A stretch of 64,000 bases of DNA from an uncultured Poribacteria bacterium (GTDB lineage: Bacteria > Poribacteria > WGA-4E > PCPOR2b). Position numbers and translations under genes: made by a program. Below, piece after piece: positions 1-64,000 of this stretch. The notes under the pieces are model-generated. The model was given only the letters and a program-made list of their open reading frames with translations, did no database searches and had not been told where the DNA came from. The stretch is taken from the NCBI GenBank assembly GCA_958296125.1, contig OY282444.1, forward strand, positions 4,249,623 through 4,313,622, in the 5' to 3' direction. Each line of letters opens with the position of its first letter. Position 1 is the first letter of the stretch.

Positions 1-2
1 AC

Positions 3-92
3 AAACCGGGGGGCTTCTCCGAAAGCACCGTCCGCTCTGTGCGTGGAAACAGTGCACAGCTCGATCTGGACATGGATATGTTTGATAAATAA
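3..92 (+). CDS. C-terminal end of an upstream gene (partial)
   Basis: An open frame enters from the left edge and stops with TAA at 90-92, giving about 29 residues ending in QLDLDMDMFDK. It lies 24 bases before the DUF1156 methyltransferase on the same strand, so the two are probably cotranscribed. DUF1156 methyltransferases are often preceded by a DUF499-type ATPase, and this tail could be the end of one. That is only a guess from context, because too little sequence is present to recognise a family. Confidence 0.45.
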   Translation, partial: KPGGFSESTVRSVRGNSAQLDLDMDMFDK

Positions 93-116
93 AAAAGGGG
101 ATCAGAGGGAGATGAA

Positions 117-2939
117 ATGACCTCACGCAAGAAGCTTATTGAAGTTGACCTACCGCTAGACGACATCAACCGCGAATCCGCCCGCGAGAGGTTCTTCAAG
201 CACGGGCATCCGTCCACATTGCATACATGGTGGGCACGCCGCCCGTTAGCTGCGTGCCGCGCGGTCATCTTTGCCAGCATGGTGGATGACCCCTCCGCCT
301 GCCCCGATGAGTTCCCCACCCCGGACGAGCAACGTACCGAGCGAGAACGGCTCCACGAAATCATCCGACAGCTGGTCAAATGGGAGAACACCGATGAGAG
401 CCGATTTGGTGTGAAAACGCTCGTAGCAAACGCGCGCTACGAAATTGCCCGATCGGTGGCGCGTTCGCGGGGTGAAACGGCACCCACTGACCCGACTGAA
501 GTGTTGAACTACCTGCGTGAAAAGACGCTGCCAATATATGATCCCTTTGCCGGTGGCGGTTCTATCCCCCTTGAAGCGCAACGGCTCGGCCTGAAGGCGG
601 TCGCCTCGGACCTGAACCCGATAGCGGTTCTCCTTAACAAGGCGTTGATCGAAATACCACCGAAGTTCTGTAACCTTCCGCCGGTCAATCCCGAAGCGGA
701 CCGCATCGGAATGACAGTGGGCAAAGGGAAAAAGAAGCAGCAGCTGCCTTGGAGCGGCGCGTCCGGGCTCGCAGACGACATCCGCTATTACGGCGCGTGG
801 ATGCGCGAAGAGGCGTTTAAGCGGATCGGGCATCTCTATCCGAAGGTAAAAGGGACAAATGCTACTGTGATTGCGTGGCTTTGGGCGCGGACAATCCCCT
901 GTCCTAATCCCGCGTGCGGCATCCAGATGCCCCTGCTAAAGACCTTTCAACTCTCTATAAAGAGAAACAATCAACATTGGATTAAACCCGTCGTTGACTA
1001 CGAGACGAAGCGTGTATCCTTTGTGGTGTCCCGCGAGCGTCCGTTCCGTGACCAGGGTCCGTTCCGAGACCAGGGGGACAGCACGGTGGACCGCCACGGT
1101 GCCGTCTGTATTGCCTGCAACAACGCAGCTCCGCTGTCTTATGTCCGCGAGCAGGCGAAGGCTGGTAATATGGAGGAGCAGATGACTGCCATTGCCGCCG
1201 AGGGGGACCGCAGGCGGCTCTATGTGTCGCCGACCGATGAGCATATCCAAGCCGCACTATCCGCCGAACCCACTTGGCAGCCTTCCCAAGCAATGCCCGA
1301 TAACCCTACTTTGGTAAGTGGACGGGGGTTTGGCATTACCCATTGGCATCAACTTTTCACCAAACGTCAACTCACGGCATTGACCACGTTCAGCGACTTG
1401 ATTGCAGATGTCCACCAAATGGTAAAGCAAGAGGGTGGAAACGATGAATACGCTAATGCCCTTTGTGCATATCTTGCCCTCGCGGTTGGAAGAGAGGCAG
1501 ATATGTGCTCTAGCTTTGACAGATGGCAAAACTCTGGCGACAAAAGCGCCGGAGTTTTTGGTCGCCAGGCAATTCCGATGATTTATGATTTTGCTGAATC
1601 GAATCCCTTTTCCAATTCAGCAGGAAACTGGCTGGCACATATTAACTGGATTGCCAAGGTTATTGAGCGCCTGCCCGCGAATGTGAACAACGGGGCAGTC
1701 CACCAAGCGGATGCGTCCACCACGATTCACGCCCAAGATGGTCCTGTTATTGTTACCGATCCGCCCTACTACGATAACATCGACTATGCCGATTTGTCCG
1801 ATTTCTTTTACGTGTGGCTGCGTCCGTTACTCCGTGATATTTACCCGTATCTGTTTGCTGGTATCCTGACCCCCAAGGAGGAGGAGATAACAGCTATTCG
1901 ATCCCGATTTGATGAGCCCCGGCAGAGATTTGAGGGCTTGCTGAACAAGACCCTACAGTTGATACGGGAGCGATGCAGTCCGGAGTTTCCGGCCTCCATC
2001 TTCTACGCTTACAAGCAGCAGCAGGAAGAACGGGAAGGCAGGACATCCACCGGCTGGGAGACGATGCTGAGTGCTATCGTGGCGGCAGGGTTCGAGATAG
2101 TCGGCACTTGGCCCATGCGGACTGAGCGCTCCGTAAGATCGAACGCCTTGAGTGCTAATTCACTGGCATCGTCTGTGGTATTGGTCTGTCGCCCGCGTTC
2201 CGATGATGCCCCCATCGCAATGCGCCGCCAATTTTTCGCTGCCCTTGAGGAGGAGCTACCTGCGGCACTTGACCAACTGACGCAAAAAGGGCACATCGCC
2301 CCGACCGATCTGGCGCAAGCTGCTATCGGACCGGGGATGCAGATTTACTCCCGTTACCGCAGCGTGGAGACAATCAGCGGTGAGCCTGTCTCGGTGCGGG
2401 AGGCACTAACGGCGATTAACCGCGCCATCGCTGATTATGATGAGCGTCAAGAGGGCGATCTGGATTCGGAGAGCCGTTTCTGCCTCGATTGGCTCAAGCA
2501 GCACGGCTATGGAGAAGGGCTTTACGGGGACGCGGAAACACTGGCGCGCGCCAAGAATGTCACCATCGCCAAGTTGCGGGATGTTGACGGGCTGCTTGCC
2601 ACCCAGGGCGGAAAAGTGAGACTCCTGCCGCTCGATGCGTTTGCCGATGACGAACAGTTGACCCTTGGCGACCCGACAGCGTGGGAGGGATGTTTCCGCA
2701 TGGCGTATCACCTCAACCGCGAGGATGGCGAGGGCATCGCAGGTGCAGCGGCTGTCGGCAGAGGGATGGGGATTCATGTTGAGTCCGTTGAGCGGTTGGG
2801 GCGCATCCTCTATAACCATTATGACCGCCGGGGAGACTCCCAGGACGCTGTTATCTTCAATAACCTCGTTACGGAGTGGCAACGGATTCGTGAGAGAATG
2901 GGAGCTGATGAGCAACTCGACATCCCTAGTGTATCGTAA
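117..2939 (+). CDS. DUF1156-type adenine-specific DNA methyltransferase
   Basis: This 940-residue protein is a large DNA methyltransferase of the DUF1156 class. The N-terminus carries the family block with HPSTLHTWWARRP at about 31-43. The SAM-binding motif DPFAGGG is at 142-148, followed by an acidic SDLNP. The catalytic DPPYYDN motif starts at residue 548, and this type of motif points to N6-adenine methylation. Two cysteine pairs between them (C262/C267 and C331/C334) look like a zinc ribbon. The ATG at 117 follows a GAGGGAG Shine-Dalgarno. An 18-bp tandem duplication (1040-1075) repeats PFRDQG within the protein. Such genes usually lie in phage-defence or restriction islands beside ATPases, and the neighbouring Fic and GIY-YIG genes fit that. 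The target site cannot be read from the sequence. Confidence 0.88.
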   Translation: MTSRKKLIEVDLPLDDINRESARERFFKHGHPSTLHTWWARRPLAACRAVIFASMVDDPSACPDEFPTPDEQRTERERLHEIIRQLVKWENTDESRFGVKTLVANARYEIARSVARSRGETAPTDPTEVLNYLREKTLPIYDPFAGGGSIPLEAQRLGLKAVASDLNPIAVLLNKALIEIPPKFCNLPPVNPEADRIGMTVGKGKKKQQLPWSGASGLADDIRYYGAWMREEAFKRIGHLYPKVKGTNATVIAWLWARTIPCPNPACGIQMPLLKTFQLSIKRNNQHWIKPVVDYETKRVSFVVSRERPFRDQGPFRDQGDSTVDRHGAVCIACNNAAPLSYVREQAKAGNMEEQMTAIAAEGDRRRLYVSPTDEHIQAALSAEPTWQPSQAMPDNPTLVSGRGFGITHWHQLFTKRQLTALTTFSDLIADVHQMVKQEGGNDEYANALCAYLALAVGREADMCSSFDRWQNSGDKSAGVFGRQAIPMIYDFAESNPFSNSAGNWLAHINWIAKVIERLPANVNNGAVHQADASTTIHAQDGPVIVTDPPYYDNIDYADLSDFFYVWLRPLLRDIYPYLFAGILTPKEEEITAIRSRFDEPRQRFEGLLNKTLQLIRERCSPEFPASIFYAYKQQQEEREGRTSTGWETMLSAIVAAGFEIVGTWPMRTERSVRSNALSANSLASSVVLVCRPRSDDAPIAMRRQFFAALEEELPAALDQLTQKGHIAPTDLAQAAIGPGMQIYSRYRSVETISGEPVSVREALTAINRAIADYDERQEGDLDSESRFCLDWLKQHGYGEGLYGDAETLARAKNVTIAKLRDVDGLLATQGGKVRLLPLDAFADDEQLTLGDPTAWEGCFRMAYHLNREDGEGIAGAAAVGRGMGIHVESVERLGRILYNHYDRRGDSQDAVIFNNLVTEWQRIRERMGADEQLDIPSVS
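1040..1075 (+). repeat. 18-bp in-frame tandem duplication in the DUF1156 gene
   Basis: Two 18-bp copies, 1040-1057 and 1058-1075, differ at one base and encode PFRDQG twice. They lie between the two cysteine pairs of the methyltransferase. The copies preserve the reading frame, so this looks like a recent in-frame duplication. Confidence 0.8.
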
Positions 2940-3003
2940 TATGTATAAATATTATACATATCCACGTAATATGTATAATAATCGGCAAAAACTATACATA
3001 TTA
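2937..3003. promoter_or_regulatory. Paired inverted repeats, likely operator/promoter of the fic gene
   Basis: Four half-sites of TAATATGTATA type form two inverted repeats. The first has 9-bp arms at 2939-2947 and 2953-2961 with a 5-base centre. The second has 11-bp arms at 2967-2977 and 2993-3003. The left arms form a 30-bp-spaced direct repeat (about three helical turns), each preceded by CG. A TATAAT hexamer (2974-2979) overlaps the second repeat, so a bound protein would block initiation. The site starts over the stop codon of the methyltransferase and ends 24 bases before the fic ATG. Autoregulation by the winged-helix domain of Fic is an inference. Confidence 0.7.
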
Positions 3004-3027
3004 TCCCATCCCCAAAGGTGGTAGAAT

Positions 3028-4122
3028 ATGGCAACGCAGGTCCAATTTAATCGAGATACCCCATGGAACCACATTCCTACCCTTCCACCGATGGCGGATA
3101 TCGAATCACCTGACATACTCAGAGCGTGTATTTCGGCAAGTTCAGAGCTTGCGAAGGCGAACGCCTTGGTAAAGATGCTTCCGAACGAAGCGGTCTTGGT
3201 CCACACCTTACCTGTTCAGGAGGCACGCAGAAGTTCGGAAATCGAAAATATCGTCACCACTAACGATGAACTGTATCGAGCCATGGCCACTAACAAATCT
3301 CAAGTTTCGCCCGCTACCAAAGAGGTGCTGCACTATCGGGAAGCATTGTGGGAAGGCATCAGTAGCCTGCGCGCCCGCCCTATTCTGAACGTGCCTATCT
3401 TCGAGCGGATTTGCTCACGGATTCGTGACGTAGAGATGCGGGTGCGTCCGGGTCCGGTGACGATTAGCAATTTCGCCACAGAGGAGGTCATCTACACGCC
3501 TCCCACCGGATATGAGCATCTTATCGGATTGTTAACCAACCTTGAGCACTTCATCAATGACAATGGCGACAACCTCCAACCGCTCGTCAAAATGGCCGTG
3601 ATACACTACCAGTTTGAAGCGATACACCCTTTTACAGACGGCAACGGACGCACCGGACGCATACTCAATATCCTCTATCTGATCCATCAGGGGTTGCTCG
3701 ATGTCCCAATCCTCTACCTAAGCCGTTTTTTCATTCAAAATCGGTCTGAGTATTACCGTTATCTACGCGAAGTCACGGAAGCCGGGAAATGGCAGCAGTG
3801 GATACTCTATATTCTGGAAGCGGTGACGCAAACATCGCGAGATACTGGGCGCAGGATAGCGGCAATTAGTGCTCTGATTGACAACGTAATTACAAAGGCG
3901 CGTGGCAAAACGAAAGCCGTTGAGCGCGAAGGTTTTGTTGATCTACTGTTCAAGTGGCCTTATTGTAAAATCGGTATTGTCAAGGACGAGCTGAAGTGTA
4001 GTCGCCTTACCGCCACCAAATACCTGAATGAGATAACGGATATTGGGTTGCTTGAACGCTTGAAGCTTGGACGAGAATACTACTACATTAACACGAGGCT
4101 TATGGAATTGTTATCAGAGTGA
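3028..4122 (+). CDS. Fic family protein with C-terminal winged helix
   Basis: This 364-residue Fic protein would transfer AMP or another phosphate-containing group from a nucleotide to a hydroxyl side chain. The full active-site motif HPFTDGNGRTGR begins at H200. An N-terminal inhibitory motif of the (S/T)xxxE(G/N) type is present as S69-S-E-I-E73-N74, so this is a class II, self-inhibited Fic enzyme. The last ~80 residues resemble a winged helix-turn-helix that could bind DNA. The ATG at 3028 follows AAAGGTGG. The gene is 88 bases after the DUF1156 methyltransferase, and paired palindromes lie in the gap, suggesting separate, probably autogenous control. The stop falls just before the GIY-YIG gene. 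Whether it acts in defence, as a toxin or as a regulator is unknown. Confidence 0.9.
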   Translation: MATQVQFNRDTPWNHIPTLPPMADIESPDILRACISASSELAKANALVKMLPNEAVLVHTLPVQEARRSSEIENIVTTNDELYRAMATNKSQVSPATKEVLHYREALWEGISSLRARPILNVPIFERICSRIRDVEMRVRPGPVTISNFATEEVIYTPPTGYEHLIGLLTNLEHFINDNGDNLQPLVKMAVIHYQFEAIHPFTDGNGRTGRILNILYLIHQGLLDVPILYLSRFFIQNRSEYYRYLREVTEAGKWQQWILYILEAVTQTSRDTGRRIAAISALIDNVITKARGKTKAVEREGFVDLLFKWPYCKIGIVKDELKCSRLTATKYLNEITDIGLLERLKLGREYYYINTRLMELLSE

Positions 4123-4138
4123 GATTGCGGCGGAGATC

Positions 4139-4537
4139 ATGCCCAACACACCCTACCGTTACACCCCCCCATTTTCGGTGAAGTATCGCCTAGAGCGCGA
4201 GCGTCAATCATTTACACGCGAGACGTTGCTGCGGCTGCCGAAAGATCGGTGCGGCTTATATGCCTTGTGGCTTCCAACGAGTGCGGCGGACGCGCCGGAA
4301 CGCCTCTATATTGGTATGTCCACGACCTGTGTGCGCCGCCGTTTGCTCCAGCACCTTTCAGACGAAGAGAATCCGGGGCTTCGGAAAGAACTCCGCATGT
4401 TCCCGGACCTCATCCAATTTTCGGTGGTATTCACGGAGGGGCACCAAGAGACGCTGGCGTTAGAAACAATGCTGATTCAAGAGATGCAACCTGAAACGAA
4501 TCGGTATAAGTTGAAGCCCCGCGCAGACCGAGAATGA
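4139..4537 (+). CDS. GIY-YIG domain protein
   Basis: The 132-residue product has the GIY-YIG nuclease fold: GLY at about 39-41, YIG at 57-59, an arginine-rich helix (VRRRLLQH), a glutamate in ALETML and a final asparagine in PETN. All the usual catalytic positions of the family appear present. The ATG at 4139 is preferred to the longer frame starting at 4067, because the longer N-terminus is only another-frame reading of the end of fic; GGAG at 4132-4135 precedes it, but at short spacing. The gene follows fic by 16 bases and is probably in the same transcript. Cleavage of DNA is the family expectation; its role here is not known. Confidence 0.78.
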   Translation: MPNTPYRYTPPFSVKYRLERERQSFTRETLLRLPKDRCGLYALWLPTSAADAPERLYIGMSTTCVRRRLLQHLSDEENPGLRKELRMFPDLIQFSVVFTEGHQETLALETMLIQEMQPETNRYKLKPRADRE

Positions 4538-4579
4538 ACTCTCGAACTCAACCTACTCACCAACCTGCACTCAAGGTTA

Positions 4580-6154
4580 TCAATCGATCCGTTCACCGGC
4601 TTTCCCATTCACTAGCAGACGGATCGAACGTCCAAATGTATGGACGAACAGCTCTCCCTTCTCCTGAAGATGCCATCTTTCCAGCAGGCAGTCGTCGAAG
4701 GATTGCACATCAATTTCAATGGCATCGTCAAAAATTTTGGCTTTCAGATCTTCAACAATTGATTTGTGCTGATGGTCCAAGGCATCGGCGATCCGCAGAA
4801 TGGCAGCGAGCCGGGTTACCTGTTTCTTTTCAGTATACGAGAGCCGCTGAAAATGGAAATGGGAAGGTTTGTTCGGGTCGGGGAATGCTTTGCGATGATA
4901 GCGGGCGATATTGGCAACCAGTTCAAGTTGTTTTTCATTGAGTCCAACGATTTCCGAATTCCGGATCAGGTAGTAGGAGTGTTTGTGATGGGATAACGGG
5001 TTGACATGTCCACCGATTTCATGCAGGGCTGCAGCCACACTCAGGAGCAGCCTCGACTCTGAAGACAAATGATGAATCGGTTGCAGTTGATCAAACAGCA
5101 ACTCTGCCAAATAACGGACCTGTTTAGCGTGTCCCAAATGGAAGTGATACTTGTTGCCAAGTGCCAGTGCCGCCTTGATAATCTCTGCTTCTTCGGAGGT
5201 TTCATCCCACGAATTCCGATGCCGATCTGTCATTTCAGCGAGTAACCCGTCCTTGAGTCCAACATTTGGGGCATAAAGGCCTCGCGCCCCAATGACATTG
5301 CTCACCACCTCCGTGAGAACGAGCCCTGCGGGCAAAATAACGTCGGCCCGGTCGGGCTGCAGACCGTAGCGTTCCATCCGTTCCTGCACACTGAGCCTCG
5401 AAATCTTTTTGACAAAGCGTTGGCAATCTCGCAGTGGGATGAAAGGGCTGTCTTCGGGGAATCCCTCGTTATCTGGATCTAGAACCCCAATCTGCCTTCC
5501 GAATTCTTCGACATTTCCGCCGGTGCCGAGCACCAGGTCTATTTCGTATGTGTTGATGGTGTCGAGTGTGGTTTCGAGCAGCTGCTCCATGTATGCCCTG
5601 AGCAACAGGATTTGTAGGTCTGAAATCGTATCCGTTCGCAGGAAGGTCTCTTGCAACCTCACGGTGCCTAATCGAAGACTGTTGGAGTAGATAATTGAAC
5701 CGTGATCGATGACATCGAATTCGACACTCCCGCCGCCAATGTCGATGACCAAGGCAACCCGATTCCGTAAATCGATTTTACGGGTCACCGCGAGTTGGAC
5801 GAGGCGCGCTTCTTCAACGCCAGAGATACGTTCCAACTGCACACCGGAGCTATTGTAGATACGGTTGACAAGGTTATCGCCGTTGATGGCTTCGCGTGTG
5901 GCACTGGTGGCGATTGCGCGCGTGGTATGGACTTTCAGCGTGTCGATGACTTCACGAAACCCACCAAATGCCTCGATTGCTTTTTCGATTACATTATCAT
6001 TTAGGAAGCCGGTCAAGAAAACTTCGTGTCCCAAACGGACGGGTGCTCGGTGTTGATAGACCGCCTCAACGGTCCCATCGGCTTTCACTTCAACAATTTT
6101 TAGCCGAATCGCGTTGGATCCAACATCGATTGCGGCAAGGGTAGCACTTTCCAT
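4580..6154 (-). CDS. ppx: Exopolyphosphatase / pppGpp phosphohydrolase (Ppx/GppA family)
   Basis: This 524-residue cytoplasmic enzyme would remove terminal phosphates from polyphosphate or convert pppGpp to ppGpp. The ASKHA-fold phosphate loop DVGSNAIRL is at 10-18, the second loop DIGGGSVEF follows near 140, and the C-terminal third carries an HD-like domain with HEIGGH and YHRK. The length agrees with two-domain family members. The ATG follows GAGGAGAG, and a near-consensus promoter (TTGACA, 18 bases, TAATAT) lies upstream at 6184-6213. It converges on the GIY-YIG gene with only about 40 bases between stops, and no clear terminator is seen there. Which substrate is preferred cannot be told from sequence. 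Confidence 0.9.
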   Translation of the reverse strand: MESATLAAIDVGSNAIRLKIVEVKADGTVEAVYQHRAPVRLGHEVFLTGFLNDNVIEKAIEAFGGFREVIDTLKVHTTRAIATSATREAINGDNLVNRIYNSSGVQLERISGVEEARLVQLAVTRKIDLRNRVALVIDIGGGSVEFDVIDHGSIIYSNSLRLGTVRLQETFLRTDTISDLQILLLRAYMEQLLETTLDTINTYEIDLVLGTGGNVEEFGRQIGVLDPDNEGFPEDSPFIPLRDCQRFVKKISRLSVQERMERYGLQPDRADVILPAGLVLTEVVSNVIGARGLYAPNVGLKDGLLAEMTDRHRNSWDETSEEAEIIKAALALGNKYHFHLGHAKQVRYLAELLFDQLQPIHHLSSESRLLLSVAAALHEIGGHVNPLSHHKHSYYLIRNSEIVGLNEKQLELVANIARYHRKAFPDPNKPSHFHFQRLSYTEKKQVTRLAAILRIADALDHQHKSIVEDLKAKIFDDAIEIDVQSFDDCLLERWHLQEKGELFVHTFGRSIRLLVNGKAGERID

Positions 6155-6183
6155 ATTCTCTCCTCACGTCTAGATATGGCACA

Positions 6184-6213
6184 ATATTAGATTATTTCGT
6201 AGCGGATTGTCAA
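6184..6213 (-). promoter_or_regulatory. Promoter of ppx
   Basis: On the minus strand TTGACA (6208-6213) and TAATAT (6184-6189) are separated by 18 bases. The start of ppx lies about 30 bases downstream of the -10 box. The -35 is a perfect consensus match. Confidence 0.7.
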
Positions 6214-6224
6214 GTCAGAATTAC

Positions 6225-6253
6225 TTGGGTTTTTCCTCAAGCTATGTTAAAAT
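6225..6253 (+). promoter_or_regulatory. Promoter of the DUF4058-like gene
   Basis: TTGGGT (6225-6230) and TAAAAT (6248-6253) are 17 bases apart, and TGT directly before the -10 makes it an extended -10. It lies 30 bases before the ATG at 6284 and is divergent from the ppx promoter. Confidence 0.5.
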
Positions 6254-6283
6254 AGTCCAATCGTCCATTTGGGAGGATTCAAA

Positions 6284-6997
6284 ATGGCAATCCATGATTG
6301 GGCACAGCTCAGACGGCATTGGAAGGACTTTCATGATAGGTTCATTCATGAAGTGGTTAATATCATAATTGATGAGGCACTTTTGCCCCACGGTTTTAAT
6401 GTCATTCCGACCACACAAATCTATATCGAGCGGGATTTTGAACCTGATATTGTGGTTAAAAAAGCGGATGATGCAGCGTCTGTCAAACCGCTAATAACAC
6501 CGCCCCAAGTTGTAACAGCACCGAACTTGCGTTTTGTTGCCAATCGCCCTTATGTGTCGCCAGAAAAGAGACTCATGTTGCTGGATGATTTGGGTGCACC
6601 TATGGCAGTGATGGAATTGATCTCGCCCAGAAACCGCACGCATCGGAAACATTACGCCATCCAGTATGAGGAATATATCGCCCATAGTTTAACATTCGTG
6701 ATGGTGGATGTGATCTACTTTGTCGGCGGGAACGTGCATGATCTGCTTATTTCAGGGTGGGAGAACGCTGCAGCTATCCCCGAAAATCCTGAGAAGCCGC
6801 TTTTTATCGCGATCTACACGCCTCAAACAGAGGATACGGTTGAAGCTGAGATTATCCAATTCGGTTTTGACAGCGATTTTCCCAACATCGTGATTGAGGT
6901 TGAAGGAAGTGCGATCCCGTTGCCATTGGCGCAGGCATACCAAACGACCGCACGTCGTATGAAATTGCCGTCTCCGCAACTTAAACCGGGAGGATAA
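6284..6997 (+). CDS. DUF4058-like family protein
   Basis: The 237-residue product resembles the DUF4058 family, which is common in cyanobacteria and planctomycete-like bacteria and has no assigned function. Family-like features are an early W..FH segment, the ERDFEPDIVV strand, the central MELISPRNR block with a following tyrosine-rich helix, and a C-terminal IPLPLAQAY stretch. The ATG at 6284 is preferred over a TTG at 6269, because GGGAGG at 6271-6276 sits at ideal spacing before it. The gene has its own promoter, diverges from ppx, and precedes a membrane peptidase by about 30 bases. The fold recalls PD-(D/E)XK-like nucleases, but no catalytic claim is made. Confidence 0.65.
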   Translation: MAIHDWAQLRRHWKDFHDRFIHEVVNIIIDEALLPHGFNVIPTTQIYIERDFEPDIVVKKADDAASVKPLITPPQVVTAPNLRFVANRPYVSPEKRLMLLDDLGAPMAVMELISPRNRTHRKHYAIQYEEYIAHSLTFVMVDVIYFVGGNVHDLLISGWENAAAIPENPEKPLFIAIYTPQTEDTVEAEIIQFGFDSDFPNIVIEVEGSAIPLPLAQAYQTTARRMKLPSPQLKPGG

Positions 6998-7028
6998 AGT
7001 TTAACCCTGTGTCATCTCCAAGGATCTT

Positions 7029-9365
7029 ATGCTCTTCCAATTCCTTTCTTATTGGCAATCCCTTTCTTATTGGTGCTGGTTTGCTGCGTTGACGTTCCTC
7101 GCGTTGATTCTTGCGAATACCCCCCTGTTTAATCTCCTCGCATTTGAGTTTTGTGCGGCTCTGGCTTTCGGCGTTTCATTCGCGGGCGCGCATACGGCTG
7201 TAACGATTGTGGGCAACCTGAGATATCGCACCCAATCGCTGAAGGGCACCGCCGCTCAGGTGGTGATGTCGACTTTCTGGCGAGCGTTTGGGGCCAACCT
7301 GACATTGCTGGTCGCACCGTTAATCATCATTTTGTTGAATGCGTTCCGTGTCAAAAATTGCGATTTTTTGGAAGGGTTCGCATTCTTTCTCCTCTTGCCG
7401 GTGGTCAGTTGTGCTTATGCCACTGCCTTAGGCATGTTCTTCGGGTTATGGTTAAAGCGACGTTGGAGGGCGTATCTCGCGTATCTCGGCTATATCTTTG
7501 CCACCCTCCTCGCCCTCGCCTACAATCTTATCTTTCACCCCCCCGTCTTCGGCTACCATTCAACCTTTGGTTACTTCCCGGGGCCCATCTATGATGAGCG
7601 TATTGTGATATCGAGCACCCTGCTAATCGCGCGGGGCACAACGCTGCTGTTGGCGTGGATTTTCCTATCGCTTGTAATCAACACGTTGGAGGTTGGCAAG
7701 CATACCCGATTGGAACCGACGCTCTATTGGCAAAAGCTCTACCGATTCAAGCTCCGATTTTCAGACCTGAACCATCGGATTCGCTTCCTCGCGCTGATAA
7801 TTCTGTTTGGGCTCATCTACCTGTTTTGTGGAGAGCTAGGGTTGCGTCCGACGCGAGGATATATTGAGGGCAAATTAGGGGGGCTGAAGGAGACCGCGCA
7901 TTTCAAAATCTACTATGAGAAGGGCTCAAAGGTTGAAAGGGAGATAGAATGGATTGCACAGGACCACGAGTTTCGCTATGCACAGTTAATCCGTTACTTC
8001 CAGATCCAACCGACTCAGAAGGTTCGATCCTATATCTACACGTCGCCTGCACAGAAGAAGCGGCTCGTCGGGGCGCGAGGCACATCAGTTGAAGATCCGC
8101 TTGGCTACGGCTTTCATATCAACTACGAGGATTTTCCCCATCCGGTCATGAAGCATGAGTTGGCACACGCTTTGACCGCGGATTGGCATCCGATTCTGAA
8201 GGTAAGCCTCAAAATTGGGCTGCATGAAGGGGTCGCCGTTGCCGCGGATTGGGATGAAGGAAAGTTGACGGCACATCAGTGGAGTCGGGCGATGCAACAG
8301 TTAGGAATTGCCCCAAAGCTGAACCAGATCATCGGGCTCGGTTTTTGGACACAAGCCTCGTCGCGGAGTTATACGTTGGCGGGGTCTTTCGTGCGCTTTC
8401 TCATTGAAAGATATGGGGTTGAAAAGGCTAGGCGCGTCTTTCCAACGGGGAATTTCAAGAAGGTTTACAATAAACCCTTAGTAGCACTTGAACGGGAGTG
8501 GAAGGGATTTCTGGAAACGGTGACGCTGACGGAAGCAGATTTGGAAATCGCAGCACACCGTTTCAAACGCCCAAGTATCTTCCATAAACCGTGTGCCCAT
8601 GAAATCGCTCAACGCTCTTCCGATGCGTGGCGGGCGTATCGCCGAACGGATATGCACACCGCGATTCGTCTGTTTGAACAGGTCTACCAATTTGATCCCG
8701 ATAATCCGCGCCATCTGCGGGGCCTGATGTATGCACACTATCAAACGGGCGATTACCTCTCAACCGTGGAGTGGGCATCGAGAATTATCGCGCACCCCAA
8801 AGCCAGTGTGAGGCGGGTGGCGGAGGCGAAAAATGTGGAGGGGAATGTCTACTGGCAGCAAGGGGAGCGTGAGGCCGCTAGGGCACGGTATCAAGAGGTC
8901 TTTACCCTTCACGCTTCTGATTCCCTTGACCGGGAGACACAAGCCAAGCTCGCAACACTGGCCCTCAATTCTCCTGACGTGGAGAATAAAATCAGGCAGG
9001 TCCTCATCGGTCAGTCATCCAACCGACTCAGAATGACCCTGCTCCACGAGGTGGTTAATGCGTTGCCAGAGTGGGGGTTGGGGCACTATCTTATCGGGCG
9101 ACAACTCTATTTTGATCGGGAGTATGCCGCATCAAATCAGTATTTATCGAACGCTGCTGCTATGGGATTGCCACACCAGAATCTAGCGATCGAGAATATG
9201 AGGCTCATCGGCATGAATGCCTATCGACTTGGGCAATATGAGGCGGCTATTAAACAATTTCGTCGAATCGCTGCCGATAGTGCGCTGCCCCTTGGAACGA
9301 TTCAGAGCGCAACAGATTGGATTGAACGGTGTGAATGGGCAACTGAGCAATTAACTCGACAGTAG
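7029..9365 (+). CDS. Polytopic membrane zinc metallopeptidase with C-terminal TPR-like repeats
   Basis: This 778-residue protein has three parts. Residues 1-270 contain about six hydrophobic segments. The middle part holds a gluzincin-type zinc site: HELAH at 376-380 and a glutamate at 400 within GLHEGVAVAAD, 20 residues after the second histidine. The last ~250 residues are helical TPR-like repeats (for example AIRLFEQVYQFDPDNP). It probably sits in the inner membrane with the peptidase and repeats on one face, and cleaves an unknown protein. AAGGA precedes the ATG. It lies about 30 bases after the DUF4058 gene and is probably cotranscribed with it. It converges on the oxidoreductase at 9389 with a 23-base gap. 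The substrate cannot be inferred. Confidence 0.75.
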   Translation: MLFQFLSYWQSLSYWCWFAALTFLALILANTPLFNLLAFEFCAALAFGVSFAGAHTAVTIVGNLRYRTQSLKGTAAQVVMSTFWRAFGANLTLLVAPLIIILLNAFRVKNCDFLEGFAFFLLLPVVSCAYATALGMFFGLWLKRRWRAYLAYLGYIFATLLALAYNLIFHPPVFGYHSTFGYFPGPIYDERIVISSTLLIARGTTLLLAWIFLSLVINTLEVGKHTRLEPTLYWQKLYRFKLRFSDLNHRIRFLALIILFGLIYLFCGELGLRPTRGYIEGKLGGLKETAHFKIYYEKGSKVEREIEWIAQDHEFRYAQLIRYFQIQPTQKVRSYIYTSPAQKKRLVGARGTSVEDPLGYGFHINYEDFPHPVMKHELAHALTADWHPILKVSLKIGLHEGVAVAADWDEGKLTAHQWSRAMQQLGIAPKLNQIIGLGFWTQASSRSYTLAGSFVRFLIERYGVEKARRVFPTGNFKKVYNKPLVALEREWKGFLETVTLTEADLEIAAHRFKRPSIFHKPCAHEIAQRSSDAWRAYRRTDMHTAIRLFEQVYQFDPDNPRHLRGLMYAHYQTGDYLSTVEWASRIIAHPKASVRRVAEAKNVEGNVYWQQGEREAARARYQEVFTLHASDSLDRETQAKLATLALNSPDVENKIRQVLIGQSSNRLRMTLLHEVVNALPEWGLGHYLIGRQLYFDREYAASNQYLSNAAAMGLPHQNLAIENMRLIGMNAYRLGQYEAAIKQFRRIAADSALPLGTIQSATDWIERCEWATEQLTRQ

Positions 9366-9388
9366 CAAACGATTTAGGAATTATCTCC

Positions 9389-10471
9389 TTATCGACTTAC
9401 GGGCGACCGGGTGATGTATGCTTTAGTGATGTCAATAATAAGCGCGATATCGTGGCGTGCCTCTACGATTGAAGCACGTGAGGGAGTGCCCTGGGTGATA
9501 CTCTTGCGGAAGTAACGCAGCTCACGGGTGAACCCGCTTTCCCATGGGATTGCTGGTTCCTTGTAGTAGCTGTTCCCCTCCGCATCAATGCCCTGCACAA
9601 CTAATTTCGTAAGGACCCGTCGTGAAAAACCTGTTGGGTAGGAGAGGAGGACTCGCTTCTCTTCGCTGTATATCTCAAGGGTCTGCTTAAAATCCCACAA
9701 CTTGTTAAGGTCCACTCGACTGACGACACACCGCGCTCCGTTGGGGTATTCCAAGATGGTGGTTATGGCTCGGCGGTCATTCCAAATCTCCGTGCTGATG
9801 ACGGCACTCGGCACCCCTAGCATGGTTCGTAAGCTGTAGAGGTCGTGGATGAGGCCGTAGGCGATGCCGCAGGATTCAGCAGCCTCGAAGAGGTCCCCAA
9901 AGGCTTCGCGCCGCGCTGCTCGGGACGCTGCTTGTCGTTCCGCCATGACACTGGGGGGTAGATCATTAAACCGCTTGACCTTGAAATGGCTCAGGTGGAG
10001 CTCGTTACTTGGGTGCAGGTGATTGGTCTGCACAAATCGGATTGGACCCATGGTATCCACTTCGCGCTTCGCTAATTCAAAGGCGGGTTCGTATATCTTC
10101 ATGTATCCCGCTTGACCCACCTTCCCCGCTTTTCGCGCTGCATCAATCATGGCATCGGCTTCCTGCAAGGAGGCACAGATGGGCTTTTCAATGAAAACAT
10201 GCTTTCCTGCCTCGAAGGCTTGCACCGCTGCCTCAGTTTTGGGATCGGTGTGACAGAGCAGGACCGCGTCGATGTCCGCCGCCAGCAGGTCCCGCATATC
10301 GGTCACATATTGGGGAATCTTGAACCGTTGGGCGACATATTGTGCCTGTCCCGGTGATACATCGCAGACGATGGGCACTTCAAATTCGTCGTCAAGTTCA
10401 AGTAGATTGGGAAGATGCTGAACCTGAGCGATTGCACCGCAGCCGACAACGCCGATTCGGACTGTTGACAT
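9389..10471 (-). CDS. Gfo/Idh/MocA family oxidoreductase
   Basis: This 360-residue NAD(P)-dependent sugar or sugar-acid dehydrogenase has the Rossmann motif GVVGCGAIAQ at its N-terminus and the family EKPICAS motif, whose lysine is catalytic, near residue 95. The C-terminal domain is the usual alpha/beta dimerisation half. The start at 10471 is chosen over an ATG five codons earlier, because the GGAGGG Shine-Dalgarno lies between the two. It is the last gene of the minus-strand catabolic block and follows the cupin gene by 26 bases. The substrate is unknown; by context it could act on a product of the monooxygenase or dehydratase upstream. Confidence 0.88.
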   Translation of the reverse strand: MSTVRIGVVGCGAIAQVQHLPNLLELDDEFEVPIVCDVSPGQAQYVAQRFKIPQYVTDMRDLLAADIDAVLLCHTDPKTEAAVQAFEAGKHVFIEKPICASLQEADAMIDAARKAGKVGQAGYMKIYEPAFELAKREVDTMGPIRFVQTNHLHPSNELHLSHFKVKRFNDLPPSVMAERQAASRAARREAFGDLFEAAESCGIAYGLIHDLYSLRTMLGVPSAVISTEIWNDRRAITTILEYPNGARCVVSRVDLNKLWDFKQTLEIYSEEKRVLLSYPTGFSRRVLTKLVVQGIDAEGNSYYKEPAIPWESGFTRELRYFRKSITQGTPSRASIVEARHDIALIIDITKAYITRSPVSR

Positions 10472-10497
10472 GGGATTTCCCTCCATTCTTTAGGAGT

Positions 10498-11151
10498 TTA
10501 ACGATAGGTGTGAAGCGATCCGGCTCGCGGGGCGAGCGTATTCCACTCTGTCGCCAATTCATGGACCTTTTTGAAGGTTTCCAACAAAGGTTGCCACATC
10601 ACATTTCGGATCTCAGCAGCAGCGTGCTCGTCCCCTGCCGCCAACGCCTGTTTGAGAGCAGCCGCCATCTGCCCCTGGATCTGGGCACTATTCTGCGCCA
10701 TATCTGCTACTGACCGCGCCATATCAACGTGGTGATCAATAAGTGCCTCAATCGGCGTGGTAGCATCCGTCGCAGTGTCATAATCGCTGGACGGTCTGAA
10801 TTGGGGAGGGAGTCGTTCCCCGTCGTCAGAATACTGGGTATGGGTCGGTTGGATGTGGGGTGTCACCGAGAGGTACATATACACCGGCTCGTCCCCAAGG
10901 ACCCGCACGGAATGAGGTTCGTCCGCGAGGGCGTAACACATTTGCCCGGGCCCTAGCTCTTTGGTTTCGCCGCTGATCCGGAACTCCACTCGTCCCGATA
11001 GAATGATAAAAATCTCATGCCCCAAATCGTGGGTGTGAAATTTATCAAGCGAGCCCGGGCCCGGTTCCATGCGACAAAAACGGGCTCGTATCTGCGGGGT
11101 CACCAAGATATTGCGAATGTCCTTGCGACAATCATAGACAGTGAAACCCAT
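10498..11151 (-). CDS. Cupin-domain protein
   Basis: The 217-residue product carries one cupin barrel in its first half: the metal-binding motif 1 reads HTHDLGHEIFIILSG and motif 2 is near DEPHSVRV. The second half is helical and alanine-rich, with no recognised domain. The ATG at 11151 has a perfect AGGAGG before it. A longer open frame runs upstream through a 24-bp tandem repeat, which is not believable as coding. The gene lies between the flavin reductase and the Gfo/Idh/MocA gene on the same strand. Cupins in such clusters are isomerases, dioxygenases or ligand sensors; the exact role is not known. Confidence 0.75.
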   Translation of the reverse strand: MGFTVYDCRKDIRNILVTPQIRARFCRMEPGPGSLDKFHTHDLGHEIFIILSGRVEFRISGETKELGPGQMCYALADEPHSVRVLGDEPVYMYLSVTPHIQPTHTQYSDDGERLPPQFRPSSDYDTATDATTPIEALIDHHVDMARSVADMAQNSAQIQGQMAAALKQALAAGDEHAAAEIRNVMWQPLLETFKKVHELATEWNTLAPRAGSLHTYR

Positions 11152-11246
11152 GGTTCTTTCCTCCTGAATAGGTTCATTTAATTCTTCGATCCGTGCCGAG
11201 ACCAGGGAGCCCAGGGAGACCAGGGACGGGGCAAGATGCCCCCCGC

Positions 11247-11342
11247 CCCGATAGATCGGGATGAAGACCCCCCGATGGATCGGGATGAGGACACCCCGAT
11301 GGATCGGGATGAAGACCCCCCGATGGATCGGGATGAGGACAC
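11247..11342. repeat. 24-bp tandem repeat, four units
   Basis: Four units of 24 bp start near 11247, 11271, 11295 and 11319. Each contains CCCGAT-nn-ATCGGG, a short palindrome, followed by GATGAAGACC or GATGAGGACA. The two endings alternate, so the array is really two 48-bp units. It lies between the flavin reductase and the cupin gene. A shorter GAGACCAGGGA direct repeat lies just beside it near 11200-11225. Mobile or regulatory function is unknown. Confidence 0.85.
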
Positions 11343-11377
11343 TTGCGGGGGGATTGAAGGGGGCAGGTTGGAACGGA

Positions 11378-11863
11378 CTACCCCCCAAAATTTGACAGTT
11401 GAGCATACTGCCCACTGTAGAAGATAAGCGGCTGGCCCTCATACGTCTCACCTGCAACAGGTTCACCGATAAACATATCGTGGTCGCCAGCGGGAGCTAC
11501 CTCAACAACCCGACAGTCCACATAAGCAAGCGCATCAACGAAAATGGGAGCCCCGGTTTCTGCCGCAGTCAGCTTTAGGTCTGAAAAATCTTTGGGGCCC
11601 GGTGCCGCAAACCGACGGGAAATATCCTCTTGGTCCTGCTTCAGCACATTTATCGCGTAACACTGACCCTGTGTTAAGTGTCCGTGCATATTGCTCTGGC
11701 AGTCTACGGAAACCACAAGCAGCGGTGGATCGAGCGATAGAGACATGACCGCGTTTGCCGTCATACCCGAAATTTGCTCGCCATACCGTGTTGTGACGAC
11801 AGTGACACCCGTTGCAAAGCGGCCCATAATCTGCCTTTGAAGCATCGGATCGAACGCCATCAT
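11378..11863 (-). CDS. Flavin reductase domain protein (FMN-binding split barrel)
   Basis: The 161-residue protein matches the flavin reductase-like family, which reduces FMN or FAD with NAD(P)H. Family features are RFATGVTVVTT near the start, SGMTANAVMSLSLDPPLL, the FSDLK segment and the GDHDMFIGEP strand near the end. The start is ATG at 11863 or the adjacent ATG at 11860; AAGGAGG precedes both. It lies 18 bases downstream of the luciferase-like monooxygenase gene, so the two form a two-component flavin-dependent monooxygenase: the reductase supplies reduced flavin and the LLM protein oxygenates the substrate. Confidence 0.88.
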   Translation of the reverse strand: MMAFDPMLQRQIMGRFATGVTVVTTRYGEQISGMTANAVMSLSLDPPLLVVSVDCQSNMHGHLTQGQCYAINVLKQDQEDISRRFAAPGPKDFSDLKLTAAETGAPIFVDALAYVDCRVVEVAPAGDHDMFIGEPVAGETYEGQPLIFYSGQYAQLSNFGG

Positions 11864-11881
11864 TCTCCTCCTTGTCTGCGC

Positions 11882-12958
11882 TTAAATGGTTGGCAGCGCG
11901 GGGACAACCGCTTCCGCTAGCAACTCTTGGGAACGTCTCCACGTGGTTCTCTCGTCCCAGTCATGTGTAATCATCAGCAGTGTGCCAAATCCACCGGACT
12001 GCTCCCATATCTCCTCAAGCCGACGGATACACTCAGCCACGTCCCCGATGATACAGATGTTCTTGAGCACATATTCTGGTGTTACTGCGTCATCGGGGAA
12101 ATCGGGGTCATGCTTCAGAATATTGAGCATATTTGCCTTCGTCAGAACCGTGATCAGGTAATCATACGCACCGATGAAGCTGCCGTTGATTGCGTGCTCC
12201 CATGCCGCTTCGGTTGATTCTCCGACAAAGATGCTGCGCGAGATGCGCCAGTTGGAACGATTAGGTGCGGGCAGCCCTGCATCCGCAGCACCGGCGCAAT
12301 AAGTTTCCCAATGATTCTCAAGGGTTATTCCCGGCACTAGGTTCGTGCTTATGGGTATAAAACCGCGCTGGCCGGCTGTCCGGGCTGCCATCGAATTTCC
12401 TCTGACAATGCTCATGGCGACCGGCGGATGGGGTTTCTGGTAAGGTTGGAGCAGCACCCCAATTCCACGCTCGTGATCGAGGGTTTCCAGTTTTATATTC
12501 CAGAAATCCCCTTTGAATTCAAAAGGGGGGTCGGTTTGCCACAACTTGAGGATAGTGTCAATTGCCTCCACGGTCATCAATCCTTGCGTTTTTGGGTCGG
12601 GCAGATCAAACAATCCCCAATCGGTCGCGACTCCGCCTTGTCCAAAGCCACAGTTGAGACGGCCCCGGGAGAGGTGATCCAGAAACGCGAGGCGGACTGC
12701 GGTGTTGACCGGATGATGCTGCGGAATAATCGACACACCGGTGCCGAGGCGGATGTGCTTCGTGCGAGGCAATACGTTGCCGATGAACACATCGTTAGAT
12801 GGGATGGGTTCCCATGCGACCGTGTGGTGCTGGCCAATCCATGCTTCGGTAAATCCCAATTCATCAGCGAGAACGATTAAATCAATGTCCTCTTCAAAAC
12901 ACTCCGTCCGGTCTTTCTCCGGGGGGTGCAGTGGCATCATAAACGCGCCTAATTTCAT
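11882..12958 (-). CDS. Luciferase-like (LLM) flavin-dependent monooxygenase
   Basis: This 358-residue TIM-barrel monooxygenase resembles the limonene 1,2-monooxygenase-like branch of the bacterial luciferase family: FMMPLHPPEKDR at the N-terminus, EAWIGQHHT near 43, RLGTGVSIIPQHHP and DHLSRGRLNCGFGQG. The ATG at 12958 is chosen because GGGAGG falls between it and an ATG five codons upstream. It is followed 18 bases later by a flavin reductase gene, its likely partner. It should use reduced flavin and oxygen to oxidise a small organic substrate. The substrate is not known; terpene, sulfonate or sugar-derived compounds are all possible for this superfamily. Confidence 0.88.
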   Translation of the reverse strand: MKLGAFMMPLHPPEKDRTECFEEDIDLIVLADELGFTEAWIGQHHTVAWEPIPSNDVFIGNVLPRTKHIRLGTGVSIIPQHHPVNTAVRLAFLDHLSRGRLNCGFGQGGVATDWGLFDLPDPKTQGLMTVEAIDTILKLWQTDPPFEFKGDFWNIKLETLDHERGIGVLLQPYQKPHPPVAMSIVRGNSMAARTAGQRGFIPISTNLVPGITLENHWETYCAGAADAGLPAPNRSNWRISRSIFVGESTEAAWEHAINGSFIGAYDYLITVLTKANMLNILKHDPDFPDDAVTPEYVLKNICIIGDVAECIRRLEEIWEQSGGFGTLLMITHDWDERTTWRRSQELLAEAVVPALPTI

Positions 12959-13164
12959 TTTATGACCTCCCATGGTTGTATCTGTTGTGGCTGAAGTTTC
13001 GGCACCTATATGTAATGTGTAGTTATCGGTGCACGGCCGAACAATCGCTGGGCACCTAAATGGTGTTAAGCAGTAGATGCGCGGCGGGGCTTATACCACA
13101 GTATAATTTCTGTTAATCAACCCTGCATAGAGATATATTCGCGATTTCCTGCGAAGGAAGTGCA

Positions 13165-14121
13165 TCATGGTTCCTGAATCGCATCCAATCCTGCCAACTC
13201 ACGGAAGCGATTAAGCGTTTTCAAGATTCCCTGCTCCATCGTGTATTTGGGCGTGAACCTAACCTCTTGAGCGATTGGGGTTGCATCGTAATCCCATGAA
13301 ATTCCAAATACGCCCGGCTCAAGCGTAATCTGTGCATCAGGCATTAGCTTTTCTAAGTAAGCCACCCCTTCCTTCACTGGACGGATTCCACCTTTGACGT
13401 TGAAGACGCGCGTCCGCGTCGTCGGACAGGTGCAGGACATTACAATAGATCTGGACACATCTTCGACATATTGCCAGTCTATCGCATCGTCACCGAATGG
13501 AGAGACATAGGATTGTTCAAGCGCAACCGCTTCGATCATTTGCGTTGAGAATGAACTCATCCCTCGGGTCCGCCCGACACCGTAAACCGCTGTAAATCGG
13601 AGCCCTATTGTGTCTACACCGTAGTGATCAAAATAGTGTGCTGCATACCTTTCGTTAGTCGATTTGCACGCCCCGTAGATGAATTTTGGAAAATGGGGAG
13701 CGTCATTTTTAATCTGCTGGTAGTTGTAATCTTCTGGTGATCCAAAGACTGCGACGCTGCTTGCCCAGACAACTCGCTTGAGACCGAAGATTCGTGCTGC
13801 CTCGAACATATTAATTGTGCCTTCACATACGATTTTCAACGCTTGCGGTGGGTTAGCGTTGCACGCTGGCACCTGCCACGATGCGAGATGGATAATCCGA
13901 TCGATTTCGTGTTCTTGGACCGTTCGCAACACATGTGGGAGATCGGTGATATCCCCTTGGACAAAAGTAAATTGTTCAAGTTGTTCCGCTGTCAGCACCA
14001 TCTTGGGAATTGTAAAATCGGGTGCAAAATCGTATACCGTAATTTTTTCGCCGGCGTTCAGAAGGTCACGAATAACATAGGATCCAATGCACCCCATTCC
14101 ACCTGTTATTAAATATGCCAT
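13165..14121 (-). CDS. NAD-dependent epimerase/dehydratase (extended SDR)
   Basis: The 318-residue enzyme has the extended short-chain dehydrogenase signature: TGGMGCIGSYV at the N-terminus for NAD binding, an ASSVAVFG strand with the catalytic serine, and YGACK (YxxxK). It would act on a nucleotide-sugar or free sugar derivative. The ATG at 14121 is preferred over a start 17 codons earlier, because the family motif then begins at residue 5. A perfect 15-bp tandem duplication lies upstream at 14178-14207 and each copy holds a possible -10 hexamer. The gene is in the minus-strand catabolic block, about 130 bases after the Rieske gene. Confidence 0.85.
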   Translation of the reverse strand: MAYLITGGMGCIGSYVIRDLLNAGEKITVYDFAPDFTIPKMVLTAEQLEQFTFVQGDITDLPHVLRTVQEHEIDRIIHLASWQVPACNANPPQALKIVCEGTINMFEAARIFGLKRVVWASSVAVFGSPEDYNYQQIKNDAPHFPKFIYGACKSTNERYAAHYFDHYGVDTIGLRFTAVYGVGRTRGMSSFSTQMIEAVALEQSYVSPFGDDAIDWQYVEDVSRSIVMSCTCPTTRTRVFNVKGGIRPVKEGVAYLEKLMPDAQITLEPGVFGISWDYDATPIAQEVRFTPKYTMEQGILKTLNRFRELAGLDAIQEP

Positions 14122-14177
14122 AGACTTCAATTCCTCTCTTTTTTGCAGTTGTTCATAAAATTGATGAGGCACAGAGA

Positions 14178-14207
14178 TATTCTAATGCGTAGTATTCTAA
14201 TGCGTAG
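14178..14207. repeat. 15-bp perfect tandem duplication before the epimerase gene
   Basis: TATTCTAATGCGTAG occurs twice in direct succession (14178-14192 and 14193-14207). On the minus strand each copy carries TAGAAT, a possible -10 element, so the duplication may have doubled a promoter element. Confidence 0.85.
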
Positions 14208-14251
14208 TGCGTAAACCTCGCTAATTTTCCGTGTATCCTTGCTTGGTTTGC

Positions 14252-14578
14252 CTATCGATTGGTCTGGGGTGAATTGACATCGACAAGGATATCCTCGCCC
14301 TCAATCTTCACAGGATAGGTTGGGAGTATGTCCTGCTCTGGCCAGAGGCATTTTCCTGTCTTCACATCAAACTCCCACATGTGGAGCGGACACGTGACAA
14401 CGTTATCATCGAGAAATCCGTAGGTTAAAACTCCACCAAGATGCGGGCAGATGTTATTCATCGCGTAATAATTGCCATCAATGTTATATATACCAATGAA
14501 AACGCCATCGACCTTAACGCCGAGACAATCACCGGGCTGGACTTCAGTGGTTTCCGCAGCCTTTACAAACTGAGCCAT
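14252..14578 (-). CDS. Rieske [2Fe-2S] ferredoxin-like protein
   Basis: The 108-residue protein is a small soluble Rieske ferredoxin. The cluster ligands are C44 and H46 in CPHLGG and C63 and H66 in CPLHMWEF. It is similar in size to ferredoxins of aromatic-ring dioxygenases and to NirD-like subunits. AAAGGA precedes the ATG, and a plausible promoter is at 14634-14663. It lies in the catabolic block upstream of the epimerase. No oxygenase alpha subunit is seen nearby, so its electron acceptor is unknown. Confidence 0.9.
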   Translation of the reverse strand: MAQFVKAAETTEVQPGDCLGVKVDGVFIGIYNIDGNYYAMNNICPHLGGVLTYGFLDDNVVTCPLHMWEFDVKTGKCLWPEQDILPTYPVKIEGEDILVDVNSPQTNR

Positions 14579-14633
14579 TCGTATTCCTTTCTAATTTATT
14601 CTTCACACTTTACGTTTCGTGTGCAACCCCTTC

Positions 14634-14663
14634 ATTCTATCACGTTTCTCAATATTCCCTCAA
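14634..14663 (-). promoter_or_regulatory. Possible promoter of the Rieske gene
   Basis: On the minus strand TTGAGG (14658-14663) and TAGAAT (14634-14639) are 18 bases apart, about 55 bases before the ATG. Confidence 0.4.
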
Positions 14664-14910
14664 CCTAATTTCTTATACTGAATTTCGGAAAAAACAGCGG
14701 GAAAATCAAATGACATCATTCGTCAATTTTGTTGTGTATGGGAAGGACATGTAGGCAAGTTGGTGGGGAACCAGTCTCAGGCATCTTTGAGAATGACCTG
14801 CTATTTGAGGGGGCCCGCGAACCCCTCAAACAGCCGTCCTATAATCTCCTAACCTTTTGGTAATATCGCGCGTAATATCGCGCATTACGTTTCACGCATC
14901 ACATCCCTAT
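14664..14910. other. Non-coding stretch with a hairpin and a 12-bp tandem repeat
   Basis: No coding frame is convincing here. A perfect 9-bp hairpin, TTTGAGGGG / CCCCTCAAA with a 9-base loop, lies at 14804-14830. It has no U-rich tail in either direction, so it is not a standard terminator. GTAATATCGCGC is repeated in tandem at 14860-14883. Just after it, GCATTACGTTTCACG matches a motif seen at other gene borders. Confidence 0.6.
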
Positions 14911-16053
14911 CTAAATGTATCCAGTCGATCCATCTGGACGAATTGGGCAGGTGCGTTGCCAATGGATATATTCGTTATCTGCGATGGCATCCTCATTCAC
15001 CTCCACACCGAAACCGGGGCGATCTCGCAACTCCAGATACCCATCTTTGGGTAGATAGGGTTCATCCAACCACTCATTCCATTCGGTCCCTGTTGGCAGG
15101 ATGTATTCAAGGATTTTGAAGTTGGGTGTTGATGCGGCAAAGTGGACGTTCACCGCGGTTGCCAAAGGTCCCATTGGATTGTGGGGAGCGATGGAGACAT
15201 AATGTGCTTCAGCGATGGCGGCAATCTTACGCATTTCGAGCAGTCCACCACAGACGCAGATGTCTGGTTGGATGATGTCTGCTCCCTGTGCAGCCATCAG
15301 GTTGAGAAATTCAAAGCGTGTGTAGAGGGATTCACCTGTTGCCAATGGGACTTGCATTTGGGAACGCAGGCGGGACCATGCGGGGATATGTTCGGGCCTG
15401 AGCGGTTCTTCGTAGAAATAGGGGTCATAAGGTGCTAGCGCATTGGATAATTGCAATGCACGAATCGGCTCAAAGATTTTGGCGTGCGGGTCGAATGCAA
15501 ACTCCCAGTCTGCCGGGGTGTGCTTGCGGATTCCCTCGAAATAGTCGGCGGCGGCAGCACACACCCTGCCCCACCGATTTGCGTCCGGATCAAGTGGATA
15601 GGGACTGGTTTTGAAGGCGGTAAAGCCCCACTCTTCGTTTAATTGGTGTGCCCTTTCGCCGACCTCCTGTCCATCGCGCCCTCCGATGCCGTGATAGATG
15701 CGGATACGATCGCGGGTAGTTCCGCCGAGGAGCATATAGACCGGAAGATTCGCAGCCTTACCGCTGATGTCCCACAAGGCGTGGTCAATGGCGGAGGTCA
15801 CTGCGAGGCCCGTGCCACCAGCGGGGAAGCGTAATTGCTGGTGAATCTTCATCATGATGTATTCGATACGACGTGGGTCTTCGCCCTTAATCATCTCAAA
15901 GATATAATCCGCAATGGGTTCAGCGGCGAGGTTCGGTCCGACAGAGTAGGATTCGCCCCACCCGTGGATCCCTTCGTCGGTCTCCACTTTGATCAGCCCC
16001 CTTGAGCGCCCACCGAAGCGCGCCATATAGGTTTTGATGTTTGTAATCTTCAT
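14911..16053 (-). CDS. Enolase-superfamily dehydratase (mandelate racemase/galactonate dehydratase-like)
   Basis: The 380-residue protein has the capping domain and TIM barrel of the enolase superfamily. Metal ligands are visible: D188 (FDPH), E215 (YFYEEP) and E241 (ATGES). H190 and H291 (APHNP), spaced as in D-galactonate dehydratase, are likely acid/base residues, with D264 behind H291. It probably dehydrates a sugar acid in the cytoplasm. The start is an ATG after GAAAGG. It is the first gene of the minus-strand catabolic block, more than 300 bases before the Rieske gene. The exact sugar acid cannot be assigned from sequence alone. Confidence 0.88.
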   Translation of the reverse strand: MKITNIKTYMARFGGRSRGLIKVETDEGIHGWGESYSVGPNLAAEPIADYIFEMIKGEDPRRIEYIMMKIHQQLRFPAGGTGLAVTSAIDHALWDISGKAANLPVYMLLGGTTRDRIRIYHGIGGRDGQEVGERAHQLNEEWGFTAFKTSPYPLDPDANRWGRVCAAAADYFEGIRKHTPADWEFAFDPHAKIFEPIRALQLSNALAPYDPYFYEEPLRPEHIPAWSRLRSQMQVPLATGESLYTRFEFLNLMAAQGADIIQPDICVCGGLLEMRKIAAIAEAHYVSIAPHNPMGPLATAVNVHFAASTPNFKILEYILPTGTEWNEWLDEPYLPKDGYLELRDRPGFGVEVNEDAIADNEYIHWQRTCPIRPDGSTGYI

Positions 16054-16154
16054 TGGTATTCTGGCCTTTCTTGAAAAGGATAGTGTTGCGTTCAGTCGTC
16101 ATCTAAAATGCTATCTTGGGTCCACTCGCATAATGCCCTCAAACGGGGTCTTTC

Positions 16155-16280
16155 TTAAGGCGAATTTTCTGATCCAATTTCAGTCGTTGCGGTGCTGATC
16201 TGCCGCCCCTTCCATACTTCCTGATAGGCAACTCCCAAATCGGTGGCAGCAAATGTCACCCTTCGGTTGTGTTCAAGATC
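16155..16280 (-). pseudogene. Possible short coding remnant
   Basis: A 41-residue open stretch with no start codon reads RRVTFAATDLGVAYQEVWKG and ends at a TAA (16155-16157). It looks protein-like, and may be the C-terminal end of a lost enzyme, but I do not recognise a family. The rest of the 16054-16436 interval shows nothing except the glpK promoter. Confidence 0.3.
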
Positions 16281-16367
16281 TCACTTTTGACAAAACCCCC
16301 TTTGAGCAGCTGCCCAAATTGTAATCTTAACCGCATCTTTTGTCAATCAATTTCCTGCAATTTCCTA

Positions 16368-16396
16368 TTGACGACACACTGGGTCTGTGTTATATT
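16368..16396 (+). promoter_or_regulatory. Promoter of glpK
   Basis: TTGACG (16368-16373), a 17-base spacer and TATATT (16391-16396) lie 40 bases before the glpK ATG. TGT directly before the -10 makes it an extended -10 promoter. Confidence 0.75.
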
Positions 16397-16436
16397 GAAA
16401 TGTAACATAGGCAAATTAGAGGTTGGGTAAAACAAC

Positions 16437-17924
16437 ATGGCACATCCCCCTTATATCCTTTCGATCGATCAAGGGACAACCGGATCGACGGTGCTACTCA
16501 TTGACGTGCGCGGGGAAATTGTCGCGCATGGCTACCGTGAATTCACGCAGCACTATCCTCGGCCCGGTTGGGTTGAGCACGATCCCATCGAGATTTGGGA
16601 AGTGACGCATCGGCTCATCGCGGATTTAATTGATGCGCGGGGGGTTGCAGATGAGATTGCAGCAATTGGGGTGACGAATCAACGGGAAACGACGGTGGTG
16701 TGGGAACGCGGGACCGGCTGCCCGATTCACCCTGCGATTGTGTGGCAGTGCCGTCGAACGTCGGATATCTGCGCGGAGCTGAAGGAACGCTTGTTGGAAG
16801 AGCGGGTGCGGGCGAAAACAGGGTTGGTGCTCGATCCTTACTTTTCGGCGACGAAGATTGCATGGATACTAGATCGGGTCGAGGGCGCGCGTGAGCGGGC
16901 TGAACGCGGTGAACTCGTATTTGGAACCATTGATACGTGGCTGCTATGGCATCTGACGGGGGGTGAGGTTCATGTGACCGACTACACAAACGCCTCCCGG
17001 ACGATGCTGTTCAATATCAACACACTCAGGTGGGATGACGAACTTTTGGATATGCTCCGCGTGCCGAAGTTTGTGCTGCCAGACGTGCAGGCTTCCGGAA
17101 GTATTTTCGGTAAGACGAGAAATATTGGCCCGTTGCCGGCGGGTATCCCCATTGCTGGAATTGCTGGAGATCAGCAGTCATCCCTATTTGGGCAGCTGTG
17201 TATACACGTCGGCATGGCGAAGAACACCTATGGCACTGGGTGTTTCCTGATGCTAAATACAGGTGAGCAGCGGGTCCATTCACAGTCCGGATTGTTGACG
17301 ACATTGGCATGCGGTCTCGATGAAACGCCGGTTTACGCGCTTGAGGGGAGTGTGTTTATTGCAGGGGCGGCGGTGCAGTGGCTCCGGGATGGCTTGCAGC
17401 TTATTGACACTGCCGCAGAGACAGAAGCGATTGCCACCAGCGTTCCGGATTCAGACGGTGTTTTCGTGGTTCCTGCCTTTACAGGGCTCGGCGCACCTTA
17501 CTGGGACGCGGATGTGCAAGGCGCAATACTTGGCTTAACACGGGGCACAACCCGCGCCCATATTGTCCGGGCGACGTTGGAATCGATCGCCCTGCAAACG
17601 GCGGATGTCGTTACGGCGATGCACACCGACGCAGGAGTTGAACTGGATCGGCTGCGCGTTGATGGCGGCGCGGTTGCGAACAATTTTTTGATGCAGTTTC
17701 AGGCAGATATATTGGGTATTGATATAGAACGCCCGTCACGAATTGAAACGACAGGGCTTGGTGCGGGGTATTTGGCAGGGTTAACCGTCGGGGTGTGGAA
17801 TGAGATTCACGAATTGGAATCCCATCGGAAAATTGACACAGTTTTTTCGCCGCAGATCGAGGCCAACCAAAGGCAAGAAAAACTTGACGGTTGGAAGAAT
17901 GCTGTCCGAAGGGTCATGAGCTAA
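16437..17924 (+). CDS. glpK: Glycerol kinase
   Basis: This 495-residue FGGY kinase phosphorylates glycerol to sn-glycerol 3-phosphate using ATP. The N-terminus SIDQGTTGSTVLL, the NQRETTVVW segment and the GTIDTWLLWHLTGG block are all typical, and the length equals the family norm. The second-half motifs YWDADVQGAILGLTRGT and DGGAVANNFLMQ are intact. A strong extended -10 promoter precedes it, and AGAGG sits before the ATG. No glycerol facilitator or glycerol 3-phosphate dehydrogenase lies beside it. The next gene, a histidine kinase, starts one base after the stop codon and is probably translated by coupling. Confidence 0.97.
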   Translation: MAHPPYILSIDQGTTGSTVLLIDVRGEIVAHGYREFTQHYPRPGWVEHDPIEIWEVTHRLIADLIDARGVADEIAAIGVTNQRETTVVWERGTGCPIHPAIVWQCRRTSDICAELKERLLEERVRAKTGLVLDPYFSATKIAWILDRVEGARERAERGELVFGTIDTWLLWHLTGGEVHVTDYTNASRTMLFNINTLRWDDELLDMLRVPKFVLPDVQASGSIFGKTRNIGPLPAGIPIAGIAGDQQSSLFGQLCIHVGMAKNTYGTGCFLMLNTGEQRVHSQSGLLTTLACGLDETPVYALEGSVFIAGAAVQWLRDGLQLIDTAAETEAIATSVPDSDGVFVVPAFTGLGAPYWDADVQGAILGLTRGTTRAHIVRATLESIALQTADVVTAMHTDAGVELDRLRVDGGAVANNFLMQFQADILGIDIERPSRIETTGLGAGYLAGLTVGVWNEIHELESHRKIDTVFSPQIEANQRQEKLDGWKNAVRRVMS

Positions 17925-17925
17925 C

Positions 17926-19425
17926 ATGCGTTTACAGTGGAAGTATGCCCTGATTATCAACCTATCGGTTTTAACGATTCTGGCTGCCTTCTACATACTC
18001 GTTGATATTAAAGCGGTAGACGACCTTGGCGATCTCTACGAAACGGGCATCAGACGCGGCGTGACTTTCAAAGGGATTGCAGAGAAGACCATTCGTCCCC
18101 TTGTTGAATCGAAAATTGAGCCGCTACAGCAGTTGTATAGAGAAGAGCTCGAACATGCGCTCCGAGAACTGAAGGCGCAAAAACCTAATGAGATGCGAGA
18201 TGTTTTGGACATTAATGTGACCTACGGAATCGATACGAAGATTCAGGCGAGTTTAATTCCGAACAAAGACGCGGACGACTATATCAATTTAACCGCCGAC
18301 GATCTGCGTGAAATTAGGAAGAACGGCTTTGAGCTCTACAAGACCCCCCGAATTAACGGCGGGGAGGCGACAGCGGTTATTATTCCCTACTTGGCGCGGG
18401 TTATTGGAAAAGATTATTTTGAAGAGCAGATTACGGGATTTATTCAGGTCCTTTTCGCAGGGCCCGATTTCGCTAGCTATGTCTACCGTCTCCGTTTTAT
18501 GCTCCTGATTTCTATCATCTTCGTGAGTGTGCTGCTGGTCATCGTCATTGATATGATGACGACTCGCTTGGTTATTCGCCCGCTTCAAGGTATGATGGAG
18601 ATTATCAGACGTGCAGAAGCTGGGGCCCCCGAATCTCTGCCTCAGTCCTATGCCTCTGACGAGATCGGGAGCGTGACTTACAGTCTCGTGCGGATGTTGA
18701 GGCAACTGACAGGGGTGCACTCGAAGCGGATCGCCGCACTTCAACAGTTTGCCGCAGGGGTTGCCCATGAAATCCGTAACCCGCTAAATACGATTGGAAT
18801 GACCTCTCAATACCTGCGAGATCTCTTTTCACACGACAACATCAAAGCCAGCGACATCAAAGAAGCCCAAGACCTCCTCAATATTGTTAACTTTGAAATC
18901 CAACAGCTGAAGCGGATTTCTGAGCAGTTTGTGACATTGAATCGTCCCAAAACGCTTGATTTGAAACTCACGGATCTCAACACGCTCATGGACCAAGTCA
19001 TCGCAGAATTTAAGCTCATGACCGAAAATGCCAAAGTTGAGGTTATCACCAACTACACTGATTTACCCCACCTCCAACTCGATAGTGGGTTGATTCGGCA
19101 GACGCTTTTCAACCTGATACAGAACAGCATTCAAGCCATGCCCAAGGGCGGCAGGATTTACATTACAACGCAGCCGGTTCAGACACTCGCCGGTCACGGA
19201 ATCGAGATTGAGATCCGTGATACCGGTGTTGGGATTTCCCCCGAGATTCAAGAACGGATTTTTGATGCTTACTTCACCACGAGGGAGAGTGAGGGGGGAA
19301 TGGGACTTGGGCTCGCACTCGCACACCAGATTATTACAGCGCACCGGGGAAAGATTGAACTCAAAAGCCAGGTCGGGATGGGAACCGCATTTCAGATTTA
19401 CCTACCTATTAAGAGCTCCCATTAG
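17926..19425 (+). CDS. Sensor histidine kinase
   Basis: The 499-residue sensor has a membrane segment at about 7-26, an extracytoplasmic sensing region of ~160 residues, a second membrane segment at about 189-211, a HAMP linker, a HisKA domain with H281 in VAHEIRNPLN, and a HATPase domain with NSIQAMPKGG, DTGVGISPE and GMGLGLALA. All kinase boxes appear intact. It starts one base after glpK and is followed, after 146 bases, by a sigma-54 response regulator, its obvious partner. The signal it senses is unknown; proximity to glpK is not strong evidence for glycerol. Confidence 0.93.
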   Translation: MRLQWKYALIINLSVLTILAAFYILVDIKAVDDLGDLYETGIRRGVTFKGIAEKTIRPLVESKIEPLQQLYREELEHALRELKAQKPNEMRDVLDINVTYGIDTKIQASLIPNKDADDYINLTADDLREIRKNGFELYKTPRINGGEATAVIIPYLARVIGKDYFEEQITGFIQVLFAGPDFASYVYRLRFMLLISIIFVSVLLVIVIDMMTTRLVIRPLQGMMEIIRRAEAGAPESLPQSYASDEIGSVTYSLVRMLRQLTGVHSKRIAALQQFAAGVAHEIRNPLNTIGMTSQYLRDLFSHDNIKASDIKEAQDLLNIVNFEIQQLKRISEQFVTLNRPKTLDLKLTDLNTLMDQVIAEFKLMTENAKVEVITNYTDLPHLQLDSGLIRQTLFNLIQNSIQAMPKGGRIYITTQPVQTLAGHGIEIEIRDTGVGISPEIQERIFDAYFTTRESEGGMGLGLALAHQIITAHRGKIELKSQVGMGTAFQIYLPIKSSH

Positions 19426-19530
19426 CCCCCATCCGATGAATCTGTAAGCTTTGACATACGCTCTGCCCAACCCCCAACCCTCTTATTAGGGGGCTTTCCC
19501 TTCGCAGGGGTTGGACGAGGTTTTAGATCG

Positions 19531-19560
19531 AAAGATTTTGATAAGAAAGATTTTGATAAG
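19531..19560. repeat. 15-bp perfect tandem duplication before the response regulator
   Basis: AAAGATTTTGATAAG occurs twice in succession (19531-19545 and 19546-19560), directly before the Shine-Dalgarno GGAGGAG of the response regulator gene. It lengthens the leader and may tune translation. Confidence 0.85.
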
Positions 19561-19571
19561 GAGGAGTAGGC

Positions 19572-20954
19572 ATGCCATCAATACTGATTGTCGATGATGA
19601 CCAGGGTCAACGGACGGTTTTGCAGACGATATTGAAGCGCGAAAACTACACGATAGAGACGGCTGAAAATGGCATTGTTGCCCTCGAAAAAATTAAAGAT
19701 AACCTATTTGATGTCGTTGTCAGCGATATGCGGATGGCTCAGATGTCAGGGCGAGAACTGCTTTATGAAATCAAAAGGCGAGATCCGGACCTCCCTGTGC
19801 TGATTGTCACCGCTTACGCTGAGGTGAACGATGCCGTAGATCTGGTGGCGCGTGAGGGGGCATTCTATTATCTTGAAAAACCGATCCAGATTGATACCCT
19901 CAAAAAGGAGATTAAACGTGCCATTGAGATGCGGCACGGCTTAACAGCTGATGAATCTAACGACGAAACACCTGTTCCGGAGATTCATTTTGAGGGAATC
20001 ATTGGTCAAAGTGATTGCATGCGTCAACTGTTCAGAACTATGTCTCGAATCATTCATCGCGGTGTCAATCAGGTGCTGATCTCCGGTAACACGGGCACGG
20101 GGAAGGGACTGGTTGCGAAAGCAATTCATGAGTATGGAAAACGTAAGGCCAAGCCATTCTTACAGATAAACTGTGGGGCTGTGCCGGATACTCTGATTGA
20201 AAGTGAACTCTTCGGGCATGAAAAAGGTGCATTTACTGACGCTTATCGACAGAAGGTGGGCGTATTTGAAGCGGCAAATGGCGGGACCGTCTTTTTAGAT
20301 GAAATTAGCGATATTTCTGTGCACATGCAGAGTAAACTGCTCCATGTTTTGCACGAAAGGGAGCTCATGCGCGTCGGGGGTGTGAGGCGGATTAAAGTTG
20401 ATGTGTGCATCCTCGCTGCGACCAATACAGATTTGCAAGCCGCTGTTGATGAGGGGAAGTTTCGTGCAGACCTATTCTTCCGTTTGAACGTCATTCCGCT
20501 TCGCATTCCTTTACTCCGAGAACGGAGCGAGGACATCGGGCTTTTGGTCGATTTCTTCCTCCAGAAGTTCGGACAAGAATACCCCGATGCTGAACCGAAG
20601 CGCGTGACACCGAGGGCGAGGTCTGCACTTCGGCGGTATGAGTGGCCGGGGAATGTGCGTCAACTTGAGAATTATCTGCACAGAATCTTTGTGCTGTCCG
20701 AAAGCGAGGTCATTGACCTTGAAGAGCTCCCGCCTGAACTTTCGGACAGTTCATTGCCCCCAGGGGATTTTCCCGTAGAAATTCCAGCGGATGGGGTTGC
20801 ACTTGAAGAGATTGTGAAGGAGTACATTCGGGTTGCCTTAACCCAAACCGGTGGCAACCAAACCCAAGCCGCTGGGCTTTTGGGAATCTCCCGCCGCCGG
20901 CTTCAGAACCGAATGCAGAACTACGGATTTAGTAGCAGGGATTTTAAGGATTGA
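19572..20954 (+). CDS. Sigma-54-dependent response regulator (NtrC family)
   Basis: The 460-residue activator has a receiver domain with the phosphorylated D52 and conserved T80 and K103. A central AAA+ domain follows, with Walker A (NTGTGKG), and then a C-terminal Fis-type helix-turn-helix (GGNQTQAAGLLGISRRRLQNR). The loop that contacts sigma-54 reads GAFTDA (219-224) instead of the classical GAFTGA, a variant found in other members. GGAGGAG precedes the ATG. It pairs with the histidine kinase upstream and should activate sigma-54 promoters when phosphorylated. The target genes cannot be told from this window. Confidence 0.94.
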   Translation: MPSILIVDDDQGQRTVLQTILKRENYTIETAENGIVALEKIKDNLFDVVVSDMRMAQMSGRELLYEIKRRDPDLPVLIVTAYAEVNDAVDLVAREGAFYYLEKPIQIDTLKKEIKRAIEMRHGLTADESNDETPVPEIHFEGIIGQSDCMRQLFRTMSRIIHRGVNQVLISGNTGTGKGLVAKAIHEYGKRKAKPFLQINCGAVPDTLIESELFGHEKGAFTDAYRQKVGVFEAANGGTVFLDEISDISVHMQSKLLHVLHERELMRVGGVRRIKVDVCILAATNTDLQAAVDEGKFRADLFFRLNVIPLRIPLLRERSEDIGLLVDFFLQKFGQEYPDAEPKRVTPRARSALRRYEWPGNVRQLENYLHRIFVLSESEVIDLEELPPELSDSSLPPGDFPVEIPADGVALEEIVKEYIRVALTQTGGNQTQAAGLLGISRRRLQNRMQNYGFSSRDFKD

Positions 20955-21241
20955 GGTCAGGCGGGGGTTCTTCGCTCAATACGTGAGTAATGCAACCATG
21001 GCCGTTGAAATCGTATTTTCCCCCATGATAAAATCTAATCTAGCAGGTGCCCCCATGATTTCCCGCCGAGCGGGGCACCCCCGACTAACCCCCTCAAAGC
21101 AGTCCCCCAACCCCCCAAAGTAGCCCCCTTATCAGGGGGATAACCCCCTCACTGGTCTTCGGAACGGACGATCTATCGGGGCATGTTTGGGCTTTAGACC
21201 TAAAGGATTTTAGGTAAATTTCTATTCGGCTCATTTCAAGA
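20955..21241. other. Non-coding stretch with GC-rich hairpins
   Basis: No coding frame is supported. Present are runs of C-rich sequence, a CCCCCT-TATC-AGGGGG hairpin near 21125-21140 and an ACCTAAA-GGAT-TTTAGGT hairpin at 21198-21215. Neither has a T-tract that would make it a standard terminator, though the first could still end the response regulator transcript. Confidence 0.55.
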
Positions 21242-21270
21242 TTGACACAGCTGATGGTAAATGCTACAAT
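21242..21270 (+). promoter_or_regulatory. Promoter of the CNNM/CBS gene
   Basis: TTGACA (21242-21247) and TACAAT (21265-21270) are 17 bases apart with TGC before the -10, an almost ideal extended promoter. It lies 65 bases before the ATG. Confidence 0.78.
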
Positions 21271-21334
21271 GAATCGCTAAATCGATCTAAACGAAAGGGC
21301 AACCTGAACGACTGCATGAAAGGAAAATCCAATA

Positions 21335-22345
21335 ATGTTGGTGCTACCTATAACTATTGGAATCGTCTTGCTCTCTTCTGCTATCTGTTCTGGATCTGAA
21401 GCGGCGTTGTTTTCGGTTCCGCTAGTTAAAGTTCGACAGTTGGCTGAATCAAAGCGGCCTGAAGCACTAGCCCTGCTGTCCATCCGCGAGCAGATGAATC
21501 GCCCAATCGCGACCGTCGTAATTCTCAACAATATCGCTAATATTGTTGGAACTACGGTTGTGAGTGTGGTCGCAGATTCTGTCTTGGGGAGCCAATGGTT
21601 GGGTTTAGTTACAGGTATATTTACCTTCTTAGTGATACTCCTTTCAGAGATCATCCCCAAAACGGTTGGTGAGCGATACTCAGAGCAGATTTCTCTAATT
21701 GTTGCTCGTCCCGTTGCCGGATTGACCCGAATTTTGACCCCCTTAGTGTGGTGTATTGAGAGAATTACGACCCCTTTAACGACAGGCGCGAACACCTTCA
21801 CAACGGATGAGGCAGAGATAAAATTAATGGCAAAAATTGGGCAAGAGGAAGGAACGATTGAGAATGCCGAATCTGAAATGATCGGAAAGATATTCAATCT
21901 GAATGATATGACAGCTGCCGACCTAATGACACCGAGGGTGGTGATGACATACCTAAAAGGTGCCTTAACGCTCTCCGAGGCAAAAGAAGAGATTCTAGTT
22001 TCTCAACATAGCCGAATGATTGTGATTGGAGAGACACAGGATCAGGTCATCGGAGTTGCTTTGAAGAACGAATTGTTGGCGGCGATTATCCAAGGGAAAT
22101 TGGATCAATCCATCTCAAATTTTGCTCATGAGGTGCATTTTGTATTGGGACGAAAGCGTGCCAATCAGCTGTTGTTAATGTTCCAGCAGACTCGCCAGCA
22201 TTTAACCGTTGTTGTTGATGAATATGGGGGGGTGTCAGGGGTGGTAACGCTTGAAGATGTGCTAGAAGTCCTCACAGGTGAACTAGTTGATGAAACCGAT
22301 ACAATCGTTGATTTGCAAGAGTTCGCTCGAAAAAGGAGGCATTAG
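21335..22345 (+). CDS. CNNM (DUF21)/CBS-pair membrane protein
   Basis: The 336-residue protein has the CNNM/DUF21 membrane domain (about 1-140, three to four hydrophobic helices with the signature SGSEAALFSV and SEIIPKTVGE) followed by a cytoplasmic CBS pair (LMTPRVVMTYL and VVVDEYGGVSGVVTLEDVLE). The family is linked to magnesium or cation transport and to the CorC/HlyC group. It lacks the extra C-terminal CorC/HlyC domain and is shorter than most members. A strong promoter lies upstream, and AAAGGA precedes the ATG. Downstream is a remnant of another gene on the opposite strand. Confidence 0.87.
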   Translation: MLVLPITIGIVLLSSAICSGSEAALFSVPLVKVRQLAESKRPEALALLSIREQMNRPIATVVILNNIANIVGTTVVSVVADSVLGSQWLGLVTGIFTFLVILLSEIIPKTVGERYSEQISLIVARPVAGLTRILTPLVWCIERITTPLTTGANTFTTDEAEIKLMAKIGQEEGTIENAESEMIGKIFNLNDMTAADLMTPRVVMTYLKGALTLSEAKEEILVSQHSRMIVIGETQDQVIGVALKNELLAAIIQGKLDQSISNFAHEVHFVLGRKRANQLLLMFQQTRQHLTVVVDEYGGVSGVVTLEDVLEVLTGELVDETDTIVDLQEFARKRRH

Positions 22346-22352
22346 CGGCATC

Positions 22353-22613
22353 TCAACTCCACGGTAGGGGGTGACCCACACGAATAGGTGCGGGGAACCG
22401 ACTCATAACATCAACTGGCACCCCCTTGTCGGCGGATTCAAAGATGCGTTCGCAGATTTCCAGCACATGCCGGGCGTGTTTCCCTGAACACCGCACGGGT
22501 CGATCATTCCGAATTGCGTCTGCAAAGTCCGAGGGACCCTTGCCCCAATCTAAACCCTCGTCCGCGCCTTCCGGGGAAACCTCAACTTCCCAACCGTCCC
22601 GCCAAAGTTTCCA
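22353..22613 (-). pseudogene. C-terminal remnant of a Gfo/Idh/MocA-type oxidoreductase
   Basis: On the minus strand a stop-free frame of about 86 residues ends at TGA (22353-22355). It reads as the C-terminus of a Gfo/Idh/MocA enzyme: WKLWRDGWEVEV, then FADAIRNDRPVRCSGKHA, RHVLEICERIFESADKG and a final GHPLPWS. There is no start codon or N-terminal Rossmann domain, because the frame runs into the leader of rimI at its upstream end. It therefore appears to be a truncated relic lying between two unrelated genes. Confidence 0.7.
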
Positions 22614-22630
22614 AAGGAGAGAAATAAAGG

Positions 22631-23137
22631 TTGAAAAGTATCAAGGTAAAACTGCCATTCCCAGGTGTTGAGATTGATTACATGCAAGAAAGTGATCTGC
22701 CGGCGGTGATGGAGATTGAACGGCGTTCATTCTCCTGTCCGTGGGCTGAAGCCTCGTTTCGTGAGGGATTGAGTCGGGGGAACCGTCATGTTCACTTTCT
22801 CGTCACCCGTCATCACCAACATCCGATTGCGTTTATTAATTTTTGGGTTGTAGAAGACGAGGGGCAGATTGCAAACTTCGCTGTTTCTCCCGACTACCGA
22901 AATCGAGGTGTTGGTAAATACCTGTTTGCGGAATCACTTGCCCATATCCGAAAACTGGGCGGCGATCGTGTCTTTTTGGAGGTGCGAGTGAGCAACATAC
23001 AGGCGCAGTCTCTCTACAGACAATTTGGGTTTCGGATTGTTTCTATTCGAGAGAAGTATTATATGGACGATCATGAAGATGCCTACGTTTTTGGACTTTC
23101 TAACCTTGGGGCACGAATCGTTGAGACAGGAAGATAG
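22631..23137 (+). CDS. rimI: Ribosomal protein S18-alanine N-acetyltransferase-like GNAT protein
   Basis: This 168-residue GNAT acetyltransferase resembles RimI, which acetylates the N-terminal alanine of ribosomal protein S18. Visible are the motif A acetyl-CoA loop (RNRGVGKYL), the preceding strand IANFAVSPDY, FLEVRVSNIQAQSLYRQFGF and the DAYVF C-terminus. The start is a TTG at 22631 with AAGGAG 10 bases upstream. The first ATG, at 22682, would remove the first beta strand, and a TAA at 22625 rules out a longer form. RimI itself is inferred; other GNAT targets are possible. Confidence 0.8.
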   Translation: MKSIKVKLPFPGVEIDYMQESDLPAVMEIERRSFSCPWAEASFREGLSRGNRHVHFLVTRHHQHPIAFINFWVVEDEGQIANFAVSPDYRNRGVGKYLFAESLAHIRKLGGDRVFLEVRVSNIQAQSLYRQFGFRIVSIREKYYMDDHEDAYVFGLSNLGARIVETGR

Positions 23138-23140
23138 CAT

Positions 23141-23164
23141 AGCAATAAGTGATCAACTATTGCT
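23141..23164 (+). terminator. Weak hairpin after rimI
   Basis: AGCAATA (23141-23147) pairs with TATTGCT (23158-23164) across a 10-base loop and is followed by GTTTAG. The stem is AT-rich and the T-run short, so it is a weak terminator at best. The remaining ~260 bases before the SAM hydrolase show nothing else clear. Confidence 0.35.
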
Positions 23165-23427
23165 GTTTAGTCTATCATAGGAATCCCAATGGTTTAGCGT
23201 TGGGAGTAGTCAATAAAGAGAATGGTTATCCTTCGATAGATTGAGATACTCAATTCGCTTAGAAACCGCCCCCGCCCCTACGATTTCTCTTCGGGTTTTA
23301 CATTTTTTTTATGAGTCCCGTGGGTCGGTCTTCCTAGCCCGACTACACGCATGGCCCCCTGATTTTCAAGTTTCGTGCATCAAGTTTCCCGCGCTTTTTA
23401 ACTGTAATAGAAAGGAGTTGCGATACG

Positions 23428-24327
23428 ATGAGGAAATGCTTTTGCTACGGCATCTGGCTGTTACTTTTATTCCTAATTGTTGCTAGCTTGACACCGACTA
23501 CGATGGGATCACAGACTAACGGCTTAATCATCATGATAACCGATTTTGGTTTTAAGGATTTTTACGTCGGCGCGATGAAGGGCGCAATTTACAAGGTTTT
23601 CCCACAAGCAAAAATTGACGAGATTTCTCATGAAGTCTCAAAGTTTGATATTAAAGAGGGGGCATATACACTCGCCAAAGCGGCCCCAGAGTTTCCGCCG
23701 GGAACGGTCTTCGTTGCTGTTATCGATCCGGGGGTTGGGACCCACCGCAAACCTATCGTAATGAAAACGAAGAATGGGAACTATTTTGTTGCGCCGGATA
23801 ACGGACTTTTAACGCTGATTGGCGAAACAATGGGCACCGTAGCGGTCCGGGAAATTACAAACAGCGATGTCATGCGGAAGAATGTTCTGTCGAGCACGTT
23901 TCACGGTCGAGATATTTTTGGTCCAACCGCCGCCCATCTTGCCAAAGGGTTCGCGTTTGAAAAGGTTGGGCCCGTTTTGAAGGAGTATGTGCGGCTGCCG
24001 ATTTCGTTTGCAAAGCTGGTCGATGACGCAATTGTCGGTCAGATCGATGCGATTGACGAATATGGAAATGCCATCACGAACATACGTCCGAATCTGTTTG
24101 GGAAGCTGGGGATACAGGGTAGGCAAACCATTGAGGTCGAGTTTGGTGCCCAGCGGATAATCCGTTGCAAATATGTCAAGGCTTATGGGGATGTGCCGAT
24201 CGGCGATTATGTTGGCTTGTTTGGAAGCGGTGGCGTGTTTGAGATTGCCATCAACCAAGGCGATCTTGCCAAACAGTTAAAATTGGACACGTCAGCGGAA
24301 TTCATTGTGCGGAAGATGTCGGACTAA
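23428..24327 (+). CDS. Exported SAM hydrolase-like protein (DUF62 / SAM hydroxide adenosyltransferase)
   Basis: The 299-residue protein belongs to the DUF62 family, which splits S-adenosylmethionine into adenosine and methionine using water. Family motifs are ITDFGFKDFYVG at the start of the mature part, DPGVGTHR, APDNGLL and TFHGRDIFGP; the usual D-R-H catalytic residues are present. Unusually, it begins with a clear signal sequence (RK, then about 15 hydrophobic residues, ending near TTMGS), which would send it across the membrane. AAAGGAG precedes the ATG. The LamG gene follows 17 bases after the stop. A second copy without signal sequence lies at 50866. Confidence 0.87.
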   Translation: MRKCFCYGIWLLLLFLIVASLTPTTMGSQTNGLIIMITDFGFKDFYVGAMKGAIYKVFPQAKIDEISHEVSKFDIKEGAYTLAKAAPEFPPGTVFVAVIDPGVGTHRKPIVMKTKNGNYFVAPDNGLLTLIGETMGTVAVREITNSDVMRKNVLSSTFHGRDIFGPTAAHLAKGFAFEKVGPVLKEYVRLPISFAKLVDDAIVGQIDAIDEYGNAITNIRPNLFGKLGIQGRQTIEVEFGAQRIIRCKYVKAYGDVPIGDYVGLFGSGGVFEIAINQGDLAKQLKLDTSAEFIVRKMSD

Positions 24328-24344
24328 GATAGGAGAGCATAAAA

Positions 24345-25181
24345 ATGAATCGTGTCATAACAAGGTTAGGCGTAAGCGTCATCTTAACGGTTATGAATTT
24401 GTTGATATTGACGCACGTAAGCGATGCTCGAATCCAACCCGAAGATATCGTTGCGATGTGGCTTTTTGATGAGGTCAAGAAAGATGTAACGAGAGATCTT
24501 TCTGGTAACCTGCATCATGCGAAGGTGGTGAATAATCCGGAGTTGGTGGAAGGGAAATTTGGCAAGGCATTTGCCTTTGGCAGGGGTAAGTATCTGGAGG
24601 TGCCACACCATAGAAAGTTACAGATTGATGATGTAATCTCCATTTCTGTATGGGTAAAAAGGCCGCTTCGGCGGGATGCAAACGATATTGTGCTTGCACC
24701 TTTTTATATTCTTGAAAAAGGTGGAAACTGGGCGCATGGTCAACAGGGGCAGGCGAATTATGGAATAGCACTCCACAAGATTCTTGAGAATATGTTCTTT
24801 TTCTTTTTTCAGGGTGGATTCCGGGGAGTAGAAGGTATCCCTGATGATCAGTGGCATCATTACGTCGTTGTTGCTAAAGATGATGAGGTTGACCCTGAGA
24901 TGTATATTGATGGTATTTTGCAGCCGATTGCCCTCCGGGATGGTAAGCGGAAGATAGCGTTGTTCCCAGATTCTGTGCGGAATCTGCATATTGGCGCGTT
25001 GCTACCGGAACGGTTCGACTCTTTCAGTGACAGTGTGATCGACGAGTTAATCATATTCAACGTCGCCTTAGATGAAGCTGAAATTATACGCCTCAAGACA
25101 GGCATCGAAAATGTATTGTTCGCAGTTTCCGCATCAGGCAAACTTGCTACAACTTGGGGGGAGATTAAACGAGGTTGGTAG
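24345..25181 (+). CDS. Secreted LamG/concanavalin-fold domain protein
   Basis: The 278-residue protein starts with a signal sequence (about 1-29, ending near SDA) and then a LamG-like jelly roll: WLFDE, SGNLHHAKVV, GRGKYLEVPHH, ISVWVKR, QWHHYVVV, MYIDG and the final VIDELIIFNVALDEAEI. This is the typical three-bladed signature of carbohydrate- or protein-binding LamG domains in extracellular proteins. AGGAGAG precedes the ATG. It lies 17 bases after the exported SAM hydrolase, so both probably form an operon of exported proteins. Its ligand is unknown. Confidence 0.83.
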   Translation: MNRVITRLGVSVILTVMNLLILTHVSDARIQPEDIVAMWLFDEVKKDVTRDLSGNLHHAKVVNNPELVEGKFGKAFAFGRGKYLEVPHHRKLQIDDVISISVWVKRPLRRDANDIVLAPFYILEKGGNWAHGQQGQANYGIALHKILENMFFFFFQGGFRGVEGIPDDQWHHYVVVAKDDEVDPEMYIDGILQPIALRDGKRKIALFPDSVRNLHIGALLPERFDSFSDSVIDELIIFNVALDEAEIIRLKTGIENVLFAVSASGKLATTWGEIKRGW

Positions 25182-25274
25182 GGCCTCGCAGCTTAGTCAA
25201 CTCGGAACGGAGAGGGGGTCTCCGACAGGGAGAAAACCGAAAATTAAATAGCCCTGTAGATAATAGGTTTCCGA

Positions 25275-25303
25275 TTGATTAACATCGTGGAATTTGGTAT
25301 AAT
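25275..25303 (+). promoter_or_regulatory. Promoter of the Gfo/Idh/MocA gene at 25385
   Basis: TTGATT (25275-25280), 17 bases, and a perfect TATAAT (25298-25303) preceded by TGG. The ATG lies about 80 bases downstream. Confidence 0.78.
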
Positions 25304-25384
25304 AGACACTATCATTTAAGTCTCGACTCTTCAACCTGAAGCATTGAACGTAATTTGCCCCCGGTTTTTAAGGAGATAAAATTT

Positions 25385-26431
25385 ATGGCCAAAACATACC
25401 GAGTCGGAATTATTGGTTGTGGTGGGATGGGGAGATCTCACGCAAACGCTTGGCCAACCACTGGTCGCGCTGAAGTGGTGACCGCGGCGGATATGAATCC
25501 AGAGTCCGCCGCCAGGCTAGCGACGGAATTTTCACTACCAACACATTATACTGATGTCCGCGAAATGTTTGAAAAAGAGACGCTGGACATTGTGAGCATT
25601 ACAACATGGCAGAGCGTGCGTGCGGAACTGACGCTGATTGCTGCAGAGGCAGGGGTGTCAGGGCTGCTCGGTGAAAAACCGATGAGTGCTTCTTACGGTG
25701 AAGCGCAGGACATGGTGGCCGCTTGTGAAAAGAGCGGGACTAAACTTGTCATTGGGCATCAACGGCGTTTTATGCCCCAGAATTGCGAGGCGCGACGGCT
25801 CATTCAGGAAGGCGCGATCGGCGAACCCCAAGCGATGCTACGCCGCGATGGATATGGCTTGCTCAATCGAGGCACGCACGAAGTTGACGAAATGCGCTAC
25901 ATCCTTGGCGATCCAGAACCGTTGTGGTTGATTGGGCAGGTCTCTCGTCGAACAGATAAGTGGGAGCGCCGGGTGCGTTGTGAGGACGTTTGCATGGGCG
26001 AAATCTGCTTTGAAGGCGGCATCCGCGGAATTTATGAAAGCGATCTGCCTGAACCCGGCTTACGGGGCGATGCGGTTTACGGGAGCGATGGTCAACTCAG
26101 GCGGGGCGCGGATGGAACAATTGAACTGCTCAATAGCAAGGTCGCTGGCTGGCAGACCATCTCGCCGCGTCAGAGTGAACCGAATCAGTATGAAGAAATG
26201 ATTGCGTGGCTTGATGGGGAGCTTGAGGAGCATCGTAACGCAGGGAGACACGCCGCCACCACGATGGCAATCCTGATGGCGATTTATGAATCTTTGCGGA
26301 TTAAGGATGTCGTCAAGTTTCCGCTCACTACGCGCCCCAATCCACTGGATTTGATGGTTGAAGGTGGGATGCTGCCTGTATTTGTAGAGGGACGTTACGA
26401 TATCCGCGCTCCATTTCCAGAGCAACAGTAG
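25385..26431 (+). CDS. Gfo/Idh/MocA family oxidoreductase
   Basis: The 348-residue NAD(P)-dependent oxidoreductase has the Rossmann motif GIIGCGGMGRSHA at its N-terminus and EKPMSAS with the catalytic lysine near residue 100. The C-terminal half is the usual substrate and dimerisation domain. The ATG at 25385 is chosen because AAGGAG lies 9 bases before it; the longer frame opens only with a TTG that lacks a ribosome-binding site. The gene has its own near-perfect promoter. The dikinase gene follows after about 100 bases. The substrate, probably a sugar or cyclitol, is not known. Confidence 0.9.
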   Translation: MAKTYRVGIIGCGGMGRSHANAWPTTGRAEVVTAADMNPESAARLATEFSLPTHYTDVREMFEKETLDIVSITTWQSVRAELTLIAAEAGVSGLLGEKPMSASYGEAQDMVAACEKSGTKLVIGHQRRFMPQNCEARRLIQEGAIGEPQAMLRRDGYGLLNRGTHEVDEMRYILGDPEPLWLIGQVSRRTDKWERRVRCEDVCMGEICFEGGIRGIYESDLPEPGLRGDAVYGSDGQLRRGADGTIELLNSKVAGWQTISPRQSEPNQYEEMIAWLDGELEEHRNAGRHAATTMAILMAIYESLRIKDVVKFPLTTRPNPLDLMVEGGMLPVFVEGRYDIRAPFPEQQ

Positions 26432-26530
26432 AATTGAAAATTGATTAAAGGCTCAGAGTAAGCGAGAATGCACGGGATGTATTGAGGTCCGGGGTGCTTG
26501 TCTGCCCATTACGTATCACGTTTCACGCCT

Positions 26531-29056
26531 ATGACATGGATCAAACATTTCACGGAAATCGATGATGCTGACCTCCCGATTGTTGGCGGAAAAGGGCTGA
26601 ATCTCGGCAAGTTAACGACGGCGAGATTTGTGGTGCCGCCCGGCTTCTGTGTGACAACCGACGCTTATCGGACCACCGTTGAACCAGTCGATGCGCGCAG
26701 CAGCGAAACTATCCAAGCCGTTACACTACCGGGGTCGCTCCAGTCGGAGATTTTAACGGCTTATAACCAATTAGGCGCAGATAGGGTTGCGGTGCGGTCG
26801 TCCGCTACCGCAGAAGATCGCACCGATGCCAGCTTTGCCGGACAACAGGATACGTTCCTAAATGTCTCTGGGGCATCTGAACTTTTGGCGAAGATTAAGT
26901 TGTGTTGGGCATCGCTATGGTCAGATCGTGCAGTTGCCTACCGCCGTGACCACGGAATTGGGGAGGCACGGTTAGCGATGGCTGTTGTGGTCCAGGCGAT
27001 GATCGACGCTGAGGTTTCCGGTGTTATGTTTACCCGCAGCCCAACAGGGGGTGATGAACTCGTTATCGAGTCAAACTGGGGCTTGGGCGAGTCCGTTGTT
27101 TCCGGGGAAATTACGCCCGATCATTTTATGGTCTTACGGGAAACCGGGGCACTCATCCGGGAGACTGTAGTGACTAAACGGAAAATGATTGCACGCGGGG
27201 GGCTGCAACCCGTGCCAATCGGTCAGCAGGAGATTCCGAGCCTGCAACGGGGACAGGTTGCTGAACTCAGCGAGGTTGGTATGCAGGTAGAAGCGTTCTA
27301 TGGGGCTCCCCAAGACATTGAATGGGGACGCGCCGACGGACAATTTTATTTGCTTCAGGCACGCCCCATAACGACGCTCACGGACGCAGCGGAGATTGAG
27401 CGGTTACGCCGTCAGGAAATTGAAGCCCTCCAGAAGAAAGCCGATGAAGGTGGAACGGTGTGGAGTCGATACAATCTATCCGAAGTCCTACCCGCTCCCC
27501 TTCCTGTGACATGGGCAATCATGCAGGAATTTATGTCGGGGCAAGGTGGATTGGGGATGACCTGTCGTGAATTGGGACTCCTCCCCAGCCGCAAGTTTGA
27601 TGAAGAGGGGGTGCTGGATCTGATCTGCGGCCGCCTCTACTTCAACCTGAGTCGAGAAGTCGAATTTAATTTCCATGGATTTCTGTTTGAACACGATTTT
27701 CAACAACTCAAACGTGACCCGCATAAGGCAATTTATCCACAACCGACCCCAAACCTCAAACGCAGTAACGCCCTGTTTTGGATCAAGTTTCCTTACTATA
27801 TTGTTAAGGCGATTACCGCTGAACTCAAACAGAGCCGAATTCGTAAAGATCTTGATAAAGTGCTCTCTGAAAAAGTCTTTCCGGCGTTTGATCAGTATGT
27901 GCAAACTCAAAGGCGGATTTCGCTTGAAGAGCTGTCAGATCAACAGGTGATTGACAAATTCCACGAGTGGCGCGAGAAAACACTCAATGAGTTTGCTAAG
28001 GACGCACTCAAGGCGACGATATTTGCGAACTTTGCTTATCAGCAGTTAGAAATCACCCTTCAAAAGTGGTTTGGTGAAGGTGAGGCAAAAGAGCTCGCCA
28101 GATTGTTAATCACAGGGTTGGAAGGCGATCGAACTGTTGAGACCAACTTGAAGATGTGGGAGGTGGCACAAGGCGAGTTTGCGCTAGAAGATTTCTTAAA
28201 ACAGCATGGGCATCGCTCGGTCGGCGAATTTGAGTTGGCGCAGCCTCGCTGGCGTGAAGACCCTTCCTACGTTGAACAGATTGTTGCATCGTTCCGTATC
28301 AATCCCGATGCCAACCCGACGACGCATCTTGAAACTCAGAAGGCAGATCGGGACAAAGCAAAAAAGAGATTGGCACGGCTACCGGCAGGTAAAGCCGCCG
28401 CCCTTCGGAAACAGACCGATAAAGTCCTTGACCTCACACACCGGTATATGCCGTTCCGAGAAACAGCGAAGTGCTATCTCATGCTCGGCTACGAGTTAAT
28501 CCGAAAAGCTTTGCTGGAACTCGATCGACGCTACCAACTTGACGGTGGTATCTTCTATCTTATACCCAATGAGTTAGATCGACTCACCCAAGGAGAAGAC
28601 CTCCGATCGACGATTGAGGAGCGCAAAACAACCCGAGCGCGATCGTTAAAGATTGAACTGCCGGATGTCATCTACAGCGATAGCCTCAACCGCATCGGTG
28701 AACCTCAAACGATTGAAGCAAAAGATGAGATTCAAGGGCTTGGGGTATCGGTGGGCGTTGTTACCGGCGAGGCGTATGTCCTCTTGGATGCGGCTGATGC
28801 ACGGATTGCTGGTAAAAATTATATCCTAGTCTGCCCTTCAACAGATCCGGGATGGACCCCGCTCTTTCTCCATGCTGCTGCATTGGTAGTGGAACGTGGT
28901 GGTATGCTGTCGCACGGTGCTATCGTCGCACGAGAGTTCGGCATTCCAGCGGTGGTCAATGTTACCGCCGCAACGCAGCGCATCCAATCGGGCCAGCGTC
29001 TGCGTGTTGACGGGGCTCAGGGGGTTGTCTCAATTTTGGATGATGAACCAGCGTAA
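26531..29056 (+). CDS. PEP synthase-like dikinase with rifampin phosphotransferase-type domain order
   Basis: The 841-residue protein has a pyruvate-phosphate dikinase/PEP synthase ATP-grasp domain (about 1-310: GGKGLNLGKL, VRSSATAEDR, GVMFTRSPTGGDELV), a long middle helical domain of ~420 residues, and a C-terminal swivelling phosphohistidine domain with the catalytic histidine at 795 (GGMLSHGAIVAREFG). The PEP/pyruvate TIM barrel of true PEP synthase is absent. This order and length match rifampin phosphotransferase-like proteins, which phosphorylate a small molecule held by the middle domain. The ATG at 26531 lacks a good Shine-Dalgarno; a TTG at 26498 is an alternative. The real substrate is not known. 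Confidence 0.85.
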   Translation: MTWIKHFTEIDDADLPIVGGKGLNLGKLTTARFVVPPGFCVTTDAYRTTVEPVDARSSETIQAVTLPGSLQSEILTAYNQLGADRVAVRSSATAEDRTDASFAGQQDTFLNVSGASELLAKIKLCWASLWSDRAVAYRRDHGIGEARLAMAVVVQAMIDAEVSGVMFTRSPTGGDELVIESNWGLGESVVSGEITPDHFMVLRETGALIRETVVTKRKMIARGGLQPVPIGQQEIPSLQRGQVAELSEVGMQVEAFYGAPQDIEWGRADGQFYLLQARPITTLTDAAEIERLRRQEIEALQKKADEGGTVWSRYNLSEVLPAPLPVTWAIMQEFMSGQGGLGMTCRELGLLPSRKFDEEGVLDLICGRLYFNLSREVEFNFHGFLFEHDFQQLKRDPHKAIYPQPTPNLKRSNALFWIKFPYYIVKAITAELKQSRIRKDLDKVLSEKVFPAFDQYVQTQRRISLEELSDQQVIDKFHEWREKTLNEFAKDALKATIFANFAYQQLEITLQKWFGEGEAKELARLLITGLEGDRTVETNLKMWEVAQGEFALEDFLKQHGHRSVGEFELAQPRWREDPSYVEQIVASFRINPDANPTTHLETQKADRDKAKKRLARLPAGKAAALRKQTDKVLDLTHRYMPFRETAKCYLMLGYELIRKALLELDRRYQLDGGIFYLIPNELDRLTQGEDLRSTIEERKTTRARSLKIELPDVIYSDSLNRIGEPQTIEAKDEIQGLGVSVGVVTGEAYVLLDAADARIAGKNYILVCPSTDPGWTPLFLHAAALVVERGGMLSHGAIVAREFGIPAVVNVTAATQRIQSGQRLRVDGAQGVVSILDDEPA

Positions 29057-29139
29057 AGATGCGTCCATTCGTAATCAATAGGCTCCAGCCCTATTAATCT
29101 GCTTCGGCAATAAATTTTAACGATTCATCGTAATCAGAC

Positions 29140-29168
29140 TTGACAAAGATTTTTAATCGGTGTAAACT
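29140..29168 (+). promoter_or_regulatory. Probable promoter of nadA
   Basis: TTGACA (29140-29145) and TAAACT (29163-29168) are 17 bases apart. The transcript would have a leader of about 150 bases before the nadA ATG. No known riboswitch was recognised in it. Confidence 0.5.
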
Positions 29169-29321
29169 CTAGGGTGATCCAACCAACAACCGCATCGGGG
29201 GGGCTACGAGGCTTTGAACGTTCAACTGTCCTAGGTATGTCAAGCAGGTCTTCAGAACTAGGAAACGCAAATCAGAAATTCGAGGCGAAAGACGCTCCGA
29301 CAGATTCAAGGGTGAAAAGAC

Positions 29322-30431
29322 ATGAATTCCCAACCAACAGTATCCCAAGACAGTATGGATAAGGCAGTGCTCAGCGTTGAAGGTGTGAAGCGAGTGCTTT
29401 ATAAGAGGAACCATCCAAGTTTAACGGCTATCGACATAGAGGCTCACGCGGAAACGGTTTATCAGATATTGCAACTGAAGAAAAAGCACAATGTGTTGAT
29501 GCTCGGCCATAATTACATGGAACCCCTTGTATTTGGTCTATCAACGAAAAATGAGCAAGGTGATTCGCTGGGGCTGAGCATGCATGCCGCAAAAACCGAC
29601 GCGTCATACATCCTCTTTAATGGTGTGCCGTTCATGGCAGAAACTGCGAAAATTCTCAATCCTTCAAAAACAGTTCTGGCCGCGGATAAGACAGCGGGTT
29701 GTTCTTTGGCAGATAATTTCGGAGCTGAAGAGGTAAGGAAGTTGAAGGCACTTTATCCAGGGGTCCCTGTCATGATTTACATCAACAGCTACGCCGATGC
29801 GAAAGCGGAATCGGACATCTGTTGCACGTCCGCAAATGCCGCCCACGTCGCGCGAGAAATGCCGGGCGACGAGATTCTTTTTGTTCCTGATATCTTCTTC
29901 GCGGAGAATTTAGAGGAGGAGCTTAAAGGAACAAAGACGGTTATCTATCCTGGAAAAGGCAATCAGGAGAGAGGGGCGGTGTGTGAGGTGCATGAAAAAT
30001 TCCTGCTTTCGGACCTATTAGCAATACGGGAGTCGTTTGACATCCCGAAAGGGCACCCCACGAGAATACTTTATGCACACTGGGAGTGTCGGCCTGAGGT
30101 GCTTCAGGAAGCCGATTTTTACGGCAGCACCAGCCAGATAGGGAAGGACATTGCCAAGCGGGTGGCGGAAACTCGGCTGGAACGCGCTTTTGTTGCTTCG
30201 GAGTGTGAACTGACTTCCAACTTGGCGCAGGAATTCCCGACCGTGCAATTCTCGACCGCGTGTTCCGTCCGGTGTTCGCACATGGCGAAAGTTACGCTCG
30301 GTAAGGTGCTTAATGTTTTACAAGCACTGGATAACGGTGACGATTTGAGTCCGCACGAAGTCACACTTAGGCCGGAGGTCATTGAACGGGCAAGAACGCC
30401 AATTGAGCGGATGCTTGAGTTGAGTGCGTAA
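29322..30431 (+). CDS. nadA: Quinolinate synthase
   Basis: NadA (369 residues) condenses iminoaspartate with dihydroxyacetone phosphate to quinolinate in de novo NAD synthesis. It holds a [4Fe-4S] cluster; the likely ligands are C127 (TAGCSLAD), C256 (HWEC) and C314 or C318 (STACSVRCSH). Typical segments include MLGHNYMEPLV near 60 and PDIFFAENL near 190. The start is an ATG after AAGGG; a second ATG lies 11 codons downstream. No nadB or nadC lies beside it in this window. A strong terminator follows at 30481. Confidence 0.95.
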   Translation: MNSQPTVSQDSMDKAVLSVEGVKRVLYKRNHPSLTAIDIEAHAETVYQILQLKKKHNVLMLGHNYMEPLVFGLSTKNEQGDSLGLSMHAAKTDASYILFNGVPFMAETAKILNPSKTVLAADKTAGCSLADNFGAEEVRKLKALYPGVPVMIYINSYADAKAESDICCTSANAAHVAREMPGDEILFVPDIFFAENLEEELKGTKTVIYPGKGNQERGAVCEVHEKFLLSDLLAIRESFDIPKGHPTRILYAHWECRPEVLQEADFYGSTSQIGKDIAKRVAETRLERAFVASECELTSNLAQEFPTVQFSTACSVRCSHMAKVTLGKVLNVLQALDNGDDLSPHEVTLRPEVIERARTPIERMLELSA

Positions 30432-30480
30432 AACATCAAACACAGGTTCAGGCCGTTCAAATTTGAAATCAATATCAACT

Positions 30481-30513
30481 AAAAAAGGCTCCCATAAATT
30501 CGGGAGCCTTTTT
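30481..30513. terminator. Bidirectional rho-independent terminator
   Basis: A 7-bp GC-rich stem GGCTCCC/GGGAGCC (30487-30493 and 30502-30508), flanked by an A-run on the left and a T-run on the right, lies between nadA and the convergent cold-shock gene. It can stop transcription in both directions. Confidence 0.92.
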
Positions 30514-30551
30514 CAGTTGATATGACCGGATACCCGGTCGATTTCGATTGG

Positions 30552-30758
30552 CTAGCCTTCAAGTTTCACAACGTTTTCTGCCTGATAACCTTTGGGACCT
30601 TGGACAATTTCAAACTCAACCTCTTGTCCCTCATCGAGAGATTTGAAGCCAACTCCTTCGATAGCGGAATAATGTATGAACACATCTTCCCCTGAATCGG
30701 TGGTGATGAACCCGAACCCCTTTTGGTCGCTGAACCATTTTACACGACCTGTTGCCAT
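30552..30758 (-). CDS. csp: Cold-shock domain protein (CspA family)
   Basis: The 68-residue protein is a single cold-shock domain that binds single-stranded RNA and DNA. RNP1 (KGFGFIT) and RNP2 (DVFIHYS) are intact, and the length is standard. AAAGGAGGT before the ATG is near-perfect. The promoter found at 30924-30952 gives a leader of about 160 bases, as in classical cold-induced csp mRNAs. It shares a terminator with nadA on the other strand. Confidence 0.97.
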
Positions 30759-30923
30759 CTTTTCGCACCTCCTTTCACTTCGGAATATCTAACTGCAAAC
30801 GTCTCATGAAGCCGAAAGAAGCATAGAGGTACAAAATGACAGCACATCCGGGGAAAACGCCTCAGCTTTGCCCCTCATGCACCTTGTAAAGCTTTCTTGA
30901 ATCCATTGTACAGTTGCCCCTAT

Positions 30924-30952
30924 ATTATACTTAGCTCTTAATGGAAATGCAA
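30924..30952 (-). promoter_or_regulatory. Promoter of the cold-shock gene
   Basis: On the minus strand TTGCAT (30947-30952) and a perfect TATAAT (30924-30929) are 17 bases apart. Transcription would start near 30917 and leave a 5' leader of about 160 bases before the csp ATG. Confidence 0.7.
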
Positions 30953-30975
30953 GAATTATCTGACCGCTCGCCAAT

Positions 30976-31215
30976 TCAACGTTTGTCGTGCTGCTGGATG
31001 TAGAGTTCGGCAATCTGTTCTTGCATTTCGGCAACTTTTTTTCCGAGTTTGCGGCACTCTACTTGGAGTACGTTGATGTCCGCTTGCATCCGTGCAGATT
31101 CTTTTTCCATCACTTTGGTTTTGGCACTGCGCCTGTCTTCAATTAAATCCTTAATATAGGTGAGGATTACGATTATAACGATAGTACCTGCGATAATTGC
31201 AACAACTTTTACCAT
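30976..31215 (-). CDS. Small membrane-anchored coiled-coil protein (PspB-like), copy 4
   Basis: The 79-residue protein has one membrane segment at about 4-22, a basic stretch, and a coiled coil ending in AELYIQQHDKR. It is similar in plan and C-terminal sequence to the three genes upstream on the same strand. The plan recalls phage-shock protein B, but true identity to PspB is not shown. GAAGG precedes the ATG. It is the last gene of the four-gene group, separated by 38 bases from its neighbour. Function is unknown. Confidence 0.7.
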   Translation of the reverse strand: MVKVVAIIAGTIVIIVILTYIKDLIEDRRSAKTKVMEKESARMQADINVLQVECRKLGKKVAEMQEQIAELYIQQHDKR

Positions 31216-31253
31216 ATTTAACCTTCATGTCGTTATTGAGAAAAACGTATCCA

Positions 31254-31556
31254 TTATTTTAATTTGTCATCGTGCTGCTGGATGTAAAGATCCGTGAGAT
31301 CTTCTTTTATTTCATCGACACTCTTTTTGAGGGCGTTGATATCGGCTTGCATCTGTTCCTGACCATTTGGGCTAGCCTTGCCTTTATGTTCGATTCGCTT
31401 TCTAATGATATCGCCGACCGTGGCAACCACTAGAACCGTCATCGCGAACCCAAACGCTTCGTCACCCCGAACACCAAGTGTGGCTTTCATGACCGCGGTA
31501 GCCAGCGTAAATACCATCAAGACTGTGATGAGATAGCCTATGGTTGACCAATTCAT
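31254..31556 (-). CDS. Small membrane-anchored coiled-coil protein (PspB-like), copy 3
   Basis: The 100-residue protein has two hydrophobic stretches (about 5-26 and 36-49), then a coiled coil (QADINALKKSVDEIKEDL) ending in TDLYIQQHDD. The ending is almost identical to that of copy 4, so both probably arose by duplication. AGGAGG sits before the ATG. It lies 10 bases after copy 2. A second hydrophobic segment distinguishes it from the other three. Function is unknown. Confidence 0.7.
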   Translation of the reverse strand: MNWSTIGYLITVLMVFTLATAVMKATLGVRGDEAFGFAMTVLVVATVGDIIRKRIEHKGKASPNGQEQMQADINALKKSVDEIKEDLTDLYIQQHDDKLK

Positions 31557-31566
31557 TGTTAGCCTC

Positions 31567-31821
31567 CTATTGACCGTCCGGTGTTTTGGGGTTTCGATTA
31601 TGGTTGATAATAATCAGGTCCGCGATATGTCCGCGGATCTCCTCTAAATCTGCGGAAAGCCGTCGCAGATCCGATTGTAACTGATTATACCTATTCTTTG
31701 CCTGGTTGGGATGATATCCCCGCTTTTTTAGAGAATAGGACGTTCCTAACCAGACGGAGATCAGGGTAACAACCGTGACCGTCCCCATCACAGTTGCGAC
31801 GATCGACACAGCAGGTGCCAT
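31567..31821 (-). CDS. Small membrane-anchored coiled-coil protein (PspB-like), copy 2
   Basis: The 84-residue protein has one membrane segment (about 5-27), GTSYSLKKRG just after it, and a helical coiled coil ending in HIADLIIINHN. The start at 31821 is preferred over an ATG five codons upstream, because GGAGGG lies between them. It follows copy 1 closely and shares with it the WMGTSYS/WLGTSYS-KKRG junction, so both are recent paralogues. Function is unknown. Confidence 0.7.
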   Translation of the reverse strand: MAPAVSIVATVMGTVTVVTLISVWLGTSYSLKKRGYHPNQAKNRYNQLQSDLRRLSADLEEIRGHIADLIIINHNRNPKTPDGQ

Positions 31822-31835
31822 CGAATGTCCCTCCA

Positions 31836-32069
31836 TTATGCGGCATCTTTTGTGATGATGACCAGTTCAGCAATCTGTTCTTTGAGCTCGGCGATATCTC
31901 CTTGAATCTGCGCGATGTCACGCTGAACCTGCTGCAGTTCGCGGTTCGTCGCCCCTCGCGTCAGTCCGCGCTTTTTAGCGGAGTAGGAGGTTCCCATCCA
32001 TACCGATCCGAGCACAATCGCCGTGATGCTAACAAGCACAACTGTAACAATCGCAATGACATCGCCCAT
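31836..32069 (-). CDS. Small membrane-anchored coiled-coil protein (PspB-like), copy 1
   Basis: The 77-residue protein has an N-terminal membrane segment (about 4-26), GTSYSAKKRG, and a coiled coil (DIAQIQGDIAELKEQIAEL). It is the first of four related genes on this strand, and AAAGGA precedes its ATG. A single spanning segment followed by a cytoplasmic coiled coil is the plan of PspB, so an envelope-stress role is conceivable. This is an inference from architecture only. No pspA, pspC or pspF is present in the window. Confidence 0.7.
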   Translation of the reverse strand: MGDVIAIVTVVLVSITAIVLGSVWMGTSYSAKKRGLTRGATNRELQQVQRDIAQIQGDIAELKEQIAELVIITKDAA

Positions 32070-32184
32070 ACAATTAATCCTTTAAAATATAATTTGTCCT
32101 TTAAGGTATAAGATTTTTGCCATTCTTGCAGTGATTGGCAGCACCGGATCGCTATGTGCTAGGGGTGTATCAAGCCGACCCGTC

Positions 32185-33609
32185 TCATATTTTGTTTCGT
32201 GCCAATCTCCTCGTATCTGGCTTCTTGCAAAGATCATAGACCAGTTGCTCTAAGATACACTCCGGATCTAATTGACTGCTCTTGAGTTGTATATCTGCCT
32301 CCAGCGTTTGCTCTAATCCGTGGATTAACTCCTCGGTGCTGAAAAAAGGAATCGCTTGGATGATTTTATAGGCAGCATAAGGATTCTGCTTGAGAAGATT
32401 GACCTGCGCTGCATTGGGGAGGGAATTGGACAGCTTTGCGGCAAGCGGCTTGAAAACAGTATCTGCGAAGCTTTGGTAATTCATTCGATCCACGGTCGGT
32501 TTTAATTCTCCCTTTCCTACAAGTAGTTTCGCTTGGAGGGTGAGCCTGACTTGCCGTGCGATGAGTGAGTTGACTTTAATCGGTGGTTCGCCGCTTTCTA
32601 GAATACTGTGGAGGCTCGATAACGCTTGCGAAACGGATCTTTTTCCAAGGGCATCCGTAAGCGCGAAGATGTTTTCAAAACTGCTCTGGGCGATGAGGGT
32701 TTCAATATCCCGTTCGTCAACCCGTGTCTTCTCCCCAACGAAAGCGATTATCTTCTCGATTGCCTCAGAAATCAGGTGCATGTCGTTTCCTGTCCGCTTC
32801 TGAAGGAGGTTAAAGGCACTGGGCGAAATCTTCTTCCCGAATTTTTCGAGTTTTTTGGAAACACCTTGGTAGACCCGATCCGGCTGACCCGATCTCCCGG
32901 GCTCTATTGAGGCAAACGAGACATACCTGCCGACACGGCCAATCAATTTGACAAGCCGACTTCGTCCATCGACATTCCCTTTGACAGTAAAAATGAGAAC
33001 GCTACCCTTGGGCAACTCCGCCCCGAGCCACTCGATCAGGGTTTCGGTATCGTCAGCTGCGCCTGATATGTGTTGGAAATCATCGACTTGAGCGGTAATT
33101 TGTGGTAAGTTGCGGAGAAATTCGAGGTCTTCGGGGCTCAAGGCTTCCCTGTTGTCCTTGATGAAGTCCCTGATGGCATCTCCGAAGTCGTTATTCTCAT
33201 CAACAATGTCTTGTGCTGAAACCCCCAAAACTTTGACTATCAACGCGATTGCCTTCCGTGGATTTCCCTCTTCGGCGGCTTCAGCGGCATTTCGTATTAT
33301 TTCGGGCGATGGCGGAGCTTTCTGCCCCTTGAACACAGTGGACTCGCTCACAACAACAACGCGCCAATCTGCCATCAATGGGTGGACATCCACTGCACTG
33401 AGAATCTCGCGAACCGAGACATCCGCGCCATCAAGGTGAGTCAGGTTGAAATCACGGGTCTCGGATGACAGCAGATTTTCCAGCATTTGCTTGAGGGTGC
33501 TCTCTACCAGAAACTGTTCTTCGCCGCACAGCAGGTAGACGGGACGCACCTTGCCGGCTTGAATTTCCTTAATAATATTCGGGGTTGTGGCTTGTGCTCG
33601 TTGTCTCAT
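32185..33609 (-). CDS. holA: DNA polymerase III delta subunit
   Basis: HolA (474 residues) is the clamp-loader delta subunit that opens the sliding clamp. The N-terminus VRPVYLLCGEEQFLVEST and the C-terminal collar segments (SLIARQVRLTLQAKLL, NPYAAYKI) are family features. It is about 130 residues longer than usual, mostly because of an insertion between about residues 95 and 190 in the AAA+ domain (helical, NNDFGDAIRDFIKDN). The ATG at 33609 is preferred over a GTG at 33732, although that GTG overlaps the stop of the amidohydrolase gene and could be used by coupling; the extra 41 residues look non-conserved. Confidence 0.86.
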   Translation of the reverse strand: MRQRAQATTPNIIKEIQAGKVRPVYLLCGEEQFLVESTLKQMLENLLSSETRDFNLTHLDGADVSVREILSAVDVHPLMADWRVVVVSESTVFKGQKAPPSPEIIRNAAEAAEEGNPRKAIALIVKVLGVSAQDIVDENNDFGDAIRDFIKDNREALSPEDLEFLRNLPQITAQVDDFQHISGAADDTETLIEWLGAELPKGSVLIFTVKGNVDGRSRLVKLIGRVGRYVSFASIEPGRSGQPDRVYQGVSKKLEKFGKKISPSAFNLLQKRTGNDMHLISEAIEKIIAFVGEKTRVDERDIETLIAQSSFENIFALTDALGKRSVSQALSSLHSILESGEPPIKVNSLIARQVRLTLQAKLLVGKGELKPTVDRMNYQSFADTVFKPLAAKLSNSLPNAAQVNLLKQNPYAAYKIIQAIPFFSTEELIHGLEQTLEADIQLKSSQLDPECILEQLVYDLCKKPDTRRLARNKI

Positions 33610-33728
33610 GGATACGTGAAACCTAATGCTTTGTAGGGTAAATGGTGAGGGAGTGGTGGTGCCCCGTCGGGAGGCACGGCTCGATAGCTGCTTTGAATCC
33701 CGATCACATCGGAGAGCGTTGGAAGCTT

Positions 33729-34625
33729 TCACAACCTATCGGGAAACCTTAGAAACCGCTTCGCATTCTCGCCCATGATGTCATCGTATTCACCTTTGGG
33801 TAAATCTGGCAGCAACCTGTCAATGATATTGGTGAGTTGACCGTAGCCGGGGTCTTCCAAAATCCACGGAAAATCGGTCGCCCACATCAGACGCTTTGCG
33901 CCATAGTGATCGAGCAGTCGCTGGTGCCATCGGTCGAGATCTGGATAGGGATATGCCTCGTTGCTGAAGGCGTATTGACCGGATACATGCACCATCACGT
34001 TTTCAAAACAGGCGAGGCGATGGGTTGTGTGAAAGGCGGGATTATATTCCGCCGTTTCAATCCGCGGGCGACCCTTCGCATCCCAAGAGAACTTGCCTTT
34101 GCCGGGACAGAGGCCGAGGTGGTTCAGGACGACCCGGACCTGGGGAAAGGTTTCCATCAGATAAGGCAGCAGGTGTGCATCAACCGCGCGAGGGTAGAGC
34201 CAGAGCACATAGTCTCTCTCTGCTGCATGCTTCCAGACACGGTAGGTTTTGATTTCCTTAACCTTGATTTGATCAAATGGATCTCTCGGACCACCAACTG
34301 AGGACAGACGAAAACCGATCATCCCGGTCCCATCTGTTAGCGTGTCCATGTGAGCTTCCGGTTCAGAGAGATCCGGCGGTATTAACCCAATACCGAGGAA
34401 ACGGTCGGGATACGTTTTCAAACAGTGTAGCAGGTAGGCGTGGTGTTCGATACTATCACCGCCGATCTGCACGAGCATCGCTTGGTCAATGCCGTTGGCT
34501 TCCATTTCGCCTAGTAGTTTTTCGGCGGTCTCTTCCCGATCCGCTGGACAGACCGATGTCGTTTCTCTCGGAAATTCAGGGGACACCTTGGCGAAAACGT
34601 GGAGATGGGAATCTATTCGAGTCAT
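33729..34625 (-). CDS. Amidohydrolase-family (amidohydrolase_2) hydrolase
   Basis: The 298-residue TIM-barrel hydrolase has the metal motif HLH (H7, H9), a central NHLG and a late WATDFPW with the catalytic aspartate, as in the amidohydrolase_2 group of lactonases and decarboxylases. The start codon overlaps the stop codon of the PhyH gene (TAATG), and GGAGG lies just before it. It therefore forms a translationally coupled pair with PhyH. The substrate may be a lactone, but this is only family-based. Confidence 0.86.
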   Translation of the reverse strand: MTRIDSHLHVFAKVSPEFPRETTSVCPADREETAEKLLGEMEANGIDQAMLVQIGGDSIEHHAYLLHCLKTYPDRFLGIGLIPPDLSEPEAHMDTLTDGTGMIGFRLSSVGGPRDPFDQIKVKEIKTYRVWKHAAERDYVLWLYPRAVDAHLLPYLMETFPQVRVVLNHLGLCPGKGKFSWDAKGRPRIETAEYNPAFHTTHRLACFENVMVHVSGQYAFSNEAYPYPDLDRWHQRLLDHYGAKRLMWATDFPWILEDPGYGQLTNIIDRLLPDLPKGEYDDIMGENAKRFLRFPDRL

Positions 34626-35341
34626 TACTCCTCCAAACTGAACAGTTTGCGCCGTTCCGATGTCGTGCAGAGGTGAGCAATAGAGGCAAACCGTTTTGGA
34701 TCTACGCGCTCCGGCACCCGTTTCTCGTAAATAAGGATGAGTGACTTTCGGGGCGTATCCGTGGGGTTATCCATCGCGGTGTGCCAACCGTAGGAGTTGA
34801 ACATGATAGCGGTGCCTGCTTTTCCCGGAAACCGTTTATGACCGGGCATCGCTTCTAGCCGCTGCGCTTTGGAGTAAGGTCCGGCGTTGGGTTTGTGGCT
34901 CCCCGGCACATACGCAAACTCGCCAGCCTTGGGGTCGACATCGTTCACGTAAATTTGGACTTTGATGTGCAGCGGATTGCTATGCGGCACATCGGGGTGC
35001 CACCCTGTATAACAGACGGGCCCCGGCGGGACGGTGCGGACTTGCGGTCCCAGCAAAATCAGCTCGTCGTCCGTGAATGCCATCAGGCTGCCGTAATAGC
35101 TGGGGTGATCAATCAGGTCTACGAAGATTTCATCCTTGTCAAAGGGGTCTGGGATGTCGTAAAACGATGCCGCCGCTTCACCTGCCTCTACGCGGTCTAA
35201 CCATGCTGGCTTACACTTTTCTGCCCAATGATCAAAGACGGTTTGGAGTCGCTTCAACTCATCGGCCGGAATCGCGTTTTCAAAGACAAGGTAGCCTTTT
35301 TCTTCCCATTGTGCGGTTTGGGCTGCGGTGGGTCTGATCAT
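34625..35341 (-). CDS. Phytanoyl-CoA dioxygenase-like (PhyH) oxygenase
   Basis: The 238-residue protein is a nonheme iron, 2-oxoglutarate-dependent hydroxylase of the PhyH family. Iron ligands H115, D117 (WHPD) and H187 (YGWH) and the 2-oxoglutarate arginine R198 are present. PhyH genes are strongly expanded in Poribacteria. AGGAGG precedes the ATG. It is the first gene of a pair with the amidohydrolase and lies about 70 bases after the aldo/keto reductase gene. The substrate is unknown. Confidence 0.9.
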   Translation of the reverse strand: MIRPTAAQTAQWEEKGYLVFENAIPADELKRLQTVFDHWAEKCKPAWLDRVEAGEAAASFYDIPDPFDKDEIFVDLIDHPSYYGSLMAFTDDELILLGPQVRTVPPGPVCYTGWHPDVPHSNPLHIKVQIYVNDVDPKAGEFAYVPGSHKPNAGPYSKAQRLEAMPGHKRFPGKAGTAIMFNSYGWHTAMDNPTDTPRKSLILIYEKRVPERVDPKRFASIAHLCTTSERRKLFSLEE

Positions 35342-35413
35342 GGAATACCTCCTAATTGTTGGAATAAAATTCGGAGGAACCGGGGTGGTTCCTTGTGCGT
35401 TGCTGCTGCCGTT

Positions 35414-36187
35414 TCAAAGGCGGTTGATCCGTTCCATCTCTTCGGGCGTGAGCTCCCAATCAAACAGGTCCAGATTTTCTCTCAAATGAGCGTCAGAACT
35501 GGCTTTGGGGATGACAATCAAGCCTTTCTGGAGTAGCCATCGCAAAGCGACTTGTGCCGCTGTTTTTCCATGTGTGTTACCAATTCCTCCTAGGACCGGA
35601 TCGCCAACGATTTCCCCGACTGCCAGTGGACGATGGGCGGTCAGGGGAATCTGATGTGCCTGACAGTGCTGCAAAAGGGCCTCTTGTTGACTATGGGCGT
35701 GATACTCCACCTGATTGGTGCTGATAGGTGCCTGAGAAAGTGCCCTCGCTCGATCTACCTGCTCAATACTAAAGTTGCTGATGCCGATATTTTTCGCTTT
35801 GCCTGCATCGTATATCTCATCGAATGCGGAGAGAGTCTCCTCCATCGGCACCGTGCCGTCGCCGGGGTGGTGGACCAGCAACAAATCGACATAATCGGTT
35901 TGCAGATCCGCTAGGCATTCGTCAAACTGGGAATGCACTTGGTCATATTTCAGGTGGGTGTGCCAAATCTTGGAGGTAATGAAAAGGGCCTTCCGGACCG
36001 CGCCCATCTCACGTAACGCCTCCCCAATTTCCTTTTGGTTGGCATACATCCAGGCGGTGTCGATGTGGTTGTAGCCGAGTTCAAGAGCGTTCTTGAGCAC
36101 AGCCTTGCATTGTTCGTTACGCAACGTCCATGTCCCAAGCCCCAAAACAGGAATCGTATTACCTGATGCAAGTTGGATTGTCTCCAT
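35414..36187 (-). CDS. Aldo/keto reductase
   Basis: The 257-residue NADPH-dependent reductase has the full catalytic tetrad: D43, Y48, K73 and H106 (LLVHHP). The C-terminal cofactor segment IPKASSDAHLRENL is typical. The length is slightly below the 2,5-diketogluconate reductase norm of about 275. GAGGG precedes the ATG. It lies between purH and the PhyH gene on the minus strand. The substrate, a small carbonyl or sugar, is not known. Confidence 0.92.
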   Translation of the reverse strand: METIQLASGNTIPVLGLGTWTLRNEQCKAVLKNALELGYNHIDTAWMYANQKEIGEALREMGAVRKALFITSKIWHTHLKYDQVHSQFDECLADLQTDYVDLLLVHHPGDGTVPMEETLSAFDEIYDAGKAKNIGISNFSIEQVDRARALSQAPISTNQVEYHAHSQQEALLQHCQAHQIPLTAHRPLAVGEIVGDPVLGGIGNTHGKTAAQVALRWLLQKGLIVIPKASSDAHLRENLDLFDWELTPEEMERINRL

Positions 36188-36270
36188 CTGTTTTCCCTCG
36201 CAGTGTTGGGATTATTTCTACTGTTAAGTTTGATGATTTGATTACCAGTGTTTTCTTTTCACACCGCATC

Positions 36271-37836
36271 TCAGTGCCGAAAATGCCGAACGTCGGTGAA
36301 GACCATCGCCATGCCGCACCGATTTGCTGCCTCAATCACAGGGGGGTCGCCCACCGAGCCACCGGGTTGAATGATTGCCCGCACGCCTGCCTCACCGGCA
36401 ATTTCAACGCCATCTGGGAATGGGAAGTAGGCATCAGAAGCGAGGACGGACGCTTTCGCCCGGTCGCCTGCCTTGCGGGCTGCGATGAGGCATGAATCGA
36501 CGCGGCTCATCTGTCCAGCCCCAATGCCGACGGTCTTTGACCCTTGGGCGATCAACACGCAGTTCGATTTGACATGCTTGCACGCCTTCCACGCAAACAG
36601 CAGCGACTCAATTTCCGCGTCTGTCGGTTGACGCTTCGTGACAACCCTCAGGTCATCGGGTGTAATTTCGTGGAGATCTCGGTCTTGGAGGAGGACCCCG
36701 CCGATAACGTGCCGCATCTGCTGAATCGAAGCGTCCTGCCGAAGTTCACCTGTTTCGAGAATCGGTCGACGCTTCACGCGGGAAAGGGCTCGCAATGCTT
36801 TCGGTGTGTAGCTTGGGGCGATGATGGCATCGACTTTGATACCTACGTTTGCTGCCTCACGGATGGTATTTGCCACTTTTAAGGAGACCTTTTGGTTCAA
36901 ACCGATGACGGAACCGAAGGCGGAGATTCGATCACAGTTGAGGGCATCGTTGAACGCCTCCTCCAAACTGTCGGCAGTCGCTAATCCGCACGGGTTGTTA
37001 TGCTTGATAATCACGCAGGCGGGTTCGGAGAAGTCCTTGATACATTCGATAGCCGCCTCCAAATCGAGGATATTATTAAACGAAAGGGGTTGGCCGCTCA
37101 GTTGATTTGCCCACGCCGCACACGGTTCAGGCGAAGCGTGGGTCCGATAGAACGCCGCACGCTGATGGGGGTTCTCACCGTATCGGAGGCTTTGCGCGCT
37201 TTCGTATCGGAGATCGAGTAAATTTGGAAAGTTAGCGTCGGGGGCATCCAGATTGGCGAGATAACGCGAAATCGCTGCGTCGTAATGGGCGGTGTGTGCA
37301 AATGCTGCTTTAGCCAACTGAAATCGGGTCTCCTCTGAAAGGCAACCGTCGTTTGCGTCAAGTTCTGCAATAACATCGGGATACTGCTGTGGATCGGTGA
37401 GGATAGCGACCTCGCGATAATTTTTGGCAGCTGCCCGAATCATTGACGGGCCGCCGATATCAATGTTTTCAATCGCTTCAGCGAGCCCCACCCCCTCCTT
37501 AGCAACTGTCGCTTCAAATGGATAGAGATTGGAAACGACGAGATCGATAAATTCAATCCCTTGGGTCAACGCCTGATCGACATGGTCGGGGTTATCCCTG
37601 ATTGCCAACAAGCCGCCGTGGATCTTCGGGTGGAGCGTTTTTACTCGCCCATCAAGCATTTCCGGGAAACCTGTGTAGTCGGACACCTCACGACTCTCAA
37701 TCCCCGATTCGCGAAGTGTGTTTGCGGTGCCGCCTGTAGAAAGGATGTCTACACCGCCCCGAACAAGGGTTTTGGCAAGCTTTATGAGCCCCGTTTTATC
37801 GTAGGTGCTGATTAATGCGCGTTGAATCTTTTTCAT
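36271..37836 (-). CDS. purH: Bifunctional AICAR formyltransferase / IMP cyclohydrolase
   Basis: PurH (521 residues) performs the last two steps of de novo purine synthesis, from AICAR to IMP. The N-terminal cyclohydrolase domain shows ISTYDKTGL and STGGTA, followed by DGRVKTLHPKIHGG. The formyltransferase domain has the catalytic KHNNPCG motif and ends in QPGGSVGD and FTDVRHFRH. The length is standard. AGAAAGGAGG precedes the ATG. It lies just after the frameshifted acetyltransferase gene on the same strand. Confidence 0.97.
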   Translation of the reverse strand: MKKIQRALISTYDKTGLIKLAKTLVRGGVDILSTGGTANTLRESGIESREVSDYTGFPEMLDGRVKTLHPKIHGGLLAIRDNPDHVDQALTQGIEFIDLVVSNLYPFEATVAKEGVGLAEAIENIDIGGPSMIRAAAKNYREVAILTDPQQYPDVIAELDANDGCLSEETRFQLAKAAFAHTAHYDAAISRYLANLDAPDANFPNLLDLRYESAQSLRYGENPHQRAAFYRTHASPEPCAAWANQLSGQPLSFNNILDLEAAIECIKDFSEPACVIIKHNNPCGLATADSLEEAFNDALNCDRISAFGSVIGLNQKVSLKVANTIREAANVGIKVDAIIAPSYTPKALRALSRVKRRPILETGELRQDASIQQMRHVIGGVLLQDRDLHEITPDDLRVVTKRQPTDAEIESLLFAWKACKHVKSNCVLIAQGSKTVGIGAGQMSRVDSCLIAARKAGDRAKASVLASDAYFPFPDGVEIAGEAGVRAIIQPGGSVGDPPVIEAANRCGMAMVFTDVRHFRH

Positions 37837-37864
37837 GCCCCCTCCTTTCTAAGCCACATACTTT

Positions 37865-39168
37865 CTAAGCCACATATCTGGGATGTCCAAAGCCGTCGTT
37901 AGCGACATGGCTGCGGGCGGGAATCTCTGACTGATCCGGAATGATTAAATCTATCGCCGAGGTGTTTTCGATGATTGTGCCGTCACCTACCGAGACATTT
38001 TTTCCAAGACGGATTACGCCCGGTCTGATGGATTCGCTCCGAATGGTCCCGATAACCACCGAAGAACCGATATGGCAGCCGGTGCCGATTTCAACAAAAC
38101 CGTAGATTTCGGTATTTGTGCCGACAGTCGAGCGATCCCCGACTCGGACCGGACCGAGCAGGCTTGCGTCCGTGCCAATCTGCACGAAGTCGCCAAGGAT
38201 TGGGTGGCGCTGCTTGACCCTGACGCTCAAGCCGCCAAGGGTGCAGGGATAGATGACGCAGCCAGAACCGATAACCCCGGTTTGGCCGGTGGTGAAGCCG
38301 CGGTGGGGATGTTCCAAGAAATTGGCATCCCCAATCTGTGTTTCGGGGTGGAGATCTGCTTGGTAGTAGCGGCCGCCAAGTTCAGAAATTGCGCGCGGCA
38401 AAAGCGGCACGGGGGTTCGGTAGAGATTGGGGTTGTCCTTAACGGGCCCGGATCGAGTGAGCAGATAGCCAACATCGTGGTAGAAGAGCACTCGCCAACC
38501 GGGATAGGTGCTGACAACCAGCTGCATCTGATAGTCAAAAGCGAATGCCAAATCGAGAGCATCTAGGACATGCCGATAGGGTTGAAACTCCCGTCTGAGA
38601 ATGGCTTCATCGACCTTGTCCCGGATGTCCAGTTCGACAAGTTTTTCGCGGGACACTCCGCTGTGGAGCAGATACGCATCCCACACCGCCGGGGTCTCTC
38701 AGGGCGGCAAAAACGGTTCCATAGGGCGCGCTGTTTCAGTCGAGGCAGCTCCCAGAGCAGCGCAAACGTGGTATCCAACGCACAGCTTTCCCACTCGCTT
38801 TCGTCGGTGACTGCCAAAAAGGATTGGGCGATCATCGCGTAAAGCTGGTCGGCGACCTCTTCAATCGCTTCCGATAGTTCACCCTTATGATCTTCTGGCC
38901 ACGGCGCGTTGTGGGAACCGGGTGCCACACATTCTAAGAGGTTGCCAAGGACGGTTTCGAGGATATCCCGATTGACAAAGCCGCGCCCCGAACGCAGGGA
39001 AAGGACATCCCGACTTTCACTGTCGATGCGTAAAACTTTCAGTTCCTCCGCGGAATAGATTGGACGAATCGCATCTAGCACCTGCTTCAGGAGGGGACGC
39101 TTCCGGCTTTCGTAGGCTGAATCAAAGAGCGTAGGTTCGAGCATGTTGTTTATATGGTATTTTCTCAT
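37865..39168 (-). pseudogene. Serine O-acetyltransferase-like protein, interrupted by a frameshift
   Basis: Two overlapping frames (39168 to 38563 and 38686 to 37865) form one protein broken by a one-base shift. The first runs as believable sequence to RFCRPERP, after which its last ~40 residues look off-frame. The second continues with AVWDAYLLHSGVSREKLVELD and holds the hexapeptide-repeat domain with ADLHPETQIG, the catalytic-histidine region LEHPHRG, TLGGLS and KQRHPILGDF, as in CysE/EpsC acetyltransferases. Adding one base in the GGGG tract at 38691-38694 restores a single frame of about 434 residues. It could be a true mutation or a sequence error. ATG 39168 is the best start. It follows mqnA closely. 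Confidence 0.72.
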
Positions 39169-39178
39169 AGTCGGAAGT

Positions 39179-39991
39179 TCAGACAAACTTCAGCGTCACA
39201 TCTGGTTGAGCGAGGTCATACTTTACCGCAAGTTCGTAGAACCGCATCAGGCCAGCAATTTCAGGATCACCGAGTTCGTAGAAGATATGCCCGGTGAGAT
39301 AATCTCGACAGAGTGTTTCGGGGAAGCCGAGGCGTTGGGATTCGATTCGAGCGATCTCAGGGATTTTATCGACACCAACTTCCTTCGCACTCAAGAGGGT
39401 TTGGGGAACGTTTTTCAACTCGACCCCTCCCTGTGCCACCCAGCAGGCGTAAACAAACGGTAGGCCCGTCAATGAATTCCATTCCGCACCGAGGTCTAGG
39501 GCATAATCTGTTGTGCCGAGTTGCCTCAACGCCGCATCCCCGATCAGTAGCACCGCGTCCGCATCGACGGATTGTGGGTCAATGGTAGGTGAACAGGAAT
39601 AAAATTCGGGGTGAAGGTGATATTTTTCAGCGAGCACAATCTCTACAAGGGCACGGGATGAACGTGAACTGGTATCCAGCGCGACACGACGGATGGCGGA
39701 AATCGGGACACGGCTGAGCAGTTGGATGCTCAAAACCGGTCCACGCGAGGAGATTGAAATGTGCCGAATGATTCGATACCCACTGTCCGCCCGGAAATAT
39801 TCAATGATTGGGATCAACCCAACGTCAAGGGCTCGGTCTCTCAGTTTCGTCGCTAAACGACTTGGGACCGCCAAGCTGAGTTTGATTGCCTCGCTGCCGG
39901 GAAATTGAGGGTCATCCAGAAGCGGGTAAATCAATGGTTTTGTGTTGAGATACGAAACCGCCCCAACTTTCACGCGGCTTTCCTGTGCCAT
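39179..39991 (-). CDS. mqnA: Chorismate dehydratase (futalosine pathway)
   Basis: MqnA (270 residues) dehydrates chorismate to 3-enolpyruvyl-benzoate, the first step of futalosine-dependent menaquinone synthesis. The N-terminal VGAVSYLNTKPL motif and ALDVGLIPIIEY are typical, as are the periplasmic-binding-protein-like repeats. It overlaps the end of mqnE by 22 bases; a GTG at 39973 with AGGAA upstream is an alternative start and would begin nearer the conserved block. It is cotranscribed with mqnE. No other menaquinone genes are in the window. Confidence 0.92.
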   Translation of the reverse strand: MAQESRVKVGAVSYLNTKPLIYPLLDDPQFPGSEAIKLSLAVPSRLATKLRDRALDVGLIPIIEYFRADSGYRIIRHISISSRGPVLSIQLLSRVPISAIRRVALDTSSRSSRALVEIVLAEKYHLHPEFYSCSPTIDPQSVDADAVLLIGDAALRQLGTTDYALDLGAEWNSLTGLPFVYACWVAQGGVELKNVPQTLLSAKEVGVDKIPEIARIESQRLGFPETLCRDYLTGHIFYELGDPEIAGLMRFYELAVKYDLAQPDVTLKFV

Positions 39992-41106
39992 TGATTGCCT
40001 TCTCGGATAATTTCGTTATAGAGCGTGTCGCGTTCAACGGAAATGCGACCGGCTTCTTCAATCAGGCGCGTAATCTCTGCTGATGAGACCGCTTCCGGCG
40101 TGTCAGCCCCCGCCATGTGCGTAATCTTCTCCTCTGTCACCGTGCCATCGATGTCGTCTGCACCAAAACTCAGCGCGATTTGGGCTGTTTTTAGGCCGGT
40201 CATAATCCAATACACTTTGATGTGGGGGAAGCTGTCTAGCAACAGACGCGCTAGAGCCACATTTCGCAGATCGGTCAACCCGGACGTGCTCGGCAGGTGG
40301 TTCATTCGCGTATTTGCCGGATGGAACGCCAGCGGGATGAAGGTGACAAACCCGCCCGATTTGTCCTGCTGTTCGCGAAGGCGTATCAGGTGATCTACCC
40401 GATCTTCAATCGTTTCGAGATGCCCATAGAGCATCGTTGCATTCGTTGGGATACCCAACCTGTGGGCGATGGCGTGCACCTCAAACCAGCCCTCCGCGCT
40501 CAGTTTGCCGGGACAGATTTTGTCACGCGTCTCCGCTGCAAAAATCTCCGCCCCGCCGCCGGGTAACGAATCGAGCCCGGCCTCGCGCAACGCAATCAAA
40601 ATCTCTTCAATCGACATCTTGAATATCCGGGAAAAGTGGTGGATCTCCACCGCCGTGAAAAACTTGAGATGCACCTGCGGCATCCGTTGCTTCAAGCCGC
40701 GCAGCATGTCAAGATAGTATTCAAACGGGAGTTTCGGGTGCAGCCCGCCGACGCTGTGAATTTCCGTGCAACCGTTGTCAATCGAATACATCGCCTTATC
40801 CAGAAATTCATCAACACTCATCTCCCATGCCCCTTCGGTCTGTATGTTCTTCCGTGCAAACGCGCAGAAGTGACACCGTGCATGGAGAATACACACATTC
40901 GAGTAGTCGATATGTTGGTTCAGGTTGTAGTAGGCAAAATTCCCGTTCTGTCGTTCTCGCACGATGTTGGCGAGATAGCCAACGCCGTTGATATCGGGGC
41001 TTTCATAGAGCCTGACTCCATCTGCAAAGGAGAGGCGTTCATCCGCCTGAACTTTTTCGTAGATGGGGTAAAGCGTTGAGTCTGTGATTGGTAAAAATTT
41101 TTCCAT
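39970..41106 (-). CDS. mqnE: Aminofutalosine synthase (radical SAM)
   Basis: MqnE (378 residues) is the radical SAM enzyme that joins 3-enolpyruvyl-benzoate and SAM to form aminofutalosine. Family segments include IHSVGGLHPKLPFEYY, GAEIFAAETRDKICPGK, MLYGHLETIEDRV and AFHPANT. The iron-sulfur cluster motif is C72-x5-C78-x2-C81 (CILHARCHFC), not the usual C-x3-C-x2-C, although the surrounding context is standard. AGGAGCGACG precedes the ATG. It overlaps mqnA. Confidence 0.93.
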   Translation of the reverse strand: MEKFLPITDSTLYPIYEKVQADERLSFADGVRLYESPDINGVGYLANIVRERQNGNFAYYNLNQHIDYSNVCILHARCHFCAFARKNIQTEGAWEMSVDEFLDKAMYSIDNGCTEIHSVGGLHPKLPFEYYLDMLRGLKQRMPQVHLKFFTAVEIHHFSRIFKMSIEEILIALREAGLDSLPGGGAEIFAAETRDKICPGKLSAEGWFEVHAIAHRLGIPTNATMLYGHLETIEDRVDHLIRLREQQDKSGGFVTFIPLAFHPANTRMNHLPSTSGLTDLRNVALARLLLDSFPHIKVYWIMTGLKTAQIALSFGADDIDGTVTEEKITHMAGADTPEAVSSAEITRLIEEAGRISVERDTLYNEIIREGNQWHRKAA

Positions 41107-41239
41107 CGTCGCTCCTGTTTCGGTTTTGGACCAATTTGATAGATACTATTTTCGCAAATGGGGTGCTAATCTGTCAAGGATAAACGCAATATAATTCCTC
41201 GCTGCTCCTACCAATGGGTCATAAATCGGTTTGAGTAAT

Positions 41240-41381
41240 CGGGATTGGGAAATCCCTCCTACAGTCGGGATTGGGATTAATAAGAGGTCGGGATTGGGAA
41301 ATCCCTCCCACAAAGCAGGAAATCCCTCCCACAGAACAGGAAATCCCTCCTACAGTCGGGATTGGGAAATCCCTCCCACAG
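41240..41381. repeat. Five-copy palindromic intergenic repeat
   Basis: Five copies of GGAAATCCCTCC(C/T)ACA lie here, three of them preceded by TCGGGATTG, which gives a GGGATT/AATCCC palindrome. Copies begin near 41240, 41290, 41317, 41337 and 41357. A related copy on the other strand is at 48205-48230. They lie between mqnE and the surface protein gene. Confidence 0.85.
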
Positions 41382-41397
41382 AATCGATCGAAACAGC

Positions 41398-41426
41398 TTG
41401 ACAGATCTTTCGATCGGTTGTATTAT
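41398..41426 (+). promoter_or_regulatory. Promoter of the giant surface protein gene
   Basis: TTGACA (41398-41403), 17 bases, and TATTAT (41421-41426) lie about 100 bases before the ATG. The -10 lies in the first copy of a 16-bp tandem duplication, so a second TATTAT follows at 41437-41442. Confidence 0.75.
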
Positions 41427-41444
41427 TAATCGGTTGTATTATTA
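41413..41444. repeat. 16-bp perfect tandem duplication overlapping a -10 box
   Basis: ATCGGTTGTATTATTA occurs twice in succession (41413-41428 and 41429-41444). Each copy carries TATTAT; only the first is at 17 bases from the TTGACA. Confidence 0.85.
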
Positions 41445-41524
41445 AAATGTGATTCTGCTGTCTTTGGGAATTGCGTTGTTCTAAAATTAATATTTCACAC
41501 GAATTACACGAAAAGAGAGGTTTT

Positions 41525-44500
41525 ATGATGATTAGACAAGAAGGGTTGAACCTTCAGAAGTTAAGTGTATTTTCAATTATCAGTTTGATGTTGGTTGCGG
41601 GCTTGTTCATTGACGAGGCCGCGCCTCAAACATCGACCCACTCGATATCGTTCCACTTTTTTTCAGAGGATGGCTCCACGGCCTTCACTAAGGCTGCGGT
41701 GGAGCGGGGTGGTGCCGGTCGCACTTACACGGTAGCCGTTAAGGCGACATGGTCTGGCCATACTCACAATGATGGGATTAGTATTGCTGTCCCAGACGGG
41801 TTCGAGATAGTGGATCCGGATGGGGCTGGCCCAGCAACGGGAGTAAGTGGCTATAGCTTTACCTCGGACTACCCGGATGACGCTGACCTGGGGGGGACTA
41901 TCACAGGGACAGATGCAGGGCCGGGTTCTCTGACTGTAAGACGGGGCTCGGATGGGGTGATCAAAGTGGAAAAAGCTTACGCTCTTATACCTGGTAGATA
42001 TTACGCAGTTTTTAAGGCAGTTTTCCCTGCCCCTACCGAGACAACTGAGTATACATTCACTCTCGAGGTCAAAGAAGGGTCCAGCGGTTTTGGGTCTCCG
42101 AACCCGGCCGGTGAGGGCAGCTATACTTTAACCCTCAGAGGAGTAGAAGAACCTGTAAAGGTAAAATGGGGGCACCGCACTATGCCCGACGAGGCCACCA
42201 CGGTCCCCACGACGCTTGTCGATGATATTTCTACTGCTGAAGGTGACCCTCTTCCTCCCCCTCTTGCTGCGGGTAGTGTTAACAATGTTCTGGAGTTTAA
42301 CTACTTGCCACAGGCTGAAAACATGGTTGGCGGTCGCTTTCGGGTTGCGATACCACCGGGTTGGAAGGTTTCTAACAAGTTCCTAAAAGTCTCAGTCAAA
42401 GAGGGTAATGGTGATGCTGCAGAGATATACGCAACGGATAAAGCTGGCACTGTCACCGCAGGTGCTAACCTCGCGAACACTAAAAACTTGACAAATGTAG
42501 AATTTACAGCGGACCAGCGGATAACCGTCACCTTCGGTTCAGATTGGGGTCCCCAGAGGGCTCCTGATAAAGCCCTCATCATTCGATTGGGTGATGTGAC
42601 TGCCGCTATCCCTAGGAGTCTGCCTAGCACGGACAATCGGAGGACTATCCTTGCGACTGAGACGGACGATGATGTCATGTATGCTTCCTATAACTTCCAA
42701 TGCAGTGAGACTACCAGGACCGGTGTTCTGAATCTATTAGCGTTTCCACCTGTAGTCAGGGTTGGCAATATCATAGGCGATACTGCAAATTCCCGTGACC
42801 CCCTCAAAAGAGAGCTTAAAATTACACCGGATCGGGTATTCCCGGGCGAGACAAAGACCCGATTCACGCTCACCTTTACAGCCCCTGGGCCGATGTATGG
42901 GGATAAGCTAATATTATCCTTTGGCCCCAGAGGAGCAGCAGGACATGCCCGTTTAGGGCCAAAGGATTCCCTCACGGTTGTTGCCGCTAATACTGAGACT
43001 ATGGATATGAGAGGCACTGCTGATGGCACTGATGGTAGTGATTTCACTGTGACAACAAGGGGCGGGGGGAGCGTTAATAAGACTGGATTGGAGGTTGAGG
43101 ATGGTGAGGCTGAGGGTGCCGATCCCACCATGGATCCTGCGAAACCCGCGAAGCTAACGATCCCGATTAATACGCTTGATATAGGTCAGCAAATTATCGT
43201 TTCCTATACTCGCGATGCCGCGATTGGGGATATGGCTACGGTTACGATTGATGGGGCTGACAAAGAACTCCCACCGGATATCACCGCGCAGACCGAGGTC
43301 ACGCGCGGTGTCCACGCTGATGTTGAGACGACTCTTATCAAAACTGAGACCACCGCTGTGACACCGAGTGGTGGGAGGTGGATTGATATTGACGGTTCTG
43401 GTAAGGTGGATCTGTCGCCGGTTTCAGTGGAGGCGGGTTCGCAGCGTCGGGATATCACCCTAACGTATACCGCGTATACCGACCTTACGGACACAACGAT
43501 CGTGATTACTCCGACCGGGCTTGTCATAGATGCCAGTGCCGATCAGATACTCCAGGATGATAACTCTGCTGCCTACGGGTATGTTACAGGTTCGGAGTCT
43601 GATAGTTTAGGGGTAACTGCTACGACGATAACTTGGACAAGTATCAGCCTTAAGAAAGGGAAAACGCTAACGGCGAGAATCCGCAGGGTCAACATCGTAG
43701 CCGAAGCGGACGAGTATCCCTGGGGGGTGACGGTTGGAGGTCCGAAACTTGTGGACGATCCGACCACCACAGATGTGAATGAGGAACCGATCCTCTCGGT
43801 TGTGAAGACATCGGGGGATGCGATAAAATTTGCAATTGATGGGGCCGACACATTCGATGCCGGCAGTGATGCCACGATCAATTTCAAGTTTACAGCGGAG
43901 TTGACACCGATAAGGGGTGGCTTGGTTCGATTGACCATCCCGTCCGCGTTGGGCAGTGCACCGACGAAGACGAAAGGGGTGGCGGGCCGGATAGCAGTCG
44001 ATGGCCAAGCGAAAAAGAGCGGAGGCACGGGGAGCGTTGGGGCCGATGAGATCACGGTCTCCGGTCGGACGATTAGCGTTGCGGTTGGGCAGCTGAATGT
44101 CGGTGAGTTCGTCACGATTACGTATGGTAGCACGGCTGATGATGGGAAGGCAGCGGTGTTACATCATGTCGCCGCTGATGTCAACGTAACCGGCACATTT
44201 AGAACCTCCTCAGGGGCGAGCACCCGGACGGCCGGGACGGTCACGGTGACGCTGGACAATATCAGCGATGGTAAGGGGACTGCGGTGCTATCACCGGCCT
44301 CAATCGAGGCGGGCAGTAGTCATCGGGCACTAGAGGTAACGTTCACAGCGGCGGGCACGATGGACGGGGGCGCGGTAAGCCTCGAGCTTCCATCGGGTTG
44401 GGGTTCGTTGCAGAATGACCCTCAAAAGCGGAATTATGTGACGACGCGCGGTTCGGGGGTCTCCTCATTGGAAATCACCAACAGCCTCGTGATCGCAACG

Positions 44501-47500
44501 ATTGATAAGCTCGCCAAAGGTGGAAGTTTCCGATTTATCTACGGCGGTGGGACCGGTTCCGATGTCGGTGCAGAGGTTCAGGATGTTGTTGGAACCGCTG
44601 ATTTCACGATTAAATCCGATGGGGGTGGGGACGGCGTTTTTGCCCTCATTACCAGTGAATTGGAGCACAAGGACCGGGAGAAGATAAGAAACCCTGACAA
44701 GACGGGGAAGATTTATAAAGATAAGCCCGGTGTCCTACAAATCAAAGTGACCAGTGCCTTGGACGGCACCGGAACCGTGGCAGTTGATACGACTACGGTT
44801 CGTGCAGCTGCGGACGATGTGAAATTGGTATTTACCTACACCCCGAGCCAGACTATTGAAGATGGGGAGTTGAAAATTACTGTGCCATCGAGCTGGAGTA
44901 AACCGCAAGTTGAAGAGGTGGGTGAACCGGGATATACCGAGGTGGAAGGCGTTGGGCTTGGCTCCGCCACAGACGATAATAAGTTCTCTGTGACCGTGCC
45001 TATCTTTTCGCTTGACAAAACCAATACTATCAAAATCACCTATGGTGCGACTGACACCGGGCGTGCGGTAGCCTCCGCTACGACGGGCACCGATGCGTTT
45101 CGGGTTGCGATTCGGGGACACCAAGGTGGCAACCTGGCCCCGCTACGCACGCAACCGACAATAACGGTCAACCCACAGGCGAGTGGGAAAGGTAAAGCAG
45201 TCCTTGCCGTGACCGATGGCGATGCGGCGCTCCATACCGGGGATACCGATCGCGAGCTGACTGTTACCTACACCGCGGCGGGTCAAATGATTGGGGGCAA
45301 GGTTCGATTGGCCATCCCCGCTGGTTGGTCTGCACCGAGTGCGGAGACGGTAACGGTAACACCTGCGTTTTCACCCACCTTTGACGGTCAAATGGTCATC
45401 GTTGAGGGTGTTAATCTGAGTGCGAACGGGACCGTGACGTTTGTCTACACAGGTGATGTGCAGCCTGCCGCAGGGACGGGTGTTGCATTTGCTGTCGCGG
45501 TTCACGGCGGTGACGCAGCCGATTCGTATGCCAATGTCTCTGGTGAGGCGACAATGCTCACCGTTGATGTTGGAGAGGCGAGACCGGGCTCCGGTTCAGG
45601 GACCGTTACACCGAAGATTGTCCAAGCGGGTGCCACAGGGGTGGACTTGACTTTTACCTACACCGCTGTCGGCATCATTGACGCGCCCCGTGAGTTCCGA
45701 GTTCAAGTTCCTGCTCCGTGGACAACACCCAACAGTGCTGCCGCTTCAGAGGAGGACAAGGGGACCTACACCGTGGTGCACAGACACCAGGGTGCCTCGA
45801 CGACGGTAAGTGTGGAAAAACTGGACCCCGTCGGCCGGGATATGGTTGCCCGCGTGAAGTTGGGTGGGCTTGAGGTGGAAGCGGGTGATGAGATTGTCTT
45901 CACCTATGAGAATGCCGATGCCCCGACTGCCCGTGAGGTCACGCCGTTCAAGATCCTATTTGATGGCGAGCCGATTGTAGCCGACGTTCAGGTTAGAGTC
46001 CAAGACTCCACACCGAGCCAGCTTTCGTTGAGCAGTGCCGGTGCCGTTTCTGCCGATGCCGGGGCACTGCCGCTAGCTATCACGATCGGGCTGCGAGATG
46101 CTGATGGCAATGAGACCGCGATGGGGACCGATGTCGATGTTACCCTAACCTCAACTTCAGCCGGCACCTTCGCTGAGACCGCTGAGGCGGTGGGGACCGA
46201 AGCTATCACCGTGACTATTCCTACGGGTGATGTTACCGCGATGGTCTACTATCAGGATTCAACAGTTGGGGCAGCGACGATTACCGCGAGCGCGCCGAAC
46301 CTAACACCGGCAGCGCATGCAGTGACGGTTACGAGCGATATGGTAACCCTTCTGACCGCTTCGATTGATGCAACGATGGCGAAGACGGGGGACACTGTTA
46401 CGGTCACCGCCACCGGCACCGCGAGTCAGATGCTAACCTTCTCAATTGGTTCGATTCTTACTGGAGCCGCAATGACCGAGTCGCCTGAAGGGACCTATAC
46501 CGGCAGCTACACAGCCGTTGCGGACCTACACGATGGAGTCCATGAGGTCACAGTTACGCTCACGGACACCAGTTCGAGCTTGTCTGCGGGGATGTTGACC
46601 GTTGACACGATGGCACCGGCGGTAACGGTGACCGCATCGCCTGACACCGTTTCAAACGGGGAGATGGTGACGATCTCGGCTACGGTTACAGATGCTGGAG
46701 CGATTGCTTCGGTGATGGCGGATGTCTCAATGCTGGATTCGACGCAAACGACGGTCGCACTGACCATGGCAGAAGATGCTTACAGTGCTGAAGTAACTAT
46801 CAGTGCAGATAACGAAGCGATGAACGGTATGCAAACCATCACAGTAACAGCGATGGATGCTGCCGGCAATAGTGGCATGGCCTCTGCGATGGTCATGTTA
46901 CAAAATAGCCTCGAATACACTTCGATGATACCGTCAGGGGTTAGCTTGTTCCACGTGCCACTCAAGGTTGAAGGCCTCGACACTGTGGCCGATCTCCGCG
47001 AGATGATTGGCGATGCCGCCACGCTCGCCATTACCTATGATGGCAGTTCGTGGAATAGCCGCAGCGGTGCCTTGACGATAACCGCTGACCTGGGGATTGT
47101 CCTTTCGATGACCGCTGACACAACGGTCACCTTCACCGGTGAGGCGTGGGACGATGGCACCATTAACCTCAGTGCGGGACAGAACCTTGTCGGGCTGCCC
47201 CTCAACGATGCAAGCGTAACCAATATCAGCGACATCATAACGCTGTTTGATGGAAGTGTCGCAAACATCATTGTTTCAATCGACGGCAACTTCCAAGCCA
47301 TCAGTCGAGCCGGGGACCCCGGAGACGGGCCTGTCATGGGGGACGCAGCATATCTCATAACGGCGACTGCTGATGCTTCTGCAACGGTCACCGGGGACGG
47401 GTGGACTAACGACACGCTGGCAGGGGCTGCACCTATTGCGCTCGCTGGATACAAGGTTGACGGTCAAACCCCGGTCCTTGATGTTCACGGTGCTGTTGTT

Positions 47501-48085
47501 GACGAAGTCACCGGACTCGCAAAGGAAGGCTTCCGCGTCAAGGTGAAGAACCTATCAACAAAAGCCTCGCTCAGCCGGATCACCTCCGATGAAACGGCAG
47601 CAGTCGCGTACAACATGACCTTTGTTGACCTTAATGACGCTCACGCCGCACGGGTCGGTGATGTCCTTGAGATTTCCGTTGATTCACCTGACCCGTTGAT
47701 TGGGGTCAAGCCGGTGCGCCACATCGTTACAGTAGATGATGTGAAGAGCGGTATCCTTGAGGTGGAAGACCTCATCGCTTATGAGATTCCGGCAGAGACC
47801 GAACTGCTTCGGAACTATCCAAATCCGTTCAACCCAGAAACGTGGATTCCGTATCGTCTGGCAGAAGATGCTGATGTTACGTTGACCCTCTACGATTCCA
47901 CCGGGCGAGTGGTGCGAACCCTTGATCTCGGCCATCAAACCGCAGCGGTTTATGAGTCGAGAGCCAAAGCTATCTACTGGGATGGCAGAAACCGATTCGG
48001 GGAACAGGTTGCTAGTGGCATTTACTTCTATAGCCTCAGTGCCGGTGACTTCTCTGCCACCCGCAAGATGCTGATTCTAAAATAA
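41525..48085 (+). CDS. Giant secreted repeat protein with C-terminal sorting-type domain
   Basis: The 2,186-residue protein starts with a signal sequence (SVFSIISLMLVAGLFI). About eight diverged beta-sandwich repeats of ~140-160 residues follow; typical cores read LTVTYTAAGQMIGGK and VRLAIPAGW, and the eight begin near 42280, 42830, 43400, 43840, 44270, 44760, 45180 and 45580. Next come Big/Ig-like domains (near 46000-46900), a domain around 46900-47420, and a C-terminal ~90-residue FlgD-like/T9SS-type module with NYPNPFNP and ending in RKMLILK. It is probably exported and held at the surface. The ATG at 41525 is chosen because GAGAGG precedes it; the next ATG (41528) is equally possible. A strong terminator follows. 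Confidence 0.85.
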   Translation: MMIRQEGLNLQKLSVFSIISLMLVAGLFIDEAAPQTSTHSISFHFFSEDGSTAFTKAAVERGGAGRTYTVAVKATWSGHTHNDGISIAVPDGFEIVDPDGAGPATGVSGYSFTSDYPDDADLGGTITGTDAGPGSLTVRRGSDGVIKVEKAYALIPGRYYAVFKAVFPAPTETTEYTFTLEVKEGSSGFGSPNPAGEGSYTLTLRGVEEPVKVKWGHRTMPDEATTVPTTLVDDISTAEGDPLPPPLAAGSVNNVLEFNYLPQAENMVGGRFRVAIPPGWKVSNKFLKVSVKEGNGDAAEIYATDKAGTVTAGANLANTKNLTNVEFTADQRITVTFGSDWGPQRAPDKALIIRLGDVTAAIPRSLPSTDNRRTILATETDDDVMYASYNFQCSETTRTGVLNLLAFPPVVRVGNIIGDTANSRDPLKRELKITPDRVFPGETKTRFTLTFTAPGPMYGDKLILSFGPRGAAGHARLGPKDSLTVVAANTETMDMRGTADGTDGSDFTVTTRGGGSVNKTGLEVEDGEAEGADPTMDPAKPAKLTIPINTLDIGQQIIVSYTRDAAIGDMATVTIDGADKELPPDITAQTEVTRGVHADVETTLIKTETTAVTPSGGRWIDIDGSGKVDLSPVSVEAGSQRRDITLTYTAYTDLTDTTIVITPTGLVIDASADQILQDDNSAAYGYVTGSESDSLGVTATTITWTSISLKKGKTLTARIRRVNIVAEADEYPWGVTVGGPKLVDDPTTTDVNEEPILSVVKTSGDAIKFAIDGADTFDAGSDATINFKFTAELTPIRGGLVRLTIPSALGSAPTKTKGVAGRIAVDGQAKKSGGTGSVGADEITVSGRTISVAVGQLNVGEFVTITYGSTADDGKAAVLHHVAADVNVTGTFRTSSGASTRTAGTVTVTLDNISDGKGTAVLSPASIEAGSSHRALEVTFTAAGTMDGGAVSLELPSGWGSLQNDPQKRNYVTTRGSGVSSLEITNSLVIATIDKLAKGGSFRFIYGGGTGSDVGAEVQDVVGTADFTIKSDGGGDGVFALITSELEHKDREKIRNPDKTGKIYKDKPGVLQIKVTSALDGTGTVAVDTTTVRAAADDVKLVFTYTPSQTIEDGELKITVPSSWSKPQVEEVGEPGYTEVEGVGLGSATDDNKFSVTVPIFSLDKTNTIKITYGATDTGRAVASATTGTDAFRVAIRGHQGGNLAPLRTQPTITVNPQASGKGKAVLAVTDGDAALHTGDTDRELTVTYTAAGQMIGGKVRLAIPAGWSAPSAETVTVTPAFSPTFDGQMVIVEGVNLSANGTVTFVYTGDVQPAAGTGVAFAVAVHGGDAADSYANVSGEATMLTVDVGEARPGSGSGTVTPKIVQAGATGVDLTFTYTAVGIIDAPREFRVQVPAPWTTPNSAAASEEDKGTYTVVHRHQGASTTVSVEKLDPVGRDMVARVKLGGLEVEAGDEIVFTYENADAPTAREVTPFKILFDGEPIVADVQVRVQDSTPSQLSLSSAGAVSADAGALPLAITIGLRDADGNETAMGTDVDVTLTSTSAGTFAETAEAVGTEAITVTIPTGDVTAMVYYQDSTVGAATITASAPNLTPAAHAVTVTSDMVTLLTASIDATMAKTGDTVTVTATGTASQMLTFSIGSILTGAAMTESPEGTYTGSYTAVADLHDGVHEVTVTLTDTSSSLSAGMLTVDTMAPAVTVTASPDTVSNGEMVTISATVTDAGAIASVMADVSMLDSTQTTVALTMAEDAYSAEVTISADNEAMNGMQTITVTAMDAAGNSGMASAMVMLQNSLEYTSMIPSGVSLFHVPLKVEGLDTVADLREMIGDAATLAITYDGSSWNSRSGALTITADLGIVLSMTADTTVTFTGEAWDDGTINLSAGQNLVGLPLNDASVTNISDIITLFDGSVANIIVSIDGNFQAISRAGDPGDGPVMGDAAYLITATADASATVTGDGWTNDTLAGAAPIALAGYKVDGQTPVLDVHGAVVDEVTGLAKEGFRVKVKNLSTKASLSRITSDETAAVAYNMTFVDLNDAHAARVGDVLEISVDSPDPLIGVKPVRHIVTVDDVKSGILEVEDLIAYEIPAETELLRNYPNPFNPETWIPYRLAEDADVTLTLYDSTGRVVRTLDLGHQTAAVYESRAKAIYWDGRNRFGEQVASGIYFYSLSAGDFSATRKMLILK

Positions 48086-48145
48086 ACTAACCTCAATGGG
48101 CAGGTGAGGCAAGCTGTCTGATGCCTCCCTACCCAACCTTAACCT

Positions 48146-48189
48146 AGCTGTTAAATGCTTCACACTGAGGCATTTAGCAGCTTTTTTTT
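48146..48189 (+). terminator. Rho-independent terminator after the surface protein gene
   Basis: AGCTGTTAAATGC (48146-48158) pairs with GCATTTAGCAGCT (48170-48182) with a single G-T mismatch and is followed by eight T residues. Confidence 0.92.
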
Positions 48190-48204
48190 GTGTAAATAGT
48201 TCTC

Positions 48205-48230
48205 CTGTGGGAGGGAATTCCAATTCCCGA
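48205..48230. repeat. Additional copy of the palindromic intergenic repeat
   Basis: On the minus strand this reads TCGGGAATTGGAATTCCCTC and continues into CCACAG, matching the repeats at 41240-41381 with a few changes. It lies between the surface protein gene and the restriction endonuclease gene. Confidence 0.7.
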
Positions 48231-48325
48231 CGCAACCGTAGGGAATAAATTCCTTAGCCCTAGCGGGACGAAAGGTGTTTGATATACTCCCAAACCTAAA
48301 GGATTGGGGTTTACGGGCTAAAGCT

Positions 48326-49105
48326 CTAATCACTAAATTTTTCAAAATACTGATCAATCTCAGATCGTAATTCAATACCAACTCTTTCAAAACAGTCTAA
48401 TAAATGCTGATACGCGCCATTTCCGCCTAAAAAATTCCAAAATTCATCGGCAACTTTCAGTTCTTGTTCTACATCTAACATCCCTTTTAATGTCCAGCGT
48501 TCATAGGGCTTGGGTTCGTACGGATTGTAAGGAATTGCAATGAGAGAGTGAATATCAAGGTCTGGATCCTTTGCCAAAGCAATTGCACACCACTCTAACA
48601 GCGTTCTCTTAAAATCTTTGAAATTACTGATATTCGGCTTGGCCGTTTTCAAATCGAAAAGAAATAATGAACCTTCATCGTTTTCAATCAACAAATCAGC
48701 CTTCACAGCTCGCAATCTATTCATTCCACCTGTTTGACATACATCTCTAATCCTCTGAATTTCTTCACGCTTATCAGGATCTGTATCTCCTATTGTTAGT
48801 TTATTCATAATATGCTGAATTTCGTTTTGGGCATCTTCGCTGATCTTGTTGCCAACCACATATTGTGATTGTGCTTTTGCGAAACGGGTTTTGGCTAATG
48901 TCTCCGCCACTGGCTCAAAAATGGATGTTCCGAATGTTGTATTCAATGACTGAATAAATGAATAGAGAGCCATTCTATCTTGCCCTAACAAGCGATAGTG
49001 AAAGGGCATATTTTTAGATTCCCGTTTGTAATTTTGAAATTTTTTCCTTAAACTTTCTTTGATTGTTGCTTCGACTGATGTTGTTTGTTCCTTGGATAAC
49101 GGCAT
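48326..49105 (-). CDS. TdeIII-like type II restriction endonuclease
   Basis: The 259-residue protein resembles the TdeIII family of type II restriction enzymes. Shared segments include GTSIFEPVAETLAK and RTLLEWCAIALA, and the PD-(D/E)XK core is visible as a KADLLIEN strand with an aspartate followed by LFDLKTAKPN (D-x-K). The C-terminus GIELRSEIDQYF is also typical. The family prototype is reported to recognise GGNCC; this specificity is inferred only by similarity. AGGTTGAG precedes the ATG. It follows the methyltransferase gene by 19 bases. The region is AT-richer than its surroundings, which suggests transfer. Confidence 0.85.
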   Translation of the reverse strand: MPLSKEQTTSVEATIKESLRKKFQNYKRESKNMPFHYRLLGQDRMALYSFIQSLNTTFGTSIFEPVAETLAKTRFAKAQSQYVVGNKISEDAQNEIQHIMNKLTIGDTDPDKREEIQRIRDVCQTGGMNRLRAVKADLLIENDEGSLFLFDLKTAKPNISNFKDFKRTLLEWCAIALAKDPDLDIHSLIAIPYNPYEPKPYERWTLKGMLDVEQELKVADEFWNFLGGNGAYQHLLDCFERVGIELRSEIDQYFEKFSD

Positions 49106-49124
49106 ATTTATCTCAACCTGTACG

Positions 49125-50711
49125 CTATTTTGATTTCAAATGGAAAATACTTTCGGAGTACGCGCCTTTGCCCTTTTCTGTCCTGTTGAGAACAGGTCGT
49201 TTATATTGATTGACAATTCGCATTTCCGAATGCTCCGCAATCGTTGAATACATGTTGAACTTATCATTTGCTACCAGAAAAACATCATAATCTTGGACTA
49301 AGAATTTCGTGCAATTCCTCAATACTGCTGAAATACCTTTGATATATTGTTCTCTGGCTTCTTTTCCTTTACCCTTGAAGAGCGGTCCAATTTCTAATTC
49401 ATCTTTTCGATCAAATTCAAATAAATCATAGGCGTAGGCGTGTTGTTCGTGATAGTTGATAAGCCCAACATACGGTGGGCTAGAGAAAACGCCTTTCACC
49501 TTCTGTTCCTTCACAAATTGGGCAAAACCTGGGTTATCTGCCTTTAATGCTTCGATAATATCAATTGTCCGAGAATCTCCAGTCAGACAGGTTTGAAACG
49601 TATTGGTTCTCAATTGATCAAACTGAACAAGGCGTTGAATTGTATCTTGACTGTATCGTTCCCACCAACTTAATATTGAAAACAACGGCTTGCACATTTT
49701 ACCGTGTTTAGCACAGTAATAAACTGCTGCTATAGGTTCTTTTAAGGTTGCCAAATCTGCATGAGTCGTTGCTCGGCAAGTACGAATCGTTCGACTCAAA
49801 ATGATCTGGACTACCCGTTGTGTTTCACGGTTTTGGATGTGTTTAACGCGCTCAAAGAGAAAGTCGATCTCTTCCCTTACAGTCAATAAATACCACATAT
49901 CGAGGAAGTTTTCTGATTTTCTTTGCCACAATTTGATTCCATATTGGTTAATTAGTTGAAAATATCTGAGTGAGAATTGGTCCTCTTTTTCTTTTCCGTA
50001 TTTCTCTTGATTAATCAGACCCTGCCTGACTTGGTATTTGAAATCAGGGGACGGGAAATATTCGTGATTAAACTCGTTAAGTTCCGCAGTGAGTTGTGCT
50101 TCAAATTGAGCGATATTGGATTCGCTGATAAATCGTTTAAGACCGTTTGTGATGTTGTGAAGTTCATTCTGTACATCAACGAGATGATGTTTCTCTATTT
50201 TGATGTTACTGATGAGCGTATTAAATGCGGAAATATCAATGCCGATAGCGTGCATTCCAAGTTCGTTGGCTTGTACCAGTGTTGTACCGCTACCACAAAA
50301 CGGATCAAGGATAATATCGCCTTGTTTGAAACACGCATCTTTTTTGAAATCATCTGTATGACTATCTAGGAAGTATTCAACCAGTTGGGGGATGAATTTG
50401 CCTTTATATGGGTGGAGTCTATGGACATGTTTCGTCGTATCGGCTTCTTTCAGATAATCAAATGACAACTCCCAATTGATGTCTGCGCCTAATTGTGCCT
50501 TCCAGTTGATTTCTCGTGTTCCTAGATATGAATGATAGTATTTAATCAAATCCTGTTTTGAGACCCTTGTGGAACCGTTGTTGTCGTATTTCCGAATCCT
50601 TCCATACTGAATTAGATAAGATATGTTGGAAGCGGTCACATTTTTTTTAAGATAATCCGTTGCCCATTTGCTGGCTTGAGGAATGGTCATTAAATCTCTG
50701 TCATCAATCAT
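49125..50711 (-). CDS. DNA methyltransferase of the TdeIII-like R-M system (probable N4-cytosine type)
   Basis: The 528-residue methyltransferase should protect host DNA from the endonuclease encoded next. Motif I is DPFCGSGTT at 136-144 and the catalytic motif is SPPY at 411-414 followed by VGLINYHEQHAYAYDLF; SPPY is typical of N4-cytosine enzymes. Residues ~8-65 form a helix-turn-helix-like DNA-binding region. Motif I lies before motif IV with a long region between them, as in beta-type enzymes. AAAGGTGA precedes the ATG, and a good promoter lies upstream at 50769-50797. Confidence 0.87.
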   Translation of the reverse strand: MIDDRDLMTIPQASKWATDYLKKNVTASNISYLIQYGRIRKYDNNGSTRVSKQDLIKYYHSYLGTREINWKAQLGADINWELSFDYLKEADTTKHVHRLHPYKGKFIPQLVEYFLDSHTDDFKKDACFKQGDIILDPFCGSGTTLVQANELGMHAIGIDISAFNTLISNIKIEKHHLVDVQNELHNITNGLKRFISESNIAQFEAQLTAELNEFNHEYFPSPDFKYQVRQGLINQEKYGKEKEDQFSLRYFQLINQYGIKLWQRKSENFLDMWYLLTVREEIDFLFERVKHIQNRETQRVVQIILSRTIRTCRATTHADLATLKEPIAAVYYCAKHGKMCKPLFSILSWWERYSQDTIQRLVQFDQLRTNTFQTCLTGDSRTIDIIEALKADNPGFAQFVKEQKVKGVFSSPPYVGLINYHEQHAYAYDLFEFDRKDELEIGPLFKGKGKEAREQYIKGISAVLRNCTKFLVQDYDVFLVANDKFNMYSTIAEHSEMRIVNQYKRPVLNRTEKGKGAYSESIFHLKSK

Positions 50712-50768
50712 TTTCGGTTCACCTTTTCGTTAGGAGTTCCACACAAAGTTCCTATATCTAGTATCAGT

Positions 50769-50797
50769 ATTATAGCCCAGCGCATGCGACGGGGCAA
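50769..50797 (-). promoter_or_regulatory. Promoter of the restriction-modification operon
   Basis: On the minus strand TTGCCC (50792-50797) and a perfect TATAAT (50769-50774) are 17 bases apart. The leader to the methyltransferase ATG is about 50 bases. No control-protein gene is seen. Confidence 0.68.
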
Positions 50798-50865
50798 GCG
50801 AATATTTTAGGGCTATTTAGTTTGATGTGTAAAATGGACCTGTCAATTTTGCGAGGTGGTTTACA

Positions 50866-51666
50866 ATGGATCTTGCTCCGTCCCACATTATCACACTGAT
50901 GACCGATTTTGGAACAAGCGATCACTACGTCGGCATCATGAAAGGTGTGGCTCTGAATATCAATCCGCAAGTTCAGATTGTCGATATAACACATGCTATT
51001 CCGCCGCAGGATGTTCACGCTGCTGCATTGCTGATTGATTCAGCGTATCGCTATTTCCCAACCGGAACTATCCATGTGGTAGTCGTGGATCCGGGGGTGG
51101 GCAGCGAACGCCGAGCCATCGTTTGCCAAACAGAAACAGCCTACTTCGTCTGCCCGGATAACGGAATTTTGACCCATATCCTCCGTGATGAAGAGCGTAT
51201 CCACACCGTAGCAGTGGAAAATTCGGCTTACTTCCTGCCGCAGGTGAGCAACACCTTTCATGGGCGGGATATTTTTGCCCCAGTTGCAGCGCACCTTTCA
51301 CGCGGCGAACCGATCGGTCAGTTGGGGAGCCCGATTGCACATCCCGTGCTACTCCCCGTCTCAAGCCCTCAAATGACGGACGAAGCGGTTATCGGGCACG
51401 TCATCTGGATTGATTCCTTCGGGAATTTGGTCACGAACCTTTCTCACGAAATATTGGAGGGGCTGGAGGGACGAAATGGTGTTGTTATCCGTGCGGGAAC
51501 AGCAGAGATAGATCATCTCAACCATTCTTACGCTGAATCTGCGGTCGGTGAGGCTTTAGCAATCATCGACAGCTTTAATCGGTTGGAGATCTCAATTAAC
51601 CAAGGCAATGCGGCACAAACCCTTGGACTGAAGCGGGGGGATACGATCACAATTTGTATGCCATAA
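50866..51666 (+). CDS. SAM hydrolase-like protein (DUF62), cytoplasmic copy
   Basis: The 266-residue protein is a second member of the DUF62 family. Motifs are LMTDFGTSDHYVG, DPGVGSERR, CPDNGIL, TFHGRDIFAP and SFNRLEISINQGNAA. The D-R-H residues of the hydrolase triad are present, and it lacks a signal sequence, unlike the copy at 23428. It should hydrolyse S-adenosylmethionine. GAGGTGG precedes the ATG. It diverges from the restriction-modification operon and converges on the PhyH gene. Both copies share all motifs, but the sequences are well diverged. Confidence 0.9.
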   Translation: MDLAPSHIITLMTDFGTSDHYVGIMKGVALNINPQVQIVDITHAIPPQDVHAAALLIDSAYRYFPTGTIHVVVVDPGVGSERRAIVCQTETAYFVCPDNGILTHILRDEERIHTVAVENSAYFLPQVSNTFHGRDIFAPVAAHLSRGEPIGQLGSPIAHPVLLPVSSPQMTDEAVIGHVIWIDSFGNLVTNLSHEILEGLEGRNGVVIRAGTAEIDHLNHSYAESAVGEALAIIDSFNRLEISINQGNAAQTLGLKRGDTITICMP

Positions 51667-51877
51667 TGCCCATCGCCTTCAAATAACTTGAGCCGTCACC
51701 TTGAGAGAAGAGACCGTCCCGAAAGATCTACCTCATCGCCGGCGCGGCCATACCTTCGGGCTTTGGGTAGGTCTCTAGGAAGCCGTGCGGAGTGCGGAGG
51801 AGATATTTCATGAGGTTTATCGAAAAGGGTTTCTAGGTCTAAGCCCCAGAGCGTAGGGCCGATCGTTGTTCCCTGCT

Positions 51878-52666
51878 TTATGCTTCCGCCACCGGCACAT
51901 ACTCCGGAAAGACCTTCGGATACCCACGTCCCGTTGAAACCTGACGCGTTGCCGCATGGATATAGCACACGCTAAATCCTCGCCGTGGACGATTCGTGTT
52001 ATTGACCTCCGATCGGTGTAACGTCCAGTTGTGGAGCAGCACAACCTCTCCCCTCTCCATCTCCAGATAGAGTCGCTTTTCATCCGGTGCGTGGATTGCC
52101 CGCTCCTCCGGAGATAGCTGGTCGCCTTTTTCGGGGATGAGGCTTTTGTGCGACCCCGGAATAATTTGCAGACACCCGTTGGCGATACTCGTCGGATCCA
52201 GTGCGGTCCAGATTGTCACCTTTGGTCGAATGTTCAGTCCCCAGCCGCCGGCACCATCCTGATGCCAGTTGATGAGGACCCCTTGCTCTGCTGGTTTGTT
52301 GAAGAACATCGTCCGAAAGGCGGAAATCTCCTCGCCGATAATCTTCCGTGTAATGTCCTGAAAAAGTGGGTGTTGTATGTAAGGGAGAAACAGTGGGTCC
52401 TGTTCAAGGTCCTGAATTTTTCGATATTTCAGCGAAGAGCCCTTAAACTCTTTCGTTTGTTTCGATAATTCCGGCTGACCGGCTGACGGGCATAGTTGCA
52501 TGAGCATATTGTCGTAGTGGATCTTCCCCAGCATGATGTCGTCAATACGCTGACAAAGTGCCTCAATCTCTTCGTCCGGCGCAACTTTGCCTAAACGCAC
52601 ATAGCCCTGCTCGTGAAATGTCGCAAGTTCGTCGTCAGTCAAAACTGGTCCGTGTCGGTTCGCCAT
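51878..52666 (-). CDS. Phytanoyl-CoA dioxygenase-like (PhyH) oxygenase
   Basis: The 262-residue protein is a second PhyH-family hydroxylase. Iron ligands are H135, D137 (WHQDG) and H217 (TLHRS), and R229 would hold 2-oxoglutarate. The PGSHK segment is typical. TTAGGAGG precedes the ATG. The O-methyltransferase gene lies upstream on the same strand by about 50 bases and the enolase-superfamily gene just beyond it, so these three may be cotranscribed. The substrate is unknown. Confidence 0.9.
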   Translation of the reverse strand: MANRHGPVLTDDELATFHEQGYVRLGKVAPDEEIEALCQRIDDIMLGKIHYDNMLMQLCPSAGQPELSKQTKEFKGSSLKYRKIQDLEQDPLFLPYIQHPLFQDITRKIIGEEISAFRTMFFNKPAEQGVLINWHQDGAGGWGLNIRPKVTIWTALDPTSIANGCLQIIPGSHKSLIPEKGDQLSPEERAIHAPDEKRLYLEMERGEVVLLHNWTLHRSEVNNTNRPRRGFSVCYIHAATRQVSTGRGYPKVFPEYVPVAEA

Positions 52667-52714
52667 AGCACAACCTCCTAATAAGAGTGTCAGTTAAGTT
52701 GCTTGTCCGATAAT

Positions 52715-53296
52715 TTAGTGGGGCTTGCGGTAGATAGTTACCTCCATAGCATCACGTTTGACCCAGGGCAGGTCTGTCTCAAACCAGTGGGTTCGACTCT
52801 CATAGTGAGAGCGGACATGGTTCAGATAATCCGCCATGCCTGCCGCTCCAATTCCCACATTATCCGCAACAACAGTTGCCCCGTCGGTCAGCTGCGATTC
52901 AATTGCCCGAAAACAGGGGAAATAGTTGCTGTAGTTATTGTCGAGCAGCAGGAAATCGACCGGATCACGGATAGTTTGCAGCACTTCCGCGGCATCCCCA
53001 ATCCGTGAATCAATCCAATCTTTGACGTTGGCGCGCCTAAAGTTTTCCCGCGCTTCGTGGGCGCGTCCGGTATCGATTTCAACGGTGATTAATCTGCCTT
53101 GACCCGCGGATTTGAGTTCAGTGGCCATCCAGAGTCCCGAATAGCCAATAGCGGTGCCACATTCAACAATCGAGGTTGGTTGCGCTGTTTGAACGAGATT
53201 TGCGAGAAACTCGGCTTTCTCTTGCCCAAGCATCGGGATATGCTGTTCTCGGCACCGTTCATCTACTTCTTGTAAGACCCGATCAAATGCGGTCAT
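52715..53296 (-). CDS. Class I SAM-dependent methyltransferase (O-methyltransferase-like)
   Basis: The 193-residue protein has the fold of small-molecule O-methyltransferases of the catechol type: motif I is SIVECGTAIGYSG, followed by LITVEIDTGRA and DFLLLDNNYSNYF. The ATG at 53296 is preferred, with GAAGGAAA upstream; a longer frame of 238 residues starts within the enolase-superfamily gene and is less likely. The spacing to that gene is about 55 bases. The substrate is not known. Confidence 0.82.
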   Translation of the reverse strand: MTAFDRVLQEVDERCREQHIPMLGQEKAEFLANLVQTAQPTSIVECGTAIGYSGLWMATELKSAGQGRLITVEIDTGRAHEARENFRRANVKDWIDSRIGDAAEVLQTIRDPVDFLLLDNNYSNYFPCFRAIESQLTDGATVVADNVGIGAAGMADYLNHVRSHYESRTHWFETDLPWVKRDAMEVTIYRKPH

Positions 53297-53352
53297 TGGT
53301 GTTATTTCCTTCTTTGGTTTTCGAGGCTCGGCTTGCCCTAGAAGTGCCCTCA

Positions 53353-54585
53353 TTAATCCGCGCGGAACGTTCCTTCCTGCTGAACCCGTGCGTAGATGCG
53401 GGTGAATCCTGCTGAACCGTCGTCTTCCCATATTTCGGACTTGATCCCTCGAATCGTGCCTTCTTCACGCCCCGTCACTCTGGTGGGTGAGACATAGGAG
53501 GGCCCGTAGAACGTATTCCCACCCGGCATGTGCAGCACACCCACATGTTTGGGAGGCTCTACCGGTTTATTCGCTGCAATGAGTGCCAATGCATCCTCGT
53601 CCACTTCGTATCCGAGTCCCGGCCCCTCTGGCACAGGTGACGATCCCTCAATAACAGGAATCTGTTCGGTGGTGTAGTCCTCCTCATATTGGTCGTCCAG
53701 ATTGATGGAGTGGGCGGTGTGAGTGGGTAGGACTGCCGCTATATGCAATGCCATCGCCTTGCCAAGGGTCCCAGACTCAAACTGGAGTATTGTTTGGATA
53801 TTCGCCTTTCCACAAGCCAAGCCGGTGGCAACGGTATCCCCAATCGAACCCCCAATCATATAGATGTCAGCCACACTGTGGATGATTTCTTGGACGCTTC
53901 CAAGCGGTGTCCCGTGCATGATAATCGGTAAACGCGTCTGTTCGCGCAACCGACACCAACCGTCTATATCGTTCTTCACGAGCGGATCTTCGATATAACC
54001 AACAATCGGGTGGTTGCGTTCCAATTCCTGAATGATGGGGAGGACCGCCCCCAAGCTCCGGTTACCGTTGAAGTCATAATGAATCTTAAAGCCTTCTGGT
54101 GCGACTTCTTCGGCGAGCCGTGTCTGCTCTATCACGTCGTGGTAATCGCAGGTATGCATCTTAAAAATGGTGTAGCCCTGGGCCGCCGCCCGGCTGATTT
54201 CGTCGCGGAAGGTCTCGGGCGACGCTGGACGAGTCCACGCTGCAACCGGCACCGCATCCCGCACTTTCTGCCCTATCAGTTTATAGACAGGCACTTCAAG
54301 ATATTTCCCCATCACGTCGTAGAGGGCGCAATTCAAGGCAGAGCCGTAAGGGAGATGGTTGTTGATAAAGTCAAACGGATTGCGGCCGACGAGTGACGCT
54401 GCGGTTGCGGGATCTGGCTGTCCACCGGGGCGGACGCGCTGGTCGCCGTAGCCGACTATCCCCGCATCTGTCTCTACTTTGAACACGGTGCGGTGGTCTA
54501 TGCCGTATAGATCGACCTTGCGATTTTCGTAGCGTTTTGCAAGGCGCGGGTAAATTGGAATCACTTCAATGTTGGTAATTTTCAT
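53353..54585 (-). CDS. Enolase-superfamily protein with a degenerate metal site
   Basis: The 410-residue protein has the enolase-superfamily capping domain and barrel: K142 (FKMH), D171 (YDFNGN) and E199 (YIEDPL) are in place. At the third metal position, normally a glutamate or aspartate in a PIAGGES-like strand, it reads IIMHGTPLG, with no acidic residue. The histidine dyad strand is also replaced by QFESGTLGKA. It may bind another ligand, or be inactive as a dehydratase. GAGGAGAG precedes the ATG at 54585; a longer frame begins 13 codons upstream. Function is unknown. Confidence 0.8.
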   Translation of the reverse strand: MKITNIEVIPIYPRLAKRYENRKVDLYGIDHRTVFKVETDAGIVGYGDQRVRPGGQPDPATAASLVGRNPFDFINNHLPYGSALNCALYDVMGKYLEVPVYKLIGQKVRDAVPVAAWTRPASPETFRDEISRAAAQGYTIFKMHTCDYHDVIEQTRLAEEVAPEGFKIHYDFNGNRSLGAVLPIIQELERNHPIVGYIEDPLVKNDIDGWCRLREQTRLPIIMHGTPLGSVQEIIHSVADIYMIGGSIGDTVATGLACGKANIQTILQFESGTLGKAMALHIAAVLPTHTAHSINLDDQYEEDYTTEQIPVIEGSSPVPEGPGLGYEVDEDALALIAANKPVEPPKHVGVLHMPGGNTFYGPSYVSPTRVTGREEGTIRGIKSEIWEDDGSAGFTRIYARVQQEGTFRAD

Positions 54586-54744
54586 CTTAACTCTCCTCAT
54601 ATAGAGCAGCTTCAATTCACGCAAAAGCTATGTGCAGAGAAGAAAAGTGTACTTTACATGGCACTATTATTGCCTCTGACTGTACACAGGCTCAATTCCC
54701 ACTCTAGTCTATCATCAATTAGAGATGCAATCAAGAAAAGTCTG

Positions 54745-54773
54745 TTGATCTGATAGCTAAATCGTGGTAATAT
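54745..54773 (+). promoter_or_regulatory. Promoter of the creatininase-family gene
   Basis: TTGATC (54745-54750), 17 bases and TAATAT (54768-54773), with TGG before the -10, lie about 90 bases before the ATG. It may also serve the murD cluster, because the spacing to murD is short. Confidence 0.72.
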
Positions 54774-54863
54774 TTAAGCGGTCCAGTCATTTCCTCGATT
54801 CGTCAAAAATTGAACTCGAAATCGGGTCCGGTAGAACCCCCGGATTCGAGACGCGGAGATCCT

Positions 54864-55598
54864 ATGTATTTAAAACATATACGTCCCTACCAACTACAGG
54901 AAGCCGTAGAACTTGGGCATCCCCTGCTCGTGCCGGCAGGCTGCATTGAGACTCATGGGCCTCACATGGCGATTGGTCACGACACGATCATCGTTGAAGA
55001 AATTTGCGCCCGGATCGCCGAAAAAGTGAACGTCGTCATCGCCCCTTCCTTCGACTATGGTCCTACCGGGTATGCGCTCGGTGGGCCCGCTGATGGCACC
55101 ATCGATCCAGATTACGCTGCGTTTGGCGGTCACGTCAAAGCTATTCTGAAAAATTTCCGAGAAATGGGTTTCAAGACCATCTACGTGATTATTATGCACC
55201 AGGGCATGGAGGCCCCGCTCGCGTTAGCTTTCAAAAAAGCAGCGGCGGAACTTGCTTTTGAAAGCATCTTAGAACGAGGTTATCCGCGCGGGTGGTGGGG
55301 TGTGGAAACCTTGAAGGACGAAGCGGGCCCGTTGTCCGGTCATATCGAAGTCCAACCGATGATTCTCCCTGAAGCCTCGCCGCCGGCAGGGGGGGACCAC
55401 GCCGGCTATAACGAGACCTCTTTTCTGCTTGCGACCCGTCCTGAACTGGTAGAACAAAATCGGTTGGATGACACTGCCCCTTGGTATTGTCGTCAAGATG
55501 AGGAGCAGAATAGCTGGACCGCCAACCCCAAACATGGACAGGCGATGGTGGAGGCAGTCGTGGCAGCTTGGGTCAACAAAATTGGGCCCCGCCCGTAG
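54864..55598 (+). CDS. Creatininase-family metal-dependent amidohydrolase
   Basis: The 244-residue protein is a creatininase-family hydrolase. The two-metal site is visible: E29, H31 and D40 (CIETHGP...GHD), and H112 in IIMHQG. The conserved GGDHAGYNETS late motif is present. It could hydrolyse creatinine or a related cyclic amide, or be one of the many uncharacterised members. The ATG at 54864 with GCGGAG upstream is preferred over a TTG at 54810, whose reading is proline-rich and not conserved. The murD gene follows by about 60 bases. Confidence 0.83.
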   Translation: MYLKHIRPYQLQEAVELGHPLLVPAGCIETHGPHMAIGHDTIIVEEICARIAEKVNVVIAPSFDYGPTGYALGGPADGTIDPDYAAFGGHVKAILKNFREMGFKTIYVIIMHQGMEAPLALAFKKAAAELAFESILERGYPRGWWGVETLKDEAGPLSGHIEVQPMILPEASPPAGGDHAGYNETSFLLATRPELVEQNRLDDTAPWYCRQDEEQNSWTANPKHGQAMVEAVVAAWVNKIGPRP

Positions 55599-55661
55599 GC
55601 GAGAACCGATGTATTTTTCCACGTTATACCAGCGGTGTCCTATGTGCAAGGTAAATATCAA

Positions 55662-57080
55662 ATGACATTTGTAGACAAACAGATTACCGTTTTTGGACTC
55701 CATCGCAGCGGCATTGCCGTTGCCAAATTGTTGGACGATCTCGGCGCGAAGGTTCTTGTGACAGACCCAAAATCCAGCGACGAGCTCCAAGCGGACATTG
55801 ATGCCCTGAAGAATCGAGAAATTGATTTCATTCTCGGCGGCCATGATCGACGCTGCATTGAGAAGGCAGAGCTAATTGTCCTTTCGCCGGGGGTGCCGTT
55901 AGACATCCCAATTCTGCAGGAAGCGCGTTCAATGGGTATCCCCATCAGTGGCGAGCTGGAGGTTGCTGCAAGCGTCTGCGCTGCGCCAATGGTTGCGATT
56001 ACAGGGACAAAAGGCAAGTCAACGACCACAATTTTAACAGCCGAACTTCTCAAGCGTGGGGCTTTCCGCAGGGTTTGTGCTGCAGGGAACATTGGGGTGC
56101 CGCTGTCGAGCGAAGTCCAGCATCTAACGGCTGAAGATCTCGTTGTTATCGAAGCCAGCAGTTTTCAACTTGAAACGACGACGCGGTTTCGACCGGTGGT
56201 GAGTGTTGTTCTAAATCTGTCGCGCGATCATCTAGACCGACATGAGACGATGGCGGCCTATCGATCGGCAAAGCTGAAGATTTGCGCGAACCAAACATCG
56301 ACAGACTGGATTGTGCTGAATGCTTTGGATGAAAACGTTATAGCCTTTGCTGATGAGACACACGCGCAGGTCGTTTGCTTTACAGACACCGCTACTGTTG
56401 AAAGGGGCACCTATGTGGAGGATAGCCAGATTTTTGCAAAATGGGAGGGTGAATCTCACTGGATCTGTGACACTGGCGACAGTCCCTTGCCCGGAAGGCA
56501 TAACCTCCAAAATGTTCTCGCTGCAATAGCTGTTGGGCAGATTTTCGGCATATCACCAGATATGATGCGTTCCGCGATTGGCGGCTTCTCCCCTGCCGAA
56601 CATCCCGCGCTTGAACACGCCTTTGAGCCAGTCAAAACAATTAATGGTATCCGATTTATCAACGATTCCAAAGCCACGAATGTCGCCGCAGTCAAGGCAG
56701 CGCTCGAATCGTTGTCAGATCCGATTTTGCTAATCATGGGCGGATACGATAAGGGAAATAATTACCAACCGCTGATCGAGGGGGTCCAATCGAAGGTTAA
56801 AGGATTAATCCTGTTGGGGGCGCATACGGGAATAATACGAAACGCTCTTGCGACACATGTCGTTATTCAGGGTGCAGCAACAATGGGCGAAGCTGTCGAG
56901 ATCGCATACTCACACGCTGTGCCGGGCGATGTTGTGCTTTTGTCGCCGGCGAATGCCAGTTTTGATATGTTCACAGATTATAAGGCGCGCGGTCAAGCGT
57001 TTCGAGAGGCTGTTAACCACCTTGAATCGACAGAAGCAATCTCAAAATCCGATATTTATCTGGACAAATTATCCGATTAA
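55662..57080 (+). CDS. murD: UDP-N-acetylmuramoyl-L-alanine:D-glutamate ligase
   Basis: MurD (472 residues) adds D-glutamate to UDP-MurNAc-L-Ala in the cytoplasm. The N-terminal Rossmann-type motif is VFGLHRSGIA, the ATP loop TGTKGKSTTT is at about 115-124, NLSRDHLDRH and the C-terminal FINDSKATN are typical. It starts at the ATG 55662; a longer frame from 55635 adds only nine residues. CAAGG precedes it. It is the first gene of the dcw cluster in the window. The ftsW start lies 7 bases after its stop. Confidence 0.96.
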   Translation: MTFVDKQITVFGLHRSGIAVAKLLDDLGAKVLVTDPKSSDELQADIDALKNREIDFILGGHDRRCIEKAELIVLSPGVPLDIPILQEARSMGIPISGELEVAASVCAAPMVAITGTKGKSTTTILTAELLKRGAFRRVCAAGNIGVPLSSEVQHLTAEDLVVIEASSFQLETTTRFRPVVSVVLNLSRDHLDRHETMAAYRSAKLKICANQTSTDWIVLNALDENVIAFADETHAQVVCFTDTATVERGTYVEDSQIFAKWEGESHWICDTGDSPLPGRHNLQNVLAAIAVGQIFGISPDMMRSAIGGFSPAEHPALEHAFEPVKTINGIRFINDSKATNVAAVKAALESLSDPILLIMGGYDKGNNYQPLIEGVQSKVKGLILLGAHTGIIRNALATHVVIQGAATMGEAVEIAYSHAVPGDVVLLSPANASFDMFTDYKARGQAFREAVNHLESTEAISKSDIYLDKLSD

Positions 57081-57087
57081 CGGGGGG

Positions 57088-58380
57088 GTGGACCATGTCC
57101 TGCTGTTCATCACGCTATGTCTGGTTGCACTTGGCATCGTGATGGTCTATAGTTCGAGCAACATGCTTGCCTATGAATTGTATAACGAAAACAGTTATCA
57201 CTACCTGAAGATGCAGCTAATCGCCTGCATCCTCGGATTGGTCAGCATGGTTGTCGCATCATACTTCCCTTACCAGTATTATCAAAAGTATGCGAAGCTG
57301 ATTTTAGCTCTGTCGTTGATTGGTTTGTTGCTGGTATTTTCTCCAGTTGGGCACGATGTTCGTTCGGCGGGGGGCATTCGATTTCAGCGATGGATTCGGG
57401 TCGCCAGCTTGCAGTTTCAACCTGTCGAGTTGACAAAACTTGGGTTGATGATTTATGTTTCTCACTTCCTCGTCAGCAAACGTAGTCAGATTCGTAGTTT
57501 CACCCGCGGTGTCCTACCGACCATTTTTATCCTTTCAATTACATTTATCCTCTTATACAAACAGCCCGATTTTGGATCCGCAGTTTTATTAAGCCTATCG
57601 GTTCTTGTGCTGCTATTCGTGGGCGGCGCGCGTCCATCACAGATTGTTCTGGTTGTTGGAATTGCCTGTTTTTTCATCTATTCATCAATCCAAGGTGACA
57701 CCTATAAAATGCAGCGGATTCAAGGTTTTCTGAGCTCGCTGAAGTTTCCTTATGAAGGGCACTATCAGGTCAACCAATCCTTAAATGCGCTTGCACTTGG
57801 CGGATTATTCGGTGCGGGCATCGGTAACAGCATTTTTAAGCTCTTTCATCTCCCTTATCCACATACCGATTTCATTTTTGCGATTATGGGTGAAGAACTC
57901 GGTTTTGTTGGTGGGGTTGGCATTATTATCCTGTTTATGTTGCTCATCTGGAGGGGCCTCCATATTGCCCAGCATACCGCGGATGCCTTTGGATGTTTGA
58001 TTGCGATCGGAATTACTACACTCATTGGATTACAAACGGTTGTCAACATTGGGGTGGTGACCGGCATGTTGCCTGCAAAAGGGATTACGCTACCCTTCAT
58101 CAGCTACGGTGGGTCATCGCTTTTAGGCAGTTTGTTTAGCATTGGAGTTTTGTTGAACATCTCACGCGACATGGGTGAACCGTCCGGCGTGCATTCACCT
58201 CTGGAGACCGAGCCCCGATCGATTGAGACAGAGGTATCGGCAGGTCTCCCAGCCGGTCCAATAATTCCCGCTAAACCTGTAGCGAAGGGATATCCCATCC
58301 GTCAAATTAAATCCTATCCATCAAACCAAATCCTATCTATCAAACCAAATCTGACGAACCGCAATACAAATGAGGTTTAA
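57088..58380 (+). CDS. ftsW: Peptidoglycan glycosyltransferase FtsW
   Basis: FtsW (430 residues from a GTG at 57088) is a polytopic SEDS protein that polymerises septal glycan from lipid II. About ten hydrophobic helices are visible; LGIVMVYSSSNM, the PDFGSAVLL region and the LPFISYGGSSLL loop are diagnostic. A longer frame starts at 56848 but overlaps murD by 230 bases and reads as non-conserved, so the GTG right after murD is preferred. The C-terminal tail of ~70 residues is polar and repetitive (PSNQILSIKP). It lies just before murG and overlaps none of its chosen coding sequence. Confidence 0.92.
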   Translation: MDHVLLFITLCLVALGIVMVYSSSNMLAYELYNENSYHYLKMQLIACILGLVSMVVASYFPYQYYQKYAKLILALSLIGLLLVFSPVGHDVRSAGGIRFQRWIRVASLQFQPVELTKLGLMIYVSHFLVSKRSQIRSFTRGVLPTIFILSITFILLYKQPDFGSAVLLSLSVLVLLFVGGARPSQIVLVVGIACFFIYSSIQGDTYKMQRIQGFLSSLKFPYEGHYQVNQSLNALALGGLFGAGIGNSIFKLFHLPYPHTDFIFAIMGEELGFVGGVGIIILFMLLIWRGLHIAQHTADAFGCLIAIGITTLIGLQTVVNIGVVTGMLPAKGITLPFISYGGSSLLGSLFSIGVLLNISRDMGEPSGVHSPLETEPRSIETEVSAGLPAGPIIPAKPVAKGYPIRQIKSYPSNQILSIKPNLTNRNTNEV

Positions 58381-58384
58381 GGTG

Positions 58385-59491
58385 ATGGCACGAATTGTGA
58401 TTTCGGGCGGTGGCACCGGCGGGCACATCTATCCGGCGATTGGTATTGCTAAAGAACTGATGCAACTCGACACGGAGACCGAAGTGGTTTTCGTCGGTGG
58501 GGTAGACCGTCTCGAATCAACGCTTGTTCCGCAGCATGGATTTCGCTTCCTACCGATTTCCGTTGCAGGCTTTCCACGTAAATTGACATGGCGGTGGATA
58601 CCTGTCGTTTACAACGTCTGTTCCGGTTTTATGAAATCATTATGGCTGCTCAAAAACTTGAAACCCAGCGTGGTAGTAGGGACGGGGGGATACGTCTGTG
58701 GCCCTGTGCTTTTCGCAGCCAGATTACTCGGTATTCCAACCGTGATACAAGAGCAGAATGCTGCTCCCGGCCTGACCAATCGCATTCTGGCACGCTGGGC
58801 AAAAGCGATCTATCTCGCGTTTGAAACTGCTGGCACACACTTTCCAACTGAGAAAACGACCGTGATGGGTAACCCAATCCGCCGAACAATTGGAGCCGTT
58901 GAACGCGACCGTGAAACTTACGATTCACTGGGACTAGATCCGGAACGAAAAACCGTATTTGTGATGGGGGGCAGCCAAGGGGCACAGGCAATTAACCAAA
59001 ATGTGATGGATGCCCTAACTGATTTAGCACCATTTAATCAGCAGCTTCAGTTTGTCCATCAGACGGGACAGGTTGATTACAAAGCAGTTAAGGGGCGTTA
59101 TCAGACCTCATCACTTCGACATTTGGTCCAGCCCTACTTTGATCCGATTGAAACAGTCTATAGCGTTGCGGATTTGATGGTATGCCGCGCTGGTGGTATG
59201 ACCATTGCCGAAATCGCCGCGTGTGGTATTCCGGCGGTTTTTATTCCCTTGCCAACTGCTGCCGGTGACCATCAGAGATTGAATGCCCAAGCGATTGCAG
59301 ACGCGGGTGGAGGTGTGGTGCTGAATCAACGCACATTGACCGGATGCAAACTGGCTGAAGAAATCATCAGAATTATCGGTGATCCCCAAAAGCAGCAACG
59401 GATGGCATATCAAAGTCGTCAGTTGGGCAATCCGCACGCCGGCGAAGAAATTGCCCAATCAATCTTTTCTCTCGTGAAATGTAACTCTTAA
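58385..59491 (+). CDS. murG: UDP-GlcNAc:lipid I N-acetylglucosaminyltransferase
   Basis: MurG (368 residues) adds GlcNAc to lipid I, giving lipid II, on the inner face of the membrane. The N-terminal GGGTGGHIYPA loop, QEQNAAPG, MGGSQGAQAIN and the C-terminal CRAGGMTIAEIAACG motif are all intact. The ATG at 58385 is chosen because the family block starts there and GAGG lies nine bases upstream; an earlier ATG at 58370 overlaps the end of ftsW. It is followed by murC after 19 bases. Confidence 0.97.
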   Translation: MARIVISGGGTGGHIYPAIGIAKELMQLDTETEVVFVGGVDRLESTLVPQHGFRFLPISVAGFPRKLTWRWIPVVYNVCSGFMKSLWLLKNLKPSVVVGTGGYVCGPVLFAARLLGIPTVIQEQNAAPGLTNRILARWAKAIYLAFETAGTHFPTEKTTVMGNPIRRTIGAVERDRETYDSLGLDPERKTVFVMGGSQGAQAINQNVMDALTDLAPFNQQLQFVHQTGQVDYKAVKGRYQTSSLRHLVQPYFDPIETVYSVADLMVCRAGGMTIAEIAACGIPAVFIPLPTAAGDHQRLNAQAIADAGGGVVLNQRTLTGCKLAEEIIRIIGDPQKQQRMAYQSRQLGNPHAGEEIAQSIFSLVKCNS

Positions 59492-59510
59492 ATCTAGAAA
59501 GTTTACGCTT

Positions 59511-60899
59511 ATGTTTGGAGCAACTCGTCATATTCACATCATCGGCATTGGTGGGTCCGGACTCAGCGGGATTGCTGAGATCTTGTTGAATCTCAATTTT
59601 CAGGTATCCGGATCCGATTTACGCGAAACAGAAGTCACCGAGCGTTTGGCAACATTAGGCGCGCGTGTTTATTATGGCCATGCGGCTGAACAGATTGCCG
59701 GCGCGGATGTTGTCGTGATGTCGCCCGCCGTTTCACTCCAGAATCCGGAGGTGGTTGCGGCGAAGGAACGCAAAATTTCTATTATTCGTGGCGCAGAAAT
59801 GCTCGCAGAGATTATGCGGATGAAGTTCAGTATTGCAGTGAGTGGCACGCACGGAAAAACCACCACAACCGCGATGACAGCGGCGGTGCTGGACAAGCTG
59901 GATCCAACCGTTGTCGTTGGAGGGAAGTTGGTCAGCTTGGGCAGCCATGCACGCATCGGGCAGGGGGAAATGATGGTGGTTGAGGCGGACGAAGCCTACG
60001 GTTCTATCGAAAAATTCTTCCCAACGATCGCGGTGGTGACATCGGTTGATGCCGATCACCTTGACTATTACAACAGCGTTGAAGAAATTAGCGAGACGTT
60101 TCTCAAATTCATCAACAAGGTCCCGTTTTACGGGACTGCGGTGCTATGCTTGGACCAGGAAAACATCCAGCAGCTAATCCCTCGAATCGAAAAACGCTAT
60201 GTGACTTATGGCATTGAAACTCGCGCGGACCTGATGGCAGAGCGGTTGAGTGTCGAAGGGCCAACTTCTCACTACCGCATCCATGCACACGGCGAGATAT
60301 TGGGAAAGGTCCATCTCAAAATGCCGGGCAACCACAATATCTTAAACTCATTGGCAGCAGTCGCGGTTGGACTGGAGTTGGGGGTGCCGTTCGATTCCAT
60401 TCGAGATGCCTTGGAATCGTTCCGCGGGGTTCATCGTCGTTTTGAAATTATTGGTCGGGTCAACGACATCATTGTGGTTGACGATTATGCACACAATCCC
60501 GCGAAACTGAAAGCGACCTTTCGTGCGGCCCGTGAAAGCTACAATCGCCGGATTGTCACTGTTTTCCAGCCACATCGTTATCAGCGGGTGAAGCATCTTG
60601 CCGAAGAGTTTTCGAGGTCGTTCTATCAAACGGACGTGCTCATCGTTACCTCAATCTACGGAGCCGGGGAGGCCCCGGTCGAGGGAGTCACTGCGGAAAA
60701 ATTGGCACATGCGATTCAAGCCCATGGGCATCGGGATGTGATTTATATTCCTGACAAAAACAAGATTACGGAAACTCTGGCAAAAATCGTTCGTCCGAAT
60801 GATATTGTTATCACAGTTGGGGCGGGTGACATCTGGCAAGTTGGCCGTGAATTATTGGAAAAGCTTGGCGGAACTAGTGGGGTGCCAAACAAAGATTGA
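59511..60899 (+). CDS. murC: UDP-N-acetylmuramate:L-alanine ligase
   Basis: MurC (462 residues) adds L-alanine to UDP-MurNAc with ATP. The N-terminal HIIGIGGSGLSG, the ATP loop SGTHGKTTT at 111-119, DDYAHNP and VTVFQPHRYQR are typical. The usual EADESDGSF motif reads VEADEAYGSIEKF here, so the SDGS part is changed while the acidic residues remain. The length is standard. AGAAAG is a weak Shine-Dalgarno before the ATG. The next gene in the strand is a DNA methyltransferase, not murB or ddl. Confidence 0.96.
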   Translation: MFGATRHIHIIGIGGSGLSGIAEILLNLNFQVSGSDLRETEVTERLATLGARVYYGHAAEQIAGADVVVMSPAVSLQNPEVVAAKERKISIIRGAEMLAEIMRMKFSIAVSGTHGKTTTTAMTAAVLDKLDPTVVVGGKLVSLGSHARIGQGEMMVVEADEAYGSIEKFFPTIAVVTSVDADHLDYYNSVEEISETFLKFINKVPFYGTAVLCLDQENIQQLIPRIEKRYVTYGIETRADLMAERLSVEGPTSHYRIHAHGEILGKVHLKMPGNHNILNSLAAVAVGLELGVPFDSIRDALESFRGVHRRFEIIGRVNDIIVVDDYAHNPAKLKATFRAARESYNRRIVTVFQPHRYQRVKHLAEEFSRSFYQTDVLIVTSIYGAGEAPVEGVTAEKLAHAIQAHGHRDVIYIPDKNKITETLAKIVRPNDIVITVGAGDIWQVGRELLEKLGGTSGVPNKD

Positions 60900-60931
60900 T
60901 ACGATTTGGGATAAATTGCGTTAAATTTTAG

Positions 60932-60960
60932 TTGATATTTGCAGTTGTTTGTAGTATGAT
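60932..60960 (+). promoter_or_regulatory. Promoter of the MT-A70 methyltransferase gene
   Basis: TTGATA (60932-60937), 17 bases and TATGAT (60955-60960) lie about 110 bases before the ATG, so the gene can be expressed independently of murC. Confidence 0.58.
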
Positions 60961-61068
60961 TAATCACACTGTGGCCAAATAAACTCTACAATTTCGATTG
61001 GATAAAGATTTGCACAATAACAAGAGCAGCTTGTGGGCCCTCATAAGGGGGCGCATTGATCGAAAACG

Positions 61069-61740
61069 ATGAATCCTACTAGCTATTCGATTTATAACGA
61101 AGAAGTCAAAGTTCGGACACAATTAAACTGGCTAGATGGTATATTTCCGCCACTACCGAATAAAAAATATGATATTATTTATGCCGATCCGCCGTGGCAC
61201 TATAACGGGAAGCTGCAGTTTGATAAAAGTGGAACACTAGAAAAGAATAATGGTTGGCAGGATAGAATATTTGTGAGTTCTGCATGTTTTAAGTATCCAA
61301 CTATTCCTACGGACGAGTTAAAGAAACTACCAGTCCAACAAATTGCAAAAGATAACTCTTTATTGTTTCTATGGACCACTAATCCGCATTTAGCGCAAGC
61401 TATTGAATTAGGCGTAGCTTGGGGATTTGAATATAAGACCGTTGCTTTTGTGTGGAACAAAATGAGCCATAACCCTGGGCATTATACGTTATCTTATTGC
61501 GAACTATGTCTTTTGTTCAAGCGAGGTCGAATTCCTACACCCAGAGGTGCAAGAAATGTTAAACAATTAATTGAAGTCCCTCGCAACAAACATAGCGAAA
61601 AGCCTATCGAAGTTGCCCAAGGTATAATACGAATGTTTCCTTATCAATCCCGGATTGAACTGTTTGCTCGGGATAGCAAGGACGGTTATAATTCTTGGGG
61701 ACTGGATATCAATCAAGATGAGGAGCAATGTGCTCAATAA
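61069..61740 (+). CDS. MT-A70 family DNA methyltransferase
   Basis: The 223-residue protein is an MT-A70-like methyltransferase expected to modify adenine at N6. The catalytic DPPW is at 40-43, followed by LLFLWTTNPHL, and the C-terminal YNSWGLDI is typical. The gene is AT-richer than the dcw genes on both sides, has no good Shine-Dalgarno and has its own promoter, all pointing to insertion. No restriction enzyme gene lies next to it, so it may be an orphan methyltransferase. Target sequence unknown. Confidence 0.88.
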   Translation: MNPTSYSIYNEEVKVRTQLNWLDGIFPPLPNKKYDIIYADPPWHYNGKLQFDKSGTLEKNNGWQDRIFVSSACFKYPTIPTDELKKLPVQQIAKDNSLLFLWTTNPHLAQAIELGVAWGFEYKTVAFVWNKMSHNPGHYTLSYCELCLLFKRGRIPTPRGARNVKQLIEVPRNKHSEKPIEVAQGIIRMFPYQSRIELFARDSKDGYNSWGLDINQDEEQCAQ

Positions 61741-61850
61741 AATGGAGTCCTAGCAAATTAGAATTATTGCTGTGCCAAAAAAGAAGTTATCGATATATTC
61801 ATCGGACCAGCAGGCACATATAACATACGCATCCACTAGGTCTAGATTTC

Positions 61851-62690
61851 GTGCAATTTTCATCGCTTCAATTTTCCAATCGGTTTAAAGACCGCCTACT
61901 TCCAGCACCTAAAGATTCCCCGCGTCATGTCGGGCGGTATTTAATAATTGGCATGGCATGTATTATTGGACTGCTTTTCATTCACTACTCGACAACAAAG
62001 ATTGGTCTGTTTCGTGTGAAGCGAATTTCCGTTTCCGGCAACGAGCACTATACACAGAAGGAAGTGATTGCCGCTTTAGATTTAAGCCATCGACACAGTG
62101 ATGTGCATACCATTTCAAGGGATGCAATTGAAGAACGTCTCAAACAAAAACTGAGTTACGTTAAACAAGCAAACATCTCAAAAAGCATTCTGAAACGCTC
62201 GTTGACGCTCGAGATAACTGAAAGAGAACCTGTTGCATTGCTGAAATATCCTGAAAACAGTCGCATCCCCTTTGTGCTGGTTGATCTTGAGGGATATGTG
62301 TTAGAATATATCGAGTCGCCACCAGCTTCCAGTTCAGTTGTTATGATTGTCAGTGCTGGACGGCGAGTCCCCAGCGTGGGAGATCGAGTGAATTCTGATA
62401 GTGTTCAACTTGCCCTTAATGTGTTAAATTTGGCTCTGAGTCTAACACCGGAAATTGTCACCACGCTACAAACGATTGATGCGAATCAGCCGGATAAGAT
62501 TACTCTCGAATTTAGTAGGATTCCTATAGTATGGCTTTCATCAGATTTTATTAAAAACGGAATTTATCATATTAGTCTATTTATGAAAAATCGAGCGATG
62601 CTTATGAAGAAAGGGCAACCTACTTCAGATCCTCTTAGTGGCTATTTGGACGCGAGGTTCAAAGACGCTGTATATTGGGGAGGGCAATAA
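61851..62690 (+). CDS. ftsQ: Cell division protein FtsQ/DivIB
   Basis: FtsQ (279 residues) is a single-pass inner-membrane protein that links the divisome. It has a short cytoplasmic tail, one membrane helix at about 29-47, then a POTRA domain (FRVKRISVSGNEHYTQKEVI) and the beta domain with ITEREPVALL. It starts with GTG at 61851; no ATG is usable, because the first internal one lies in the membrane helix, and no strong Shine-Dalgarno is seen. The ftsA start follows its stop by one base. About 110 bases separate it from the methyltransferase. Confidence 0.9.
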   Translation: MQFSSLQFSNRFKDRLLPAPKDSPRHVGRYLIIGMACIIGLLFIHYSTTKIGLFRVKRISVSGNEHYTQKEVIAALDLSHRHSDVHTISRDAIEERLKQKLSYVKQANISKSILKRSLTLEITEREPVALLKYPENSRIPFVLVDLEGYVLEYIESPPASSSVVMIVSAGRRVPSVGDRVNSDSVQLALNVLNLALSLTPEIVTTLQTIDANQPDKITLEFSRIPIVWLSSDFIKNGIYHISLFMKNRAMLMKKGQPTSDPLSGYLDARFKDAVYWGGQ

Positions 62691-62691
62691 T

Positions 62692-63933
62692 ATGGCGGGA
62701 GAAGATATCATTGTTGGCCTAGATATCGGCACCAGCAAAATTGCTGTAATTATCGGAAATACTTGGCAGGGCGATCCCGAAAAGATTGAGATTATAGGCG
62801 TTGGCACTGCCCCTTCGGAAGGATTGCGGAAGGGGGTGGTTGTCGATATAGATCTCACGACAACGGCGATTCGTCATGCTGTTGAAACCGCTGAGCTCAT
62901 GGCAGGCGTGCAGATTGGCTCTGTATATGCCGGAATCGCAGGCGGGCATATCACCGGACAAGCTTCTCACGGCCTCGTTGCGGTTTCAGGAGAAGGACAC
63001 GAGATTACGCAATCCGATGTAGAACGCGCAATCAACGCTGCACAGGCACTAAAGATTCCGGTTGAACGGGAGATACTTCATGTGATTCCACAAGGCTTTA
63101 TCGTTGACAATCAGGATGGCATTAAAGATCCGGTGGGTATGTCCGGAATTCGTCTTGAAGCTTATGTTCACATTGTGACCGGTGCGGTTGCATCCGCGCA
63201 AAACCTTGTCAAAAGTATTTATAATGCGGGGATTTCTGTTGAAGATATCATCTTAGAGCCGATCGCCTCCGCCAAATCGGTCTTAACGCCTGAAGAAAAA
63301 GGGGTGGGGGTCGCTCTCGCCGACATGGGGGGAGGCACCACAGATATTGTGGTTTACAAAGATGGGGCCCTCCATCATTCGGCGGTGCTTTCGCTTGGCG
63401 GCCAGCATATTACCAATGATATTGCACAACTGTTAAAAATGACACCACAGGAGGCAGACAAGCTGAAACTGCGCTACGGTTGTGCATCGGTTGACTTCGT
63501 GGAGCGGAATGAGGCCATTCCAATTTCGACGGTGGGTGGTGTCCACAAACCGCGTTTCATCACTCGACGCGATCTGGCAGAAATTATTCAATGTCGTATG
63601 GATGAATTCTTAAATCTAATTGGTCAGGAAATCTACAACTGTAACCTCACCATACCGGCTGGGATTGTGCTTACCGGTGGGACCGCGCTGCTTGATGGGC
63701 TGCTCGAATCGGCCGAACAGGCTTTTCCCTGTCCAGTGCGGATCGGGTATCCTTGTCCACTGAAAGGATTAACGGAGAAAATACATAGTCCAATCTATGC
63801 AACGGGGGTTGGGCTTGTCCTTGACGGTGCAATGGAACATTATCATGCGCCCAAAAGGACCTTCATCAAAGGGACAAACTTATTTGATCAAATCTTCAAA
63901 CGTATGAAGCATTGGTTTCAGGAATGGTTGTAA
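62692..63933 (+). CDS. ftsA: Cell division protein FtsA
   Basis: FtsA (413 residues) is an actin-like ATPase that tethers FtsZ to the membrane. The N-terminal VGLDIGTSKIAVII, the ADMGGGTTDIVVY phosphate loop and LTGGTALLDGL are present, and the 1C-type insertion region VSGEGHEITQSDV is typical. The C-terminal amphipathic tail (NLFDQIFKRMKHWFQEWL) would insert into the membrane. The ATG at 62692 has GGGGAGGG at ideal spacing; a longer frame overlaps ftsQ. ftsZ would be expected beyond the window edge. Confidence 0.96.
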   Translation: MAGEDIIVGLDIGTSKIAVIIGNTWQGDPEKIEIIGVGTAPSEGLRKGVVVDIDLTTTAIRHAVETAELMAGVQIGSVYAGIAGGHITGQASHGLVAVSGEGHEITQSDVERAINAAQALKIPVEREILHVIPQGFIVDNQDGIKDPVGMSGIRLEAYVHIVTGAVASAQNLVKSIYNAGISVEDIILEPIASAKSVLTPEEKGVGVALADMGGGTTDIVVYKDGALHHSAVLSLGGQHITNDIAQLLKMTPQEADKLKLRYGCASVDFVERNEAIPISTVGGVHKPRFITRRDLAEIIQCRMDEFLNLIGQEIYNCNLTIPAGIVLTGGTALLDGLLESAEQAFPCPVRIGYPCPLKGLTEKIHSPIYATGVGLVLDGAMEHYHAPKRTFIKGTNLFDQIFKRMKHWFQEWL

Positions 63934-64000
63934 GTCCACGGTCCGGTTGAGATTTTGTAGCGTCTGCAAAAAAAGTGTTGACTTTAATATAGCAATTCCC

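Follow-up and report, generated by a model that had tools for sequence, protein, structure and literature searches.

The two palindromes immediately upstream of fic very probably constitute an autoregulatory operator, at which the encoded Fic protein would control its own gene. An operator before fic had been proposed in an earlier sequence-only reading of this DNA, and two lines of comparative evidence favor it. The site is kept across loci whose upstream genes differ, and half-site and recognition helix covary across phyla, including in a prediction written beforehand. The window referred to below is the whole 64-kb stretch of DNA that was analyzed, and the features of the locus are summarized in Table 1.

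Table 1 Features of the fic locus in the window.
Feature	Positions	Strand	Remarks
hmaB, DUF1156 DNA methyltransferase; upstream neighbor, outside the operator unit	117-2939	+	PADLOC HmaB 3.6e-288
Whole candidate operator (four half-sites, two palindromes)	2937-3003	.	First 3 bases are the hmaB stop codon
Short palindrome, ATGTATA-N5-TATACAT, 19 bp, dyad 2950	2941-2959	.	From inverted-repeat and half-site coordinates
Gap between the palindromes, 11 bp	2960-2970	.	12 bp in other Poribacteria, 11 bp in E. coli
Long palindrome, ATGTATA-N15-TATACAT, 29 bp, dyad 2985	2971-2999	.	From half-site coordinates
TATAAT within the long palindrome, possible -10 box	2974-2979	+	Not kept in relatives
fic, SoFic-type, 364 aa; inhibitory motif SSEIEN, catalytic motif HPFTDGNGR, C-terminal winged helix	3028-4122	+	
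Codons of residues 324-333 (CSRLTATKYL), start of the recognition helix	3997-4026	+	Model helix 326-338
Small GIY-YIG-like gene	4139-4537	+	16 bp 3' of fic

The half-sites ATGTATA (forward, F) and TATACAT (reverse, R) start at 2941 (F), 2953 (R), 2971 (F), and 2993 (R). An inverted-repeat scan agreed with the sequence-only reading that four half-sites make two inverted repeats with left arms (2937 and 2967) 30 bp apart. Both repeats have perfect arms, of 10 bp with a 3-nt spacer in the first (2939-2948/2952-2961) and of 11 bp with a 15-nt spacer in the second (2967-2977/2993-3003); the arm lengths had been given as 9 and 11 bp, of which the second holds and the first does not. The pair occupies the whole space from the methyltransferase gene to the fic ATG at 3028, where it had been placed, and the methyltransferase stop codon (2937-2939) falls inside the first half-site. 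In the 64-kb window, TATGTATA sites occurred four times, all at 2937-3003, against 0.67 expected, and at least four were found in 0/100 shuffles. No second copy of the 23-bp palindrome was detected in the window at up to 3 mismatches (0 expected), and the short-palindrome core pattern was matched nowhere else in the 5.16-Mb genome when fewer than 3 mismatches were allowed. The 11-mer TAATATGTATA had two more single matches in the own genome, outside any palindrome found. This genome has one SoFic-like_C domain and one operator of this kind. The TATAAT reported in the second palindrome is present, and most poribacterial relatives read TATAGA or TATAAA at this position. A sigma-70 promoter scan gave no signal above shuffles, and TATAAT is a possible promoter -10.

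The Fic protein matched Fic_N (PF13784, 1.5e-23), Fic (PF02661, 3e-15), SoFic-like_C (PF21248, 5.5e-17), and the SoFic model of PADLOC (1.5e-109). SoFic proteins are class II Fic protein adenylyltransferases. Its score against the NCBIfam equivalog NF046030 was 425.6 bits, below the cut-off of 550; by this rule the protein is a SoFic-like relative and no equivalog. The catalytic motif HPFx[DE]GN[GK]R occurs as HPFTDGNGR at residues 200-208, and the N-terminal inhibitory motif [ST]xxxE[GN] as SSEIEN at residues 69-74. An AlphaFold2 model (pLDDT 84) contains a winged helix with its recognition helix at 326-338 and wing at 343-354, and superposes over the full-length fold on the crystal structures of Shewanella SoFic (TM 0.91 for 3zcn, 44% identity). 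The C-terminal winged helix suggested earlier was thus recovered by both the SoFic-like_C match and the structure model.

The GIY-YIG-like gene is probably in one transcript with fic. It encodes a protein of 132 aa, unlike the 47-aa AS1-type antitoxin, and was not seen among the few downstream genes scanned in poribacterial relatives. SoFic and this gene stand 3' of hmaB. The HmaC ATPase gene (window 1-92; L006 16308-19715) and hmaB have no adjoining hmaA, and the best HmaA-like gene of the genome is located ca. 3.8 Mb away (G000:C1:461867).

Homologous loci were searched for the half-sites among 80 relatives from GTDB genomes; readable upstream DNA was available for 20 relatives of the poribacterial group (including L045, labeled Chlorobiota). 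In all 20, the unit F-19-R/12 bp/F-29-R preceded fic, and no more than one of its 28 half-site positions was mismatched, so that the lack of conservation that would have spoken against the operator was not seen. The half-sites were 98% conserved compared with 77% for the spacers, and in several relatives the 19/29 unit recurs every 72 bp, in two or three copies. The gene before fic varied among these relatives; aminotransferase, tRNA synthetase, type III restriction, Eco57I-like methyltransferase, and secretin genes were among those found. Since the 19/29 pair is kept despite different upstream genes, we assign the site to fic rather than to the Hma methyltransferase. No half-site was found before the first hma gene of this locus, which, with the varied neighbors of fic, led us to reject the special tie to the DNA methyltransferase that had been proposed. 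SoFic genes often adjoin restriction-modification or methyltransferase genes (L207, L211, L216, L055, and L052).

The presence of the site also depended on whether fic has upstream DNA of its own. Where an upstream gene of the same strand lies no more than 45 bp from the SoFic start, a site was found in 0/12 loci, compared with 45/70 of the other SoFic genes (Fisher P=2e-5); in L207, which is among these 12, a variant palindrome narrowly missed the threshold. Absence of the site where fic directly follows another gene is expected for a promoter operator. A search far upstream of these operonic SoFic genes yielded nothing convincing. The remaining 25/70 loci with free upstream DNA scored below the threshold, and several of them have weak half-sites of the right class (GGT group). 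In two non-operonic loci, the own-class site lies at -272 (L063) and -62 (L087).

In other phyla, the SoFic upstream regions contained palindromes of the frame NATG-xyz-A-n-AA, which measure 29 bp from ATG to CAT, or 31 bp in total when one flanking base is included. Span and gap lengths were counted with one mismatch allowed and over all half-site pairs; one locus may therefore fill several bins, and self-complementary half-sites inflate the short spans. On this count, the 29-bp span was present in 19/19 poribacterial loci (window included) and 47/80 non-poribacterial loci, and the 19-bp span in 19/19 and 15/80, respectively. Of the other lengths between 11 and 48 bp, most occurred in a few loci each, and the 10-bp span (17 loci) was largely due to single self-complementary half-sites in which two matches overlap. 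Palindromes were separated by gaps of 11-12 bp in up to 45 loci. The two main spans differ by 10 bp, which is one turn of DNA.

SoFic was present in 278/5426 complete E. coli genomes, and regular half-site arrays preceded fic in the three E. coli loci read. The array of L224/L225 (F-169 R-147 F-129 R-117 F-99 R-77 F-59 R-47 F-29 R-7) consists of five palindromes with spans of 29, 19, 29, 19, and 29 bp and gaps of 11 bp. Half-sites of the same orientation are 30 bp apart in the window and 30/31 or 40/41 bp apart in arrays. The enterobacterial arrays (L220 and L223-L225) mix ATGTCGA and ATGTTTA, often with one of each per palindrome. In L224 (E. coli S10), the annotation marks sofic (1196-2271) as frameshifted, and another gene of the Fic family comes after it, from 2483 onward. 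The last half-site touches or includes the fic start codon in L223-L225, L209, L211, L213, and L214, where a clear Shine-Dalgarno sequence was not seen; leaderless fic transcripts are possible in these loci.

Across phyla, the frame and the spacing were kept, whereas the central triplet xyz (TAT, GGT, TTA, TCG, TAC, or TAA) varied with the recognition helix. In the training loci (L044-L123), on which the half-site scoring scheme was built, SR[LIV]TAT corresponded to TAT, KTVG and RKTAS to GGT, SRQTA to TTA, [KH]RQTA to TCG, ERRTA to TAC, and SR[IV]TA[AS] to TAA. This code was fixed in writing before the upstream DNA of held-out loci from viral contigs and plasmids was read. Under the written rules, 5.83 of the eight scorable held-out loci were correct (ties shared), compared with 1.45 expected (P=0.0001). 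A slightly wider rule gave 16.8/22, compared with 5.0 by chance and 12.7 in the best of 20,000 permutations, and is weaker evidence than the strict test because it was coded after the held-out sequences had been seen. SRPTA was a new helix type that the code did not predict, and it had TAA in 3/4 cases.

No other column of the protein alignment was associated with xyz as strongly as residue 327, at the start of the recognition helix. In loci whose nearest relative by Fic domain belonged to a different helix class, the site matched its own helix in 10/13 cases, three of which are of the SRPTA type, for which the class was assigned once these loci had been seen. Agreement with the own helix over that of the nearest relative speaks against mere common descent. 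With Fic-domain distance removed, a partial Spearman correlation over 28 non-redundant loci was modest and significant (r=0.23, P=0.0095); loci taken from genome contigs are not phylogenetically independent. The covariation suggests that the letters of the site are set by the protein's own HTH.

Together, the conservation and the covariation support the suggestion that Fic may repress itself through its own winged helix. We infer that SoFic binds the half-sites, that it represses rather than activates fic, and that binding is cooperative. A SoFic dimer would present one winged helix per subunit, each reading one NATG-xyz-A-n-AA half-site. Residues 325-330, where the recognition helix starts, would read xyz, which is TAT in this operator, and the wing would probably contact the A-rich inner part of the half-site. 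Dimers on the 19- and 29-bp palindromes would occupy almost the same side of the double helix and could bind together. By covering the DNA immediately upstream of the ribosome binding site, they would keep fic off until free SoFic is low. Repression is preferred because of the analogy with CccR of Yersinia pseudotuberculosis, described below, and the position of the site just before the ribosome binding site. The purpose may be to let a toxin that is suspected to act by abortive infection limit itself to a low level; the anti-phage role is taken from the literature on the SoFic family. Since leaky promoters suffice to make E. coli Sofic toxic (PMC12249575), tight self-limitation is plausible. 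Against this explanation, two palindrome lengths were found, where a rigid dimer would predict one, and the winged helix could also regulate the enzyme, as DNA stimulation of CbFic2 and the toxicity of E. coli Sofic illustrate.

The latter point leads to the alternative that SoFic binds DNA mainly for enzyme control, with the arrays storing an inactive or primed dimer that would switch AMPylation when it is released or binds again. In its favor, CbFic2 is stimulated in its AMPylation activity by DNA (PMC10628234), E. coli Sofic depends for its toxicity on the C-terminal domain, which shifts between states (PMC12249575), and the five palindromes of the E. coli arrays exceed the need of simple repression. 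On the other hand, the sites lie in cis to fic and are missing where fic has no promoter of its own, which fits gene control. We therefore regard enzyme control as the main role as unlikely, and it and fic autoregulation are not mutually exclusive. A bolder combination, which we consider distinctly improbable, is that SoFic dimers are kept on the alternating 19/29-bp arrays, whose palindromes are in helical phase, as a store that is DNA-bound and enzymatically controlled, and that a phage-caused change in this DNA or its occupancy derepresses fic and switches on AMPylation. If this were true, the store would be the missing trigger of SoFic defense.

It is very improbable that the palindromes are the site of another regulator, either of Hma defense or global. 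Palindromes alone do not name their protein, and an HTH gene adjoins some SoFic genes (L216 and L223 regions); however, the half-site tracks the Fic protein's own helix across phyla, the neighbors are not conserved, and the first hma gene has no half-site. An RNA hairpin in the fic leader, acting in translation control or attenuation, is extremely improbable. The transcript could form a long hairpin (-21.8 kcal/mol, z -1.9), but this is unexceptional compared with shuffles (8/200), a terminator was not found, the spacing keeps the helical phase of DNA, and the letters track a DNA-reading helix. Chance or a mobile repeat in AT-rich DNA is almost certainly wrong: the half-sites are AT-rich and the long form matched 119 viral-contig stretches, so that single chance matches can arise (none of the 80 listed of these 119 adjoins a Fic motif, and they were taken as chance), but the pair is unique in its genome, in phase, and kept in 20 relatives, a conservation that already refutes this explanation.

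Returning to autoregulation by SoFic, the closest precedent is CccR, which represses its own gene through a C-terminal HTH and a palindrome, as demonstrated by EMSA, footprinting, and reporter assays (PMC9755527). CccR is likewise a class II Fic protein with a C-terminal HTH and an inverted repeat before its own gene, and its dimer was measured to be needed for binding (PMC9755527). In contrast, CccR is a T6SS effector with 29% identity over 45% of SoFic (PMC9755527), and its footprint, AGATAATCAT-N26-ATGATAATCT, is a single palindrome with a 26-bp spacer. The locus described here also has a palindrome before its own gene, with alternating spans of 19 and 29 bp and gaps of 11-12 bp in place of that spacer.

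Within the family, SoFic of Shewanella oneidensis and Sofic of E. coli (PDB 3eqx, 3zcn, and 9vjc; PMC12249575) share the full-length fold, and the operator spacing in E. coli is identical. The E. coli gene is followed by the small antitoxin gene AS1, whereas a GIY-YIG gene stands in that place here. The 2025 paper on E. coli Sofic does not treat DNA binding and gives no operator, and it names as an open question how this anti-phage toxin, a single protein, is silenced and later switched on (PMC12249575). CbFic2 of Coxiella burnetii is also a Fic protein with a C-terminal winged helix and binds DNA; unlike here, random DNA was tested, DNA altered the enzyme activity, and an operator was not given (PMC10628234). 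According to the same 2023 paper, DNA binding by SoFic had not been demonstrated. Four newer PDB entries of SoFic (9tb0, 9tc4, 9tch, and 9tcl) might include a DNA complex. The phage-defense toxin system AbiEi, a type IV toxin-antitoxin, is also reported to be negatively autoregulated through several inverted repeats (PMC7319586), but a separate antitoxin, and not the toxin, binds the DNA.

Our literature search, which covered neither preprints nor most subscription papers, found no report of a SoFic operator. Autorepression by a Fic-HTH protein is already known from CccR, and what appears to be new, provisionally, are the predicted family-wide SoFic self-operators, the recognition code, and the alternating 19/29-bp helical spacing. 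A family-wide self-operator would be a direct and testable layer of control for SoFic, and the helix/half-site code together with the E. coli loci allows immediate tests in laboratory E. coli. A structural question raised by the alternating spacing is how one flexible dimer would serve palindromes that differ by one helical turn.

Follow-up and report, generated by a model that had tools for sequence, protein, structure and literature searches.

What is a DNA adenine methyltransferase gene doing between murC and ftsQ, in the division and cell wall (dcw) gene cluster of an uncultured bacterium, and how did it come to be there? The gene lies in a stretch of 64,000 nucleotides, here called the window (contig OY282444.1, positions 4,249,623 to 4,313,622), of a 5.16-Mb, single-contig genome (GCA_958296125.1; G000 below), whose relatives are recorded publicly as Candidatus Poribacteria. 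An earlier note, made from the letters of the sequence, had suggested that the methyltransferase could couple DNA modification to division or be a chance insertion. The gene order in the window is murD-ftsW-murG-murC-methyltransferase-ftsQ-ftsA, with ftsW assigned from its position and the conserved order in relatives. The features of the murC-ftsQ interval and its flanks are listed in Table 1.

Table 1. Features of the murC-ftsQ interval and flanking genes (window coordinates).
Feature	Position	Strand	Evidence
murC, left neighbour, dcw cluster	59511..60899	+	Pfam Mur_ligase, Mur_ligase_M, Mur_ligase_C
Sigma-70-like promoter TTGATA-17-TATGAT	60932..60960	+	Scan; matching element in sister species
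Ribbon-helix-helix gene remnant	60971..61015	+	Alignment; G001-G005 have an intact ORF
Leader common to the G003 cassette	61013..61068	+	blastn G000-G003, 88.5% over 803 bp
MT-A70 adenine methyltransferase, MunI type, intact	61069..61740	+	Pfam, PHROG, alignment with homologues
R.MunI-like endonuclease gene stub, frameshifted, residues 162-196 of 196	61712..61815	-	tblastn and DNA alignment
Ordinary ftsQ spacer, sister similarity resumes	61816..61850		blastn with G001, G002, G004, G005
ftsQ, right neighbour	61851..62690	+	Pfam POTRA_1
ftsA	62692..63933	+	Pfam FtsA, SHS2_FTSA

The methyltransferase ORF has an ATG start and encodes 223 aa. It matches Pfam MT-A70 (PF05063) with 75 bits against a cut-off of 23.9 and PHROG 359 ‘DNA methyltransferase’ with an E value of 1e-62, and is the only MT-A70 match by Pfam in the genome. 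DPPW, the catalytic motif of MT-A70 methyltransferases, occupies residues 41-44 within YADPPWHYNG in the alignment with homologues. NCBIfam gave no name to this protein or to FtsQ. The G+C content of the gene is about 39%, compared with about 50% over murC and ftsA; ftsQ is also low (40-44%). The identification as an MT-A70 gene and the AT-richness reported in the earlier note were thereby confirmed, as was its count of three DNA methyltransferases in the window, the others by Pfam being DUF1156/D12 (117-2939) and N6_N4_Mtase (49125-50711).

These two lie in settings of their own. The N6_N4_Mtase gene adjoins a gene for a TdeIII-type endonuclease (PF09520, E 1.5e-90) at 48326-50711 on the minus strand, apparently a complete second restriction-modification (R-M) system, at a distance of 11-12 kb from the MT-A70 gene. 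The DUF1156/D12 protein, of 940 aa, is followed by a Fic-domain protein (SoFic-like) at 117-4122 on the plus strand, the two possibly belonging to a locus for defence or modification whose start lies before the window. Two SAM hydroxide adenosyltransferase genes (SAM_HAT_N/C, a family that includes SAM halogenases) are located at 23428-24324 and 50866-51663 (+), the latter directly adjoining the TdeIII R-M system, and a long ORF (2204 codons, start codon TTG) extends from 41471 to 48085 (+).

A homologue of the window methyltransferase is encoded in 59 of the 117 genomes examined. Within the genus it was found in two of six genomes (G000 and G003; 91% identical), and within family f1 in the same number out of nine, G003 being the one that keeps its endonuclease. 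The genus- or family-wide presence that would mark a housekeeping CcrM/Dam-type solitary gene was not found; FtsA was present in all six genus genomes. The four remaining members of the genus (G001, G002, G004, G005) have murC and ftsQ separated by approximately 0.72-0.79 kb between blast matches, with no methyltransferase; the corresponding gap is about 0.09-0.32 kb, again with no methyltransferase, in G006-G008, the rest of family f1, and about 1.9 kb including the cassette in G003. In relatives, 20 dcw loci were mapped, and a methyltransferase match was obtained in G003 alone (L022, being identical with the G003 contig, was counted once); interval lengths are given without L064, L065 and L073, in which ftsQ had no match, and L071, which holds only the murC end. 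Insertion, the second suggestion of the earlier note, is thus supported by the four genomes that have both neighbours and no methyltransferase between them, and by the full R-M cassette at this place in G003. The genes murB and ddl are outside the interval, at 3.31 Mb and 3.17 Mb of G000, as the note had implied. Replacement of murB or ddl by the methyltransferase was considered and rejected: neither gene was present in the murC-ftsQ interval of the five sister genomes, which hold other DNA there.

The interval of G003 contains, in order, a small ribbon-helix-helix ORF, the methyltransferase and a convergent ORF of 196 aa. The last matches Pfam RestrictionMunI (PF11407) with an E value of 8.3e-66 and, over its full length, R.MunI (PDB 1d02) with an E value of 1.7e-56; it stands tail-to-tail with the methyltransferase, with overlapping 3' ends. 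The dcw cluster of G003 therefore holds a complete MunI-like Type II system. R.MunI, a Type II enzyme with a solved structure, is named in the review PMC4081073, and bacterial MT-A70 methyltransferases are termed ‘MunI-like’ in PMC12695648.

The segment common to G000 and G003 extends from approximately 61013 to approximately 61814 and is 88.5% identical by blastn. When the G003 endonuclease was used as tblastn query, the window matched residues 172-196 (80% over 25 aa) and 162-174 (69% over 13 aa) with an E value of 2e-9. The DNA alignment places the two matches in different frames, separated by a 1-bp deletion; about 35 codons at the end of the endonuclease gene are kept, and they overlap the methyltransferase gene at its 3' end. 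No PF11407 match was obtained in the whole G000 genome. The endonuclease deletion is read from one assembled genome. Because an intact R.MunI-type endonuclease is missing beside it, the window locus is a solitary methyltransferase and is not classed as an R-M system. The likeness to the MunI Type II system lies in G003, where a full-length R.MunI homologue adjoins the orthologue of the window methyltransferase; the difference lies in the window endonuclease, which is a stub. Considering the whole system in the G003 interval, the stub in the window and the patchy presence in the genus, the window gene is very probably the orphaned modification half of a horizontally acquired, decayed MunI-like Type II R-M system.

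The methyltransferase itself is constrained, as judged from sequence comparison, and carries no signs of decay. The dN/dS between the G000 and G003 copies is 0.10, and of the 20 residue differences between them outgroups place 3 on the G000 branch and 9 on the G003 branch, with 8 unplaced. Since it shows no decay, the orphan enzyme is probably still active, or was so until recently.

The earlier note had credited the gene with a promoter of its own. The element TTGATA-17 bp-TATGAT, with 10 of 12 consensus positions, is indeed located now about 110 bp upstream of the methyltransferase, but in the sister species it belongs to the ribbon-helix-helix gene. The small ORF of this gene is intact in the murC-ftsQ interval of all five sisters (G001-G005), and matches Pfam DUF6290 in G003 (28 bits) and G004 (32 bits) against a cut-off of 27. 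The promoter in front of it reads TTGATA-17-TATAAT in G001-G004 and TTGAAA-17-TATAAT in G005. In the window the remnant has GTG in place of ATG and TAA at codon 4, and it stops after about 15 codons. Conservation in the sister species is a better argument for the promoter than the scan score, as the region contained 6 promoter-like sites versus 3.7 +/- 2.2 in shuffles. The methyltransferase would now be transcribed from this former ribbon-helix-helix promoter. The DUF6290 gene is a genus-specific gene inside the dcw cluster with a near-consensus promoter, broken in the window species alone.

The closest homologues found outside the genus, besides those of viral contigs L090-L092, are in a Chitinivibrionia bacterium (L023; methyltransferase 65%, endonuclease 56% identical) and a Woesearchaeote (L024; 64% and 52%). 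Like the G003 genes, both are convergent pairs with overlapping 3' ends; unlike the window locus, they keep the full endonuclease and are located outside a dcw cluster. In a tree of 51 proteins, kept after removal of identical rows, the genes of the genus (g1), those of L023 and L024 and those of the viral contigs L090-L092 form one clade with support 98/94, so that the window enzyme groups with MT-A70 methyltransferases that are cognate to R.MunI-type endonucleases. The R.MunI-paired homologues in these two hosts point to horizontal transfer. The fraction of differing fourfold sites between G000 and G003 is 0.29 of 69 in the methyltransferase and 0.49 of 859 in five dcw genes (Fisher p 0.0016, with sites treated as independent), and dS is 0.42 in the methyltransferase versus 0.84-1.02 in flanking dcw genes. 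These values point to a common ancestor of the two copies that is younger than the surrounding genes, and therefore to horizontal movement; the low G+C content of the methyltransferase could explain part of its lower synonymous divergence, and the interval for the fourfold difference in ftsQ alone (0.35-0.55) overlaps that in the methyltransferase (0.19-0.41). Searches of mobile collections for R.MunI homologues yielded none confirmed in IMG/VR, none in PLSDB and one partial match in phage records, and no mobile vector was identified in these three sources.

The recognition sequence of R.MunI is CAATTG. Because the endonuclease is homologous to R.MunI, this sequence is the most likely predicted target of the window methyltransferase. 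Counts of CAATTG were taken over 20 whole genomes and over a six-genome dcw alignment. The density per Mb, from counts and rounded genome sizes, is 335-397 in the four non-carriers; G000, with 300, has the lowest value of the six genus genomes, and G003, with 335, is level with G002, the non-carrier most closely related to it. Five dcw sites occur in at least two of the four non-carriers, and of these one is retained in G000 and three in G003; of 80 sites of other palindromes in the same alignment, the two genomes keep 31% and 45%. Avoidance of CAATTG as a mark of long residence was rejected, there being no clear depletion in the carriers and a dcw retention like that of other palindromes. The lack of clear avoidance fits a recent acquisition and gives no positive support for CAATTG as the target. 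The spacer of the ribbon-helix-helix promoter contains CAATTG in G001, G002, G004 and G005 only, with CAGTTG and CAATGA in the two carriers; this loss is real, but it was set aside as evidence, dcw-wide site retention being ordinary.

Three other explanations were weighed. A methyltransferase recruited to the dcw cluster, so that methylation helps to time or tune murC-ftsQ-ftsA expression, after the model of CcrM or Dam, would suit an intact and constrained gene in a conserved, essential cluster, and the CAATTG in the promoter spacer of four sister species that lack the enzyme would offer it a site of action. That site, however, is gone in both carriers, which leaves no target there, site retention in the dcw genes is ordinary, related enzymes elsewhere belong to R-M pairs, and only two of the six genus genomes carry the gene, behind a promoter that belongs to a deleted neighbour. 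Regulatory coupling, and with it the suggestion in the earlier note of a link between methylation and division, is regarded as highly improbable. Slightly less remote, and still quite unlikely, is the arrival of a solitary gene, for instance from a phage, with the stub as the end piece of a longer stretch of transferred DNA and never a full endonuclease at this place. Viral contigs L090-L092 do encode a 65% homologue with no R.MunI homologue within the stretch examined, the copies in G000 and G003 diverged later than the flanking genes, and a pan-genome survey states that solitary genes mostly come as such and rarely derive from degraded complete systems (PMC4176335). Against this stands G003, with the nearest known copy: its murC-ftsQ interval contains the complete cassette, and in the window the stub follows on from the methyltransferase exactly as the endonuclease gene does there.

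The third concerns history alone, and its probability overlaps with that of the preferred explanation. The cassette may have entered the same spacer twice, independently, inside the ribbon-helix-helix gene in G000 and after it in G003. The synonymous divergence below that of flanking core genes agrees with such a course, as do the common segment, which begins at nearly the same base despite different left contexts, and the ftsQ-side spacer of G000, which is most similar to that of G001, not G003. For a spacer of about 0.7 kb to be struck twice, a site preference would nevertheless be required, and no sign of an integrase, a transposase or a target duplication was noticed. The same observations are explained by a single insertion that spread through recombination in the flanks and was followed by a deletion, with a short CAC match at its left junction. 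Double insertion is therefore held to be possible, although somewhat doubtful.

According to the preferred explanation, decay of an acquired MunI-like system, a cassette would have been acquired horizontally into the murC-ftsQ interval, and its endonuclease gene would then have been lost through in-place deletion, leaving the C-terminal stub. A further deletion on the left side, or the insertion itself, may have placed the methyltransferase downstream of the ribbon-helix-helix promoter. The enzyme would still make N6-methyladenine, most likely within CAATTG, and its present effect would be protection of host DNA from MunI-type endonucleases, together with incidental epigenetic marking. The position between murC and ftsQ would be a tolerated insertion site in the genus with no role in division.

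A second, older orphan was found in Poribacteria family f3, which belongs to the same order. A methyltransferase homologue, 52-58% identical to that of the window, is encoded in 56 of 58 f3 genomes, and in all ten mapped loci (L077-L083, L085-L087) it is located 3' of the IMP dehydrogenase gene guaB. A ferredoxin-type ORF lies between the two in eight of these loci, and an ORF of about 930 aa follows the orphan in nine, the tenth contig ending there. PF11407 had no match in any f3 genome, and no endonuclease remnant was detected beside the orphan in the ten loci (best E 0.095, chance level). The gene is strongly constrained, with a dN/dS of 0.035-0.087 in the nine pairs whose dS is under 1.2. 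Like the window gene, it belongs to the MunI-type methyltransferase group (support 100/99) in genomes without the endonuclease; it differs in being fixed behind guaB, evidently old, and placed in a separate sub-clade with its sister G072, where an R.MunI homologue lies next to the methyltransferase gene, in tandem with it (the 56 f3 homologues are represented in the tree by 25 rows). Two independent orphanings, an old one in f3 and a recent one in the window, are the simplest reading; as the root of the f3-G072 clade is not fixed, G072 may instead have gained its endonuclease later, with no orphaning in f3. The f3 orphan is a candidate lineage-wide epigenetic enzyme.

Dam and CcrM are conserved across their lineages. 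The window gene resembles them as a solitary adenine methyltransferase and differs in its occurrence in only two of six genus genomes; a closer parallel to them is the f3 orphan. Orphan methyltransferases form an established class (PMC12707154). Searches of the literature on MunI, on orphan methyltransferases, on R-M systems and methylomes of Poribacteria and on methyltransferases near dcw-ftsQ turned up nothing on the window gene. Set beside the survey cited above, the window is a clear instance of the rarer route, orphaning through decay of a complete system.

The tempting lead of a methylation tied to cell division is hereby removed. In its place stands a clear example of a methyltransferase orphaned where it lies: a sister species keeps the complete system, and what is left of the endonuclease gene can still be read. 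Combined with the f3 orphan, this example opens the path from an immune gene to a lineage-wide methylation mark for testing. It is tentatively proposed that MunI-type methyltransferases were orphaned repeatedly in Poribacteria, that one of them is now a lineage-wide epigenetic gene, and that the window represents the first step. If this is true, the Poribacteria would offer a natural time series of methyltransferase domestication, in which the window is the stage with its stub still attached.
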